The notes beneath the pieces were generated by a model. It was not told where the DNA came from and searched no databases. It saw only the letters and a program-made list of their open reading frames with translations. Positions 1 through 64,000 of a stretch of DNA of 64,000 bases are shown here, piece after piece. The stretch spans positions 1 through 64,000 of the forward strand of contig MU128915.1 in assembly GCA_014904985.1 (NCBI GenBank), in the 5' to 3' direction. How positions within the stretch are numbered: position 1 is the stretch's first letter; each line of letters starts with the position of its first letter. Made by a program: the position numbers and the translations under genes. The DNA is from Hydnum rufescens UP504. Its lineage: Eukaryota; Basidiomycota; Agaricomycetes; Cantharellales; Hydnaceae.

Positions 1-70
1 ATATCATCAAACTGTCTATCGGAAAAGGAAAATTCGTAGCCTGGCAGACATCACTCCACGCATGTGCTGA

Positions 71-886
71 GATGCGCTTGACAAGCCTGGTCTGTATAAG
101 AGGCTTCCCCCTACAGTTGTACCGGGTGAGGTGGGCCTAGTCAGTTTTATTGACTCTGGTGATGCCAGTGCCCGCGATTCAGCCTTGTTGAAAGATGAAT
201 GGAGAGATGCTTGGTCAAATCTAATTTTTGTTGTTCGCGCATCAAAGGTCTATGACGAATACCTCCAAAAACAACTCAGTAATCTCTTCGACATCCTTAC
301 CGAGTCTAAGTACTTCGTACTCCAGTTTCCAATTGTAGCCCGCACTTGTTACAAAGCCTGCCATCACTGGTTCTCTGCCTTCTATGATCTCGAGAGTCCT
401 GAGTCCATAACGATGATTGAAAGCCTATTTGCGGAAGTGGCAGCAGAGATTAATCAAGAGGCAGTGATAGCAGCATCCATGCTGGCAATCCGTTCAGCGC
501 AACAGCCACTCCCATCTGTTCGTCCCCCTTGGGATTCACAGTTGTCTGGCCACATGTACGGTCAAGCTGCCAGGTCAGCTCCTGGCCATCAGAGGTCCTC
601 ATCCGGGTTATTTCGAGGGGGCAACGGGGCGAGGGCGTCCAATTCCCGTTGCCTTATATGTGGAGACGCTCATGTCGCCTCACTGTGCACTGGGAAGTCC
701 CCCAATGGGCATGCCATCAGTGTCGTCCATGAAGGCCGGAACCGTGTCGTTCGCAAGCGCGACAACCAACCATTTTGCTTCAATTTCAACATCCGTGGTG
801 GTTGTACCACCCAAGGCTGCAGTGCCTTGCACGAGTGCTCCCTCTGTGGCAGTGCACAGCACGGAACTTCTGCAGGAAGCTGCTGA
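71..886 (+). CDS. Gag-like zinc-knuckle protein of the YR retrotransposon (5' partial)
   Basis: The reading frame is open from 71 (after a TGA at 68-70) to the stop at 886. No convincing ATG lies at the left, so the protein may continue in an upstream exon outside the window. The N-terminal ~150 residues are helical and featureless. The C-terminal part carries two cysteine clusters: CLICGDAHVASLC and a longer C/H-rich block with FCFNFNIRGGC, HECSLCG and a further C. This arrangement recurs in capsid-like ORFs of basidiomycete YR elements. Presumed role: nucleocapsid packaging of element RNA. The 3' end overlaps the start of the RT frame. Confidence 0.6.
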   Translation, partial: DALDKPGLYKRLPPTVVPGEVGLVSFIDSGDASARDSALLKDEWRDAWSNLIFVVRASKVYDEYLQKQLSNLFDILTESKYFVLQFPIVARTCYKACHHWFSAFYDLESPESITMIESLFAEVAAEINQEAVIAASMLAIRSAQQPLPSVRPPWDSQLSGHMYGQAARSAPGHQRSSSGLFRGGNGARASNSRCLICGDAHVASLCTGKSPNGHAISVVHEGRNRVVRKRDNQPFCFNFNIRGGCTTQGCSALHECSLCGSAQHGTSAGSC

Positions 887-3800
887 GGCACACGACCTCG
901 TGGTCACTGTATATAAACATTCCGCCTTCCATGACAAATTGGTCCAGCATGACCTCCTCGATCATTTTCCTCTCTTGACACAGTACATAGAATTTGGCTT
1001 CCCGATGTCCATAAAGAATCCTCTTTCCCCTCGCCTCACGACCTTCGCCCCCCGCCACCATCCCGGAGCTTTCCTCCATGCGGACTTCATATCCAATTAT
1101 CTACAGGATGAGGAGAGGTGTGGTCGTGTGTCCAAACCCTTCCCGCGACACATTGTCAAACAAGCTCTCGGTCCATTCTATGCATCACCTTTGAATGTGA
1201 CTGAGAAGGCGCGAGATCCTGCCTTCCCAGATGTTCCTAGATGGTGGCTCGTCACGAATTGCTCTGCTAAGGATGCTGGTGTCTCTCTCAATGATCAGCT
1301 GGATGCTGATGACTACCCTACCACATGGGATGGTGCTGAGAGGATGGCTGCAATAGTAAGTACTAGTTCCCCCCCCCCCCTTTCTTCCTCATACAACCTT
1401 GCTGGTATAGAAGAAGGGTTGGGAGCTCCGATGACTGTCAAATCAAAATCTGGATCAGCCAGTGTGTGGATGGGAGACTGTATTTCTGTTGTTATTCGTT
1501 GGGCTGGTTTGCTTCAATGGTTGATCACACTCTGTAAGACGTGTATGGTGTTCAGTGGAGAATAGGAAGGGATATGGACTAGCTGTAGTCAATGATATAT
1601 CGTGTAGGATGCTTGTAGAAAGGCTTATACGTCTGTGATGCTTGTAGAAAGGCTTATACGTCGTGTGGGATGCTTATAGAAAGGCTTATACGTCTGGGAT
1701 GCTTGTAGAAAGGCTTATACAGTACGTCGTTCGTGTTGTGTTGGTCTGTTTACTGATATTTGTGTATTCTTGTTTATGTTCTCCTGGTCAAAATGCGGAT
1801 ATCTGTGGGTTATAGACTGGTCAGTGCTTGGTTAGTCTTGTTAGTATGTTTCTTTCTTCTTTCTTCAAAACCTGATACGTATTTCGTTATGCTTACTTTT
1901 CCTTGGATGTCCAGCAACTCTAACCTTAGGTCCTGCAACTATCCTTGGCTTTGGTGATTCGCGTAGAGGGCTACCAGTGGCTTTGTCTCAACAACCTTGA
2001 AGATGACTTAGCTCCAGATGGCTTATAGATAGACTGTTCTTTAGAGGCAAGCAGAAAAGTTGACAGTGGTTGACAGTAATGATTTCCAGAGAGGAGATGA
2101 TTGTGTGGGGGTACAGGAAATCTACCAGCTTTTATACCTTTCTGAAGGTGGCTGTGTTTAAGAAATATGACTCCCCCATGGGTGAGTCATATGTGAGTCA
2201 TAGGTGAGAACAAAAGAAAAATAACAAGATGATGTAATAATGCGGTCATAGCTGAGTCATTCATAAAGAGAACAAAAGGAATCATGAGGGGGGGTGATGT
2301 CACCAATTTGCTGAGCATGTGGAATGCTTGGAGCATGTGGTCACTGACCATGTGGAGCATTCTGGAGGCGAAATGAAAGGATATCTCCGGGTTTTGGAGA
2401 TTAATTTGAGCATAGTCCAGTGGTTAAGGTGTTTTGTTGTTGGTTGATAATGGGAACAAGTGCATAGGATGGGATTCGATGCAGAAACAGCAGTTTGCAT
2501 CCGTAATAGACGTTCTTGGTATCATTAGATGCGGATTTTTCACAGCTTTCTGGGCGCGGTGGTTCCGAGAAGATCCGGTGTAAACTGACAGAGAAATTCA
2601 TTTTTTACTGATGGGTGTTGATTCTGATAGTAATATCGCTCTGTAGAGTTCAGTTTTGATCTGTTCTTCGCGTGCTCAGTACCGTCGGATGCGGATTTTT
2701 TATATCTTTCTAAGCGCGGTTGTTCCGAAAGGATTGAATGCGAACTGACGGAGAAATTTGTTTTTTACTGGAAATTCCGGATTTTGGTAGTAAAATTGGC
2801 CTGGAGAGTGCAGTTCTGGTCCGTTCGACTTGTGTTTGGTACCGTTCGAAAGGTGTGAATTGTAGCTTTCTAAGAGTTATATGGGCGTACCTCTCCGATC
2901 AAAACTGACGGAGTTATAGAACGAATTCGATTTCCGCACGTAGCCGTAATTAATTTCGTAATTGGTCAGGTGATCCTCCAATGGCTGGAAGTGGTGTGAT
3001 TTCGCATTTTCTGATACTGGATGTTTTTATCTTCCACACCGGGCAAGTACCCGTGCATGGCACCGTATCCCATATGTCCTGCCTCGGGCAGCCTATGGAC
3101 AGGTACTGCAATGGCAGCCGAGCCAGTCCATACAGCAGTCATCTCTTAAGATGAACTTGCAACGCACGTGCATTCTGCGATGTCACACTGTGATCGTTAT
3201 CACTGCTTTCAGACGAGCTGCGTAGCTCATCTCTAACCCTAATTAGGTTACTGCTTGCCTGCAAGGCACTCAAATGGCAGTTGGCGATGTAGAAGCTGCA
3301 TACCACTGCTGTGGTTGGCGACCACTAGACAAGTTCAATATGGTCATAAAAGACATATCTGGCGACGATGCCTTCCGTATAAATCACACAGTACCCTTTG
3401 GTATAAGGCCCGGCGCTGGAATCTGCAGAGCTGTCCTAGACGCAGCCAAAGAGTTCCTTATTGCCGAAGGGATGGGTCCAATCGTGAAATGGGTTGACGA
3501 CTTCGGTTTCATCCGTTTCCCACTGACACAGGCCAGCAGAGGCTTCCCAGCTCTTACACAGACCACTCTCCACTTCTCTCCCTCCAATGTCATCATTGAC
3601 CTGCATACCCCCTTGGATGTTGCCCTCGCCGCCCTCCCCACCCCTATTTATTCCCTGCATCTCACTCCCCACAAAATCTCCTACACATACGCATATACCA
3701 TCCCAGACATCATTGCCTCTACCGAACCATTAGGTTTACCATGGGCTAGCTCCAAGTGGATCCCGTTCCAATGGGTAGCTACATATATTGGTTTCGCATG

Positions 3801-4581
3801 GGACCTCTGGAACAAACATGTTTATGTCCCAGATCTCAAACGGATTAAATACTACAAACATGTTGTCAACATACTGACTGTCACCACTAATGGAGGCCGC
3901 ACCCCGCTGGCCCCCTTGACGAAGGTTCATGGCTGCCTAGTCCATATTTGCTTCGTCATGCGACTCGGCTGTTCTCACCTGCCATCACTACAACGCACAA
4001 TCGAAGGCTATGCCAACCCCCATGTCCTACGCGCACTTTCAAACCGGGCACGGAGCGATCTCACGTGGTGGCGGGATCAACTTACTTCCCCTGGTGCCTA
4101 TTACTCCCTCCATGACCGCAGCCCCGCTGTCGATTGGAAAATCTCTGTTGATGCCTCTAAGAAATGGGGCATCAGCCTACGAGTGGACAATGCTTACATG
4201 GCATGGAAGTGGAAGGATAAGGCCCTTGGCTCTGGCGGTCGTGATATTGGCGGAGCTGAGAGTATTGCAATAGAATTCGTTTACCGCTATCTTCAAGCTA
4301 TCGGTATCCGCAACAAACGAGTTCTAGTCTGGGCAGACAACTTAGGATCCAATGCAGCCCATGACAAAGGTCGAGGCCGTAATATGTGGTCTAACGCTGC
4401 GATTCAGCGGGGCTGGGAGATCAGACATGCCTCTGGGCTTGAGTTAGATGTCCAGTACATTGCATCGGCCAATAACCCTGCAGATCAAGTATCACGCGGT
4501 GATTTCATTGGACTCCATAGGCTCGAGTGTGCGTTTCCTATTCCCGACGAGCTACTCCCATTCCTGAAGGAGTTTAACTGA
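852..4581 (+). CDS. Reverse transcriptase-RNase H of the YR retrotransposon, with a 1.9 kb intron
   Basis: Exon 1 is read in the frame running to 1355, ending ...ERMAAI. Exon 2 runs from 3247 to the TGA at 4579-4581. Splicing GTAAGT at 1356 to AG at 3245-3246 keeps phase and restores the expected RT sequence (GTQMAVGDVEAAYH). RT motifs seen: DVEAAYH (first catalytic Asp), PFGIRPGAG, and KWVDDF (the xDD box). The RNase H domain follows with all four acidic positions: VDASKKWG, GGAESIAIEF, ADNLGSNAAHDK and NNPADQVSRG. Role: copying element RNA into DNA and removing the RNA strand. The true start is unclear; the frame overlaps the gag frame, so translation may involve frameshifting or reinitiation. 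Confidence 0.75.
1607..1720 (+). repeat. Four-unit ~30 bp minisatellite
   Basis: Four near-identical copies of a unit containing GATGCTTGTAGAAAGGCTT followed by ATACGTC lie head to tail. Unit spacing varies by a few bases because of short TG/GTG differences at the joints. Confidence 0.8.
2408..2486 (+). repeat. tRNA-derived SINE-like sequence
   Basis: The stretch has a tRNA-like internal promoter layout: GCATAGTCCAGTGGTTAAGG resembles an A box, and GGATGGGATTCGATGC about 50 nt downstream resembles a B box. No complete cloverleaf can be drawn, so it is a SINE head or tRNA relic rather than a functional tRNA gene. Confidence 0.4.
2530..2910 (+). repeat. Three diverged copies of a ~160 bp block
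   Basis: Blocks starting near 2530, 2690 and 2845 share the same order of words: GATGCGGATTTTT, CTTTCT, GCGCGG, GTTCCGA, AACTGACGGAG and ATTTTTTACTG. The third copy keeps only CTTTCTAAGAG and AAACTGACGGAG. They look like an old tandem array within the intron. Confidence 0.55.
2946..3040 (+). repeat. 95 bp block shared with 11740-11833
   Basis: The segment from TAATTAAT through CTGGATGTTTTTATCTTCC and ending CACACC matches 11740-11833 with only scattered differences. It is probably the conserved 3' end of a dispersed element. The sequences on either side differ between the copies. Confidence 0.7.
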
Positions 4582-4585
4582 TTAA

Positions 4586-5938
4586 GTGACCAATGTACCC
4601 CACACACCGTAGTTCATAATAATCTGCCTGTTTTTGCGCACCTTGATTCCTTCAGTCTCTTCCCACCCATTCTGTCAGTTGGACGACAACCTGGCCCTAG
4701 TCATTTCGTTCTAACCCTGTCCCTATATCGTCCCTGTGTCCGAGCCCAGCATCGGATCTGTTCATGGTCCTCCCCACAAGTCATAGCAAAACGAGAACGG
4801 CTCATATGTAGCAACCCGCAGTTAGCTCTACAGCGTGCCCATGCCGAAAAGGTCCTCCTGGCAAGATGGGAGGAAGGCACAAGAACAGCATATGGTGCAG
4901 GCATCATCCGGTGGGCTGAGTGGTGTGAGGCCAATAAGATCAGCGAAGACTGCTGTCTCCCAGCTGATCCCGATCTACTCCTCTGCTTCATCACAGACTC
5001 AGCGGGCTGTATGGGCACTTCCGCAGTAGAGAACTGGCTGGCCGGCCTGTGGGCTTGGCACACCTTCCACAATTTTCCATTCCCAGGTGATACTCCTACA
5101 ATCCAGGCTGCAATAGTGGCTGTTGGTAAGCTGGCCCCAATATCCTCCAAGCGCGTGCCACGTCCTCCTGTCATGCTTGAGCATCTACATTAGAGATGAA
5201 ATGGATTTTTCAAACTCCTTCGATACAGCATTCTGGGCAGTCATATGTGTGGCCTTCTGGGGAATAGCTCGGCTAGGCGAAGTCATGGTTCCATCAGTCA
5301 ATCGCTTCATCCTTGGACGACACGTACACAAGGACACTGCCGTCCTGTGGTCCACCCATGGCGATGCTCAGTCAGTCTCCGTCCACATCCCATGGACAAA
5401 GACAACACAGCGGACTGGTGCAACACTAATCCTCACACACGAGGACGATTGCACATGCCCTTTCCGTGCTGTCCAGCAACAGCTACTCACAAATGCAGCC
5501 CTACCTTCGGACGCTCACTTCTTCGGGTTCCTAACCAGTGATGGCTGGCAACCAATGGTCAAACGGTCAGTCATCACTCGGTGTAACGAGATCTGGGCCA
5601 GGTACGGCCTGCAAGGCCCATCTGGTCATAGTTTCCGCATCGGCGGCACGACTCATCACCTAACAAGAGGCACAGATGTTAAAGTTGTCCAACAACTGGG
5701 TTGGTGGACCTCAGATGCATTCTACATATACTGGTGTAACATGCAAGCAATTATCCCACTTCATGTCCACAACGCAGCCCGCCGAGCCGACATCATCCAC
5801 AAGGTTGATGCCTTCCTACTCGATGCAAGCCCAGAAGTGAAGACGAGGTGGGAGGAGATTGAAAAGGCACGTGAGGAGATGAGCTCAACGCTCCCCCCAG
5901 TTAGAAAGAAGGCCCGGACCGGGAAGACTCATAGGTAG
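4586..5938 (+). pseudogene. Tyrosine recombinase of the YR retrotransposon, one frameshift
   Basis: The first part is open from 4586 (just after the RT-RNase H stop) to 5193 and carries the SAM-like core-binding half (LALQRAHAEKVLLARWEEG to RPPVMLEHLH). At about 5190 the frame shifts by one base. The catalytic half then runs from 5194 to 5938. Catalytic residues visible: Arg in GIARLGE, the HxxR box in HSFRIGGTTHH, a Trp at the second His position in LGWW, and the Tyr nucleophile in SDAFYIYW. Known role: integration of circular cDNA by site-specific recombination. The single frameshift could be decay or sequence error, since other genes here show similar indels. Confidence 0.75.
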
Positions 5939-6063
5939 TGCTTAATACAGAGTAGAACAAATCAGGCCAAGTAGTTCAGAGATATGACACAGACAGCCTC
6001 AGATGGTGTGGAGACAGTAGAAGTGACACTTCTTGACTGTGTTGGCCCTTGGCTGTTTGGGAG

Positions 6064-6166
6064 ACAGTCAATCTGTGCCCCTACGCACCGAGCTTTGCTT
6101 CGCAAATCTCCACACACACACGCCAGCCGTAATTCCGATAGCACGGAAAACAGAATGAATCGCTAG
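6064..6166 (+). repeat. 3' direct repeat of the YR element, copy 1
   Basis: Begins GACAGTCAATCTGTGCCCC and ends GAATCGCTAG. It matches 6431-6532 at almost every position, with 264 bp between copies. Position downstream of the recombinase suggests the B1 repeat of a split direct repeat pair. Confidence 0.8.
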
Positions 6167-6430
6167 CTCTTAGTTTCGGGCCAAAGGCACGACGTCTGAA
6201 AACGGTGGCTAGAGTATGAGTGGTGTCGAGTCGATCAGCAACTACCGCTGTTGCCTCCTGACTCCTTACAGTCCGAGATCGACGCGATGCCCAGCGACAT
6301 ATGCTTCTTTTGCCCGCCTCTCCCGCCCTCGTTACTTGTCTCATATCATCTATTAAATTGTTGACTGGCAAGTCGTAAGAGCACGCAGGAGAAGCCCGCC
6401 TGCCCTCCTCCAGATTGCCCGTCCCGCCCG

Positions 6431-6532
6431 ACAGTCAATCCGTGCCCCTACGCACCAAGCTTTGCTTCGCAAATCTCCACACACACATGCCAGCCGTAAT
6501 TCCGATAGCACGGAAAACAGAACGAATCGCTA
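6431..6532 (+). repeat. 3' direct repeat of the YR element, copy 2
   Basis: Second copy of the ~100 bp repeat, presumably B2 and therefore close to the element's right end. The 264 bp spacer (6167-6430) would be A2. Confidence 0.8.
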
Positions 6533-6553
6533 GCCAGTGCGTCCATGAGTTGA

Positions 6554-7177
6554 GTACTTTCCGCCCTATCTGGATGCAAAACCGAGAACCCAAAATTCGG
6601 CGCAATTTATTTTGAATGTGACTCAACACCACCCGGATGCAAAACCAGAAAGAACTCAATGCCGGCACAAGTTGAGGAGGGATAAGTTGCTAGATATGAT
6701 CTTTAGGTTGCAGAAACATAAGTAGTTAGCTCATAAATTATATTTTTTAAGTGATCAACAAGCTTTGAGCGGGTTTGGAGAAGATTCTCCAGAATTCCAA
6801 AAAAGGAAATTTCCACCTTCTTGCATGCATGACTATGAGGGTAGGGGGAGGGAGGTCAGAATACCATGTAGATGGCCCCTTACCATAGCACAAAGGTTGC
6901 AAGCCAGAGTACCGGGTGAGTGCTTAATTCGAACTTAAAGAAAACTTTGACATTGGCAGGGTTTGAACTGGGGGCCCACCAAAAGCTTAGACTCAGTCCC
7001 TAGGACTATTACTGACTACACTACACAGCAGATACAGTCCTTAGGCCTTTCGTACGTATATAACACTCCCCTGATCTGCTGCCGAGTTGTCGGGTGAGGC
7101 ATGATCTCGGATTGGATCCGAATGTGTCAAACCTAGTGCACCAAATTCTCGGTTTACATCCGGATAGGGCGGAAAGT
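6554..7177. repeat. Inverted copy pair of a ~33 bp word (6554-6588 and 7146-7177)
   Basis: The left copy reads ACTTTCCGCCCTATCTGGAT then GCAAAACCGAGAA. The right copy is its reverse complement with three differences. Between the arms lie A/T-rich unique sequence and a tRNA-like SINE tail. No coding capacity is seen from 6533 to 7600. Confidence 0.55.
6956..7030 (-). repeat. tRNA-like SINE signature
   Basis: On the minus strand the stretch reads TGTAGTCAGTAATAG and, downstream, CCCAGTTCAAACCC, resembling the A and B boxes of a tRNA gene. The anticodon arm and the acceptor stem do not close, so this is a SINE or tRNA relic. Confidence 0.4.
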
Positions 7178-8022
7178 CAAGAGTGGCGTCCATGGCAGTG
7201 CTTCCATGGCAGTGCAACTTCGGCTCCACCCGCACTTCGTAATAACCAGTACATTTCAACCGTCGACAATGGATGATCTTGCGCCTGAATGCGCCAGCAT
7301 AATCCTTGATTTTGAGCATTTGCTGGGCTGGTGATTAAGTGCCTTTGATTACAACATTGTAGTTTGTTGCTAAGGTGCGAAGCAAGCAAGGTCCGTGGTC
7401 ACAGCACGACCCCTGTGGTTATTGAAAACGGCCTTCGCATTACCTGTACGCGGCTTTCCGGGCGTGGGCATCTTATTCCAGTCATTTCTTTTGTTAACTC
7501 ACCTCCATTCTCCAGCTCTGACTGCTATGGGGTGTCTCTGAGCAGCCCGATATTTGCTGTGAACCTTATTCGTCCTTTCAGCTTAAGCGCCCATTCAGGC
7601 ATTTGGGGTGCTAGGCTGTTTTCTTCCAATGGCGAACAGCGATCCCGACAGCTGGAATGCGGAGGACGGCACGCTTTCTTCCAGTAGTAATGCTACTGCC
7701 ACTAAGGTGCATGCCTTCTCTACCGCCTACTCGATGACGCCCCTCTCCCACACTTCCACCCAAAATTCTTACACGAGGGGCTCGCGCCATCGATCCTATG
7801 GTGCTGATGCCCTCAAATCGCCATATCTTCGTGTTTCCACAGGCCATCTCGGAACTTCAGTGCCAATACACCATACCATGCCAGCCTCTGCTGCTGACCT
7901 CTACGCCTCTGCTTCGAATGTACCCAATCACCCTCTGGAGGTCCAGCCCCGATCGTCATTGCGGCAACACTCTTGACGAGGACCGCGAACCCGAACCCTT
8001 CCCATCTACATCTTACTGTCCA

Positions 8023-8629
8023 ATGTCCCCACTTCCTCTTCCTCTTCTCACCCCCGCATCAAGAGCACATCTTCCACCCAGTCCCTCTGGGCGGGATACA
8101 ATATATGCTCTGGTGACTCCTCCAGGCCGAGGTGGAATCGGTGTGATACGCATCTCGTGTTCGTACATGTGTGACATGTGGACTTCAATGCTTGTTTCGC
8201 CTTTTCGACAGCTCGGCACAAACACGTCCCGGATACTCTTCAGGTGCATGGTCATTCATCCTGAAACTCAGGAAGTCCTAGACGATGGAATAGCTGTATT
8301 CTTTCATGGTTCGTCTTCCTCTCATCTCTCGTGCAAACAACCACTGCATGTGCATTTACTGGTGGTCAACAATGCATAACTAGCCCCTAATACGCATACT
8401 TCGCGTAACTTCCTCGAATTACACGTCCACTCGGGCCGTGCTGTTACCTCTGCCGTCCTCTCCGCTCTGTCACATATACCCACTCTCCATCTTGCCGAGC
8501 CCGGTGAATTTACTCGCTGGGCATTTGAGAGCGGCCGGATCTACGTGACAGGGGCAGAGGGTATACGAGATCTGGTGGATGCAGAGACCGATGTGCAACG
8601 CAAATTGGCTCTCAGATCTGCCACTGTAA
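8023..8629 (+). pseudogene. MSS1: 5' fragment of tRNA-modification GTPase MSS1/TrmE
   Basis: Starting at the ATG at 8023 the frame gives the TrmE N-terminal folate-binding domain: GRDTIYALVTPPGRGGIG, VIRIS, HPETQEVLDDGIAVFFHG. After an intron-like gap (8309 to about 8405) it continues with LELHVHSGRAVTSAVLSA, AEPGEFTRWAFESGRI and EGIRDLVDAETDVQRKLALR. The match stops abruptly near 8629, before the helical and GTPase domains. Known role of the family: with Mto1/GidA, modifying the wobble uridine of mitochondrial tRNAs. The sequence beyond the break is unrelated, so this is a truncated, presumably captured or broken copy; a full gene should exist elsewhere. Confidence 0.75.
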
Positions 8630-8689
8630 TTCACATCTGTCTTGCTGCCAAATATCTGAGCTTACAGTGGAGATTAACATTATTGAGTT

Positions 8690-9215
8690 ACCAACGCCCG
8701 AGCGGTAGACCCAACATATCAGCTGTTCCAACAGCTAAAACCAACTCTCGGACTGCGTGATCTTCACCGACAAGTTCCTCGACGTCGTCCATGACAACCA
8801 TGACGTTCTCCGGCTTGAGGTCCATGTGTATGAGTTGGCAGTCTTGATGTAAGAACTCGAGTACTTGCCACATTTAATGTGTGATTTGCTGGACGAGCAC
8901 AATAAGGATACCCTTTTGACATTGGTCTCGTCGCACCAGTGTAAGCACCGAAGGGTAAGCACATCCCCCCCGAGGGGCTCAAATATCATGCAAACATGTC
9001 GGTAGTCGGTCACATGTATGGTGGATGACCCAGGAATGCTGTCATCCGGCTTAAGCTCGAACAAGTTAAGAATTGTACCAAATGTGCATGGCTGGGACAA
9101 TTCGGGTTCGGGATATTGCTGATCTAGTTAAGGAGAGCAATCTCATCACACGCAGTCTGTGCATACCTGGGCGAGGACTTGACCACTTGAGAGCCACATG
9201 CATGTTGGCACTGTT
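8690..9215 (-). pseudogene. SRPK-like protein kinase fragment with stops and frameshifts
   Basis: Reading leftwards on the minus strand, several frames give pieces of one kinase in the correct order: HVALKWSSP (ATP-binding Lys region), EIALLN then a stop, CPSHAHLVQFLT, HVCMIFEPLGGDVLTL, then MWQVLEFLHQDCQLIHMDLK with PENVMV (catalytic loop, HMD in place of HTD/HRD). The LEFLH...IHxDLKPEN spacing is that of the SR-protein kinase group, many of which are expanded in basidiomycetes. At least two frame changes and two stops are present, and it ends at about 8690, only 60 bp from the MSS1 break. Confidence 0.6.
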
Positions 9216-9903
9216 CAAAGTGACGCGTCGTTAGTGTGGCAGTTGAGGGAAGCGGTGGTTAACGGTCTTGTTACCGTCAATCATTTACAACCCACATGAT
9301 GTTAAAGTGGCCCCAACCAAGCTTGTGAATGATGAGATAATGATGACAGAGCCGTACTCAGTGGCACCTTCTTCCTTGTTGAGATTAAGGGGAGAGGATT
9401 TCTTGGGTATCCGAGCTTACAGCGAAGATCGATGTTATCGAGTTAGCAATGCCTGAAATAATTTTGACATTGGACCGTCCCAACAGCTTTAGAGTCGGGG
9501 ATTGGTGCTTGCCGCCGCTACCGTCATAATGAACAGTTTGGTAACCACCTGCGTCTATTCAAAGGGGTCCCAGAGGGGTTTCAATGAATTTTACAGCTCT
9601 TTTCATTGAAGTGCAGACACTGGAAAAGCACCCTAAATTTGAGACTGGAAAATCTGTGGTGAATCCAGGATTTGAGACAAATTTCATACTTTGTGAGTTT
9701 TTTGTGATTGAATTTTGCCCTAGAGTTTGAGACAGAGAAACTCAGATGCCAGGTTTTGCCAGCATTTGGTGAATGAATGACTGCTCTTCCCCTGGCCAGT
9801 AAACTGCTTGTGTTATCCTTCCTCCTTTTTTCCGTGGAAGTGTTTTTCTGGTTCCGACAGTGGAGTCAGGATATTGGGATTGACTCAGAGCCCTCTGTGT
9901 GCA
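9216..9903. other. No gene seen
   Basis: About 690 bp without a coherent reading frame on either strand. A short word with TTTGAGAC recurs three times between 9640 and 9735. The first part may be further decayed N-terminus of the kinase fragment. Confidence 0.4.
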
Positions 9904-10834
9904 ATGCCAAGCGGGAGTGCTGGACACAAGAAACATCAATGCCCTTGCATTGCATGCACAATAGATGATAATAGTCCTATTTTTCAGTTTCCTGCATTGA
10001 TTAAGATGCATCTTCAGAAGGATCTTGATTGTCAGCATGATGCTCGCAACTTGCAAAGGTGTTACAATGAGCATCGGCAGCCGCGGTCCCAAAACACAAA
10101 CAATGCATTGGGAGACTTTGAGGATGGGTCTGGACCTCATGGTACTAATGGTGAGTATTCAAGACTTGCTCTAGGCATGCACCACCCCATTCTTGTATGA
10201 TTTTTTTTTTGTAATATCAGACTGTGTCGATGACAGCACTGGAAGACACTCAGGATCTCGATCGGTGTCTCCAATGCAAGATATAGAGCGGCATTATCAA
10301 CTGGAACTCACCTGTCTGGCACTTGATGATCCTCCTGATGACTTTGATGATGAAATTTATGACAATGATTGGCCACCATTCCAGCGTCGAATGGAAGCCA
10401 ACCCTGGGCTCCCTCCCGAACCCATCTCTGACAGTGGGGATGATGGTCTAGGTGAAGAAGACTTGGATGTTATGGATGATCCTGTCTTCATCGACAATAG
10501 CGATGTATATGAATGTGAAGATGTGCTTGAACATCAACAAGCAGTGCAAGATCTTGATACAAGTCCTGAAGCATTCAACGAGGCACTGGAGATATGGAAT
10601 GCATACATTCGTGCATTTGTCATGGCCTATTTTGATTGTTGCCCACATACTGCCATCAATGCATTCCTTTCTGGGCAGCAGGCTCTTTTTCAGACAATGG
10701 CCATTCAGCACAACTGCGATATTGTGGGCCTGGAGGACATGGCACTGACCCTTCCTACTGTTGAACGATGGCTTGGGATCAGTACTGCTCCATGTGTGGC
10801 CTACTATATGATGTGCGAGACATGCTGGAAATGA
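9904..10834 (+). pseudogene. N-terminal part of a CACTA/Tnp2-like transposon protein
   Basis: Exon 1 (from ATG 9904 to 10150) contains a Cys-rich start, CPCIACTIDD, and IKMHLQKDL. An intron (GTGAGT at 10151, ATATCAG ending 10220) joins in phase to exon 2, which is acidic (DDPPDDFDDEIYDND) and ends ALTLPTVERWLGIS ... YYMMCETCWK at a TGA at 10832-10834. The acidic N-terminus followed by a conserved block ending in CxxCW resembles the start of basidiomycete Tnp2-domain proteins. The transposase core is absent, so this is a fragment. The family assignment is from memory of the pattern and is tentative. Confidence 0.45.
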
Positions 10835-10959
10835 CATGAACTATGAGATCTCTACGAGCTTGATTCTGCATTGTGCATGCGTGTGTCAGGATCAAATTGA
10901 CATTTGCTTCCGCCTAAGGACTTACCCATCAGAGTATCATTCTTCATCGACTCTATCAT

Positions 10960-11337
10960 ATGGCGCCTACTTCCTCAAATGCTCTTGTCTCCTCTCTCCC
11001 TCCATTCACTATGGGGGTTATTGTCATCCTTGCCATTATTGGCATTTCTCTTATTATTATTGCCCTCGTTCTATCAGGCCTCGGCCAGCGGGCTATGGGC
11101 TGGGTAGTCAACCAGTGGCAGCATTGGCGTCCTTGTCAGCACCTGTCGTTCCCTCACTCCCCACGTGAGTCCATGGAGTTGCCAATCCAGACTCCCCCTC
11201 CTCCTCCTCTACCCCCAGTCCCTGAATCCACATCACCTGTCCCAATCCGTACTCCATCCACATCATTACGGTCATTTGACACTTTGGACACCTTTGGAGT
11301 ACCCAGGCATACACTGCCTTGGAAGTACATACACTAA
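10960..11337 (+). CDS. Small single-pass membrane ORF before an LTR-like sequence
   Basis: ATG at 10960 opens 125 codons. Residues about 18-40 form a strong hydrophobic segment (MGVIVILAIIGISLIIIALV), then a basic/aromatic stretch and a Pro-rich region (PPPPPLPPVPES). The stop TAA is followed at once by a purine run AGGGGGATA, as seen where the last ORF of an LTR element meets its polypurine tract. I do not recognise a family. It could be an accessory or envelope-position ORF of a lost retroelement, or chance. Confidence 0.35.
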   Translation: MAPTSSNALVSSLPPFTMGVIVILAIIGISLIIIALVLSGLGQRAMGWVVNQWQHWRPCQHLSFPHSPRESMELPIQTPPPPPLPPVPESTSPVPIRTPSTSLRSFDTLDTFGVPRHTLPWKYIH

Positions 11338-11735
11338 GGGGGATACATATGGAAGTTGGGGCATAGCCATGTGGAGGTGCGCACAGGATTCGTAACACGG
11401 CTGCATCAGCTTAGTGAGGCTTAGTGATGGTGGCTGTGGAGGCTGACTGATGGGCTGTGGAGCCAGCATTCTAGGAGGATCCGGAAGGTTATGGAAGATG
11501 GCGGAAGGCTCTGGAAGGTTGGAGGCTGTGTGCAGGAAATAGTATTTATAGCCCTTCGCAGTTGGGGGATCACCAGTTTCGATCTCTCAGGATTCCCACT
11601 GCGATAGGTGCAAGACTTGTGTGTCCCTTGTTGTGTGGTGTATACTCAGGATTCCCACTGCGATAGCGTGTGGTTAATTAATCTCTTTCCTCTTTCTGTT
11701 TGTGGCTTCGACAGCAGTGTTGCCCTGACACACAT
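11338..11735 (+). repeat. LTR-like sequence
   Basis: Starts after a purine run, has a TATA-like TATTTATAGCCC at about 11535, two copies of GGATTCCCACTGCGATAG (about 11588 and 11648), and ends TGTTGCCCTGACA. The same kind of end (CGTGGCCCTGACA) occurs at 18806. The left boundary is not certain and no partner LTR is in the window. Confidence 0.35.
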
Positions 11736-11739
11736 AGCC

Positions 11740-11833
11740 ATAATTAATCTCACAATCAGTCATGTGATCGTCCAATGGCTGGAAGTTGTGTAATTTCGCA
11801 TTTTCTGATACTGGATGTTTTTATCTTCCACAC
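11740..11833 (+). repeat. Second copy of the 95 bp block at 2946
   Basis: Matches 2946-3040 through GCATTTTCTGATACTGGATG and ends CTTCCACACC. Here it directly follows the LTR-like end CCCTGACA, suggesting a nested insertion. Confidence 0.7.
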
Positions 11834-11937
11834 CAGTGACTTCAAGGGGCTCCATACAACTTCCAAGTCACGGTCGAGTTGCAAGTCGCAACTTGAACCA
11901 CTGGCACTTCCCATATATGCATATATAATGATATTTG

Positions 11938-12240
11938 TTACTCATTGTCAAATAGACTGGCCTTTTCCACCAAATCATCACAATTGATGTCCCCACACCG
12001 CAAAATACTGTTCAGTGTTGATTGATGAGAAGCCTGCTCCATCTGCATTTCTGTGAGGTCTGTTGCCCAGCCATCTGTGAAGTTCAGGCAATTCTTTTTC
12101 AACATAAACTTTAATGTCTGAAGGGCCTCCATAATTTTGGGTTTGAGATGACTGTGCTGCTTCATTATTATCTCTGAGCTTGAAGAAAAAAATGAAGATC
12201 TAGAAATTTGGGACTGGTGTGGGATTGAGACAATGACTAT
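11938..12240 (-). pseudogene. hAT transposase C-terminal fragment
   Basis: The minus-strand frame from about 12165 to 11938 reads HLKPKIMEALQTLKFMLKK, NCLNFTDGW and a short acidic tail. The word MEALQ.LKF.LKK..L.FT is typical of the dimerisation end of basidiomycete hAT transposases. Sequence up to about 12240 shows no further domain, so only the last ~75 residues survive. Confidence 0.5.
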
Positions 12241-13084
12241 TATGAGGACTCTGATGATTTATGAATTATTGTACAATGTCTATAGAGCCAGCTTGTTTTG
12301 GCTTCTATCTTGTATGTATGGAAGTTGTACTTCTTTCTCTTTCAAGGCTCTGGCAACATGTTTATCAATCTATATTAGAGGTAGTTTCAGCAGTATTGCA
12401 CACAGAACCCTAACATACAGTAAGAGTAGTATACAGTTAATGACAATATAAATGTTATTCGTGCGGACCAGGTGCATGCGGCGGTAAAGGAGAGGCAATG
12501 CAGAGGGTGACAATGATGACCACTCATCGTGACTACCACTCCTTTTGGAAACAGGGGATCACGTGCTTCTCGGATACATCCACATATGACCCTGACAACT
12601 TCAAGCTACAAGTCTCCTCTGTGCTATTTCTCAGGTCTGCCATGCATCGGAATCCAAGGGCTTTCATTTTGCATCAGATACAGGCAGTTCTGTTTTATTT
12701 TTACAATGTTTGGAGCCGATCCCACCCCCCAAATCAGTGAATCTACATACATGTTTTTGGCCAAAATTGGCCTCGAAACCAGTGACCCGGGATCCCCCCT
12801 ACTAGAGCTCGCAGGAGTCCTCCTGGAGCCTGATGGGGAAGCACTACAAGTCCAAAGGTTACTTAATGAGAGAAGGGGAGATGTGAAAGAATATTTATCG
12901 CTGTATAACATGTACAAGGACCTTAGGCACCTTATAGCTAGTAGGCAGCCTGAAGCAGTATATAGAGCTCCACCACCACTATCACCACCTGGACTTCGAT
13001 TCGGGTCTCAACTTCAGTGCGGGCCGAATTGGGACACCACAATTTGGTGTTCGGACATCCACACATATGAGAACCTGCCCAATC
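12241..13084. other. No gene supported
   Basis: An open frame on the plus strand (ATG at 12706, roughly 90 residues with a Lys/Glu-rich helical part such as NERRGDVKEYLSLYNMYKDL) is present but matches no family I know and runs into the terminal repeat of the foldback element. The rest is A/T-rich unique sequence. Confidence 0.3.
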
Positions 13085-13104
13085 CCAGGCTGGTCAGTCA
13101 AATT

Positions 13105-13159
13105 GGGGACCTAATTAGGTACCATTTTCGGGGCAGAAAATGGTACCTAATAGGTCCCC
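13105..13159. repeat. Left terminal hairpin of the foldback element
   Basis: Near-perfect hairpin, left arm GGGGACCTAATTAGGTACCA, loop containing GGGGCAG, right arm TGGTACCTAATAGGTCCCC. It is the inverted counterpart of 18268-18321. Outside it, TGGTCAGTCA (about 13091) is also mirrored beyond the right hairpin. Confidence 0.8.
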
Positions 13160-13541
13160 AGACAGTATGGCCAAAATACGGCCATTCCAATTCATTTCAG
13201 CCAATCCATGGCTGTGCTAGATTATATATTTATTTATTGTTATTATTATCATTATTATTATTATTATTACTACTATAATTATATACATATTATGCTATAT
13301 ACATATTATCCCCCCCCAGGGTCTGCCACCACAGGGGGGGCATGGTTCCTGCAGGTCACGCACCTGCATATACCCACCACACCCGAGTGGGGTCCATATG
13401 CCCCGGTCAGGGCCGGGTCCATTTGGGCGCTCCCTCGAGGGAGCGGATTTTCGTTCATGGGTGCTTGTTTGCGGTTTTCGTTTGCGGCGCGTCATTCGGC
13501 GGGTTTGTGGTTGGGGGTGTACATGAGTTCTGGTTCAGGAT

Positions 13542-13697
13542 CTAGAGAAATTTAAAATGAAAGATTAGTTGAACAGTAATGCAGCGCAAAAAGAGCAGCT
13601 TATGCTGCTCTTTTTGCGCCACAAGAATAAAAAATAAGAAGAAAAAGAAAACTGACCTTGCAGTACCCCACACCTGCTGCAGCGGGTGTCGGGTACT
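13542..13697 (-). repeat. Module L2 (hairpin A, donor, hairpin B, acceptor)
   Basis: On the minus strand: hairpin A 13697-13662 (one non-pairing change), donor AAG/GTCAGT at 13656, hairpin B 13619-13584 (GCGCAAAAAGAGCAGC stem, TTAT loop), branch-like CAACTAAT, acceptor CTAG ending 13542. Implied intron 115 nt. Confidence 0.75.
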
Positions 13698-13845
13698 GAG
13701 TCCCTGTACTCCGGTTCGTACATACGGCGGGTTGTATAGGTCCTCCCTGCGGTTTTCATTTGTGGGGGGTCGTTCGTGGGTTTCGTTCGCGGCGTGTCAT
13801 TCTGTGGGTTTATGGTCGGGGGTTCAGGCGGGTTCTGGCCAGGAT

Positions 13846-13997
13846 CTAGAGAAATAACAATAGGTTAGTAAAAAATGAATGAATGCAACGCAAAAAGAGC
13901 AGCATATGCTGCTCTTTTTGCGCCACGAGAATAAGAAATGAAACAATAAAAAATACCTTGTAGTACCCCACACCCGCTGCAGCGGGTGTGGGGTACT
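13846..13997 (-). repeat. Module L3
   Basis: Minus strand: hairpin A 13997-13962 is a perfect 36 nt palindrome (arm AGTACCCCACACCCGCTG), donor AAG/GTATTT at 13956, hairpin B 13922-13889, branch TACTAAC at 13870-13864, acceptor CTAG ending 13846. Implied intron 111 nt. Confidence 0.8.
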
Positions 13998-14126
13998 GGG
14001 ACTGTACTCCGGCTCATGCACGGCGGTTTGTGCGGGTCCCCCCAGGACCCTGTCGCTCGGGTGTCGATAGGTGGGGTCAGGAGGGGGGGGGTTGCGTCGG
14101 TATTCGTTGGTGCGAGAAGTAAAGAC

Positions 14127-14274
14127 CTATAATAGAAAGTTATAAATTAGTTAAGAATTAAGCACCACGCAAAAAGAGCAGCTTTCGGTGCTCTTTTTGC
14201 ACGGTTGTAGCTACGGGGGCAGTGACTCACCTTAAATAGGACCACACACCCACCATGGCGGGTGTGTGGTTCCT
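14127..14274 (-). repeat. Module L4
   Basis: Minus strand: hairpin A 14274-14238, donor AAG/GTGAGT at 14230, hairpin B 14200-14169 with a shortened upper stem, branch-like TTAACTAAT, acceptor ATAG ending 14127. Implied intron 104 nt. Confidence 0.7.
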
Positions 14275-14284
14275 GGGGCCCTCA

Positions 14285-14600
14285 TATGGCGCGGTCGCGT
14301 CCTCGTTTGGCGCGTTACCATACGTCGCGTCCTCATTTGGTGTGTTGCCGTGTATCGCGTCGTTTGGCATTGCCGTGTATTGTGCCATTTGGCGCGTTGC
14401 CGTGTGTCGCGTCGTTGGCGTGGTGCCGTGTGTCGTGTCATTGGTGTGGTGCCATGTGTCGCGTTGTGGGCATGGTGCTGTATGTCACGTCCTTGGTGCC
14501 ATGCCGTATGTCGTGTGGTGGGCGCATTGCCATATGTCGCGTCATTTGGGGCGTCCTCATTCGGGGCATTGCCGTTTGGGCCCTCATTTCATGGGTTTTC
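14285..14600 (-). repeat. Degenerate ~30 bp repeats forming the inter-module sequence
   Basis: Words like TTGGCGCGTTGCC and GTGTCGCGTC recur about ten times with drift. This is the left-arm equivalent of the CGAAACGAA/CCACACC-rich stretch at 16140-16230. Confidence 0.6.
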
Positions 14601-14627
14601 GTCGTGCCTTAGACCCCAGGTCTCAAT

Positions 14628-14769
14628 CTAGAAGAATACAAGATATGTTAGTAAAAAGATTCAAAGAGGCGCAAAAAGAGCAGCAAAGCTGCTCTTTTTG
14701 CGCCGTTGTATCTACAAGCAAAAAAAACTCACCTTATGACCACACACCCGCTGTGGCGGGTGTGTGGTC
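14628..14769 (-). repeat. Module L5
   Basis: Minus strand: hairpin A 14769-14738 (GACCACACACCCGC arm), donor AAG/GTGAGT at 14732, hairpin B 14704-14668 (GGCGCAAAAAGAGCAGC arm), branch TACTAAC at 14653-14647, acceptor CTAG ending 14628. Implied intron 105 nt. Confidence 0.8.
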
Positions 14770-15365
14770 GTACGCTTGCCTTTTCGGGCGGTTCGTTGTT
14801 GTGGTTGCGGAGATGAAAAAGAAGATGTGAAATTCAACGCCGGCAATTGCCGATACTCAAGAAGCGCCCAAGTGCTGGCGCCGCAAGCACAGCACACATC
14901 AATAGCAAGCATGTAGATATGGAATAGATAATATAATAAATATTATCCAATAAAATGCGAAGAAGAAGAAATAATGATCAGAGCTCAATAAGGCATGAGA
15001 TGGCTAATTGCAGAGTGGATTGGGCCACTTCTATGCATCAGAATTGGCCCAAATTTAAATTATGGGTGTGGTGGTCGCACGCTTGCCTTTTCGGGCGGTT
15101 GTTGTTGTGGTTGCGGAGATGAAAAAGAAGATGCGAAATTCAACGCCGCAATTGCCGATACTCAGGAAGCGCCCAAGTGCTGGGCTACAGCACAGCACAC
15201 CATCAATAGCAAGCATGTAGATATGGAATAGATAAATATATAATAAATATTTATCCAATAAAATGCGAAAAGAAGAAAATAAAGAGTCAGAGCTCAATAA
15301 GGCATGAGATGGCTAATTGCAGAGTGGATTGGCCACATCTATGCATCAGAATTGTTCCCAAATTT
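14762..15365 (+). repeat. ~300 bp tandem duplication on the left palindrome arm
   Basis: 14762-15060 and 15070-15365 are direct copies: both run from CGCTTGCCTTTTCGGGCGG through AAGCATGTAGATATGG and AGAGCTCAATAAGGCATGAG to CAGAATTG. A third, inverted copy forms the right palindrome arm (15545-15840). Confidence 0.85.
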
Positions 15366-15845
15366 TAAATATAGTAATTTTATATATACACTCTACATGG
15401 GCGATTGATTATCTCGGATGATTCTCGCATTTTTCAAATTTTCACGCCTTCAATTCCCTATTTAGGGAATTGAAGGCATGAAAATTTGAAAAATGCGAGA
15501 ATCATCCGAGATAATCAATCGCCCATGTAGAGTGTATATATGGTGTTGCTATATTTAAATTTGGGCCAATTCTGATGCATAGAAGTGGCCCAATCCACTC
15601 TGCAATTAGCCATCTCATGCCTTATTGAGCTCTGACTCATTATTTTCTTCTCCTTCGCATTTTATTGGATAAATATTTATTATATATTATCTATTCCATA
15701 TCTACATGCTTGCTATTGATGTGTGCTGTGCTTGCGGCGCCAGAACTTGGGCACTTCCTAAGTATCGGCAATTGCCGGCGTTGAATTTCGCAACTACGCA
15801 GCCACACTCAGCAACAGAAAGGCAACCGCACAACCACGACACAAC
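15065..15845. repeat. Central palindrome of the foldback element
   Basis: The centre is at 15461-15462. The inner arms (15382-15460 and 15463-15541, 79 bp each) differ at about one position. The outer arms continue to about 15070 and 15840 with small gaps. A transcript or single strand through this would form a very long hairpin. Confidence 0.9.
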
Positions 15846-15912
15846 AGCAACAGCAACAGCAGCAACAGCAGCAACAGCAGCAACAGCAGCAACAGCAGCA
15901 GCAGCAGCAGCC
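15838..15912 (+). repeat. CAG/CAA microsatellite
   Basis: A run of (CAACAG)n grading into (CAG)n sits on the right arm between the palindrome and module R1. The left arm has no equivalent expansion. Confidence 0.85.
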
Positions 15913-15934
15913 CTAGCGCACAACCACGACCACA

Positions 15935-16076
15935 TGACCACACACCCGCTGAGGCGGGTGCATGGTCATAAGGTAAGTTTTGTCTCAATACATAGAATAG
16001 TGCAAAAAGAGTAGCGCAAGCTACTCTTTTTGCACTGCTGTGAATTTTGATACTAACATAGCCTTTATTATTCCAG
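15935..16076 (+). repeat. Module R1
   Basis: Hairpin A 15935-15968, donor AAG/GTAAGT at 15973, hairpin B 16001-16034 with a compensated change (AGTAGC paired with GCTACT), branch TACTAAC 16051-16057, acceptor CCAG ending 16076. Implied intron 104 nt. Confidence 0.8.
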
Positions 16077-16264
16077 ACCAAAACCAAAACAAACGACAGG
16101 CCACCCAATGAGTGGCCCAGGCCCCAGTGGAAATACGCAAAACCACACGAAACGAAACGAAACGAAGCCAAATGAAACCACACCCAACCCCACGCCAAAC
16201 CCAATGAAACCACACCACACCCAATGAAACAATGCCAAGCAGAAATGCCAGAGGTGGCCATGCG

Positions 16265-16404
16265 AACCACACACCCGCTGCGGCGGGTGTGTGGTTCTAT
16301 ACAATGTAAGTAATCTTGTGCACCCCTAGCGGCGCAAAAAGAGCAGCAAATGCTGCTCTTTTTGCACTGGTTTTAATTTTTTAACTGATAATGTTTTATT
16401 CTAG
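16265..16404 (+). repeat. Module R2
   Basis: Hairpin A 16265-16296 (perfect, CGGC-type loop), donor GTAAGT at 16306, hairpin B 16334-16365, branch-like TTAACTGAT, acceptor CTAG ending 16404. Implied intron 99 nt. Confidence 0.8.
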
Positions 16405-16503
16405 GTATCACCACAAATGAAGACCCGTGGAGCGAGCCCCCCCCTGAGATCAAACTCCTGCAAAGTGAGACCCATGAGCGACAATGCGCCAAACGAAGAC
16501 ACG

Positions 16504-16652
16504 AACCACACACCTGTGGTAGCAGGTGTGTGGTTCTATACAAGATAAGTAATTAGTGCACCCCCCCCCCTCACCAATGCAAAAAGAGCAGCCCTTGCTG
16601 CTCTTTTTGTGTCTGTTTTAATTTTTAACTAAGAAATTCTCTATTATTCTAG
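16504..16652 (+). repeat. Module R3 (donor ATAAGT)
   Basis: Hairpin A 16504-16535 with a compensated change (CACCTG paired with CAGGTG). Donor position reads ATAAGT at 16545 instead of GT. Hairpin B 16579-16609, branch-like TTAACTAAG, acceptor CTAG ending 16652. Confidence 0.7.
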
Positions 16653-16782
16653 GCTGTCGCCTGAACCACCTGCCAAACCAACCCCCTCTCCGCGAAATGA
16701 CAACGCAACGCGCCAAGGAACACCCCCCAGACAAAACCCGGACCGAGAACACACGACAGGGTCACAGGGACCCCAGACGAAC

Positions 16783-16908
16783 CACACCCGCCAAAGCGGG
16801 TGTGTGATAATTCTAAGGTAAATACAACCACACAAAAGGAGCAGCGTACGTTGCTCCTTTTGCGTGGCTCTTCTTTTTTTTCTTTTACTAACATATTTAC
16901 TATTCTAG
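16783..16908 (+). repeat. Module R4
   Basis: Hairpin A 16783-16804, donor AAG/GTAAAT at 16818, hairpin B 16832-16863 with the variant stem AAAAGGAG/CTCCTTTT, branch TACTAAC 16886-16892, acceptor CTAG ending 16908. Implied intron 91 nt. Confidence 0.8.
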
Positions 16909-17043
16909 ATGGTCAAGCAAAATGACAACCCGCCGAACGAACCCGCCCAACACCCCCCTGGGAATGATGATGCGACCCACCAAAACAACACATGCCAAAT
17001 GAAACACACCAACGACGACTGGCCAGACCAAACCCAAGAGAGT

Positions 17044-17190
17044 ACCACACACCCGCTTCAGCAGGTGTGTGGTAATTTTAAGGTGAGTACAACCGCGCAA
17101 GAGGAGCAGCGTACGCTGCTCCTTTTGCGTGGCTTCTCTTGTTTTTTTTTTTTTTACTAACGTATTATTTATTATTTTATTTTGTCATCT
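17044..17190 (+). repeat. Module R5 (acceptor lost)
   Basis: Hairpin A 17044-17073, donor AAG/GTGAGT at 17083, hairpin B 17096-17129, T-run then TACTAAC 17155-17161. No AG follows within the next 40 nt; the acceptor position reads TTTGTCATCTGG. Confidence 0.75.
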
Positions 17191-17308
17191 GGACCCAACA
17201 CCCGCAACCCCGACCAACATGAACATGAGAGAACGACGACCCACCTGCCAAACAAATCCTGCAAACAGCAACGAGCTCAAAACCACTGACGCAAGCCCCG
17301 ACAAACCC

Positions 17309-17451
17309 CACACCCGCTTCAGCGGGTGTGTGGTAATTTTAAGGTGAGTACAACCGTGCAAGAGGAGCAGCATACGCTGCTCCTTTTGCGTGGCTTTCCT
17401 GTTTTTTTTTTTTTTTACTAACGTATTATTTATTATTTTATTTTGTCATTT
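17309..17451 (+). repeat. Module R6 (acceptor lost)
   Basis: Hairpin A 17309-17330, donor AAG/GTGAGT at 17344, hairpin B 17357-17390, TACTAAC 17416-17422. As in R5 the acceptor position reads TTTGTCATTTGG. R5 and R6 are close copies, pointing to recent tandem duplication. Confidence 0.75.
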
Positions 17452-17566
17452 GGACCCAACACCCGTGACCCCGCCGAACGAACACGGGAGAACGACGACC
17501 CGCCGCCAAACGAATCCCAGCGAACGGCAACGAGTTCGAAACCACGACGCAAGCCCCGGACGAACC

Positions 17567-17704
17567 CCACACCCGCTCGAGCGGGTGTGGTAATCTTTAA
17601 GGTAAGTATATATGTACATGTCCGACTATGCAAAAGGAGCAGCAGGGGCTGCTCCTTTTGCCTGGTTTTTCTTTCTTTAACTAACTTATTATTTATTATC
17701 ATAG
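17567..17704 (+). repeat. Module R7
   Basis: Hairpin A 17567-17590 is a perfect 24 nt palindrome centred on CTCGAG. Donor AAG/GTAAGT at 17602, hairpin B 17630-17661 (AAAAGGAG stem), branch AACTAAC 17679-17685, acceptor ATAG ending 17704. Implied intron 103 nt. Confidence 0.8.
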
Positions 17705-17817
17705 GTATTCTTCTGAACCCGCATCCCCCAACCGAAGCCACGACCCCGCCGAGTGAAAACACGCGACCATGGGTGAGGGGGAACCCCAACGGTGAAGCAC
17801 GAAATAATGTCCCCGGT

Positions 17818-18003
17818 ACCACACACCCGCCCAAGCGGGTGTGTGGTGCTACTAGATACTAGATAGTTGTTATTTTAATTTTTTTGTTCTTTGATTCACA
17901 TGGACAGTACCACACACCCGCTAGAGTGGGTGTGTGGTGCTACTAAGTAGTCTTTTTTTATTTATTTCTACGGAGTACCACACACCAGAGTGGGTGTGTG
18001 GTA
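17818..18003 (+). repeat. Three further A-type hairpins without B partners
   Basis: Hairpins at 17818-17847, 17909-17938 and 17977-18002 all have the ACCACACACC arm. They are separated by A/T-rich spacers and are not followed by hairpin B, a branch site or an acceptor. This is the decayed or immature end of the right array. Confidence 0.75.
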
Positions 18004-18267
18004 TAATTTTAAATAAATAAATAAATAATAAGAATAAAACACGGGACTCCTGAATGAAACCCCGCTGACCCGGGGTAGCATAAGTATAATATAGTGATAA
18101 TAAATAAATAATTATAAATGGAAGATATTATCCCTGATAAGCCCGTATGGCCTGCTGCAAGTCTGAGATTCTCCAAGTCCCAGTTTCGGCCAATTTTCGG
18201 CCATTTTGGCCAATTCTGGTTCAGGAGGTGAAATCATAAAAATGGCCATTTTGGCTGAAATAGTGAT

Positions 18268-18321
18268 GGGACCTACTTAGGTACCATTATCTGCCCCAGA
18301 AGTGGTACCTAACTAGGTAGG
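18268..18321. repeat. Right terminal hairpin of the foldback element
   Basis: Left arm GGGACCTACTTAGGTACCA, loop TTATCTGCCCCAGAAG, right arm TGGTACCTAACTAGGTAGGC. Its reverse complement lines up with 13105-13159, including the loop orientation. Confidence 0.75.
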
Positions 18322-18340
18322 CTTAGATGACTGACCAAGG

Positions 18341-18806
18341 TGCTGTGGGATACTGATTGGTCGCTTATAAAAGTTGCGAGGAGCGCGCGGAGGAAGTTTC
18401 GAGGAGTATGATAAGTGGGATGAGAGGCGGGACGATGGATGAGAAGAGTTTGAAGTCAGTGAGTCAGTGGAGGAGTGGAATATATCACGTAATTGCTGAT
18501 CAGTCGGGGACCTAGCCTGATTCGCAGTCTTTTCCTTGGGATTGCGATTCGAGTCGGCTTCCTGTCGCAATGCGAACAGGTCTGATATAGTAGTACCTGC
18601 CAGTTGACTCCGTGAGCTTAAGGACCACTGTGCTCATTTCTGCCTAGTCCCCTCCAGGCTGCTGGACTGCCTCTCCGTCCCCTCCTATCCTCATTATCTC
18701 ATTCTTGCCTGGATTCTCCTGGACTTAGCCAGACTTACACCGGACTTAGCCGGAATTATCTGTGTTTATATTTGTTTGGTGCTCTTGTCGCAGCGTGGCC
18801 CTGACA
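18341..18806 (+). repeat. LTR-like sequence
   Basis: Has a TATA-like CGCTTATAAAAGTT at about 18362 and ends TTGTCGCAGCGTGGCCCTGACA, very like the end of the LTR-like stretch at 11735. No reverse transcriptase or partner LTR is found next to it, so it would be a solo LTR or remnant. Confidence 0.35.
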
Positions 18807-18949
18807 TTCTCTCACACAATATTTCCACAGCATAAAATTTCCGCCATTGCCAGCAAGTTTAGGGATTGAGGCAAATAGCTGCCCAGTTGGATCTGCAGGA
18901 GTTCCACCAGTAGTTGTTGGAGCTAATGAGCCCATAACCTGTCAAGAGA

Positions 18950-19101
18950 CTAGTAAAAAGGTTCTCAGTCTCGTAATAGAGGACTGAGTGTTATTGTAGA
19001 TATACCTAGTAAAAAGGTTCTATATACAATATGTAAGAAGAAGAATAAGAGGAACAGTATTTCTACTTGGCTCACCTCAGTCTCATAATAGAGGACTGAG
19101 G
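18950..19101 (+). repeat. Duplicated word plus duplicated small hairpin
   Basis: CTAGTAAAAAGGTTCT occurs at about 18950 and 19003. The small hairpin CTCAGTCTCGTAATAGAG/GACTGAG occurs at about 18964 and, with one change, at about 19077. Confidence 0.6.
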
Positions 19102-19999
19102 AAAGCCTTCGGGTAAATCTGATATTCTATACAGGTGTGTGGGACAGATATAGTATATATATCCATAGGTGACATATGGCTAGCCTTGATTTCCTACACC
19201 AAATACCTTTCAGGGGCCCCCACTGAACCACGCTCAAGTGGCTCACCTGGGCTACCCCTGGAGTCAATCCCACCTCCCTCACTGCTTGTGGCACATATGC
19301 AGGTGAGCAATTTCACTGGAATGGATGGTACAAACATTACAAAATCATGTTCAATGACTTGGACCTTGAGGATATGGGTATTCTCCTGTTAGAATCCTGA
19401 CACCATGCTGGGGGGCAATGTAATATAGAGCCTTAATTCTTAAGGTATATACTTGTAACATCCCATTTGTACCTTACATAATAGCATGGCCATGAGGATT
19501 CTAAGTCCCAGCAGTGCTGGAATCAAATTACTCTTTTGCCTGGACCTCATAGCTCATGCATGAACTGCAAAACCAATGTAGCAACACTGCAACTACACAA
19601 CCAAGTCACATAATGACTCAACCACACCAAGACCCATGATCTGTCACCATAGAGCACAGGGCAGAGACAGATAAGGGGAGTCACATACAAGTGCAACTCA
19701 GTTAAGTAAGTACATTCTTCTAGTGTACCTGCTGACTACTCCTTCACCCCCATAGATAGTAGCTGAGCCCTTTGGCCAGCTACTACCATCCTCCCTTGCT
19801 CATTCCCCCCCTTCCTCTTGCTTCTCCCCCATCCAAAGTGAAGCCAGTGCTTAGCTTCATTCATGGTCCTCCCACTTGAAGCCAGTGCTTAGAGTGGTTG
19901 GATTACTTTCCTCTGTCTGTTCACAGGTTGCTCGAATCCACCTTGTCTAACAATGACAAATACTATGGTCCCTCAAAGTCAAGGACCACATTATTACAA
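19102..19999. other. No complete gene seen
   Basis: A short plus-strand piece at about 19295-19395 (frame giving EQFHWNGWYKHYKIMFNDL) looks protein-like and ends at a TAG, but has no neighbours in frame. GAAGCCAGTGCTTAG occurs twice near 19840-19890. The rest is non-coding. Confidence 0.35.
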
Positions 20000-21310
20000 C
20001 TATGCTATGGTACTTGGGAGCAACCCAACTGACTTCTCTGTCAAAGGGGCTGGTTCACCATACTCTTGAATTACTTTGGCTGAATCCACCATCCATTCAG
20101 ACACAGCATGAGCCCAAACCTCATCTTCATCAGTGCCCATTCCTTCTTCTTTACCTGGTGGTGTGTCATGACTGCAAAGTTGGTGCTCTGAGGGTGGAAC
20201 CTGTCTGCCACTGCCTCCTCTCCTGTGTCTTCCAGGCTGTTGTGATTGGAGACCTTGTGATCCTCCAGGGGCATCAGACCCATCACTATCACTATCACCA
20301 TGATTGTCTCCACCAGGTCCACATCCACTGCTGGGTCCACCACATGGCCCCTTGTGAGTGTGCCATGGTTTCCACTTGGATAGGGCATCAATGACTGTCT
20401 GGGGCAGGACTTGTGATAGTTCTTGGTGATAGGTGGGAATTTTGGAGGAAGCCAGGCAAAGGAACATGAAGAATTGCAGAAGGCCAGTGAGGGTCAGAAG
20501 TTGGAAGGAATGGAGCCTATAGACAATAGGCTACAAGAAAAATTTTAATCAGCTGTTGGGAGGTGTCTGCTATTAATACATACTTTCCCATCCTCCCAGG
20601 TTGCAACACAAGCCCATACTGTCCCACCCTCAGCATAGCAGCCAAATACAAGCTGTTTGTCAAGTCCAAGAATTCTCTTTTGAAAGAGGCCAGAACTCAA
20701 GTCATATATGAGTTGGTTTCTGCCTGAAGCTGATGTTGAGAAGCATTTGCTCTCTAAGGCAAAGTGAAGGACATGGAGGGCTGTTGAAACTGCCTCAGAA
20801 AGACAAGGGCATTCCAGACATTGCACCAGTCCCAGACCAGGAATGTGATCCCTCAGGGTAAGAACCACAACTGCATCAGCAATTGCAGTGGGGATACTCC
20901 TTGTTGTTGATGGTGCAAGGTACAGTTGAGCCTCCCTGCTGGAATGATTTGATTGCCATTCAGAGCAAAACACAGAGTGATTTGAAGGGAGAAAAACTGA
21001 CTACATAGATCTATCATAGGGATCATTTTTCCCTTGCCCCAAGACATAATCCACCAGTTGCTCCATTGGTCTGGCACCAGTCAGCCCCTTTGAGGGTTAT
21101 ATATAGTTTGTCGCTCTGCAAGATGCTGCATCAAATCCCAAACAGATTGGATTGTGAGTAGGGAATCATGAAGGGTCTCATTGTATGGGGTGTTCTTGGT
21201 GCCTTCGGTATTGATGCCCCGGAGTTCCGCCAGGAAGTCCTCATGGAGGCCAGGGTGAATGTACCCAGGAGATTTCTGGTGAAATCATCAGATAATGAGG
21301 TGGGAGGACA
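20000..21310 (-). pseudogene. Unrecognised protein gene remnant
   Basis: On the minus strand a protein-like frame starts near 21310 (GYIHPGLHEDFLAEL, HDSLLTIQSVWDLMQHLAER), shifts frame near 21080, passes an in-frame stop near 21005, then runs clean from 20973 to 20584. A good 53 nt intron (donor GTATGT at 20583, acceptor TTGTAG ending 20531) joins ATWEDGK in phase to PIVYRLHSFQLLTLTGLLQF. The frame ends at a stop at 20000. The middle is globular (KQLVFGCYAEGGTVWACV); the C-terminal third is Gly/Asp/Ser-rich and probably disordered. I do not recognise the family. The frameshift and stop suggest a pseudogene. Confidence 0.45.
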
Positions 21311-21705
21311 GAGCTATATCTACGCACAACAGTCAAGAAACCACGTAGGCAACAGTCTTGACTCAGCCAAGTCAGCCAGGAACGCCTGGTCGGAGGGTCG
21401 TTTCCCTAGTGGTTCTGTTATAATTGTACCAGAGAGCCACATTGAGAACTCAGTATCGTCCGCAGCTACAGTAGAGGCGCCAGGCATTTTGGGTTATGGA
21501 AACTAGGATCTGGTGTATATGGAGTCTGTGGCGCCTAACAGTGTGTCTGCTCGCGGTCGCTGTCCTGACTTGAGGGGTGGCGCAAACTGGCTTCCAAAGA
21601 ATGAACGTGATGATATAATCAATCTAGACAGCCGATTGCAAAAGAGTGGGATATCTGCTGCGCTCATGGATTGAGAGCTCCACGTATCTCGACCTCTCCC
21701 TTATC

Positions 21706-23321
21706 ATGTCCAAATCACTCCCCTTTCCAACCACCGCTGATCTCACTCATGCGCGCCGCGCATCTCCTCGCAGGATAATTCTGGGCCTTGCCAGCTTCCT
21801 GACTGCTGCGTTCCTCATAACACAACTCGCTTCCGCCCCATCTTTACGAATAGACGTTGAGCGTCTTGACCGCATCATCGAGCATGATACACCTCAAACA
21901 AAATTAGGCGCCCCTCATGCGGCATCCCTTACGTCACTTGGTCTTGAGGCAGATGAATCTTACCACCTTGGTACTACCGACAACCCCAAATACCGTTCAG
22001 AATTGCAGGATTTCGTCACAGATACATTTCCCGACAAACTGAAAAGGCTTGCCATCGCTTCCATCGATACTTTTGTTCCTGAGACGGGCAGTGGTACTTG
22101 CACCAGATCCCCATCAGTACCCCCAAAAATATGGCAGACATCCAAGACTCGCGATCCAGACATGTATCACGAGTGGAAGGAGCAGCCAGGGTACAGCTAC
22201 ACATTCCTAAATGACGCTGCTGCCGACAAATGGGTGGAGGACCACTTTGGCGGTTCGAAAGTGCGTTGGGCGTGGGATGTCCTGGGCCCGGCATCTTGGT
22301 GAGATGTTTTTCGATGGACTGGCCAGAAGACTCTCTGACTCTGTTGTACACAGCGAGCCGATCTTCCTGCGCTACCTTCTCTTGCTGGTCGAGGGTGGCA
22401 TCTATACAGACACGGACACGCATCTACTCAGAAGTATAGACGGATGGGGAAAGGGGGCCACTAACTATGGCGACCAAAAATATCCCGGACGGCCTAGTCT
22501 AATCGTTGGGATTGAAGCAGATGTGTGAGTTCAAAGAGGTTTTTTTTTGGTGACATGAACCGACGATGCTAACGTGAACCCTTTTAGCGGGGAGCGCGAA
22601 GACTGGCACCGAGTGAGCCCAGCATGTGATGAACTAGTTGGCCGCTTTTAATCTCTCGTGGGTTCACAGTGGTGGGCGCGGCCCGTTCAATTATGCCAAT
22701 GGACATTTGCAAGCACCCCCCTCCACCCCGTACTCATCGATGCTGTGCGGCGCATTTACGAACACACCCGAGAGTTTCAAAATCTCTAGACACCGATTCA
22801 ATAGTCGGGGATGCCGCGAAGGATAAAATATCTGAGATGGTGACCAGCGGAGAATATATCGCACAGGTTATGGAATGGACTGGTGAGGACCTTCCCCGAC
22901 AGAATTTATCCCCTGCCTCTAGTATCTCATGCCTCGGTTCTCGGTTGTAGGTCCGGGAGTGTTTACAGACTCCTTAATGAGGTACGTGGTATGCAATAGG
23001 GCTTTCTTTCATTTTTTGCTCAAGTGGTCTTGGTCCTGAAATTAGATATCTTGCTGCCGGTCACTCGATTCAGTGGCCAGCGTTGAAAGACCTGCGTGTC
23101 CCGCTGAGAATATGCGACACTGTTATCCTTCCGGTAACCGGTGAGACGCCTTGCGAGTGATTGATCCCACGGTACATGGCTCATATCTGGGACTCACCTT
23201 CTCAGGATTTTCTCCTGGTGTTCAGTTGTTTGGGGCAGGCGAACCAGCAGATCCTCAGGCGATGGTACACCACATGTTCGCTGGCTCGTGGAAGCGCCCG
23301 AAGGACCGCGGACCGTCGTAA
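21706..23321 (+). CDS. Och1-like glycosyltransferase (GT32 type), one frameshift
   Basis: Type II membrane protein: short Arg-rich cytosolic start (HARRASPRR), TM helix at about residues 25-45 (IILGLASFLTAAFLITQLA), stem, then a catalytic domain with SVPPKIWQTSKTRDPDMYHE, EGGIYTDTDTHLL (the DxD metal/sugar-nucleotide motif) and LIVGIEADVGEREDWHR. C-terminal blocks PLRICDTVILPVTGFSPG and MVHHMFAGSWK match the Och1/Gly_transf_sug family (alpha-1,6-mannosyltransferases of the Golgi). Introns read: 22299-22353, 22525-22587, 22613-22669, 22883-22950, 22982-23045, 23141-23205; stop TAA at 23319. One base is missing near 22785 (frame EFQNL-stop versus KSLDTDSIVG), so the gene is either damaged or mis-assembled. 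Acceptor sugar position is unknown. Confidence 0.75.
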
Positions 23322-25007
23322 GTCCGTTATTGTATGCGTATGATTCAATTCCCTCGCCTAGCTAGCTTCATCGGAGAACCATATTTGTTCACCGCCGTCC
23401 TTCCTATCTGTCGCCCCGTCATATTCCCTACCATTACTATTCCCCTCCGGCATGCCATACCCTACACAAAACTTTATCTACTGGATAATACTCACCCATC
23501 GTAGCATCCCCTCCTGATGTCAGTCCGCCCCATATAGATGTACTTGAGTGCTAAGCACCTAAGTGTAGTGAGTAAGCTTATATATAGCGCGTAGATTCGA
23601 GATTATCCATTTTCTATTCGTGGGCACAGCGAAAAATCCTTCACCTTGTGCCCAATGACTGCCCACGGATGACACGAAAAGAGGCTGCGTCAAGGTTGTC
23701 ACCCACGGCATGACGTGGCCAGAACGCGCGTGTCCTGCGAAGCAGGTACAAGCGCGGTAGCTGTCAGAGCGTTCGATCTCCTGAGACAAGTTATACAGTC
23801 CCTCGGCTAAACTTGAGCGACCGCAATAAATTTACTGGCGCACGTTCACCACAATCCCGCTTCGCCCGGTGCTTCTCTTTTCTGTCGTTTGCCGGTGCGC
23901 GGGGCAGACGTAATGCGGACACGTACCCCCCCCTGTACCGGGCCTACGCAGCATGGTATAATAGCCGAGAGACTGCGGAACAATGCAATCACCCCTTTAC
24001 AGTACAGTCATTCATGATTTGAAGAGATTTACTCCTCTGGACCGGCGCAAAGCCCGGCTTTCTAGGAAAAACTTCGCGGGCGCAAGTCATGTTTACCTCG
24101 AGTTTTTCTTTTTTTTGGGCAGGAATGCATGGCCTCATTTAGGGGGCTGTCCGGGATTGGCCATTGGCCCATATGCATGCATGGGGGGTGTACTACTACT
24201 ACGCGTACGTATACGTATATCTTACCCCTTACCAAAACTCGCACCAAAAGGGTCGTATTCCGTGTTAAACACCCTACGTGAGCAGCAGGGAATAGCCTGA
24301 GAGAGGCTGGTAGAATCGCCTACATGATCATGATAGTCGTAAACTTCCAGGGGTCTTTTGTCTCCAAGCCAAAATGAAAAATAAAATTTAAAAAAGGCCA
24401 GACAGAGTTCCGATTGAGAATAATTAGACTCCCGAGAACAATACAGCACCTGCCATGTGGCTTTGTCTCCTGAGTAGTCACTCGTCGCAATTGTCCACTG
24501 GAAGTTGGTGTCCGAGAGGGTTGAGTTCCGATTGCAATAGGAGAGATTTGGCCCTGTGGCGGCGCGACATGGAACTTGGCGAGGGCCGCATACACAGTGC
24601 CTAGTGCCCCAGAAGTCCTGTTTCAGTGTTGCGCGTCGTGTTATTTATTATTATTATTGTTGTTGTTATCGTTCTGCGAATGTTTGTACATTAAGGCTCT
24701 GTCAGGAATTCAAAACTCGGATGTGGAGGTGGAGGTGGAGTTGGAATTAGCAAGCTACAGTACGGGGGTTCCTGGGGCGATGTGGAGTCAAGTTGAGTGG
24801 TGATGTAGTATTAATTAGTACCGTAAATAATAGGTAAGGAAGGACCTTATTATTTGAACCGGGACTCGCAGCAGCACTTAAAAAGTAATTTGTAGCTGAA
24901 AACTAGGTCACCCCAAGGAAAACGAAAAAAGGCTATCAAGCCACACGTGAATAGAGGCAGAGGCACAGAAGCCGCGTTTGGGGATTACATACCTGAGGGA
25001 CAGCGGG
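23322..25007. other. Intergenic, no gene seen
   Basis: About 1.7 kb with no coherent frame. Contains a TTATTA/TTGTTG microsatellite near 24640-24670 and a short GGAGGTGGAGGTGGAG run near 24725. Confidence 0.5.
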
Positions 25008-25997
25008 TACGGTTGCCGAGCCTTTTTCCGTTTTTTGTTCCGCGGCGGTTAATTCCGTGTACTTTCTCACGACCTCCTCATTCGATGAGGCAACCAAATA
25101 TATACCTTGCAGACAGGGTAGGGCTAGTTAGTCCCAGAGCTTTGAATTTCACTGCTGTCTACCTGTACATTTTTCATATGGTCAGTACCCAACTAATATA
25201 AACAAAGCATGGAATGCCTCAGACACTAGCTGTTTGGCCTTCTGTACTTCGTCTCAACTACAGTATATGGGCAAGATCCAATTACACACCATCAAATAAA
25301 ACTTGACGGAATAAGTGCTGCCTGCCAATGACTATCGGACACAAGCCTAACTATGAATAGCTAGCTTTTTGTTCAGCATTTTCATACCGTAGAAACTTGC
25401 AGACATCACCAAGGAGCCAAGTCCCACTCCAAACAACCATCACTATGAAGCACAAATGACATCAGCATGGTGTAGGGGTTGGACAGCAAAGGCAAAGACT
25501 GAAAGAACAAGGCCCAAGCCCAATGAGATGGGAGGGAAGGGGTGGGATGACTCAAGCCATGGCAATTCGGGGTTACGGTTGTGTCCGACAAACACGTTAG
25601 TTTTACGTAATGATTCAATTAATTTCGGATTTTGGCACTCATTTGAGGACTTGTCCACTCGAGACCGAGTGCAGGGGAAGATGCCAAATGGCCGGGAAGG
25701 GTCTGATGAAGGTATATTTCCCCATTCCGTTTCGCATGGTTTTTTTTGTTAATTGGGGACTGATCATATGAAAAATCTACCGGTGGACGGCAGCTTTTAA
25801 GATTCAAAGATCTGGGACTAACTAGTCCTACCCTGCCCTATTGGGCACCTGTCTAAAGTCTGGTTTTAAGGCACACATAGGTGGGGGATTGTGGTTGCCT
25901 TATCGAACGACGAGGTCGTGAGAAAGAACACTGAATTAACCGCGGCGGAACAAAAATGAAAAACGAAAAATGAACCTGGCCAGGTCCGGCAACCGTA
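25008..25997. mobile_element. 990 bp non-autonomous element with long inverted repeats
   Basis: The ends TACGGTTGCCG...CGGCAACCGTA are flanked by the direct repeat AGCGG (25002-25006 and 25998-26002), a likely target-site duplication. Arms of about 150-190 bp pair with small gaps: both hold GTTCCGCGGCGGTTAATT, TTTCTCACGACCTC, AAGGCAACCA or similar, and AGTTAGTCCCAGA. No transposase is encoded, so it is a MITE or foldback element moved in trans. Confidence 0.7.
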
Positions 25998-28228
25998 AGC
26001 GGCTCACAGCATGTCTACGATGCTCCGAAAACTCCTCCGAGAGCCGTTCCGAGGTATATTCAGCTCAGCTTGGTGGAGAGCTTTTTGTAAGGTTCTCCCG
26101 GGGGGTGAACCCCCTATTGGAAATGTTTACAAACTTTGGAAGTGAATCTACGCGCTTAATTGGCAAAACCTTACCGATTACTGTAAATACTGTACGGCCC
26201 GTTCGACGAGTTTCCATCATCATTTGAGCACGCTCTCGGTTCAATTCATCGTCGGGAATCTGCTGATGGCTTAGTATAAACGAATCGGGCCGTGGCATCA
26301 TGATGAGGCATACGTATGCGTACAGGCAAAAACTCCGGTGCTCACGGGCTACATTCGTGAGCCCAGGGAGTCTCTGAGATTATAGGCTTCTTCACCCCTC
26401 CACCCGTCTTAAATGAAAACCAAGGGGTTGGAGGGGGAGCCCGGACCATGACCAAATATGAAATAATCACAATTGGAGGATACCGGTGATTTCGGGTGCA
26501 GAACTGTAACTGGATATATAGAGCGGGACTAACTACCTCGGTGGGAACCGTGGGCCACGTTCCGTGCGGAGGCTGGCTCACGTAATGATGGGTGATGAAG
26601 TGAGCACGAATTATGCCCAGCATCTAGGCGAGGCACTTACTCTGGAGAGCTGGAGAGTGCTGGAAGAGTGTTGGTGACAGTGGGTGATTGCAGGCGACTG
26701 CGTGTGACTGCGGGCGACTTGGAGAATGGCGGGATGACTCCCAGGGTTAAATCCGCACGGGCGTGACGAGTCATGATATTCAAGTCTGAGTGGGAGAGGT
26801 GGCTTGTGACTGGGGACGGTGTTGCTGAACTAGGTGAAACCCCTCTGTCAAATCTGAGATCTGGGCGCTTGCGAAAATGTTTGTAGAGGCATTCTGGACG
26901 ACCTTGCCATTGTCTTCAATGTCCTTCCGGGACACGTCCGGGTAGGGCAGTGAATCCCGAGATGGGCGCCCACGCTTATTGTCTGGGGCCAGGTAGGCAA
27001 GTCTCATGTGTTGGAATAAAAAAAAAAAAGCCGTTCCGGAACCGAAGAAGCTGTTGTCTCGATGTTTCTCCCAACAGGACAGGACAAGGGGTGAGACGTA
27101 AACTTGTAGTTGATTTTTACTCGAGGTGATCAAGTGATCGAGATGATTTGAGGCGAGCGTGCGACCGTCTTGGCGCGGCGGCGGCGGCGGGAGGACTACA
27201 AGGAAGGCTGAGGCCGTTCAGGAAGGAGTGCGCTTGCCGAGTCGGAGTAATGAGTTAGAGGCGAAGACATATAGTTCTAGTTACCCCATGGGTGCCTTTT
27301 TCCCACATGAATTGAACCTATTCAAGATGTTGGCGCATTAGCGCCCGTGGCTGCCTGTGGCTCGATCAACACCGCCACCTGCGAGCTTGTGAATAATCTC
27401 TTTCTCAGCAGGTACTTGATCCGCCAACACCAACAGACACCCAACAGACATCGACCCTTCTTCGTCCCGGGCTGCCGAGGCCACGTTTTCCAGCTGTGAC
27501 ACCTTGGTGTCACCGAATTCGGCATAATGCCAAGTGGCCCGGCGCGTCCAATGCCTCTCGTGGCCTCGCTCAGTTAGACGCCTGGCAAGCGGATTTCGTG
27601 TTCCGGTCTTAGATGACTGTGCAGGTGCTTCCCATCCGCGATCTGAATGTACTCTCTACGCGGTGTCGTCCCCGAGTGGAGTCGGCTAGCGAGTGCTGGG
27701 CGAAATCCCAACTAACGGATAAATTTCCTTCTTCTCAGCGTGTGTGCAAAAATAAAATGAAACCAGTTACGACGTTATGGAGAAAATGAGCATCATAAAT
27801 AGGATAACACAAGTGCCTTGCTTTGACGGCCGCCGTTACCACGCTAGCGTACGCTAGCGCAGGGCGGAATATTCGTCGAATACTCCCGCTGGGCTCGTTG
27901 CTGTCTCCAAGGCCGCGAACCAGGAACTCGTTGCCGTGGTCACAGCGAGGCTGCACCCAGAATAGTTATCTCTCTTCGCATTCGCATCCTCCTATAATAT
28001 TCCGAGTCCGCGCCTCTACTCCTCAGTCATTAGGATCTCAAGCGCTCCTCTAGAAATCCCCACCGCGCGGTGGTTGTCGCTTCCCAATCCCTCCGGCAAT
28101 ACCCACTTTGCTGACATAATCTCAGCCTTGCACTCTGAACTGGACCGCAACGTGAACGTGAAGAACGCTTGCCTCCCCCTCCTCGCCATTTTGGCATCCA
28201 CACCCTTCCCGGACTGCTTCCCCTCGCC
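25998..28228. other. Intergenic, no gene supported
   Basis: Several open frames exist (for example on the minus strand at about 27650-27340 and 27133-26780), but none has neighbouring exons, family resemblance or convincing splice sites. The last part is the upstream region of the kinase gene and is C/T-rich near 28170-28228. Confidence 0.45.
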
Positions 28229-31200
28229 ATGAGCACATTCATGCCTGGCCCCGGCAAGCGTCATTTTTTTGTCTCCAACCCAGACGACGAGTACGCGCCC
28301 AGGATGCCAACTTACCACCCAACCCCAATCCGCTCTCTCCCCCGCCTCACTACCGTTCAAGCCCCTTCTATCCATGCTCGCCCTCAAGTTCCTTTCATAC
28401 CCTCATCCGACTCCAGTAGCTCCCGATCCTCCCCAGTATTCGATTCCACTCCGTCCCCAGACACTCCAGAAAGCCCCTCCGGCCCCTTGCTCTCCAAGAA
28501 GAATGTTCTCATCATGGTCACTGGCGGAGACACTGGGTGGTTTCCTGTAGATCTCTCTGGCGCAACAGATGGTGCTTCCATCCGCGAGCGAATCCTTGCA
28601 ACCGTAAGTCTCTTTCTTCCACTTCCTGTTCGAGAGACCCATCCGTGTATTTCTCGAAACAGCTCCGGATACCAGACGAAGATCATGACATAACCAAGGT
28701 TTACCGCACCGAGATTCGTGACCATCGTCCTATCGGTGACGCCCTTGGTAACGATGAGCTCCTCAATATTTGCGAGGAAAATGGGGATGCTCAGCGTGCC
28801 CTGCACTTCATGCTGCAGTCTACAAGTTTTCCTTCTTCTTCTGCTATTCTTCCTCCCCCTCCAGCAATAGACCTCACACTTTCCACTGCCCGGACCTTGT
28901 CCGGAGACTTAATGGGTGATCCTCCCATCCTGGACAGTCTCGGCGGCTATGAGGCCTCTGACGAGGGTGTCTCGAGAAGAACTCCAACGTCCTCTGCGAT
29001 GGGTATGTTCTTTCCCTTTGTTTCATTTCAACCTTCAACTGTGCCTACTGAGCGTCTCGTGTACAGTCAACAACAAGCAAGGGGCCCGTGAAATCCCTCC
29101 TCTCCCCCTTCTACTTCTCAGGCCATCCCGAAGCGCAATCCAAATATCTTGAACCCAGCATACAACCGTCCCGTTGCTGTGACATCTCCCGCCAAGGGTC
29201 CTCGTGCCCTTCCTCCTAGCCCATCTAAAGGCTTCACTCACACTCGCTCAGGATCGGACCAGCCCCCGCAGAGCGTTAGCCCCCCTGGCTGGGCCTCTGG
29301 CCCTTTATCACCAACGACGAGCGCGGACCGGGCGCAAGTCGGCATGCAGATACCACGGTCTGCCTCAAGCCAGGGCAGGCGTGTTCCTGAGGTTTGGCCG
29401 GGAAGTCCGACAGCTGAGCCTAACGTGCGACCGCAGCTTCGCGGTGACTCTTCGGAGCCTCACTCGCTTTCTAATCTCAATTCGATTGCACCTCCCCAGT
29501 TGCGCACCCAAGCTTCAACCAATTCGATCCAGTATAATCATGTTCGTAGTGCACCCCCTACAGGCCCCCCACCGCAGCCTCCTCCAAACCAAATACCTTT
29601 CCAGCTACCACCTTTTATTCTCAGTGCTGCCTCATATGCTCGTGTTTCTCAACGAGCCAATGGCAACTCTGGGGTCGATCAGATTGACGCTAGAGCCTAT
29701 CAGCAATACCCATCGTCACAGCCATATGCTGTCTCTCAAACTCCTTACGCATCCTCTTCAAATGCGAATCTGGCAAAACCATCCGGATATCCCCCCCCCA
29801 CCAGGCAGAATTCTGGATCCCAGCAACGGCTCGTGGGCGCTCGTAGCTTTGACAATCTCCGTGCAGGAGCTGCCCGGCCTGGAGTCACGCGCCCACTCCC
29901 TATCGGACCTACTATGGTATCCCCATCTGTCGTCTACCGCGCCACTCCTGCTCCGATCATAACCAATAACCTATCACACCTTCGGATGGACCCTTCGTCA
30001 TCATCCTCTCATGGCGTATTGACCTCTGCCAGTCCCACATCCTCCACTTCTGTAGTTGGTGCGCTTCCAAGTTCTCTTGGGGCTCAACGACCCCAGAACC
30101 CCGCGCGACGCAATCTATATATCAGACCGAATACTGCTGATAATGCCGCCAACTATAACGACTCCTCATCACGACTTGTAAGTAGATCTTTTTTACACCC
30201 TTCACCGCATGTAGAATCTTGTAGCCTCATGCAGCATCCCTTTTTAGTTCTCTCCCACTACAGAACTCAGGCGAACGGGGGCGATGACTGCCACACGAGC
30301 CACAGGGACTACTGGGGGTCGACCTCCACCCACTTCTGCCGCGTACTCAAGTGAGAACATCAGACCACACCTTCCACAACGCCAACCACCGCCATCGCAC
30401 CCTCCACCTCAAGCACCGGTTCCACAGGCGAGCACCCCGCTTAGGGTAAAGCAGACGCAGCCGGCTGCGTCCAATTTGGACTCTCTTGCGCAGATATCCC
30501 CCAGTCTTTCACCTCGTGACGTCGACGGCGTGCCGCCTTCGGTAGCGCACCGTATCGCATCTTCCGAAGTGCTGAATCTAAAACCTCGGAAATCGTACGA
30601 TACACCGATATCCACTTCCCCACGTTCTGATGAAGCCACACTTCGCAACCAGGAATGGCTTCCCAGGTTCATGGATTCAAGGACCCCATACGAGTTCGAT
30701 CCCACTACTACGGCTATGACGTCTCCCCTGTCCCCCACCCCACCTTCACAGCCTCGTCGTTCATTGGAGCGAATTGCTTCCTCGCCATCCACCCCCAAAT
30801 CGCACCGTCAGCCTATACCATCTTCCTCCAGTGATGAGTCCGATGAAACGGACGACGATGACGACGGAGGGACTCTGTGGGAGAAAGGGAATAACCATAA
30901 GCCTAGCCTTACTCCTCTACGAACCAACTTCAAGAGTGATGATGCGTGGCTTGTTCGACCTACGCCAGAAGCTGTTTATGATCGCCTTGAAGCCTTCTTC
31001 CCCGGTCATAATCTTGATGAACCGATGATTGATGCAGGCTCTGGGTCGTCTTCCCCTACTGCAGTAGAACCATCATCGCCCTTCCCCCCGAATCAAACCA
31101 TGCGGGACAACAAGCATCGCCGGTCAATCCGAGGCATTGCTGACGAGCGAAAAAAAAAATTAACGCAGATGCTGAAGAGTGGCTTCTCTGCCAAGGCTGA

Positions 31201-32609
31201 TTCCAAAGCTCTGCTTCGACGACGCAGCACCAAACTCTGGGGAAGTAGGGTAGAAGAATTGCCGATGCATGCGCAAGCGGAGGACATACCACCCGTTCCC
31301 GAACTTACCACCATCCGTTAACAACGTAAATAAACGTAAGTCATTTGACAACCTCTCTATTTACAGGCCCTCACACACCTTGACCTTTCCGTCGTCTTCC
31401 TAGCCACATTCAAATGGGTCAAGGGCGATCTAATAGGCAAGGGCACGTTCGGGAGGGTCTATCTGGCCCTGAATGCCACGACAGGAGACATGATGGCAGT
31501 CAAACAAGTTGAAATGCCCAAGACTAAAAGCGATCAGGACGACTCGCGGCAGCGTTCTGTAGTTGAAGCTCTCAAAGCAGAGAGCGACACGCTCAGCAAG
31601 CTGGATCACCCGCATGTTGTACAGTACCTCGGCTTAGAGGAGACCCCAGATTTCATGAGCATGTGAGTCGGTTCAACCCTGCGATTCCACTTTCCTTTTT
31701 ATCTGAATCACTTGGATTTTCCAAGTTTCCTTGAATACATCCCTGGTGGATCTGTTGGAAGCTGCTTGCGGAAATATGGCAAGTTCTCGGAGAATGTGAT
31801 CAAGTCGTTCACGAAGGACATTTTGGATGGGTTGGCGTATCTCCATTCAGTCGGAATACTGCATCGGGTAGGGTGTTTTGGATCCGTCCGAGTGCATTGA
31901 GCGCGTCACTGATATAAACCTGCAGGATCTCAAAGCCGATAATATTCTGGTGGATCCATCAGGCTCTTGTAAAATATCGGATTTCGGGATTTCTAAGCGG
32001 ACTGGTGCGTTGGAATGTATTTCAGTGTGTAGATGCTGAGTTCAAGTGCAGTCTACTAACAAATACCCGCCTCTCCATAACAGACGACGTTTACGAGAAC
32101 GAAACGAGTACTGCGATGCAGGCTCCATATTTTGGATGGCCCCGGAGGTTCTAATGAATGATCATCAGGGCTACAGCGCCAAGATTGATATTTGGAGCCT
32201 TGGGTGTGTCGTTTTAGAGATGTGGGCAGGACGTAGACCTTGGAATCAGGAAAATATGCTTGCAGTGATGTTCAAGGTACGCCGTGAACCTGACCGTCCT
32301 CGAGACATGTCCTGTATGGCAGGCTCATTATGTTTACTCCACAGCTCGGATCGTCCCGGCAAGCACCCCCAATACCTGACGATGTCGTTCTGGGAGAACT
32401 AGCGGAAGATTTCCGCCAGAAGTGTTTTGCGATGTAAGCCAGTATTGCAGTGTCTGACTAGAAATTTGCGTTGACGGATCTTCGCCCCTAGCAATCCCGA
32501 CGACCGGCCGACTGCTGCGGAACTGTACACACATGCCTACCTTACGATGTCCAGATCGTGGCGATTCCAAGGTTTCTCTATTAACCCAGACACGCCTACT
32601 ACTTCGTGA
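28229..32609 (+). CDS. BCK1: Bck1/Ste11-type MAP kinase kinase kinase
   Basis: Start ATG 28229; intron 28604-28662 is clear. Residues about 95-185 resemble the Ras-binding-like domain of fungal Ste11/Bck1 kinases ([46 protein letters not shown]). A long Ser/Pro-rich disordered region follows. The C-terminal kinase domain has [32 protein letters not shown] (spliced), [16 protein letters not shown] and [15 protein letters not shown], ending [18 protein letters not shown]; stop TGA at 32607. Known role of Bck1: middle kinase of the cell-wall integrity cascade below Pkc1. Joins near 29003-29158, 30178-30263 and 31320-31410 could not be fixed with confidence, and one G is missing near 32120 in the activation segment (CAGGC for CAGGGC). 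Confidence 0.8.
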
Positions 32610-35330
32610 TACCTCTTGCATGCACTTTTGACATGAATTCACGCACAGACGCTGTCATCTTCGTTATCTTCTTTAACAACAACCCTCCCCCTCCCCAATT
32701 TCTGTTGCAAAATTCCCCCCTACTTACCTACTCACCCTTTTCCACCTACTTATTCCCCCACCTATCTTCAATTATCTTTTTGCTTCAACTGTGCCGTCGT
32801 TCACTGCCACTACCCATCCACGTTTTGTTTTGTTTTGTTTTTGTTTTTTTTTTCACTATGGAATTGTCCTCGATTAGTCCATCGATCTCACATCTGACGT
32901 TACCAAAACTGCAATTCCCTTGTAACTCTCCCACTGTCTTGTGTTTCCCATATTTTTTTTCTCTTTCCATTTGGATTCATGATGTTCTTATAATCAAATC
33001 ACCATCAGCATTGTTGTGGATTTCATTTCCTTGAAGTGAAAAAAAAAACAAACCACACCCACCCTGGCCTTTCGGACGTGCTCGGGCCTCGCCGCCCCTC
33101 CCTCGCGTTATTGCCACGGCCCTTTCAATGTCCTCAGTCACTGCATAAGACCCCCCTCACGTTCACACACGCACGCACGCACGCACACACGCAGAACGGG
33201 AAACAACGATTCTCCGCGGCTTTGCCAGCACTACTGTACTACTTTGACTTGTAAAATTAAACATTGTGCCCTGTTTCTTTTCATTTTTTTTTGCTTGGTC
33301 TCTCGTCGTCCCATGTGTTATGTAGTGTGTACGTAGTTTTACAGTCGTGTTCCTCGATCAGGGAGGGGGAGAGATTTCAAAGATCGATCGAGGCACTGTT
33401 ATGTAAAGTATTGCATATACATGACCGATTTCACCAATGTGGCAGCAAAAAAGGAACGAGAAAAGGGGGGGAGTTGGCAAAAGTCAAAGAGATTTAATTC
33501 CATATGCGTGCCTGTGGCCCCCCCCCCCCCCCTGCGTGTGTTCTTGTAAAATGTGAATTATACATGCAGGAGAGCCTCATACCCGCCACTCACTCACTGG
33601 ATTACTTTCACACTCTTGGAACACTCATGTTCCCGCCGGCTCTCCTCTATCCGGATGGGTGTGTGCATACATTGTAGTCTAGATAGATTAGATAACCACT
33701 GTTCCCCTTTCCCCAATTTCCTCATTTGGTCTTACTTGCGGTGCTGTCATCCCGATTCAATTTCTGGTCTGCACATCCACGTTTTCCACGTTTCTTCAGA
33801 CTCGGGTGGGAGGCGTTCGCTGGCCGCCCTAGAAGTACAAGTACAGTACCTTATCGTCGTTTGTATTATAATCACGTTTTTCTTTTTTAGCGACTAAATA
33901 AACCCCTCGGGGTTAACTATCAGGGCAAACAATCAGGGGGGAGGGGGAAGCGGAGGAGGGTTGTTTCATCAACAGTTTAAAAAAAAAAGGAATTTAGTGC
34001 ACTTTTTTGGAGGCTAGGGTCATTTTAGCCGAGCGTTATCGGTGCTATATATGGCCATGTTTTCTTTCTGTTGGTCCTGTTCTGTTCTTATTTTTTCGGG
34101 GGGAAGGGTCGGTAGTGAGGGTGGGGGAAGAGTTCATGACGTCCGGGCATATCGCACTACGTACATAATTGCACTCGCCCACTCGCCTATCTGATCTGGC
34201 CAGTCGTCAGGTCACAAGCACTTTTGTTTTTGGTTTTTATCCAAAAGAAAAAGCGCATTTACGTAGACGTAGACGCAACAACAAAAAGTTTTTCAAACAT
34301 TAAGCTTTTTTGAAGTGCACATGGAACGAGGTCGGAAGGTGGAAGACGGAAGACGGAATTGGGATTGGAATTGGGGATTTCATCGAGGCCAGGTGGTGGG
34401 CCACGAGCAGTATACATAGTACGGTCAGCGCAAGCCTGGGGAGTTGTTTCCGCTTGATCGGAGCCATGGTATGGCGTGCACGTTCTGATAAATGCGTGTG
34501 TGTTACCGATGAGTCGATGAGTAGAAAAGGGGGCCGGCCAAAAGAGAAAGTCGAAAAAGAAGCGTCGTGGCACGTGGAGCGCGTTTCTAGTCTGCGCGTG
34601 CGCGTTTCATAGAGTTACAAGCAGTTGTTACAGTATGACGGACGGGCTAGAATCACCGATAAGGTGGGAGGATAAGCGTCATTCGAGTTACTGTACAGTA
34701 ATGTAGGTCAGGTCATTTCCATGGGAAATACGCCTACGTGGGCCTCAATATGCTTCTGGTCACGGGCGTTGGCGAGTAAAATTAATGCATACTGTGGAAT
34801 GATGCACTATCTTGTGAGAGGACCTGTGAGTAGTACAGAAGAGAGATTGATAAAATGGTGCCCCCCGCACCCCCTGGATGGCAATGTGCATGCCTGAGCG
34901 GTATATTTGTCGTGGGTTGCTGTAATATGGCAACGTCGTGGACTCTAGGCCTGCACTGGAACGAAGGTCGTCTTTGACGCTCACTGTGGCCGACGGAAGA
35001 ACCAACGAAATGAAAAAGGAGTGAAGAATACAGAAGCCACATTTGCAAGATCTCATATGAGAAGAGGCGAGAAACTTCCCAGGTAGGACTTCATTTGTGC
35101 CACTAGTACACACCTGTGAATTTCATTCTAGAGAAACTGCAGAATGCATGTGACTTGAATGTTTCAGCGATAAGTCGGACAGAAGAGTAGACCAACTACG
35201 TCTGATATTCGACATCGCAGCACAGCCAAGGGCTGACTAAGCAACACAAAGTAGCGCTCATTGGCCTCGCCGAGGCGATAAGTTCAAGATCGCACGTGGT
35301 CCGCGGACGTTTTAGAAAGCTAAACAACAC
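32610..35330. other. Intergenic, no gene seen
   Basis: Lies between the 3' ends of the kinase and LSC1 genes. Very T-rich at 32650-33010, with homopolymers (a C run near 33520) and an ACGC/ACAC microsatellite near 33165. No coherent reading frame. Confidence 0.5.
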
Positions 35331-35815
35331 CTGTTATATCCTAGATCCAGCGACCGCTAAAAGGAGAGATGTAGTTTTTGGGTTAAATTCTAATCCAAGT
35401 CCGGGAAATTTGCCTCGAGGAACGCCATGAAAAACCCTCTAGGTTCAAAACAAGAATTCTTTGACCTCATCAAACCTCCTAAAAATGTCCCCAGCCTCGT
35501 CTAAGACATGTTTACTCAGTCTCACCTCCATCTCCATCCAAAACCTTCTTGGCCGCTTTCTTGTTCATTGACAGCCTTGGGGATGTACGTAGAATAGTGA
35601 TTTAATTTGTATTTTTGAGGACAAAGGAATCATTCTTGATATTATGGATGAGACGGAGGCATGTACCCAAATGATTTATCATGGATAGTGGCAGCTGGGC
35701 AAATAGCTGAAAATCTCACAGTGTTTGCCAAACTAGTCCAAGGCAAGCCGAAATTGCGCTTGCAATCTCAAAATCGCCCCCAAAATCTGGGAACAGTGGA
35801 TCTAGGATATAACAG
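35331..35815. mobile_element. 485 bp MITE-like element
   Basis: Perfect 19 bp terminal inverted repeats: CTGTTATATCCTAGATCCA at 35331-35349 and its reverse complement at 35797-35815. No ORF and no obvious target-site duplication. Confidence 0.6.
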
Positions 35816-35840
35816 TAGTTGAGCTAGCAACCTCTAATTG

Positions 35841-36012
35841 CTCACAAACCCACACTCATAAGTATATTCATAAGCTGCTCACAAAGTTCCGAAATGAGTT
35901 ACGGATGAGTTATGCGGGTCCTGAGCTCCATAACTTTTTCGTAACTTTTCTCGGAACTTTATCAGCAGTTTATGAAAATACTTATGAGTGACTTTATCGG
36001 TGGATTTGTGAA
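35841..36012. repeat. 172 bp foldback hairpin
   Basis: Arms 35841-35893 and 35951-36012 pair over words such as TCACAAA/TTTGTGA, ACTCATAAGTAT/ATACTTATGAGT and AAAGTTCCGA/TCGGAACTTT. The loop itself holds a second small inverted pair (ATGAGTTACG with CGTAAC). Between 36013 and 36518 nothing further is seen. Confidence 0.65.
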
Positions 36013-36518
36013 ACCCCTCCTATTGATCGGCCAGACGGCATTCTGAAATCCGTGAAAATCTCTAGTGCCAGCCTGACCGCTCAGCCATCTAACTCCTCAG
36101 TACTAGAAAGCGGATCTCTGACAGCAGCGCTCACATCCGCTGCATCTTTTGGCCCAAAATCCGTGAAGTGGATCGACGTTTCGCCAAAACTTCGTTTGAA
36201 AATCGGTGAAACCACACCTCAAGGAGCCACAGTAATAGACCTCGCGGGAATCCTATGACATCCTGCAGGAACACGCCTCTATTGATGCTCGATAGAGCAG
36301 AATTTAGAAACAACCAGATCCGCCCGCCGAATGATCTCTATTGCACAAGGCTCTCGCCCCTCAAATGAGGATGTTGCAACCTTGATACCTCCCTGGTCGT
36401 ACTGAAACTATGTTCCCCACTACGGGCATATTCACTGTCAGTTCCTACTCTATAGCGGGAGGTTAGCTAAATTACACCATTGGTTGGCAATAATAAATAG
36501 TTGTAGACCACCCAGCAC

Positions 36519-38144
36519 TCAGGCGAGTCCTGCAATCTGCATTTCCTAGATACGCGGACGGATGTCATTCAGTACATCAAGCACCAGCCAAAGCACGATG
36601 AAGAAAAAAAAAAGGTACCTTCAAGAGCAAACTGCCAATCTTCGCGGGACTGTCACTAACGATAGCCCCCGCTCTCTCGAGCGCCGCAACTTTATCGCTC
36701 GCGGCCCCCTTCCCACCAGAGATGATGCACCAGCGTGACCCATGCGCCTGCCCGGTGGAGCCGTGACGCCTGCGATGAATCCGACCACAGGCTTTGGCTT
36801 TGCGCGCGTCTTGTTATATCGCTCCAGGTACTCCGCAGCCTCTTCTTCCATGGATCCGCCGATCTCACCAATAATGACGATGCCTAGCAAAAGAAAACGT
36901 CGACCAAGTTGATCATCGTTCGCCACCCTCACCAGAACAAGGATTAGGGGTAGATTCAAGGAGCGCGCACCTTCCGTGTTGGGGTCGTCTAGGAAAACCT
37001 TGAGAACATCAACGTGCTGCGTCCCCGGGAAGGGGTCACCACCAATACCGACGCACAGGGACTGCCCAAGGCCAACAAGCGTGGTCTGGTTCACAGCCTC
37101 GTACGTCAAGGTACCAGAACGCGATACGATCCCTTTCCAGAAATCATCAGCAACCTTGGAGCACATCTGGATAGGGGACGATGGCCCAAAAAGAAAAAAG
37201 AAAAAAGATGCACACCGATCTTTCCTGGCTTGTGAATATGTCCGGGCTGGATACCCATCTTACACCCGAGGGGATTGATGACTCCGGGGCAGTTCGGGCC
37301 TACCAGACGCGACTTGGACTGGCTCTTGAGTGCGTTGATGACCTGTTTTTTTTTTGGGTGAATGATTTACAGAGAGTAGTCCATGAGATGACGAGAGTAA
37401 TGAAGGAAATTAGCCACCCCCAAGTTCGCAGGTGACCGCTGAGTGGAGGTCAAGCGCGAAATGGCTCACCTTAATTTCATCTTGCTGGGGGATACCTTCT
37501 GTAATGCAGACGATAAGTCCGATCTCATTCTCTATGGCTTCTATGATTGCGTCTGCGGCGGATGGAGGGGGAACGTAGAGGACTGTAGCATCGGGTTGAG
37601 TGTCCCTGACGGCCTTGTCATTGAATTGCGACAAGAGGAAAAGAGATAGAAAAAGTTCAACCAAAAAGGAAAGACGCCAGCCAGTACAGGAGCCACTTGC
37701 ACAACTGACCTCGCGCACGCTGCCAAACACGGGGAGACCGAGATGGATCTGTCCAGCCTTCTTGGGGGACACGCCACCCACCATACGAGTGCCGTATTCC
37801 AAGGCCTCCTTGACGTGGAAAGTTCCCTATTTTGAGTGAGTGGCTGGCAGTCAGTGGCATGCTTCTCGTCCTTGCCTCAGATGTCTGGCTGGGCGTGTTG
37901 TAGGGCCAATGGAGACTAACTGTCTTTCCCGTAAAGCCCTGACACAAAACTTTTGTGTCCTTGTGGATGAGGAGATTCCGGATGGTGTCTTCATAGCTTC
38001 GTCTCGACGCTGAGCTAACAAAAGTGCGTCGGCCGACTGGAAAAGCAAAGAGAATGAGCCCATGGGGAATTATAGGAGGCATCTGCCTAAATGGCAGAGC
38101 TTACCACTCGATTTGGAGGCAAAAAAGAGTGTTCGGCGCAACAT
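36519..38144 (-). CDS. LSC1: Succinyl-CoA ligase alpha subunit, mitochondrial
   Basis: Start at 38144 gives an Arg/Ser-rich mitochondrial presequence ([19 protein letters not shown]) after splicing 38104-38037. Then [52 protein letters not shown] block ([14 protein letters not shown]), [64 protein letters not shown] and [10 protein letters not shown] with the active-site His. The last exon encodes only [12 protein letters not shown] (stop at 36519). Introns: 37920-37827, 37709-37614, 37469-37343, 37215-37133, 36970-36884, 36617-36546. Reaction: succinyl-CoA to succinate with nucleotide triphosphate formation in the TCA cycle. One C is missing near 36729 (GGTGCATC for GGTGCCATC), shifting the frame after GHAG. 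Confidence 0.88.
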
Positions 38145-38525
38145 AGTATAAACTTTCAGGACTAATCTGGACTTGTCCGAAGTTTCATATGAGGCGTCAC
38201 ATAATTCATGTCCCCACCCTTGCGTCAACTAGTGCCGCCAGTGACCAGCGTATTTACCCCAATAATGTTAAGACCGGTACATGGACGCATACAAGCTTGT
38301 CAATCACGGGGGATTGGAAGGAGGTACATAAGCTACTGAGATAGAGTGGAATGGGTGAACACAAGGGCAAACAGTTCGTAAAGAAATAGAAGAATTGGAG
38401 AATGGAAGCCGCGAACAACGTTGCTTTCCGGGAACTGAGCGAGAGGAGGTGAGCAGGAATTTTCCGGGATAAAAAGGAGGAAACACCAACTAGACATAAA
38501 ATAGGCCGATCAACTGACAGCAGTC
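38145..38525. other. LSC1 upstream region
   Basis: 380 bp between the LSC1 start and the stop of the next minus-strand gene; it must hold the LSC1 promoter. No clear TATA box or other motif was found. Confidence 0.4.
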
Positions 38526-39035
38526 TTACTCCTCAATCTCGTCAGAACCTTCCTTTTCCGCTGCGTCCTCTCCCTTTTTGCTTTTCTTGGGCTTGGGGCA
38601 GCTTTCGGTTTGGGTTCCTTTGGTTTGGCCTCTTTACCCTTGTTCGGGTTCTCGTCTGCCTCCTTCCATTGCTTTGCGACCTGCGGTAAACAAGAACATT
38701 CATGCGCGAAAAATTTGGAGCAAAAGCATTTGAATCAGAGGCACCAAAGAGAGGTTAAAGGTACTCACAGCAGAGAAGGCGTCCTTGTGGGGGATGTCTA
38801 GGATGCTCTTGTTTATAGACAGGCAAGACGTCCTTCATGTATTGCTGATAAGCCGTAATAGGCTTTTTCTCTCCAGTCACTTAGGGGTTAGGAAGTGAAG
38901 CGGAGAGGGGACAGGCGCGAAGAACAAGGTTGGAAGGAGTGAGTAATTAGCGCCAGGTCGAGTGATCGGGTGGCACAGACCTTTCTTCTCCTTCTTTGGT
39001 TTCTCTTCAGTATCAGATTTGGCGGCTTTGGGCAT
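38526..39035 (-). CDS. YABBY/HMG-box-like small basic protein
   Basis: Exon 1 (39035-38981) encodes MPKAAKSDTEEKPKKEKK. After an intron, exon 2 gives EKKPITAYQQYMKDVLPVYK and LDIPHKDAFSAV. After another intron exon 3 gives VAKQWKEADENPNKGKE and a Lys/Pro tail ending EKEGSDEIEE-stop. The AYxxYMK...W.....NPN order matches the fungal YABBY-like branch of HMG-box proteins, which bind DNA without strong sequence preference. Two frame shifts are needed to read it through: near 38850 and in a C run near 38600. Given the clean conservation on both sides these look like sequence errors. Confidence 0.7.
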
Positions 39036-39611
39036 GGTGAACTGGGAGGTTGATGATTAGATGATAAACGAGGGAGGGAAGAGGAGTAATCTTCAGATTC
39101 GCGCCAGATCCCCCGCCCTAAGGACCGCGAATTTTGCATCCGAAGCGCGTTTAACTCCGTGAAAAACAACAAAAATCAGAGCACACCACGGCGCCATAAG
39201 TGCGATGGGGGCAACTCCGCTTAGAGGCATATATCGCTGCCATGGTGGGGAATGGTGTAACACTCTTCCTGGGCACTGCGAAGGAGGCGACGCGCTCGAA
39301 GAATTTGTTCTTATACAAAGCTCACTTCCCTGGCTCATGCTCCTTTAATCGCAACCCAGAGAGCCCAATGCATATAGAGTCATGTGGCCATCATAGGCCA
39401 TCGTGACAAAGAGCAAAAAAATACCTTCGGAAAATTGATACATAGCGGCTAAGATAAAGCGAGAGACGCAAGGAACGTGGCTATATCATCGGAGAATCAT
39501 CTCTGCCTTGCATGATTAAAGCGCGTGTGTACCTTGTTTTGAGGGACCGTCAGTCCCGCACTACGTGGAGAAGGAGTCCGCTCACGATAGCCCGCTGGAA
39601 AGCCAACTGCG
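39036..39611. other. Intergenic
   Basis: About 575 bp between two minus-strand genes. It holds the promoter of the YABBY/HMG-like gene. No gene seen. Confidence 0.45.
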
Positions 39612-41074
39612 TTATACAATTACTGTATTAAACACATAATCCCATAGTTTGGCTATAGGCAGCAAAATTCACTAACACTGTCGAATGCATTAGGAAAAGG
39701 CGCTTACTTGTAATACCAAACCCAAGGTCAATGTTCTTGTAATGATGGGATAAGTGATACCGCTTCATTTCCCGAATGTGCCCGGGGAGGGATGCGTGGT
39801 GAAGGCTAAGCAAGAGGTGGGGGGACATGCGTGAGGACCAGGGCCAAACGGAAAGGAGATGAAGCAAAGATCACCAGTAATGCATACTATCATATACAAC
39901 ATCTGGCAAGTCAAGCCTGAATCTAAGGAATCATAATATCTAGGGGCTGTGAAGAGCCACTTACAAGGCAACAAAGAGACCTGATACAAGTCCATTAGCA
40001 ATAGCCGGGGAGAATAGAGCATACAGTAGACGTGTAGCCGGGAACTGCACCACAGCGAACATGGTTGGGGGCAAGACAAGGCGTAGCCTACTCTAGGTCA
40101 GAATAAACCTAGCGAGCCGAGAGCGAGTTGGATTGTCACCTGTCCATAGGCAGAAAATGATGGATGCCATGAAGGATAAAATGCGCAGTAAGAAAGGCAG
40201 GAGTATCGGGCAATAGCCTGTCCAAGTGAAATAAGTAGCGATGATGAAGGTACTCGAAGAAAGTCCATAGGAACAGGCCGACAAAGAATAATGATGTGGT
40301 CTTGGCAAGTGACACGGCGGTGATAGAATCGACAGCAAACGAAGCCCATGAAAAGGGAAAGTGAGGGGCCGTTCCGGAGAATTGGAGGGTAGAGCGGATG
40401 AAAATGGCAGTGGCGATAGGCAACCAGACTATCGGCACCACATACCACTCTGTGACGCGTGAAAACCTGCACAAGCAAGTATGACTTCTGTCAGCCATCA
40501 CACTGGTTCCTTTGGCAGACTATGATTGTGGCACCTCGAGATAATCTGGACCGAAACAACGGGCGGTTTTTGAAACATGACGAGGCTGATGTACTTGCTG
40601 TAAATAAAATTCTTTGCTGAAGCTGCTTTCCCACATCTGCCGGATTAATGGCTTGTTCAGATCGAGGAATTCATTCTTCTCATAATCATCGTCCGGGGAG
40701 GTCTCGTTGGGATGGAAGTGATCGGTGACCACCCAGTCTAATTTTCAGAGTTGGGCATTATCCACACACCGTAATAAAAAAATTAACGCACCACCATTAA
40801 CAAGAGCAGGCGTTGCCCCGATCTTCCCGACAGCATACTGATTCAAAATGTCATAAGCCGCCTGTGAGTGATCGTGTCCCCTGGGATCCGTCATCGCATC
40901 GCCGACGTCTTTTCCCGCATGGCGAAGTATAAGGTCGTTTCCACCAGGATGGTCGTCCAAAAATCCAGTAACATCATAAACTCTTCTAGCGCGTGTTATC
41001 CAGCAGTCGCCCTTGGAGGCATGCCGCTCGACGTCCGAGCCTGTGTAGATACGCTGAGTGGCACCTATGCGCAT
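39612..41074 (-). CDS. SCS7: Sphingolipid/fatty acid 2-hydroxylase
   Basis: Start at 41074 begins a cytochrome b5-like domain with RVYDVTGFLDDHPGG and the second haem-side motif HAGKDVGDAM. After intron 40791-40738 a linker follows, then a four-helix membrane hydroxylase with di-iron His clusters HHRYLFH, HGIHHFLPMD, LPDVVYDSMHYW and KRYHLSHHYKNIDLGFGIT. The last small exon gives KLWDYVFNTVIV-stop (39612). Known role: 2-hydroxylation of the ceramide very-long-chain fatty acid in the ER. A one-base irregularity lies at the junction near 40470 (VFTR / TEWYVVP). Divergent from the HSP20 gene across 635 bp. Confidence 0.85.
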
Positions 41075-41501
41075 GATTCAGCAAAGTCTTCTCGGCTCTT
41101 CCCGCTAGCCGCCCGCTCTAGTTCCCTGAGCCCGGTGCGAGGCGCGAGCACCTCGCTCCAGCTAGGACTTGATAAGTGTAGTAGATCCAATTAAGAGTTG
41201 TATCTTGAGTTCTTCCCTGATCTCGATTCACTTCATTAATTGTTGTTTAAGCGAGGAACGAGGTTACACTAACCTAATCCGTCCCGCTGTATTCGTAGTT
41301 TTTCTCTCGTTCTCTCGGTACGCTACGCTTAGTGTCCCGTTTATTTTTGTGTCCACCCTGCCTCCACCTTTTCCTTTTTGTCTTTGTACGCTACCGGTCC
41401 GTCGCCGCAAAATTTGAGGCCCTCCTGTCGACTCGCTACCCCTCGGTGCATCGGAAGCGTTTTAACCGATTAGTTATAATTGAGCTCACCGCGCCCCAAA
41501 A

Positions 41502-41514
41502 GAATGTTCTGGAA
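41502..41514 (+). promoter_or_regulatory. Heat-shock element
   Basis: GAATGTTCTGGAA is a perfect three-unit nGAAnnTTCnnGAAn array, 196 bp upstream of the HSP20 start codon. A further TCTGGAA follows. This is the binding site expected for heat-shock factor. Confidence 0.75.
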
Positions 41515-41624
41515 TCTGGAATTTGCCTTATCGGGAATTTAATTTAATATTGGTGACGTCATGTAGAAATTGCCACGACGCTGGAGAAAGGCCTGGACTC
41601 ATGGAGGTAGGGGGACGGGCGCAG

Positions 41625-41631
41625 TATAAAA
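41625..41631 (+). promoter_or_regulatory. TATA box of the HSP20 gene
   Basis: TATAAAA, 79 bp before the ATG at 41710 and about 110 bp downstream of the heat-shock element. Confidence 0.65.
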
Positions 41632-41709
41632 GCGAACCCAGACCTCCTCACTTGTCCGTCAGATAACCTTAACACCAAGCACACAAACAATCGGGTCCTA
41701 CCCTCCTCA

Positions 41710-42303
41710 ATGTCTCTCACTCGATTCTACTACGAGCCTTTCGGTGGTTTTGACGAGTTCAACCGCCTCTTCGATGCTGCCTTCGATTTCCGTACTGGTC
41801 AGCGTGGCAGCCAAAATGCTGAGTCAGCCAAACCCAGGTGATCCCCTCCGGCTTCAAGCCAAAGTGAGCTCCAGAACTTGCTACCAGAGTCGACGCATAG
41901 GCTCATGTATGATCTTCGCCCAGGCTTGACTTGTACGAGGGTCCGGATAACAATATCACCGCGACCTTCGATCTTCCTGGTCTGAAGAAGGAGGATGTTA
42001 ATATCGAAGTGCACAATAACCGCCTCACTGTCACCGGAGAAACCAAGGTTGAGACGGACCGCAAAGAGGACAACTACGTCGTGCGCGAAAGGCGAGCCGG
42101 AAAGTTCTCTCGCAGTTTACCCCTTCCTACTGGCGTATCTGTAAGCTCGAACAATCAGTGGTGGCCTCCGTAATTTTCACGACTAATGAAAAACAACCTT
42201 CTAGGCCGAAAAAGTCAAGGCATCCTTTGTCGATGGGGTGTTGACCATCACGTTCCCAAAGACCAGCCCTGAACAAGCTCCCAAGAAAATTGCGATTGCT
42301 TAA
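41710..42303 (+). CDS. Small heat-shock protein (HSP20/alpha-crystallin)
   Basis: Three exons: 41710-41837, 41924-42140, 42205-42303. N-terminal arm MSLTRFYYEPFGGFDEFNRL, then the alpha-crystallin domain: ITATFDLPGLKKEDVNIEVH, NRLTVTGE, VVRERRAGKFSRSLPLP, and the conserved beta-9 motif DGVLTITFPK, ending with an IAIA tail close to the IxI/V anchor. About 148 residues, normal for a fungal Hsp16-Hsp20. Role: ATP-independent holding chaperone. The promoter has a textbook heat-shock element and TATA box, so strong heat induction is expected. Confidence 0.92.
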
Positions 42304-43170
42304 GTCAGGGAGAGAGCGAGTTCAGCCAGTGTAATAGTACGATCTTTGTTTGTATAATAGTGAAGTCAAGCCATCCCCCCCGTCTTCATGTACTCTTTGG
42401 GTTGGGATTCTCAATGGAAAGCATGTGGTGTTTGTGGAACTGCAGCCCTTATCAATTGAGCGTACCTGGGGTATAAGCGCCCGGATTCACTTATTTTGCG
42501 GAGCACAGAACTTCTCCTTTGTTGTGTGATCGTTGGCCATTGCGAGTACCCAAACTCAAACGCAAAGTGATGTACTCTTCTACCCCATCCCGTGATCGAA
42601 GCGGGCGCTTAGGCAGTGGCGATGTAAGTTCTCCCTTTTATACCGCTGCGGGCTGTCATGGGTAGCTATGAGGCGCCTAGGGCATGCCTCTGCAAGATGC
42701 ATCGGGTTGGTTATAAGTGGTTATCCTTCCGGGATGTGGCCATAGGACCCGTCACCCGGAGTATTTTCTGTCGCCGTTGCATCCGCTCAGGCAGTGGGTA
42801 CTGAGTCTCGCCGTCCTCGGTCGTCTGTACGCCTTCGAGTCCCACGTGTGGAAACTAGGGTTCCAGCAGAAGAAATGCCATTTCTTCTGGGTTCCTTTTC
42901 TTTCATCAGCCAAGAAGTGTGATCCACGTTTGTATATCAGGTCTAAAGACTGGATCTCATCCGCTACTCGGATCCTATCTCGCCGCATTAAAAGAAGAAA
43001 GAAAAGTACTGTAAAATGGAGGGTTTGGGCCTCCGTTATATTCCTGTCGGTCGTCATTCAAGGAATACGCAAAGCCACTGGCGCATGCAATCAACTCATA
43101 GCAGGGGGTGCTACACGAATGCCACCATAGGACATTCATTTTCGTTGCATGCAATGGGGGAAAACTACAT
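42304..43170. other. Intergenic between convergent genes
   Basis: About 870 bp between the 3' ends of the HSP20 and PEX10 genes. Open frames here have no family resemblance or splice structure. Confidence 0.5.
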
Positions 43171-44544
43171 TTAGAGATTGTACAATGGTAAAATCCGCGT
43201 AAGATCGAGCGACTGTCGGCAGAGGGGACATTCGGCCTGCCCGGTAAATAGCGCAGAGAGAGCACAGGAATAACGGGCATGAGGTTGAATCGCAACGCTC
43301 CCGAAACGGCGAAAGGTGCATACCTTTTCTCTACCCCACCCTACCACACAAGTCCAGCAGAATACGTGCCCACATTCGGTCACAGAGCTGGCGGTACGTT
43401 CTTCCAGGCACAACGCGCACTTGCGCCCGGCACGTACAGGGGGCGGAAGGGATTCGACGTCGAGTATTGTTCGATCTCCCCAGGCGTCTTTTTCATCCTC
43501 AGATGGTTCACTAGAGGGCGAAATAACCGAAGGGACAAGACTTGATATCGCGCTTTGATCGATGTAAGTGGCCTTTGACAAGGCGACATCTTCGTCAGAT
43601 TGGGTGTTAGATCGTGGAATTAGAGTAGACAGAGATGGGAGGAAAGGAGAAAGGAGGGTAATTAATCGATATAATAGTCGTGTGGAGAGGAGAATTCCAA
43701 GGAACGAATATGAAGGAGGTCGCGAGTTTGGATCTGGGGCTACGGCAGACATCTAGAATGGGTGATTGTTTAGTCATGGGGCAGCTTCTGTGGAGGGTAA
43801 CGAGCGATGAAACTTACATGCCGGATTCGTAATACTCGGTTTGTGAGGCTGTAATATCTTCCAGTTAGATAGAATAACGCTAAATTAATCTCAGTGAGCG
43901 CTTCGAAAATGTTTGGTAGTGCGTTCAATGTGTTCGATATATATCCGTTAGGCTGGGACATGTGCCGAGTGAGTCGCGAGAGCAAGTACGATGGTAGGGT
44001 GAGAAGAAGAACGAGACCCGCACGAAGCTACAGGAAGATCATACGAGAGCGTCTAGTTGGTTCGTAAGCAAGCAAGAGGAAGGGGATTGGCACCTTGAAA
44101 GATGGGGGTCGTCGGTCAATCATACTAATAGTGCTTATATCGACGTACTCCTCCCCTAATGTTTGAATCCCTGGAATCGAGAATACCCAATCGTCATCGT
44201 GTCTCTGCATATTCTAGGGTGAAATCTTACCACGCAGAGTTGTGAACCCATAGTAGACTACTTTGCTTAGAAACTCCACTTCTTTGTCCCACCGGGTCAA
44301 CCAACGAGTACCTACAGCAACAATCCACTTGTTAATATGGCACCTAACGGATCCTAGCTGATATACCTAGCCAAGATCTAAGCACATTTTCAGTCTCCTC
44401 GCGAAGACGAAACACGCTAAAGAGATCTTTCTGGTGGGCACGGACTGCAGCATGAAATCAGCACCAGTGAATTCAGTCCGACCCCGTTTCGTTCAACTGA
44501 CTGATTTGTGGTTGAGTAGCTCGGGGTATTGGAGGTATAGACAT
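43171..44544 (-). CDS. PEX10: Peroxisome biogenesis RING E3 ligase Pex10
   Basis: Start at 44544 (MSIPPIPRATQPQI). After splicing: IRAHQKDLFSVF, REETENVLRSWLGTRWLTRW, KEVEFLSKVVYYGFTTL, GIQTLGEEYVDI, a membrane stretch AGLVLLLTLPSYLLSRL, ALTEINLALFYLTGRYYS, PNSRPPSYSFLGILLSTRLL, and the C-terminal C3HC4 RING: CALCLEERTASSVTECGH, VFCWTCVVGW, then ECPLCRQSLDLTRILPLYNL at the stop. Known role: with Pex2 and Pex12 it ubiquitinates the Pex5 import receptor at the peroxisomal membrane. At least six short introns, including one inside the RING. The frame reads cleanly. Confidence 0.9.
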
Positions 44545-44885
44545 GGCGTTGCGGAACCAAAACTGGTACCGGAACTGTGAGACCCGGACTGGATGAAAGA
44601 CTGCTGCTCTCCTTGAATCTCATGACGACGCTGCCCTCCATCTTACGGAAAGGAGGCAACAATTCTTCTCCGAACATCATTTATCACAATAGCAAAGATG
44701 ATGCACGTGAACATAATGCGGATGGATACTTAGCAAGGACTACGCATAATTGGCAATACAACGAAATACGGGCATGGTTATGGGGAAATTGATCCATTAT
44801 GCGTGCGTGCAAAGAACACCCGGTAACATCATCGAGGCGTAGTGTGCCACAACCACCCGCACGTGTGTCGACATCGAGGGCTGAT

Positions 44886-45647
44886 CTACTCGGCAACTGG
44901 AGTTTCGTGTTCCACAGCAATGATGGCTGCTCGTTTCTCCGTAAGACGTGTGACGCGACGGTCACGGGCAGCCTAAGGAGACGAAAAGTGTGAGATAAAG
45001 GAAATGTGAGATGGGACAAAGAGCATCGAACCTTGTTTTTGACACGGCGGGCCTCCATCTGATCGCTGAGGACTTTGGTGCGCGTCTTCTCTGCTTTCGC
45101 TTTGTGGATGAACTCCATAAGGACTCGCTTGTTCTTGAATACATTGCCCTTGGATTTTTGGTAGAGGGCATGGTACCTATGGGAAACGATGAGATGACAA
45201 CATCTCCCTTGGAGAAGAATGAAACCCACAGATGTCGGTCAATCTTGCCAGCTTCTCTGTATTTCCTGAGCAGTCTTCGTAGTACCCGCTGTCGCCTCAT
45301 CCACAGAACCTTGGTTGGCATACGAGCCTCCGCGGTACCCTTCCGCTTACCAGGGCCAGTGTGACGACCCTTGCGTTTGGCAGCAAGAAGATCCCGTGTG
45401 CGTGCACGCGAGTGAATCACAGTCGGCTTCGCAATGATATGGCCATCCTTGAATAACTTTTTGATGTGTTGGCGAGAATTGGCGTTCCCAATCTCCGCTT
45501 GCTCTGCGGGATCAAGCCAAATCTTCCTTTTTCCGACACCGGCGACTGTACGATGCGCGAGGACGGTGTGAATGGAAAATTAGGAACACTGTGAATGACT
45601 GAGGACAAACCTGAAGCAGCCAATCGTTTTTGCCCGCGAAGATTCAT
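44886..45647 (-). CDS. RPL19: 60S ribosomal protein L19 (eL19)
   Basis: [12 protein letters not shown], intron, [99 protein letters not shown], intron, [33 protein letters not shown], and a basic tail ending [13 protein letters not shown]. The length is typical. Component of the large ribosomal subunit near the polypeptide exit and intersubunit bridge. The stop is at 44886-44888. The start at 45647 lacks the usual Val after Met, a small difference from most orthologues. Confidence 0.95.
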
Positions 45648-45653
45648 TGCGGT

Positions 45654-45706
45654 CTATCCAGACAGTCAATGCGCCGAGACGATCGAACTTGAGGGAAGCA
45701 ACTTAC
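45654..45706 (-). other. 5' UTR intron of RPL19
   Basis: Donor CTCAAG/GTAAGT at 45706 and acceptor GGATAG ending 45654, 53 nt, just upstream of the start codon. Leader introns are common in fungal ribosomal protein genes. Confidence 0.65.
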
Positions 45707-45987
45707 CTTGAGGAGGAGGAAACTAGAGGGGAGGTTAGTATTGGAGACCTGTACAGTTTACCTAATCTTGTCGGCAAAGTCCGTCTGCATCCGCGATGGG
45801 CGCTTAAATTGTATTCGTGATACTAGGCCCTTTTTTTTTTTTTTCCAAGTCAGACACACACATTCCCGCGTACATTTTCGAGCCTCATTGGGGAGGTTTC
45901 GATCACTCACTCGAGCTTAACTCTTGTCACCTGGTTCGCTTAATAAAGACTTGCCGGTCTTGCCCTCCGCTTCTATCATCATTTGCA

Positions 45988-46737
45988 ATGCCTATAGAAC
46001 CTCTCCATGAAGTGGTCTTTGCTAACAGTAGCGAATTGATCGCCCAATGCTTTGAACTTCGAGTATCTGGTACGACGTTCAGCCACGTCCCCGAATCGAC
46101 ATTAGATCTAACCATCGGGTCCAAGTCTTTGTGCATGAACAAGAATATCCACTAGAAGTCGAGGCTGATGAGTGCGCGTCTCCGACTATCCCGCGGCCTT
46201 TATTCGTTGAGCCCTGTGATCTATTAGGCACGATAATGAGCCCACGACGGTCCACTTCCTTCTTTGCCTGCTACCGTCAAAAGAACCAATCGGCACCATC
46301 AGATTCTATCCAATCCCGAGCCACTCCGATAGTGATAATATCACGAAAGGCGGGTCATCTCCACCAGCGTGGAAGTTGGGCCGCCTGTGTGTGCTCAAAT
46401 CGTACAGAAAGTACGGACTTGGCTCCGCGCTCCTTGCAGCAGGTCATGCGTGGCTAAGAGGCATCGCAGTCGAGCGCCGGGCCCTGGAGCGTGAAGTCGG
46501 GGTGGAGGACTCTTCGAGGCCTCTTGCTGAAATTTTCCTGGCGTCACAAATACATGCGATCGGATTTTACATTCGGTGCGTGGTCTTCACATTGCATTTC
46601 TTCCTTCTGTTCAATTCCCATCTAGGAATGGATACGAAGTCTATGGAGAGGAATTCATAGTAGACGGTCAACCACACCGTGCTATGAAGCTCTCGTTATA
46701 TTCGGAGGGTGAACAAACCTTGGACCAGAACCATTAA
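45988..46737 (+). CDS. GNAT-family N-acetyltransferase
   Basis: Exons 45988-46069, 46126-46171, 46228-46575 (approximately) and a final exon from about 46627 to TAA 46735. Read-through gives EPLHEVVFANSSELIAQCFE, VFVHEQEYPLEVEADEHDNE, PTTVHFLLCLLPSKEPIGTI (first strand of the fold), then KLGRLCVLKSYRKYGLGSAL with the Q/RxxGxG/A acetyl-CoA loop, AAGHAWLRG, and IHAIGFYIRNGYEVYGEEFI, ending in a C-terminal tail. It resembles the yeast YJL218/ElaA-like small GNATs. The substrate cannot be told from sequence. Shares a 340 bp divergent promoter with RPL19. Confidence 0.8.
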
Positions 46738-47264
46738 TATAAGGTTGTCTTCATGAAATCGTGTGCGGGGATGCTGGAGCTAACTTCACCACCAAGGATA
46801 TACTCTTGTTGTTTTACCACCAATGTAATCCGTGTTGTGGATGTGGTCCTCGATGGAACCATCTAGAGCCATGCGCGATAATGTATGTATATCGTTAGTA
46901 CACGTCTTAGAGCTTGGGGTCGTGCAAAAGCCAGCAGGTGTCTTTATATTACTGCCCTCAGGCCCGTGGCATTATCAAATGTTCGATGCCGGAATACATC
47001 AGTACCGCCCACCCAGTGAAGGCTGAGCAGTGCATCATGACGATGTTTCATCCAATAAGAGTGCAAGACCTTGCTTTATTGTAGGCATTACAACGTGCGC
47101 TTCACGGGGTGCACACAAGCGGCTGATGTGATGGGGGTACTAGCTTGAGCAATGGGAGGATAATCATACATGGTAGTACAATGTGTTACGAATGTGCAGG
47201 AACAAATGAGCCCAAATAATTAATTATATGCTTTGTTTTGGAACAAACCACTCGAACCTCAATC
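46738..47264. other. Intergenic between convergent genes
   Basis: About 530 bp separating the GNAT and PRELI-family 3' ends. Nothing further seen. Confidence 0.5.
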
Positions 47265-48120
47265 TTACCGAAACCAGTTTCGAGGGTTCCAGCACCACTT
47301 GGGGGAAGGCACGTGGTCATGGGGAGTCTCATTGCCGTGCAGAGGTGCGACGACATCTCGATCGGTATCAGTCCTGTCCACGTTAGATGCCCGAGGGGAG
47401 GCGGAGGAATGGATTGCTCGCGGGCGGAAAGAGTCGAAGACAGTACCAGTATTCGAAACGGGATCCATGGGATAGTTATCATACGATAATGCTCGAAGTC
47501 GAGATTGATGGAGTAAAGAGAGAACGAGAGAAATGCCCGCCCGAGACTGACCATGACAGCGTTAGCTTGTGGATCGACGATCCACAAAAAAAAACTGACT
47601 CTCTCAATATTCCTTTGGAACTTTTCATGGCCGTAGCGTTCGATACGCCTGGCCAGACCCCACCCAAAATTAGATACCACTCGGGCTTCGGTAATTTGAG
47701 CCGTCTGGCCGCTGATATAGATAACATCAGTCAGTCAGAGTTACGTTGCCTACGCGGAGTATCAACTTGCCTATGTGAACCTTCCTTCAGCACCACCGAT
47801 TCTCGTACACTCAGAATCTTCACATGATCGAGATTCTGCGTAGAACACCGAACGACTTTGCCCACGGTATCCACTTCACTTTCTTCGATGATCCAGCTCT
47901 CCGCTCGAGAGACTATGCCCTTGGGCATCCATTTTGGAATCGCCCCACGCTTTAGGATGAGACGAGTAGTAAGGAGGGTCCCATGAGGTGTCAGGACGCG
48001 AGATAAGACATCGCATGAGAGAACGTGGGATGCGTATGGATTTGGATAGCGTAAAAAGAAAGCGAGTGTAACAGTGGGCCAGGCTTCATCGTACGTGTGC
48101 ATCTGCTTGAACAGTTTCAT
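47265..48120 (-). CDS. PRELI/MSF1 (Ups-family) mitochondrial lipid transfer protein
   Basis: Exon 1 from ATG 48120: MKLFKQMHTYDEAWPTVTLA, FFLRYPNPYASHVLSCDVLS, RLILKRGAIPKWMPKG, RAESWIIEESEVD, and LDHVKILSVRESVVLKE. Exon 2: TAQITEARVVSNFGWGLARR, IERYGHEKFQRNIER. Exon 3 after intron 47599-47547: SRAGISLVLSLLHQSRL and a Ser/Asp-rich tail ending NPRNWFR-stop. This is the full PRELI domain. Known role: with Mdm35/TRIAP1, moving phosphatidic acid or phosphatidylserine across the intermembrane space. Which Ups type it is cannot be settled by eye. The exon 1 to exon 2 phase near 47780-47720 was not resolved. Only 125 bp separate its start from that of RIC1. Confidence 0.82.
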
Positions 48121-48245
48121 GGGGGCGTCCGCACAGCGTAGGAATGCAGCAGGTCACTTCCCAAGCAGTGAGTGGGCCAAATTCAAGAATCCAGTCTCGG
48201 ATGCAATAATCCCGCAAGTTGCCTCCAGGCGCCCTCCACCTGTTG

Positions 48246-51200
48246 ATGTATTTCCCAACTGCTGTGGCAAAAACATTGAAGGATGGCTCTGAGGAAACCA
48301 TCTCCATGGCGTCCAACTCGCCCCGCAAGACCCTCTTTCTTTCTCTGACAAAATCTACCCTGTCAATATGGCGTGTCCGAGTTAGTATCCTTGTAGATCG
48401 TAATTTAACATATATCTAAATCGAATTTAAAATGGCAGCCTCCTGTGGTTCTAGCCTCCCTTTCGCGAGCTGAGGTCTCTCTTAAGAGCCATGGGGAGAA
48501 CCTATTTGCCTCATGGGCCCCCGATGGAGGGCGAATTGTGATTCAAGTGAGGATATGCATCGACGTCCATGAATACTCGATGCAAACCAAGAATTATGTT
48601 TTAGACAAGTGCCTCTCATCTTGTACTAATAAGAGTCCAAAAAATTCCATCTGCAAAGCCATATCAAGCCTCCTCGCTTCCCCATGCGGCTCAAAGACGG
48701 TTCTTACCTGGTCCAGGTGAAGGTCAGGCCCTAAATGGATATCGTCTCAGCCTCGAGGGTGTCGTGCGAATTCATGGGGATCTTCTCTGGTGAGCTATTT
48801 TTTCAATCCGTGGAGTGCAGGCGTTGTGCAGATGATATGCTATGGCTCAGTGTCTCCCCGCGGACTACGCACATCTTGTTTACAACGAAAGACCCGCCCG
48901 CTGTTCAACGCATTCCTTGGCCAACCTCCCAGGAGTCTGAGGATGGAAAAGAAGATGAAAGTGTAACAAATGAACCACCACAAAATAAATGGATTGGGCA
49001 CGATACTTGGTTACTGGAGGAAAATGATCTGCCATGGCTTGTTCGATCGGATGGTGTGTACCTTTCCCATTCTTATTCTTTTAAATTTCCCAAAATGCCG
49101 CCAATCTGACCCCATACTCTAATTTCAGTCACAATTGTCAGCGTGACGCACAATCGAAGCTCTGGTGTTGAAGGTTGGGTGACATCTGATGGTCGTGCGT
49201 ATTATGTGTTCTTGTTCGAGGAAGAAGAGGGGGCTGCGCCTGGGGATCATGGTCCCCAAGTATCAGAGAACGATTCGTCGTCAACACATGCTGTTCGTTG
49301 TCAACTTACGTTGAAATGCCACTTCTTATTGTGTTTCCTTCTCTTAGCAAGGGAAAAGTGCTGACGGGGATCCGCGGCCCTCTGGGCTGACTGATGGGGC
49401 CGACACAGCAGATGTGATACTCAATTGGAGTGGTGCTTGCGTTCATGGATATCCCCGTTCAATACAAGCACAGAATGGCACGGTTCAATCACACGAGTCA
49501 ACCCCTATTTTCGAACTCCCATACTCAGAACGAGCGACATCCATCGCGTTCAATAGTCCATTCTCCCTCGTTGCTGTTGGTACAGAGGGGTAGGTATCTT
49601 CACTACGACATTGCGGAGTGTTGTGAAGTATATTAAGGGAAATCCCCACAGTGGACGCATTTACCTTTCGAATCTCCCTATCAATAATCTTCCTCCCCTT
49701 CACTCTCAGCTCCTCACACCCCCCTCGGATCACCGCCAGCATCGACGAAGTGCTGGGGGTGTGGGGAGTGTCCTTTCTATGGAATGGACTTCAGATGGTT
49801 ACGCTCTTGCTGTTGGTTGGGAGCGAAGTTGGGGTGTCTATTCTGTGGGTGGGCGATGCGTAGCTTCTGGTCTCAATTTTGAAGGTGATATCGATGAAAG
49901 CAGGTCTGAAATCTCGGTGAACGAGTTTCTTGTTCTTTCTGAAATCCTGTTTCTATTAGCTTTGAGGATGCATTTATGGATGGTGTTGTGGCACTGGTGA
50001 GTTGATTCATCGGATGAGGAGGTTTGTGAGTGTGCTCTTGATGCGTTTTCTAGTTCTGGGCTCCAGGAAATTTAGAACTCTTTGTTCTGGCACCACCGAT
50101 GGGAAATACTGACTCGCAAATGTTTATCGTACCATTCGCGAAGAGTACGCTGACGAGCCAGCAATCCCCTGTAAGTCAATACTGGGACTAGTGGTCACGC
50201 CTTCTATAATCCCTCAAACAGATTTACGAATAGGATAATACTCGTTATGCTGTCTTGCAAATGGATCAAGCCGTGATGATATATCGTGGTGCCGACCAAC
50301 CTGACATGAGTGTTATAAATCCTGAAGCCGATGTTTGGCAACACGTCAAGGTCTTTGAGTCCCCTCACTTGGGTCTGAATTCTTTCTCATACTCTTTATG
50401 GAACTAAGGTCCCTCTGACATATATGGCAACAAACTGGCCAATACGATACGTCTCTATAAGTAATGACGGTCGCCTTCTCGCCGTTGCAGGACGACGTGG
50501 CCTCATCCACTGGAGTGCTATTTCGGGAAGATGGAAATCTTTTGCTGATGTATCACAGGAGCAGGCATTTATGGTCAGAGGGGGTTTCCTCTGGTACAAT
50601 CATGTGTTGATCGTGGCTATCGAATCATCGAGGTCATACCAAGTTTGTGTCGCCCCCTCTCTGCCACCCACTGGGGCCCTGACTCTGACATCTATTTCAG
50701 ATCCGACTTTATTCCAGAGATCTCGACCTAGCTGCCAATAACATCCTACACCGCGAAGTCTTCACATCTCCGGTGGCTCTTTTGTCCCTCGTTGACAATT
50801 CCCTTCTCGTATATACGGTCGACAACACACTGTTTCACTTCCTCATTTTGCCTACCGAAGACTCGGTCACGCTCCATCTTTGCGGAAGTATAAGCTTTGA
50901 GGGTATAGTGGCTCTTCCCAGTGTCGTGCGAGGCATGAGTTGGATGCTTCCCCCAGCGCAAAAACGTCAGTTCGCATAGTTGTTGGCTTCCCTCCCAGGT
51001 TGATGACAGGAAGCGCCACAGAAATTGGCGAGCCGGCTAACGATTTGACTGTTGCCACCATCCTTCTCCTCCTTGGAGGACGCTTGGTTCTTTTGCGTCC
51101 TCGAAAGGTACCGTCTGCGGCTCCAATTTCTCGGAATTTTGACTTTAAGCCTCTATGTCGGCATTAGGTTGGCTCTCACGAAGTCAAATATGACATGCAA

Positions 51201-52295
51201 ATTCTGGCAGAGCGGATCGAGTTTTGCTGGATCCATCTTGGTGGCATCGGCGCTCTAGAGAATTCACTATGGGGTTACGATGGAACCGGCGTCCGCATAT
51301 GGCTGGACGCTCTCACCATTGAAGCTGCCTCTGTGAACCAAGAGCTAGACGCATATCATAGCGTACAAGAAAGTGTGAATATTCCACTGAATTTCTATCC
51401 TATGTGTAAGTGTCTCAATGTGGCCCCCTCTCTTATTACTGACACTGCATTCCAGCTGTGTTGATGGACAAGGGAATCATTATCGGTGTAGAACAAGAGA
51501 CTGCGGCCCGTGCGTCTCTTCCTTTTGCGATGTTCAGAACGCTTACTAGCGTAGGAGCCCTCTTTCCGACATCGCGAAACTTGCGCTGAACGGCCTTACT
51601 TTGTTTTAGACCCATTTATTCCTCCATCATGTCCTTAGATACCACCTCGACCATTCCCAACTGAGCGAGGCGGTGGCTTTTGCGTCCAATTACCAACACC
51701 TCGTTTTCTTTGCGCACGCATTAGAAGTTCTTCTGCATACCGTCCTTGAAGCCGGGACACAATCCGATTCGGATATGGCTGCTGAGACTCCGGCATCGAC
51801 GTTAAGCGAGAATAGTGCCTTACCGCTCGCTATCGAGTTTCTAGATCACTTCGATTCAGCGCTTGACGTTGTTGTGGCTTGTGCCAGAAAAACAGAAATG
51901 TCACGGTGGCGAGGGCTCTTTGATATCGTTGGCAATCCCAAGACGCTTTTCGAAGTGAGTTATCGTAGGGATCTGCATATTACAATGGCCCTCATGCCTA
52001 ATATGGATTTTATTAGACGTGCTTAGAATCGGGCTTACTAAAGACGGCAGGATCGTATCTTCTGGTGCTACATAACTTGGAACAGCTAGACGAAACGCAC
52101 GCCGATGTGATTCGGCTCCTCAGGCGCGCACTGGAGGCACCGGACTGGGTGTTGTGTCGTGAGTTGATGCACTTCTTACGGTCGATTGATGAGACAGGTG
52201 CTGCTCTGGAGCAGGCACTTGTAGAAGTTGGGATGAAAGAGGAACAGATAATGTCCGAGTCTGGGGAGGATACGGTGGGGGCCACGGAATGTTGA
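48246..52295 (+). CDS. RIC1: Ric1, subunit of the Ric1-Rgp1 Ypt6/Rab6 exchange factor
   Basis: Start MYFPTAVAKTLKDGSEETIS. About fifteen exons. N-terminal beta-propeller region: KTLFLSLTKSTLSIWRVR, PPVVLASLSRAEVSLKSHGE, NLFASWAPDGGRIVIQ, SVSPRTTHILFTT, GWVTSDGRAYYVFL, PYSERATSIAFNSPFSLVAV, VRYVSISNDGRLLAVAGRRG-type strand (IRYVSISNDGRLLAVAG), then the C-terminal RIC1 domain: YDMQILAERIEFCWIHLGGI, ALENSLWGYDGTGVRIWLDA, LMDKGIIIGVEQETAARASL, LFLHHVLRYHL, FASNYQHLVFFAHALEVLLH, ARKTEMSRWRGLFDIVGNPK and VLHNLEQLDETHADVIRLLR, ending at 52295. Known role: GEF for Ypt6 in endosome-to-Golgi traffic. The frame is clean across all exons I could join. Confidence 0.9.
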
Positions 52296-52414
52296 TGTTT
52301 GTTTATGCCGAGATTTAATTTTGTTGTTTGAAACGGCCACAATAAGGACGGCGCGTTGTGTGAGGTTTGGGTGAGGCAAACAGCCAAACTGGATTCTAAC
52401 TCTTCCTGGCTACT

Positions 52415-53702
52415 ATGCGCGGGGAAGTGTGCATAGGCTTAGCGTCTTTATTCTCGTGCGCTCATTTTCCCTCTTCTTCATCGGTTCTCGTGTCCCACTC
52501 AGCGCACAATACTCAAATACAGATTCACCGCAACTTTACTCCTCATTTTTGCTCATGTATGCTCTTGGCTTGGCGATACCCCTTTTTCTTTGTTTTCTGA
52601 TGCTTCCGGTTATTCGTCGTGAAATTCTAGGTTGGGTCCACAAACCACAATGCCGTAGGACGAAGTATAAGCCTGGTGAGTGTCGATGACTTAGTAATGC
52701 CGATCGGCGCCAAAATTTGCTCTTTTCTGCGTATGAGGTATCTCTCAATGTGTCAGGGTTTGGGTGAGTGAAGTCGGGCACGGTGTTCACCCTTGGCCAA
52801 CACTTACGCCATCGATCTCCCACTAGCACTGCGTATCAGACCGCCACAGGTGACTCCTCTCCTGGGCTATACAACAACACACCATTCGCCCCCCTCGGCC
52901 AGGGCTTCGGGCTGCGGCAGATCTACAACTGGGGTTTCTATGGTGAGTGCCATGGCGGCTGGCGAGGAACCACTGTGCCTTAACGCTTTTTTCCAGGACA
53001 TTGCGCATTCACGAATGCGGCCGCAGGGCCAGGGGATCTGCACGGCTGAGGGTAACGGCACGTTCGGGTATGCCTTCGCGCCTCTGGCCGTCCTACTGAA
53101 CGACACGCCCCCAAAGTACCAGACCATCTCACAACTCCTCATCCCGCCTTCCTCGTTTAAAAACGACCAATATAATAGGGCGACGTCAAAAGCTGGATTC
53201 TATCTAATCTTCATTGGATCTCTGGCTACTGCACTCGCCTTTGTAACGTGAGTTACAGTTGTTCGTTAGAAGTATCATCTCACCCATCGAGTTTCCGAAC
53301 CTTCTGATAGTGGCCTCATTCGGCACAATGTAACATTTTTCGCCGCAATGGCCCTAAGCATATTTGGGGCGCTCATGACCTTGATCGGTGCATCGGTATG
53401 GACCGCGCTCATTAAGAGGTCTCAATCCATAAATTCGTACCAAGTGTGTGATCTCCCCATCTGCCCATTTCTTTATACATGGAATCTTACCCAGTACATA
53501 GGTATATACCGTGCCCTTGGGGATAAAGGTTTCCTACGGTATTGCGTTATGGTTAATATGGGCAGCCTTCATTACCATGCTATTGTCTATTATGCCATAC
53601 TTTTTGAGGTGGGTTCCATAGTTTAGTGCCTCTGTGAACCCAGACTGACGATCGTCTGAATTTCGAAGTTGGTATACGTACAGAAAACGATTCATTTTAT
53701 AG
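52415..53702 (+). CDS. Sur7/PalI-like four-TM plasma membrane protein
   Basis: Small exons: MRGEVCIGLASLFS, then FTATLLLIFAHVG completing TM1, NAVGRSIS, an extracellular loop GDSSPGLYNNTPFAPLGQGF with RQIYNWGFYGHCAFTNAA and GICTAEGNGTFGYAFAP (the paired Cys of the family), then TM2 KAGFYLIFIGSLATALAFVT, TM3 FFAAMALSIFGALMTLIGAS, TM4 WLIWAAFITMLLSIMPYFLR and KRFIL-stop at 53700-53702. This order fits the Sur7/PalI claudin-like group, which organises eisosome/MCC domains or senses ambient pH. One base is surplus (or two missing) near 53025. Which subfamily it is remains open. Confidence 0.7.
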
Positions 53703-53968
53703 ATCTTACGAATTCCGCTACCCTACTTCGCTTTTCGATGAAATTGCCTATGATTGGAAAAATATTGGACATTCTTCACGTTGGCTGACCAACACATCAT
53801 TTGTGACACAAATGAGTTAATGATCCGACATGTAACGCGCAGAAAATAAAGCAATGCTGAAAGGAAAAAATCCGACATCGAAGAGGTAGTAAAAGGATGT
53901 TTAAGTAGAAAAGGATGTCCGTGATCGATATGCTGATGAAAGAGGGCCAGCTGGGTATCTAGAAGGTC

Positions 53969-56900
53969 TTACAAATTGAACATTGAACGTGCAGTTGCGT
54001 GCGGAACACAACAGCTGCGTACGGGCACTGATGAGCAGACATTCAGGTGAATAAGTAATGAACTTACGAAGTGCAACTAAGGCAACATAAATTGTCATCA
54101 CTATCACGTATATGATCCCATATTTGATGACCTATAGGATCTTGCTTAGCGAATGTAGGCCGATTTGATTTGCACCACTCACAATGGCACGTCGTTGCCG
54201 CTTTTGCTTGATGGAGTACAAGGGTGCGCGAATCTGCTTGGAAGGATGCAGCCAGACTACGAAGAATTGTTAGTACATGCACCATTACTGCCAGACCAAA
54301 TGGTTACATACAAAGCACTAGAAGAAAGCGCAGACCGACGTCAGGAGGCAATCGTCGAACAGGAAGATAACACTCACAGGTTGTGTGTAGTCGATCAATA
54401 TAGGGAATGATTACAACTGGCGTCATGAGCAGTAGAAGGAAATGTCCGAGGAGGAAGTCACCGCTCCATAAGGAAAGCTCGATGATTTTGACGATATATT
54501 CTCGAGCTGGTTGTGATAGAGCGTGTTTTCCAAGACTTCGACCGTACCATTTCCCTGTCCACCATGCCCGATTCGTCTCATCGTGCTTGAATTCGCGTGA
54601 CAAGAATACAGAAATGGCCACTTTGTGGGTTGCACGCAGCACTGAGATAGTAGCGATCAAGCCAAGCACTGCGTGCGATACATCCCACAGCTCGAGGAAC
54701 CACTACAACGGCAATTCAGCACCCAGAAATCAGCGAAAACGAAGCTGCAGACACCTACCAAGAATTCGAGGAACGCAATCATCCCTGGAGACAAAATCAG
54801 GTCAGATAGCACCTGAAACGCAGAGCTAGCTTTACGGACCAATGACGGAGAGAACATGAGCAAGAGTGGCCATAACCGCGCCGAAGGAAGCACAACAGCC
54901 GGCCAACAGGGGACCAAAGAAGACAGATGTGAGGAACATAACCATCAAAATTGCAGCATTCCAAACAATCGGACCGAAAGCGACGATTGCAATACGAATG
55001 AGAGGGGAGCCTGCAGTCTGCCCTGCAGGTCCCGGGAAAGACTTGACGAAAATATATGCAATGACGAAGAGAGTTGCGTAAGCGATAGGGAACAAGATCT
55101 CGGACACGATGACATTTCGCCACTCCGCGCGCGGGACATCACCCGACAGTTTCTCAGATGGATGCCCTAGACGTCTGCGCTTGTACCCGGTGATATTGAT
55201 CCTAGACAACCGACAGTAACCAATCCACGAGTTGGCGTGGGACCGTGAGTTGCCGCGCGACATCCATCGAAGGAATTCGCGATAATCGATGATGAAATCG
55301 GCGAAGGCGAACTGATGAGGGTTGAAGAGGAATGGAGCGATGCACAAGGCGAGCACGGTGATCCAGAAATAAATGAGATGGGGAATCCAAATTGCGAGCG
55401 TGGCGTAGAGGAGTAAGATTAACGTCCGCATGCCGAGGTATATACTTGGGCCAGCGAATCGTGAGTACAGGATACTGAAGGAAATCCGAGTTGTAGCGAA
55501 ACCTCGACCAGTCGCTATATACCGAGCACCACCAAAGGTCAAGTTGGACAAGATGGAGTGTGTGTATATTTGGGTGGAGAACACCTCGAACACTGGCGAC
55601 AGCGACAGGAATTGCTTTCCCAACCGAAGGATTGCTCTCCCCGTCCCTCTTTCCACCAATTCTAATTAAGGTGATCAACTCATGAAAATGCTTGCTCGAC
55701 ATAGAAAGAACGAACCTTGCAAGAAAAGAGGCAAGAAAGAGATAAAGAACACCAAGAAGATACTGATGATGCAACGCCGGATCCAGTCGAACACGGGTAC
55801 CAAGTTATAGCAACCAGCCTGTCCCCGATTACTAGGATTATTTGTATCGAACTTGCAAACAAGGAGTGACTTGTTCAAAGTGCCCAGATAAACGACTGGA
55901 CATATTTGTCAGATATATCATAGGTAGAAGCGAGAACATGACTTGACTTACGACACAACATGAACACCTGGACGGAGAGAATGACGAGGATGTTGTTGAT
56001 TTGGAAACCAGGGTGTCCGTAGTAGAATGTTAGGAATCGATCGATAGGGAGCTGACTTCCCAGGTAGTAGTATTCTCGGCTGAGCATTTGCTCTCCCATA
56101 CCCGTTCCGATCTTGGTTTGGAAATTGAGGATCGTCCCAAAACCGAGATCACGACCTTTTCCGCATTGATAGTACTCGGAGTGTTTGATACGTCCACCAC
56201 GACCGAAGGCATTCATACCGGCAAAGATATCTTCGTTGAGATGCAGGCCTTTTTGCGCTTTCGATACACCACCACGGGTGGTCATAAAGGTCGCATTGAG
56301 GAAATCAGGGTGACCATAGTGCAACTTCCCACCGATCCAGGCCAAGCCACGAGCAGCTAGCGTTCCGAACGTTTGTTCCTTTCCAGCCGCGAGATCTCCA
56401 AGGATACCTATACTCTCTGAAAAAATATATTCGCGAGCACCGACAATAGCCACAGGGGATCTTTCCAGTTCCTTTGGACTCCACTGAGTGTAAGGATTCT
56501 TTGTCGAGGTGCCAAATTCTTCAAATTCGCCAAGGACGTTGCGGATCTTAAGACATTCCTCGAGATAGTTATCCTGGTTGGCATCGATGAGCTGAAGATA
56601 CTCGCCACGGTAGAAGATGAGGGCTTGATTCTGATTGTCGGATTTACCGTCTCCGAGAATCGGGTTGCCAGGGAGTTCGACACGAAATTTCGGTCGCCTC
56701 CTCCCTGTCTCAGGAATGAACTCTGAATGCCCATCAATGAGTGCGGAGAATAGGCGTGACTCCCCCCCTTCCTTATTGGCAGGTTCCTCATCCAGGTACG
56801 CAATCTGCAGATCGGGATAGGCACGAAGAAGGAATTCGGCGTTTTCGTATTCCTCCTGGTTGAACTTGGAGTATCTTTGCATAGAGACGACGAACTTGAA

Positions 56901-59900
56901 CTTCCGGCGTGCCATTCGCTCGAGTTCCCGCTCTAACTTTTCAGCGCTTCCGCCGAATAGCTGGACGACCTCGGGATTTTCGACTCGATATAAGAGCTTG
57001 ATGGCCTTGGAGTAATTCATCATACCGGACACCGTGCGGTATAACGTTTGGGCGCGAAGAGATGCCCAAATACGGGTCCGCAACGTATACTCGGGCGCGG
57101 CACTCTTGAAACCGATCATATAGAAAGGCAGATCATCAAATTTACTCGCCTTCTCATCCTGATTGTAAGGATTACCATTTCCGCCTCCGTAGATTGCCGC
57201 CTCTTCTGAGAGAATCTTGGTATCCTTCACAAAATTCTCCCATTCCACTGGATGAAGCTGCTTGAGATACTCCAACAGCGTCACCCTAGTATTCTGGTCT
57301 TGTTCGCGAATGATTTCGCGAAGGGAAAGAATGACCTTTTCCGAATAGTGTGGGGTGAGGACGGTGAACGTCGGCATCGCATCGACTGGAAGTGCTTGGG
57401 GCATGGCGGTGGTAAGAGACTGCGCAAAAAATGATATACGGCGCTCTGCCTCGCTTCGTCCAGGGGGGAAAAATTCCCCAGCTAACTTAGGGTCGCCTTG
57501 TGCAAGGAAAAAGGGAGGTGCACGAAGGGTCCGCCGATCAGTCTGCTCAGTTGGCACTTGGTGGTAAAGGAGCTTCTGCACATGATCGATCGACAGAAGG
57601 TGCTCTCGATACATGGAGATGATGACGGCGTTCCAAATCTGAGAAACTAAGACCTGGGAAACAAGGTCTATTAGATATGGCTAGTGGCAGGGATAAAAAC
57701 AAACCTTAGGCTTGTATTTAACCTCCATATCACCAGTCGCCAAAAGTTTGGAATATATTCTCTTCGGCAACCTGGAGTATATCTTGTTCCATGGCGTCCA
57801 GATGGAGAGACCAAGAGCGAACGAGCGAGCAATACTGAAGACCGTGTTCCATATGACGTACCAAAGGAAAGTGTCGAGAAAGAATAGGACAAGGTCCATG
57901 ACATACATAATCGCGAGGGTGAATGCCACCTGGTTTCTGCAGAGGCCAGAGCCAAGGTATTTGGTGCTACATCCTTGGACCTTCATTCCAACCATGACTT
58001 GGATGGGGTACATGAATGACAGGGTGAGGAAAAAGTACGACTCAGTAAACTTGCAGCCGAAGATGAGACTCCACAGAAGGATGGAAGCAAGTCGCGAGTC
58101 GCGGGATAGTTTCGGATAACTGGCCGTGAAGGTTTGACTAGCGAGATATTTCCGTGACTTGCTCGCGACGCGATCCCCGAACATTCGCCCGGATGGGATA
58201 GTGCCAAAAAGGACAGTGGCGACGACGGACAAGAAGAACTGCACGATACCGAGGATGAGGGGAAGGTTGTTCTTCTTTCCATTGTCGTACAGAAAGATGT
58301 AGATTGAGGGGCCACCGGTAAGACCGAAAGTGATCAAGAGAAATACCAATCGCCGTGTGAGATGCGACGTATTATTCCATGTAGTCGGGATTAAGAAAAA
58401 CTCGGCTAGTGTGACCAAGAGCATGATGAGAGTAGCAACTGCCCCACCCAACCCGGTGGCGGACCATCGCATGGCTGCGGTTGGAGGTGACCCGTCACTT
58501 TGTTGATAAACCTTGGGCGAGTTGTACGCAGTATAGAACCAGTACAATGCAATGTGAATAACCCATATGCGGTTGAAATGTACGAGTAATTGAAGGAATG
58601 TTCGGCGCTCGTAATACGTTTTAAAGAAGACGTTATTCCAGTCAACTTTATCGAGCTTCATGAATCGTTGCGCTGGGGGAATATCTACCAGTCGGGTCTA
58701 ACGAGCAGATTTTTCAGGAACGGGGAAACCAAAAGGGGCTCGATTTGCTCACCCTATCTGCTAATACGATGCGGGCAATGCCTTCAGGATACCAGAAGAG
58801 CTGGTTGACGTCGTCGTAACCAACAATGCGCTCGTGGTCCCGCTCTCGTCGAACGAACTTGCCATCCATGAGCTCGAATCCTTGGTCTCTCAGATATCGG
58901 TAGAGAGGCTTTATGACTGAACGCAGGTAGAGGCCCTCGGGTACTGCATCCACGCGTGACTGACACTCGGGGGACCGGTAATAGTCATCGGCGCATTTGA
59001 AGATAAAACACAAACATTCGGGCATGAATCGAATGTTGGCTGCTTCGCCCCAACACAAGAGATACTAGGGCAATCTGCCGCACTCGATCGTAAGCGCTCA
59101 TGTTCAGCATAGCCTGCCTCCAGTTGTTGAGTGCCGCGTTCAAGTCCTTGCCACTGCCAGGCCCAAGCCGAGCACCCTTCTTAAGGCGCTGTATACCTGG
59201 ATTCTGGGATTGCCCAACGGCATCATCGAGGTCAAGCTGGGCGGCAAAATACCATTTACGATAATTCGCGTGTGGACCCCCAATGTAGTCAGCGTGCAGC
59301 GTTAAGAGCGCTTGGGAAGGCGACATTCGCGACGCCCGACTATCCAGCAGCTGCATGATGAAGTCGAACTGAGGATACGAGGACATTCACCAGATGGTCA
59401 GAAAAGAATATCTCCGAAGGCAACAGACTCACAATATTGCGCATAGACTCGCGCTGGAAGCCAAACTTCATTTGAAGATCTGCAAGACATGTCAGCCACA
59501 GTTCCTGGGGTTATCTCAAGAGGAGTACAAACCTAGCAAAATATCCTGCAGGGAAAGGACGCGTGCATTAATACATTGTCGTCAGAAAAGTAAGGCCCAG
59601 AGTGCACAGACCTCAATCTAATAAGGATCGAAAACATAAGATCGCAGTTGAAAGACGCAGTGATGGGGTGTTGGGTTATAGAGAGGGATGAATCACACGG
59701 TAGAGATCAGGGGGACGTCAGCTTGTTCAGCAAGAGATCCAATAACAAACACAATACCTCTTCCTTTGAGATGGGAATCTGGCGGTCGGTGCTCCAAGCA
59801 GGGTATGGCTCTCCACCAGACAAGAGTTGCTGTTCCTGAAATGTTGGGGTCGAGATTCGGATCTTCCGAAACGAGGAGAAGGAAGAGACTCGGCCGAGGG

Positions 59901-60241
59901 GGTGTGCGCCCCACGGTTGTGATTGTACTCGTCAGACTCAGTGTCGGTATCTCTCGACCTGCCAGCTAACCGTGGACTTCAGCGCCAGAGAAGACAAAGC
60001 AGATACGACCAACATACTGAAGGGGTCATATTGGCCCTCTGGAGGGGTTAAACCGTTGTGACTCTGCTTCTGAATACTGAAAATGTTGTCTACGATCTTG
60101 GTCCTCCATCTCATCGTCATAATAACGAGCCTGGTGCTGGCTGTCGTAGGGTTGTGCATTCCCATACGAGTCGCGAGGGTCGGCTAGGCCAGCGCGACCG
60201 CCGTGTGCTGGCTCAGGTATACGTGGGGGAGGACGGGACAT
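53969..60241 (-). CDS. FKS1: 1,3-beta-glucan synthase catalytic subunit (GT48)
   Basis: Start at 60241 ([15 protein letters not shown]) begins a Tyr/Gln/Asp-rich cytosolic N-terminus. Then [19 protein letters not shown], micro-exons encoding IE and [86 protein letters not shown], first TM cluster (58.6-57.7 kb), central catalytic block (57.6-55.9 kb) with [135 protein letters not shown], then the second TM cluster to the stop at 53969. Activated by Rho1-GTP; makes cell-wall glucan from UDP-glucose at the plasma membrane. Echinocandin hot spot 1 reads [10 protein letters not shown]; hot spot 2 reads DWIRRCII. Confidence 0.95.
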
Positions 60242-60920
60242 GAGGAACGTGGCCCTAAGTGGGCAATGTGTTGATTTTACGTCCTATTCTCTACGATTTC
60301 GCTTTTCTCCGGAGTAAAATTGGAATACCACATAACCCCAGTGCCATAACCCTACCCAAAGCATAACTCGAGGCTCTGTGCCTTTACGCCATTAATTTTC
60401 TCTTGCACTCTTTGCCATCCTTCCTTATTCTTTGGTTGCCCTGACGTGCCACGATCGGTGATTTCCGGCTGACGCCTAATCTTTTGCAACTGCCAACCCT
60501 AAGTAGATAAACATGGACAAATAATTACACATCCTATCAACCAAGCATATGGGGGCAATCGAACAGGCCCAAACAACAGGAATAAACAAAAATTCCATCC
60601 TCAATAAAATAGGTGTGCTCTCCAGATGATCAAGCATATACAAGAAAGCAACAGTAAGACGGGGGTGCAGTAGCATGAATGGCCAGTATCGACTCAGGAC
60701 ATGGGATGCATTGTCGCCAGAAAGATTTTGAGAGAATTATCCACCATCTGAGATCAACCAGCAAGTAGTCCTAATCCAAGCACGAAAGACATCACATCTG
60801 TCTCCTTCATCGACTCGATTCACTTTTTCCTTTATGTTGCCGAGCACATCCGAAGTCAAGCCCATGACAAGCCTCGAGACCCCTCAAGCCCTGCGGTATA
60901 GGGCTCCTCCGCTACCACCG
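60242..60920. other. FKS1 upstream region
   Basis: About 680 bp between the FKS1 start and the stop of the next minus-strand gene; presumably the FKS1 promoter. No gene and no clear motif seen. Confidence 0.45.
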
Positions 60921-63061
60921 TTAGGGAGCACCGCTTGAATCTACAGCTTCTCGACCCCTGTCAGACGAACGAGCATAGTCTCGGTCACGATCATCACGGC
61001 TGCCTCGACCAGTAGGTACACCACCTCCGCCGCTTCTACCCGGGGCGGGCGAAGGACCAGAAGAACCAGGACCGGTTCCTGGAGCGGGACTCGTATATCT
61101 GCCACCAGGTCCACTATGGCTAGAATAACCAGCTTGAGGAGCAAAGCTTCCAGAAGGAATGTCGCCAGGCGGTAGCCTGAAGCAGGCACATCAAGAGCAG
61201 AGCTCATAGGCGGGCCGCCGCCAGGAGGATAGGGAGCACGGAAGTGTCCGTTAGAAACAGACCTTGGCAGAGGAGACAGCGACCGACGACTATCATGATG
61301 CTCGTGAATTCCAGTCCCGAAGGGGCCCACATCCGACACATACCGATAGCCAGGTCCTCCATAATCAGCGTGCCTTGGAGGCCCCGGAGGGGGTGACCCT
61401 CGACCCCTATAATCTGGCCGCGGCGGAGCCGGCACAAAGTCTCTACAGTAATCGTCAGTGATGAAAGGTGTAATAATTAAGTCGAGACTTTCCAATTTAC
61501 CTCGGAGGTGGACGGTCGTAGTCATCTCTACCTCGGGGAGGACCAACAGGGGATCGTGACCTGGCTACAGGAGGATAAGGATAACGGTCGCCAGGAGGAG
61601 GCAGTCTCTTGTCGAATCCTCGGTCGTAGGGATCACGAGACAAAGGAGGCGGACCAGAACTAGAGTAAGAGCGTGGTGGGTAGGGAGCATCGCGAGGGGG
61701 ATGATCGTAGTCTGCATAGTAAGGCGGTCGATCATATCGAGATGCAGGGGAGGAATGGGGGGCCCCCTAAAGTCCCGCCTATAATCGTCATATTCACGAG
61801 AAGCACGAGGGGGAGGAACCGCAGGATAGTCACGATAGTCTCTAGGAGGCGAGCCAGGACGCTCTCTGTAACGATAATCACGAGGTGGGATGTCACGGGG
61901 TGGAATTGGAGGATAGTCATAGAATCGACGGTCCGGGGGTCCTCCATGGCGATCATCACGGTAGGGTGGTCCATCCCTGTAGTCAGACTTCATAGGCGGA
62001 GGTATGGAGGACATTGGAGGACCATCTCGGCCGGGTTGAGATATGCGATCCAGAAGGGTGGAATCGGTACTTCCCCTTTTATGCCCTCCACTGTAATAGG
62101 GGTGACTATAAGGAGTTAGCGGCAATCCAAGAGCGAATGGGCGAGACAAACACGCACACAGAAACGACGTGATTCGGGCATTCCCTAGACAGAACAAGGT
62201 TTGACATTATCCCTATTGCACGTGGGTGTATCTCAAATTTACCTTGCCCAATGACCGTGCTGTCCGCACTTGAAGCAAGCCCCAGGTTCACCAGCAAATT
62301 TGGCAGTTCTTCCGCCGCCATGAGACAGCTCAACCCGAATCTTGTTACCCATAAAGGAGCCCTCATGATATTCAGCCACGCTTTCTTCAGCAGCCTCACG
62401 AGAGTCGAATTCCTGAGGAGAGTCGGTGAGTCACAGGACAAGACGCATCGTAAAGATTTAAGTGCGTACCACAAAGCCATATCCAAGTCTAATACGCGAT
62501 GCGGAAATGGGGACCGGAATGAGACCGGGGCAGTAGGGAGCAACACAAATGCATAACATACTTGAGTTCGATGCCTACGATACGGCCGATCTTGCCAAAG
62601 CAGGCTTGGAGATCTTCTTGACGAGTGCTTTCAGGGAGACCTCCTATGTAGACCTTGTTGGCCTGGAGATTAGGTAGTCGCGGTAACCCGTTTTGGGGAT
62701 AAAGCAGCAAAAGCGGAAGAGATCCAGTAAGCCAGCCCGAACGCATGACACGGAGACAAGATGGGACAGACAGCCAGCAGAAAAAAGAGACAAGACAACT
62801 AGGAGAAAAGAAGAGTGGCACTAGTAGACAAGACAAGCACCTTGATTTGCTTTTCACGATATATAGTCCCAGACTTGGATCCTGGGACCTGAGAGCTACT
62901 GGACTCGGCTCAGAATGGCCACGACCACGATCGACGTCTATATTCTCGTCAGGGGGTGGACCGCCATTTTTGGGCTCAGAATCGGCGTCAATTGGGACAC
63001 CCCACTGCTCCTTCTCTTTCGGGGATGGCTCTGTGACAGAGGGCTGACCTTCTGCCGACAT
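60921..63061 (-). CDS. RRM plus zinc-knuckle, Arg/Pro-rich RNA-binding protein
   Basis: Start at 63061: MSAEGQPSVTEPSPKEKEQW, an acidic/Gly-Pro leader, then an RRM with RNP2 KVYIGGLP, ESTRQEDLQACFGKIGRIVG and RNP1 GYGFVEFDSREAAEESV. A CCHC knuckle follows: CFKCGQHGHWAREC. The rest is a long disordered RDY/RPP/SPP-rich tail (DRHGGPPDRRFYDYPPIPPR, YRERPGSPPRDYRDY) ending RGREAVDSSGAP-stop. Architecture is that of SR-type splicing factors with a zinc knuckle (9G8/Rbm4-like). Frame breaks in the tail near 61765 (a GGGGG/CCCCCC run) and 61170 (a C run) look like sequencing errors. At least five introns. Confidence 0.78.
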
Positions 63062-63184
63062 CGTTAAGAGGCTCTTGAGAGCAGAATTTTTCGAACTCGG
63101 TTTTAAGCGGAGTTCTACTTGCATCCGGCGACACCACTTTGCATACTAGTGCGGGACTGCCATACTGCAGTTGTGCAAATTCTA

Positions 63185-64000
63185 TTAGATGCTAGAACAG
63201 GAGAATGTTCTGGACTCCATCTTCAACACCCCCATCCCCTGATAATGCGAACGCACGGCGATGACGATGAAGATATGCCACAGGGTGTGCGAATACCCCC
63301 AATCGAACATTCCCGGGAAATGACTCTCCGGAAAATGGCTGGCGTAGAACACCAGACCAACGAGATAGCTCAAGCATGAGGGGATCACAGGATCTAGAGC
63401 TTGGAGAATAAGCAACTATAGACAGCACAGATGCTATCCTTCTTTTACGCACGGACGAACATCAACGTAGCCAGTGGTCCCTTAGCCAGGGAGAGGTGAG
63501 TTAATGGCAAGATTGAAGCGAAACATAATCCCAAGAAGAAGACAATTCGCCATTTCTAACATATCAGAATTAGTCCCCGACTAGCGTGCATGAAATTGCC
63601 GATATTGTCACCTTGTGTCGCCGCTCATTGAACCACGCCTGGAACGGGAAAATAGATCCAGCCAGGCCAGTCAGAATACATAGTGCCGTATACACCCTCA
63701 AATGCGTGGTTTGACAATTGAAGCCATAGTACACAACAGACTGCACGCTCGCTGCAATCAGCCTTCATTTCCGTCAGTATAGCGACATCTACAGCATTAT
63801 ATTCGCGGCTACGCACCACCCGATTCCCACGTAGTCGCCGCAGGCGGCGCTTTCGACATATAGTTCGTCAGAGCAGCCGGCAAAGAGGTGCCACACGACC
63901 GAAGACAGCAAACAGCAAGTGGCAGACAAGGTGAAGAACATGGATGGAAGCAAGTCTAATGTCGGATTAGAGGGAAGAAGTGTCGGAATATGTGAAAATG
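63185..64000 (-). CDS. AdipoR/hemolysin-III (Izh) family membrane protein, 5' end outside window
   Basis: Minus-strand pieces in order: FTLSATCCLLSSVVWHLFAG and GDYVGIG, VVYYGFNCQTTHLRVYTALC, LAGSIFPFQAWFNERRHK, WRIVFFLGLCFASILPLTHL, SYLVGLVFYASHFPESHFPG, FDWGYSHTLWHIFIVIAVRS with the HxxxH metal-binding end, then a short tail to the stop at 63185. These are successive TM helices of the HlyIII/AdipoR seven-TM fold (putative ceramidase or progestin/adiponectin-like receptors; yeast Izh proteins affect zinc and lipid homeostasis). The first exon(s), including the N-terminal E/S-x3-H motif, lie beyond 64000. Confidence 0.75.

Follow-up and report, generated by a model that had tools for sequence, protein, structure and literature searches.

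A mobile DNA family of Hydnum rufescens with two outward arrays of intron-like modules and a possible Kyakuja-like identity

Foldback elements such as FB and Galileo are palindromic overall and carry repeated units in their arms, and UHG/snoRNA-type host genes are non-coding genes whose introns hold the product. Non-autonomous DNA transposons are generally taken to require only their ends. According to the parts of the published accounts available, Kyakuja elements have a 7-bp target-site duplication (TSD) and 5'-CA..TG-3' termini, and hAT7 of rust fungi also has a 7-bp TSD. KDZ1 of Cryptococcus (PMC12810828), which belongs to the KDZ transposase superfamily, is described in the accessible text as a transposase-coding element of ~11 kb with 241-bp terminal inverted repeats and an 8-bp TSD. 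Introners, in the excerpted account (PMC9860276), are cases in which transposon DNA carries splice signals.

The element described here comes from the 63.2-Mb genome of Hydnum rufescens UP504. It resembles Kyakuja, as far as the latter's description is available, in its 7-bp TSDs and CA..TG termini, but it has no transposase gene and its interior consists of intron modules. Its terminal repeat is short and imperfect, whereas the two published KDZ (Kyakuja) elements compared have none in the available portions of their descriptions. The likeness to KDZ1 lies in the transposase superfamily, and size, terminal repeats, TSD length and coding capacity all differ. With introners the family shares splice signals carried by transposon DNA, but its modules are arrayed within a larger element, each with a donor, branch site and acceptor. 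Non-coding-looking exons and structured introns recall the UHG/snoRNA type; unlike those genes, the family is carried by a transposon, and every Rfam match at positions 12000-20000 fell below its gathering score. A layout of two outward intron-module arrays in a transposon was not found described in the open-access PMC literature.

In the window, that is, the whole 64,000-nucleotide stretch analysed, the element runs from 13086 (CAGG...) to 18342 (...GGTG). These limits were obtained by aligning 16 left and 14 right ends and were then refined; the boundaries first proposed lay within 1-2 bases of them. The left terminus, CAGGCTGGTCAGT (13086-13098, plus strand), and the right terminus, ACTGACCAAGGTG (18330-18342, plus strand), form a 13-bp imperfect inverted repeat, as the reverse complement of the latter, CACCTTGGTCAGT, matches the former at 10 of 13 positions. 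The family's right-end sequence for comparison is TGACTGACCAAGGTG. The exact 15-base termini occur 320 times (left) and 352 times (right) in the genome, compared with 0 for the controls, and the genome holds hundreds of copies, intact or broken. TSDs were scored in 26 copies with both ends, drawn from 20 end pairs among the matches listed and 7 further regions, with one (C318) left out as its ends lacked the expected order. Exact duplications of 7-8 bp were observed at 13 of the 26 (7 bp in eight, 8 bp in five), and two further copies had a duplication with one mismatch; none was found at the window copy or at the 10 others. Among mismatched end pairs, 7 of 650 reached a score of at least 5. 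Multiple copies, exact ends and target duplications demonstrate that the family is mobile, as the preliminary description had proposed. None of the three doubts raised there (no other copies, no conserved ends, an artefactual palindrome) holds.

The two terminal hairpins lie where they had been placed, at 13105-13159 (self-fold -40.3 kcal/mol) and 18268-18321 (-26.6 kcal/mol). They can pair with one another as well, with 88% complementarity over 42 nt. The central palindrome was likewise confirmed, with its axis at 15461/15462 and arms (15358-15460 and 15463-15565) that are 92% complementary. Each arm carries an outward TATATAT box, and 15358-15565 is a candidate divergent promoter. Because 25 head-to-head centres were found in 22 of the 31 regions read, an assembly artefact at this point is very unlikely. 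Foldback elements (FB, Galileo, Tm1), to the extent of the accounts at hand, share the palindromic layout and repeated arm units, but the arms of this family carry spliceosomal signals and diverged units, and the family shares its left terminus with a KDZ element. Long near-identical inverted arms reaching the ends were not found, strong inversion being limited to the centre and the terminal hairpins; in the 25 longest inverted pairs, the module arms match at 71-89% over pieces of 42-76 nt. The earlier label of foldback element is therefore not supported: long, uniform inverted repeats do not make up the arms, the terminal inverted repeat is imperfect and spans only 13 bp, and the left 15 bases are shared with an element carrying a KDZ transposase domain.

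The window copy has four modules on the minus strand to the left and seven on the plus strand to the right, every one pointing outward, as originally noted. A module begins with palindrome A, followed by a splice donor, then hairpin B, a branch site resembling TACTAAC and an acceptor; the spliceosomal signals are in sequence on one strand, and the modules look like spliceable introns. Those on the left lie at 14628-14732 (L1; GTGAGT, B hairpin, TACTAAC, TAG), 14127-14230 (L2), 13846-13956 (L3; donor GTATTT) and 13542-13656 (L4; donor GTCAGT). Those on the right lie at 15973-16076 (R1), 16306-16404 (R2), 16545-16652 (R3; donor ATAAGT), 16818-16908 (R4; donor GTAAAT), 17083-17180 (R5), 17344-17440 (R6, a near-copy of R5) and 17602-17704 (R7), the 3' limits of R5 and R6 being arbitrary. 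The proposed layout stands in 8 of the 11, in which GT, branch site and AG were seen by eye, and breaks down in R3 (AT donor) and in R5 and R6 (no AG acceptor); the strict GTRAGT test was passed by 5 of the 11. There are 11 B hairpins (that of R1 at 16001-16034, plus strand) and 14 copies of A (that of R1 at 15934-15966), and three A palindromes with neither B nor donor lie near the right end (17815-18002). The R1 intron has an RNA fold z of -7.2. Across the regions read, 151 modules were counted, and 103 of the 108 that could be assigned point outward and 5 inward; 8 were too distant from a centre, and for 35 no centre was found.

Genome-wide, exact stems number 935 for A and 2350 for B, with reversed-pattern controls at 0 and 0. 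A strict splice triad was detected on exactly one strand at 151 of 319 B hairpins and on both strands at 0, compared with 95 of 5710 random positions and 15 of 3020 shuffled flanks. With a relaxed triad, 238 of 319 hairpins were positive on one strand and a single one on both strands, compared with 162 of 5721 random positions. The preliminary description's view that the element is packed with spliceable-looking units is thus upheld. In a search blind to the hairpin, a stem of 11 or more was present in 113 of 117 intron-like stretches and in 0 shuffled ones. The 10-90% ranges of distance were 29-34 nt from B to donor, 19-21 nt from B to branch site and 99-109 nt for the intron, on one strand only. 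B loops are A-rich on the splice-sense strand and of GNRA type in 46 of 106 there, against 1 on the antisense strand. The GNRA loops may have been inherited from a single ancestor, as only 5 of the 25 flank lineages stay distinct when grouped at 75% identity. Judged from these patterns, hairpin B sits within the predicted introns and behaves like an RNA stem. An asymmetry of wobble pairs in B was dropped as evidence for such a stem, because half of its 12 G-U wobbles fall at position 1, which could be a CpG. Outward spliced non-coding RNA, predicted from this arrangement, is plausible.

All 15 left-terminal bases of the family are shared with an element of the same genome that bears a KDZ domain. 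Two left ends of that element (L092 and L093) are 97.3% identical from the CAGG start and have unrelated flanks; copies of the element begin at C5:442634, C130:167875 and C157:83434. Among the matches listed, a KDZ domain lies 1.75-2.7 kb inside at least 6 of 12 long matches of this left end, always on the opposite strand; in one of these, C391, the initial 26 bases are missing. When KDZ loci L084-L089 were checked for family ends with 1.5 kb flanks, a left end was detected at one, outside the gene. Two long copies (L082 and L083) were rejected as autonomous elements, as they contain multi-kb N runs and no transposase was seen by eye in their listed ORFs. Inspection of ORFs by eye within the window copy revealed no transposase-like frame and no KDZ transposase gene, and this copy is therefore at most a non-autonomous KDZ member. 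The shared 15 bases, together with the Kyakuja-like CA..TG termini and TSDs (exactly 7 bp in 8 of 26 copies), suggest that the family is non-autonomous and probably moved by a KDZ transposase. Overall, we lean slightly towards a non-autonomous cut-and-paste Kyakuja-like KDZ transposon whose interior consists of two outward intron-module arrays around a palindromic centre. Transposition by a hAT7-like transposase instead would agree with the 7-bp TSDs in the available account of rust-fungus hAT7, with the 90 matches to the hAT dimer domain found genome-wide and with the CAGG..TG ends, which we take to resemble hAT termini. However, 15 of 15 left-terminal bases are shared with a KDZ-bearing element, and 8 of the 13 exact duplications stop at 7 bp, short of the 8 bp of hAT; we regard this alternative as distinctly unlikely.

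The modules themselves could be read as a DNA-level array, with A and B as palindromic binding sites for a transposase or host protein in the manner of subterminal repeats, and the splice motifs as functionless relics. Palindrome A agrees with this: its base-pair changes lack RNA strand bias (50 G-U against 61 A-C), GNRA loops number 0 of 96, and some of its copies, close to the right end, have no B beside them. A thus appears to decay as a DNA site, not as an RNA stem. Between close copies, the branch site is under no extra constraint (transversions 0.0206 against 0.0156 in the remaining intron), transversions in A are 0.0232 against 0.0157 in the remaining exon, and transitions in B are 0.057 against 0.031 in its surroundings. 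Hairpin B argues otherwise, with splice signals at fixed distances on one strand only and A-rich, GNRA-like loops on the splice strand, and we consider a pure DNA array unlikely. The two hairpins of the preliminary description are thus not equivalent: B is RNA-stem-like within the intron, and A resembles a DNA palindrome. Exons changed faster than introns among close copies, but outside CpG context in only 12 of 20; we withdrew this pattern as proof of selection, because it disappeared once CpG sites were removed and reflects CpG decay only. One copy with an exact TSD (C65b) is situated within A-like sequence. The earlier idea that the element may generate introns leads to an introner reading, in which single modules would spread by copying into host genes, each serving there as a new intron. 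The modules are complete predicted introns, transposon-derived introners are known from the accessible literature, and among the matches listed some exact B stems seem to stand alone (for example C2:7606 and C4:534013). In the 31 regions read, however, modules stand in arrays, which argues weakly against it; the suggestion was not supported, and we give it very little credence.

A remnant or active gene for a repetitive Thr/Pro/Arg-rich protein would account for a 158-aa frame that is open across the right-arm exons and for the match of an annotated protein, BS47DRAFT_1370135, to module exons (E 1e-24); a second, BS47DRAFT_1369935, matches weakly (E 0.08). However, several exons are T-poor, and stops are therefore rare by composition. 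Three-base periodicity was not significant in six exons (lowest, 108 of 2000 shuffles), and the indels in threes in six exons (18/61, 13/48, 2/18, 0/38, 0/10 and 0/41) suggest that the frame is not conserved. These results bear out the earlier impression that inter-module sequence has no evident coding; the spacer exons look non-coding, and a protein gene here seems extremely improbable. The BS47DRAFT_1370135 model joins exons and skips one B intron, with donors apparently placed in the right arm of A and not at GTRAGT; this is suggestive of module splicing. We read the interior as intron-module arrays with non-coding-looking spacers, not as a gene.

Under the Kyakuja-like transposon reading, a transposase made elsewhere in the genome would move the element in trans. 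The palindromic centre may serve as a divergent promoter, and outward Pol II transcripts would be spliced at each module. Hairpin B would draw the donor towards the branch site, and the A palindromes would be DNA sites, possibly for the transposase. As siRNA production in Cryptococcus, a basidiomycete, can be triggered when spliceosomes stall, according to the accessible part of PMC6643885 (citing Dumesic 2013), clean splicing of its own transcripts might spare the element from spliceosome-triggered silencing, a guess that we consider possible but doubtful. The family offers a way to ask, in basidiomycetes, whether good splicing protects a transposon. Equally tentative is an 'inside-out' transposon, in which divergent rows of hairpin-assisted introns would be kept as splicing benefits the element, through silencing escape or stable intron RNAs, with KDZ acting in trans.

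Between paralogous modules, similarity was 0.79 for A and 0.84 for B, and exons reached 0.51 compared with 0.49 when shuffled. Donor, branch site, acceptor and intronic hairpin are kept module after module over spacers without remaining similarity, which suggests that splicing can belong to the life cycle of a transposon. The exact B stems amount to about two thousand natural copies of a single intron hairpin in one genome, a resource for intron structure.

The element spans positions 13086-18342 and belongs to a family that is real, high-copy, mobile and of a known transposon kind. Its left limit (13086, CAGGCTGGTCAGTCA) and right limit (18342, TGACTGACCAAGGTG) were backed by alignment of 16 left and 14 right ends, with unlike flanking DNA immediately outside; a single left end of the 16, the second one in contig C40, deviates at its first bases. 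In the 63.2-Mb assembly (539 contigs, with the window in C7), the exact 15 bases of the left terminus occurred 320 times and those of the right terminus 352 times, the latter rising to 481 at one mismatch (reversed control, 5). The other copies and conserved ends that the preliminary description had proposed to look for were found. Flank comparison in 26 copies with both ends revealed exact target duplications in 13 (7 bp in eight, 8 bp in five) and single-mismatch duplications in two more, and only 7 of 650 mismatched flank pairs scored ≥5. As the eighth base matched in 5 of 13 cases, close to the quarter expected by chance, 7 bp is the best reading of the duplication size. The search for duplications that the same description had called for succeeded in the family but not at the window copy, one of 11 both-end copies without a duplication in their flanks; these may be recombinants between copies. 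Cut-and-paste mobility of the family is well supported. Internally, the long copies L082 (8.9 kb) and L083 (8.7 kb) contain multi-kilobase N runs.

The family is probably moved by a KDZ transposase, a link drawn from a left terminus in common (one end) and from the duplication size. Two left ends, C5:442634 and C57:62343, lacked the family's own sub-terminal box and belong to another element; they were 97.3% identical from the CAGG start onwards, with unrelated flanks. Of the 12 long genome-wide matches of this other left end, at least six were accompanied by a KDZ domain, which lay on the opposite strand 1.75-2.7 kb further in; the same held for a shorter seventh match (contig C76), with the domain at 1.56 kb. 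Overall, the genome contained at least 154 matches to PF18758 (KDZ) and 90 to the hAT dimer domain. Kojima (2025, PMC12730594) associates Kyakuja with CA..TG termini and a 7-bp duplication, a length also given for hAT7; the duplications are of 8 bp in Zisupton and Dileera and of 2-3 bp in Plavaka. The first ~100 bases alone of the KDZ element's left end recurred at 84-87% identity at C45:1130-1232, C268:63184-63286 and ~17 more places, which are probably further non-autonomous families with different interiors. A variant-subfamily left end (CAGGCTGGTCAGCCA) adjoins the KDZ element at locus L094:207-261 (C5:447006), and variant ends were also present at loci L038 and L039.

We then considered the interior. 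The central palindrome had 25 head-to-head occurrences, in 22 of 31 regions. For 108 strict modules the nearest centre was no more than 3.2 kb away, and 103 of these pointed outward; another eight strict modules lay beyond this distance, and another 35 belonged to regions where no centre was found. A donor, branch site and acceptor had been described in every window module; the complete set was confirmed in eight of 11 and was incomplete in the other three. At the 319 B hairpins of the 31 regions, a strict splice triad was present on exactly one strand in 151 and on both in none (random positions, 95/5710); with relaxed donors, these numbers were 238 and 1 (random positions, 162/5721). A hairpin-blind search for intron signals returned 117 stretches, 113 of them with a stem of ≥11 (shuffled, 0), although many are mutual copies, leaving 54 distinct cores. 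The middle 80% of intron lengths was 99-109 nt. Six intron stretches, the two left-hand ones taken with bounds 9-12 bases away from the intron limits, gave fold z values of -3.3 to -7.2. Exact B stems at C2:7606 and C4:534013, with no other within several kilobases among the matches listed, could be lone modules.

Our joint reading, which we favour by a modest degree, is a non-autonomous KDZ-type transposon whose interior consists of two outward intron-module arrays around a palindromic centre. A DNA-only alternative, in which A and B are both DNA binding sites and the splice motifs are relics, seems rather unlikely. For palindrome A, the data agree with a DNA site: no loop bias was found, broken pairs (G-U 50 vs A-C 61) fell mainly at A's CpG, and the four change kinds there numbered 19, 19, 15 and 18, the pattern of a DNA palindrome under deamination. 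Hairpin B is read from its sequence as an RNA hairpin because its GNRA loops are strand-specific (46/106 four-base loops in the splice sense, 1 in the antisense) and its stem carries double changes, T-A replacing C-G at position 4 in 8 of 54 distinct cores and G-C replacing A-T at position 8 in 6 of 54. GNRA was the commonest loop in 10 of 25 flank lineages defined at 80% identity; the 25 merge into 5 at 75%, and the B loops may be of common ancestry. Among distinct A cores, CpG-to-TpG/CpA change was balanced between strands, suggesting that the elements carry cytosine methylation.

Identity among paralogous modules was 0.79 in A, 0.84 in B and 0.51 in spacers (shuffled, 0.49). Between close copies, the transversion rate was 0.0156 in the remaining intron; it was lower at the donor (0.0030) and acceptor (0/240) and in B (0.0034), but not at the branch site (0.0206). 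B transitions (0.057) exceeded those of the surroundings (0.031). The spacer exons appear non-coding: none of six had significant three-base periodicity (at the lowest, 108 of 2000 shuffles reached the value), and indels in threes numbered 18/61, 13/48, 2/18, 0/38, 0/10 and 0/41. Faster evolution of exons than introns between close copies was rejected, as it held outside CpG context in just 12 of 20 copies.

A 158-aa query translated across right-arm exons matched two Hydnum gene models. The stronger, BS47DRAFT_1370135 (E 1e-24), skips a B intron and restarts near the predicted acceptor in the best-matching copy, with donors apparently, by approximate placement, within A's right arm. It offers a hint of splicing; annotation of this genome is described as transcriptome-aided where available (PMC7550596). 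The second match is weak (E 0.08), and for this reason, together with a branch site no more constrained than its surroundings, the joint reading is held slightly less firmly than at first, and the DNA-only alternative is rated marginally higher. Under that reading, symmetry and outward TATATAT boxes suggest that divergent transcription would start at the centre, and the module transcripts would be spliced. Spliceosome-triggered siRNAs are known in Cryptococcus (PMC6643885, citing Dumesic 2013), and we would guess that clean splicing avoids them to the element's benefit. Our searches of open-access papers turned up no described element with a matching interior.

Elsewhere in the window, a PEX10 reading frame at 43171-43752 matched, at 85% across the entire query, the Hydnum rufescens UP504 entry BS47DRAFT_1287934. 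By eye, frames at 71-5938 (+) resemble reverse transcriptase followed by tyrosine recombinase, a DIRS-like retroelement candidate, and frames at 55875-58697 (-) resemble a 1,3-beta-glucan synthase gene.
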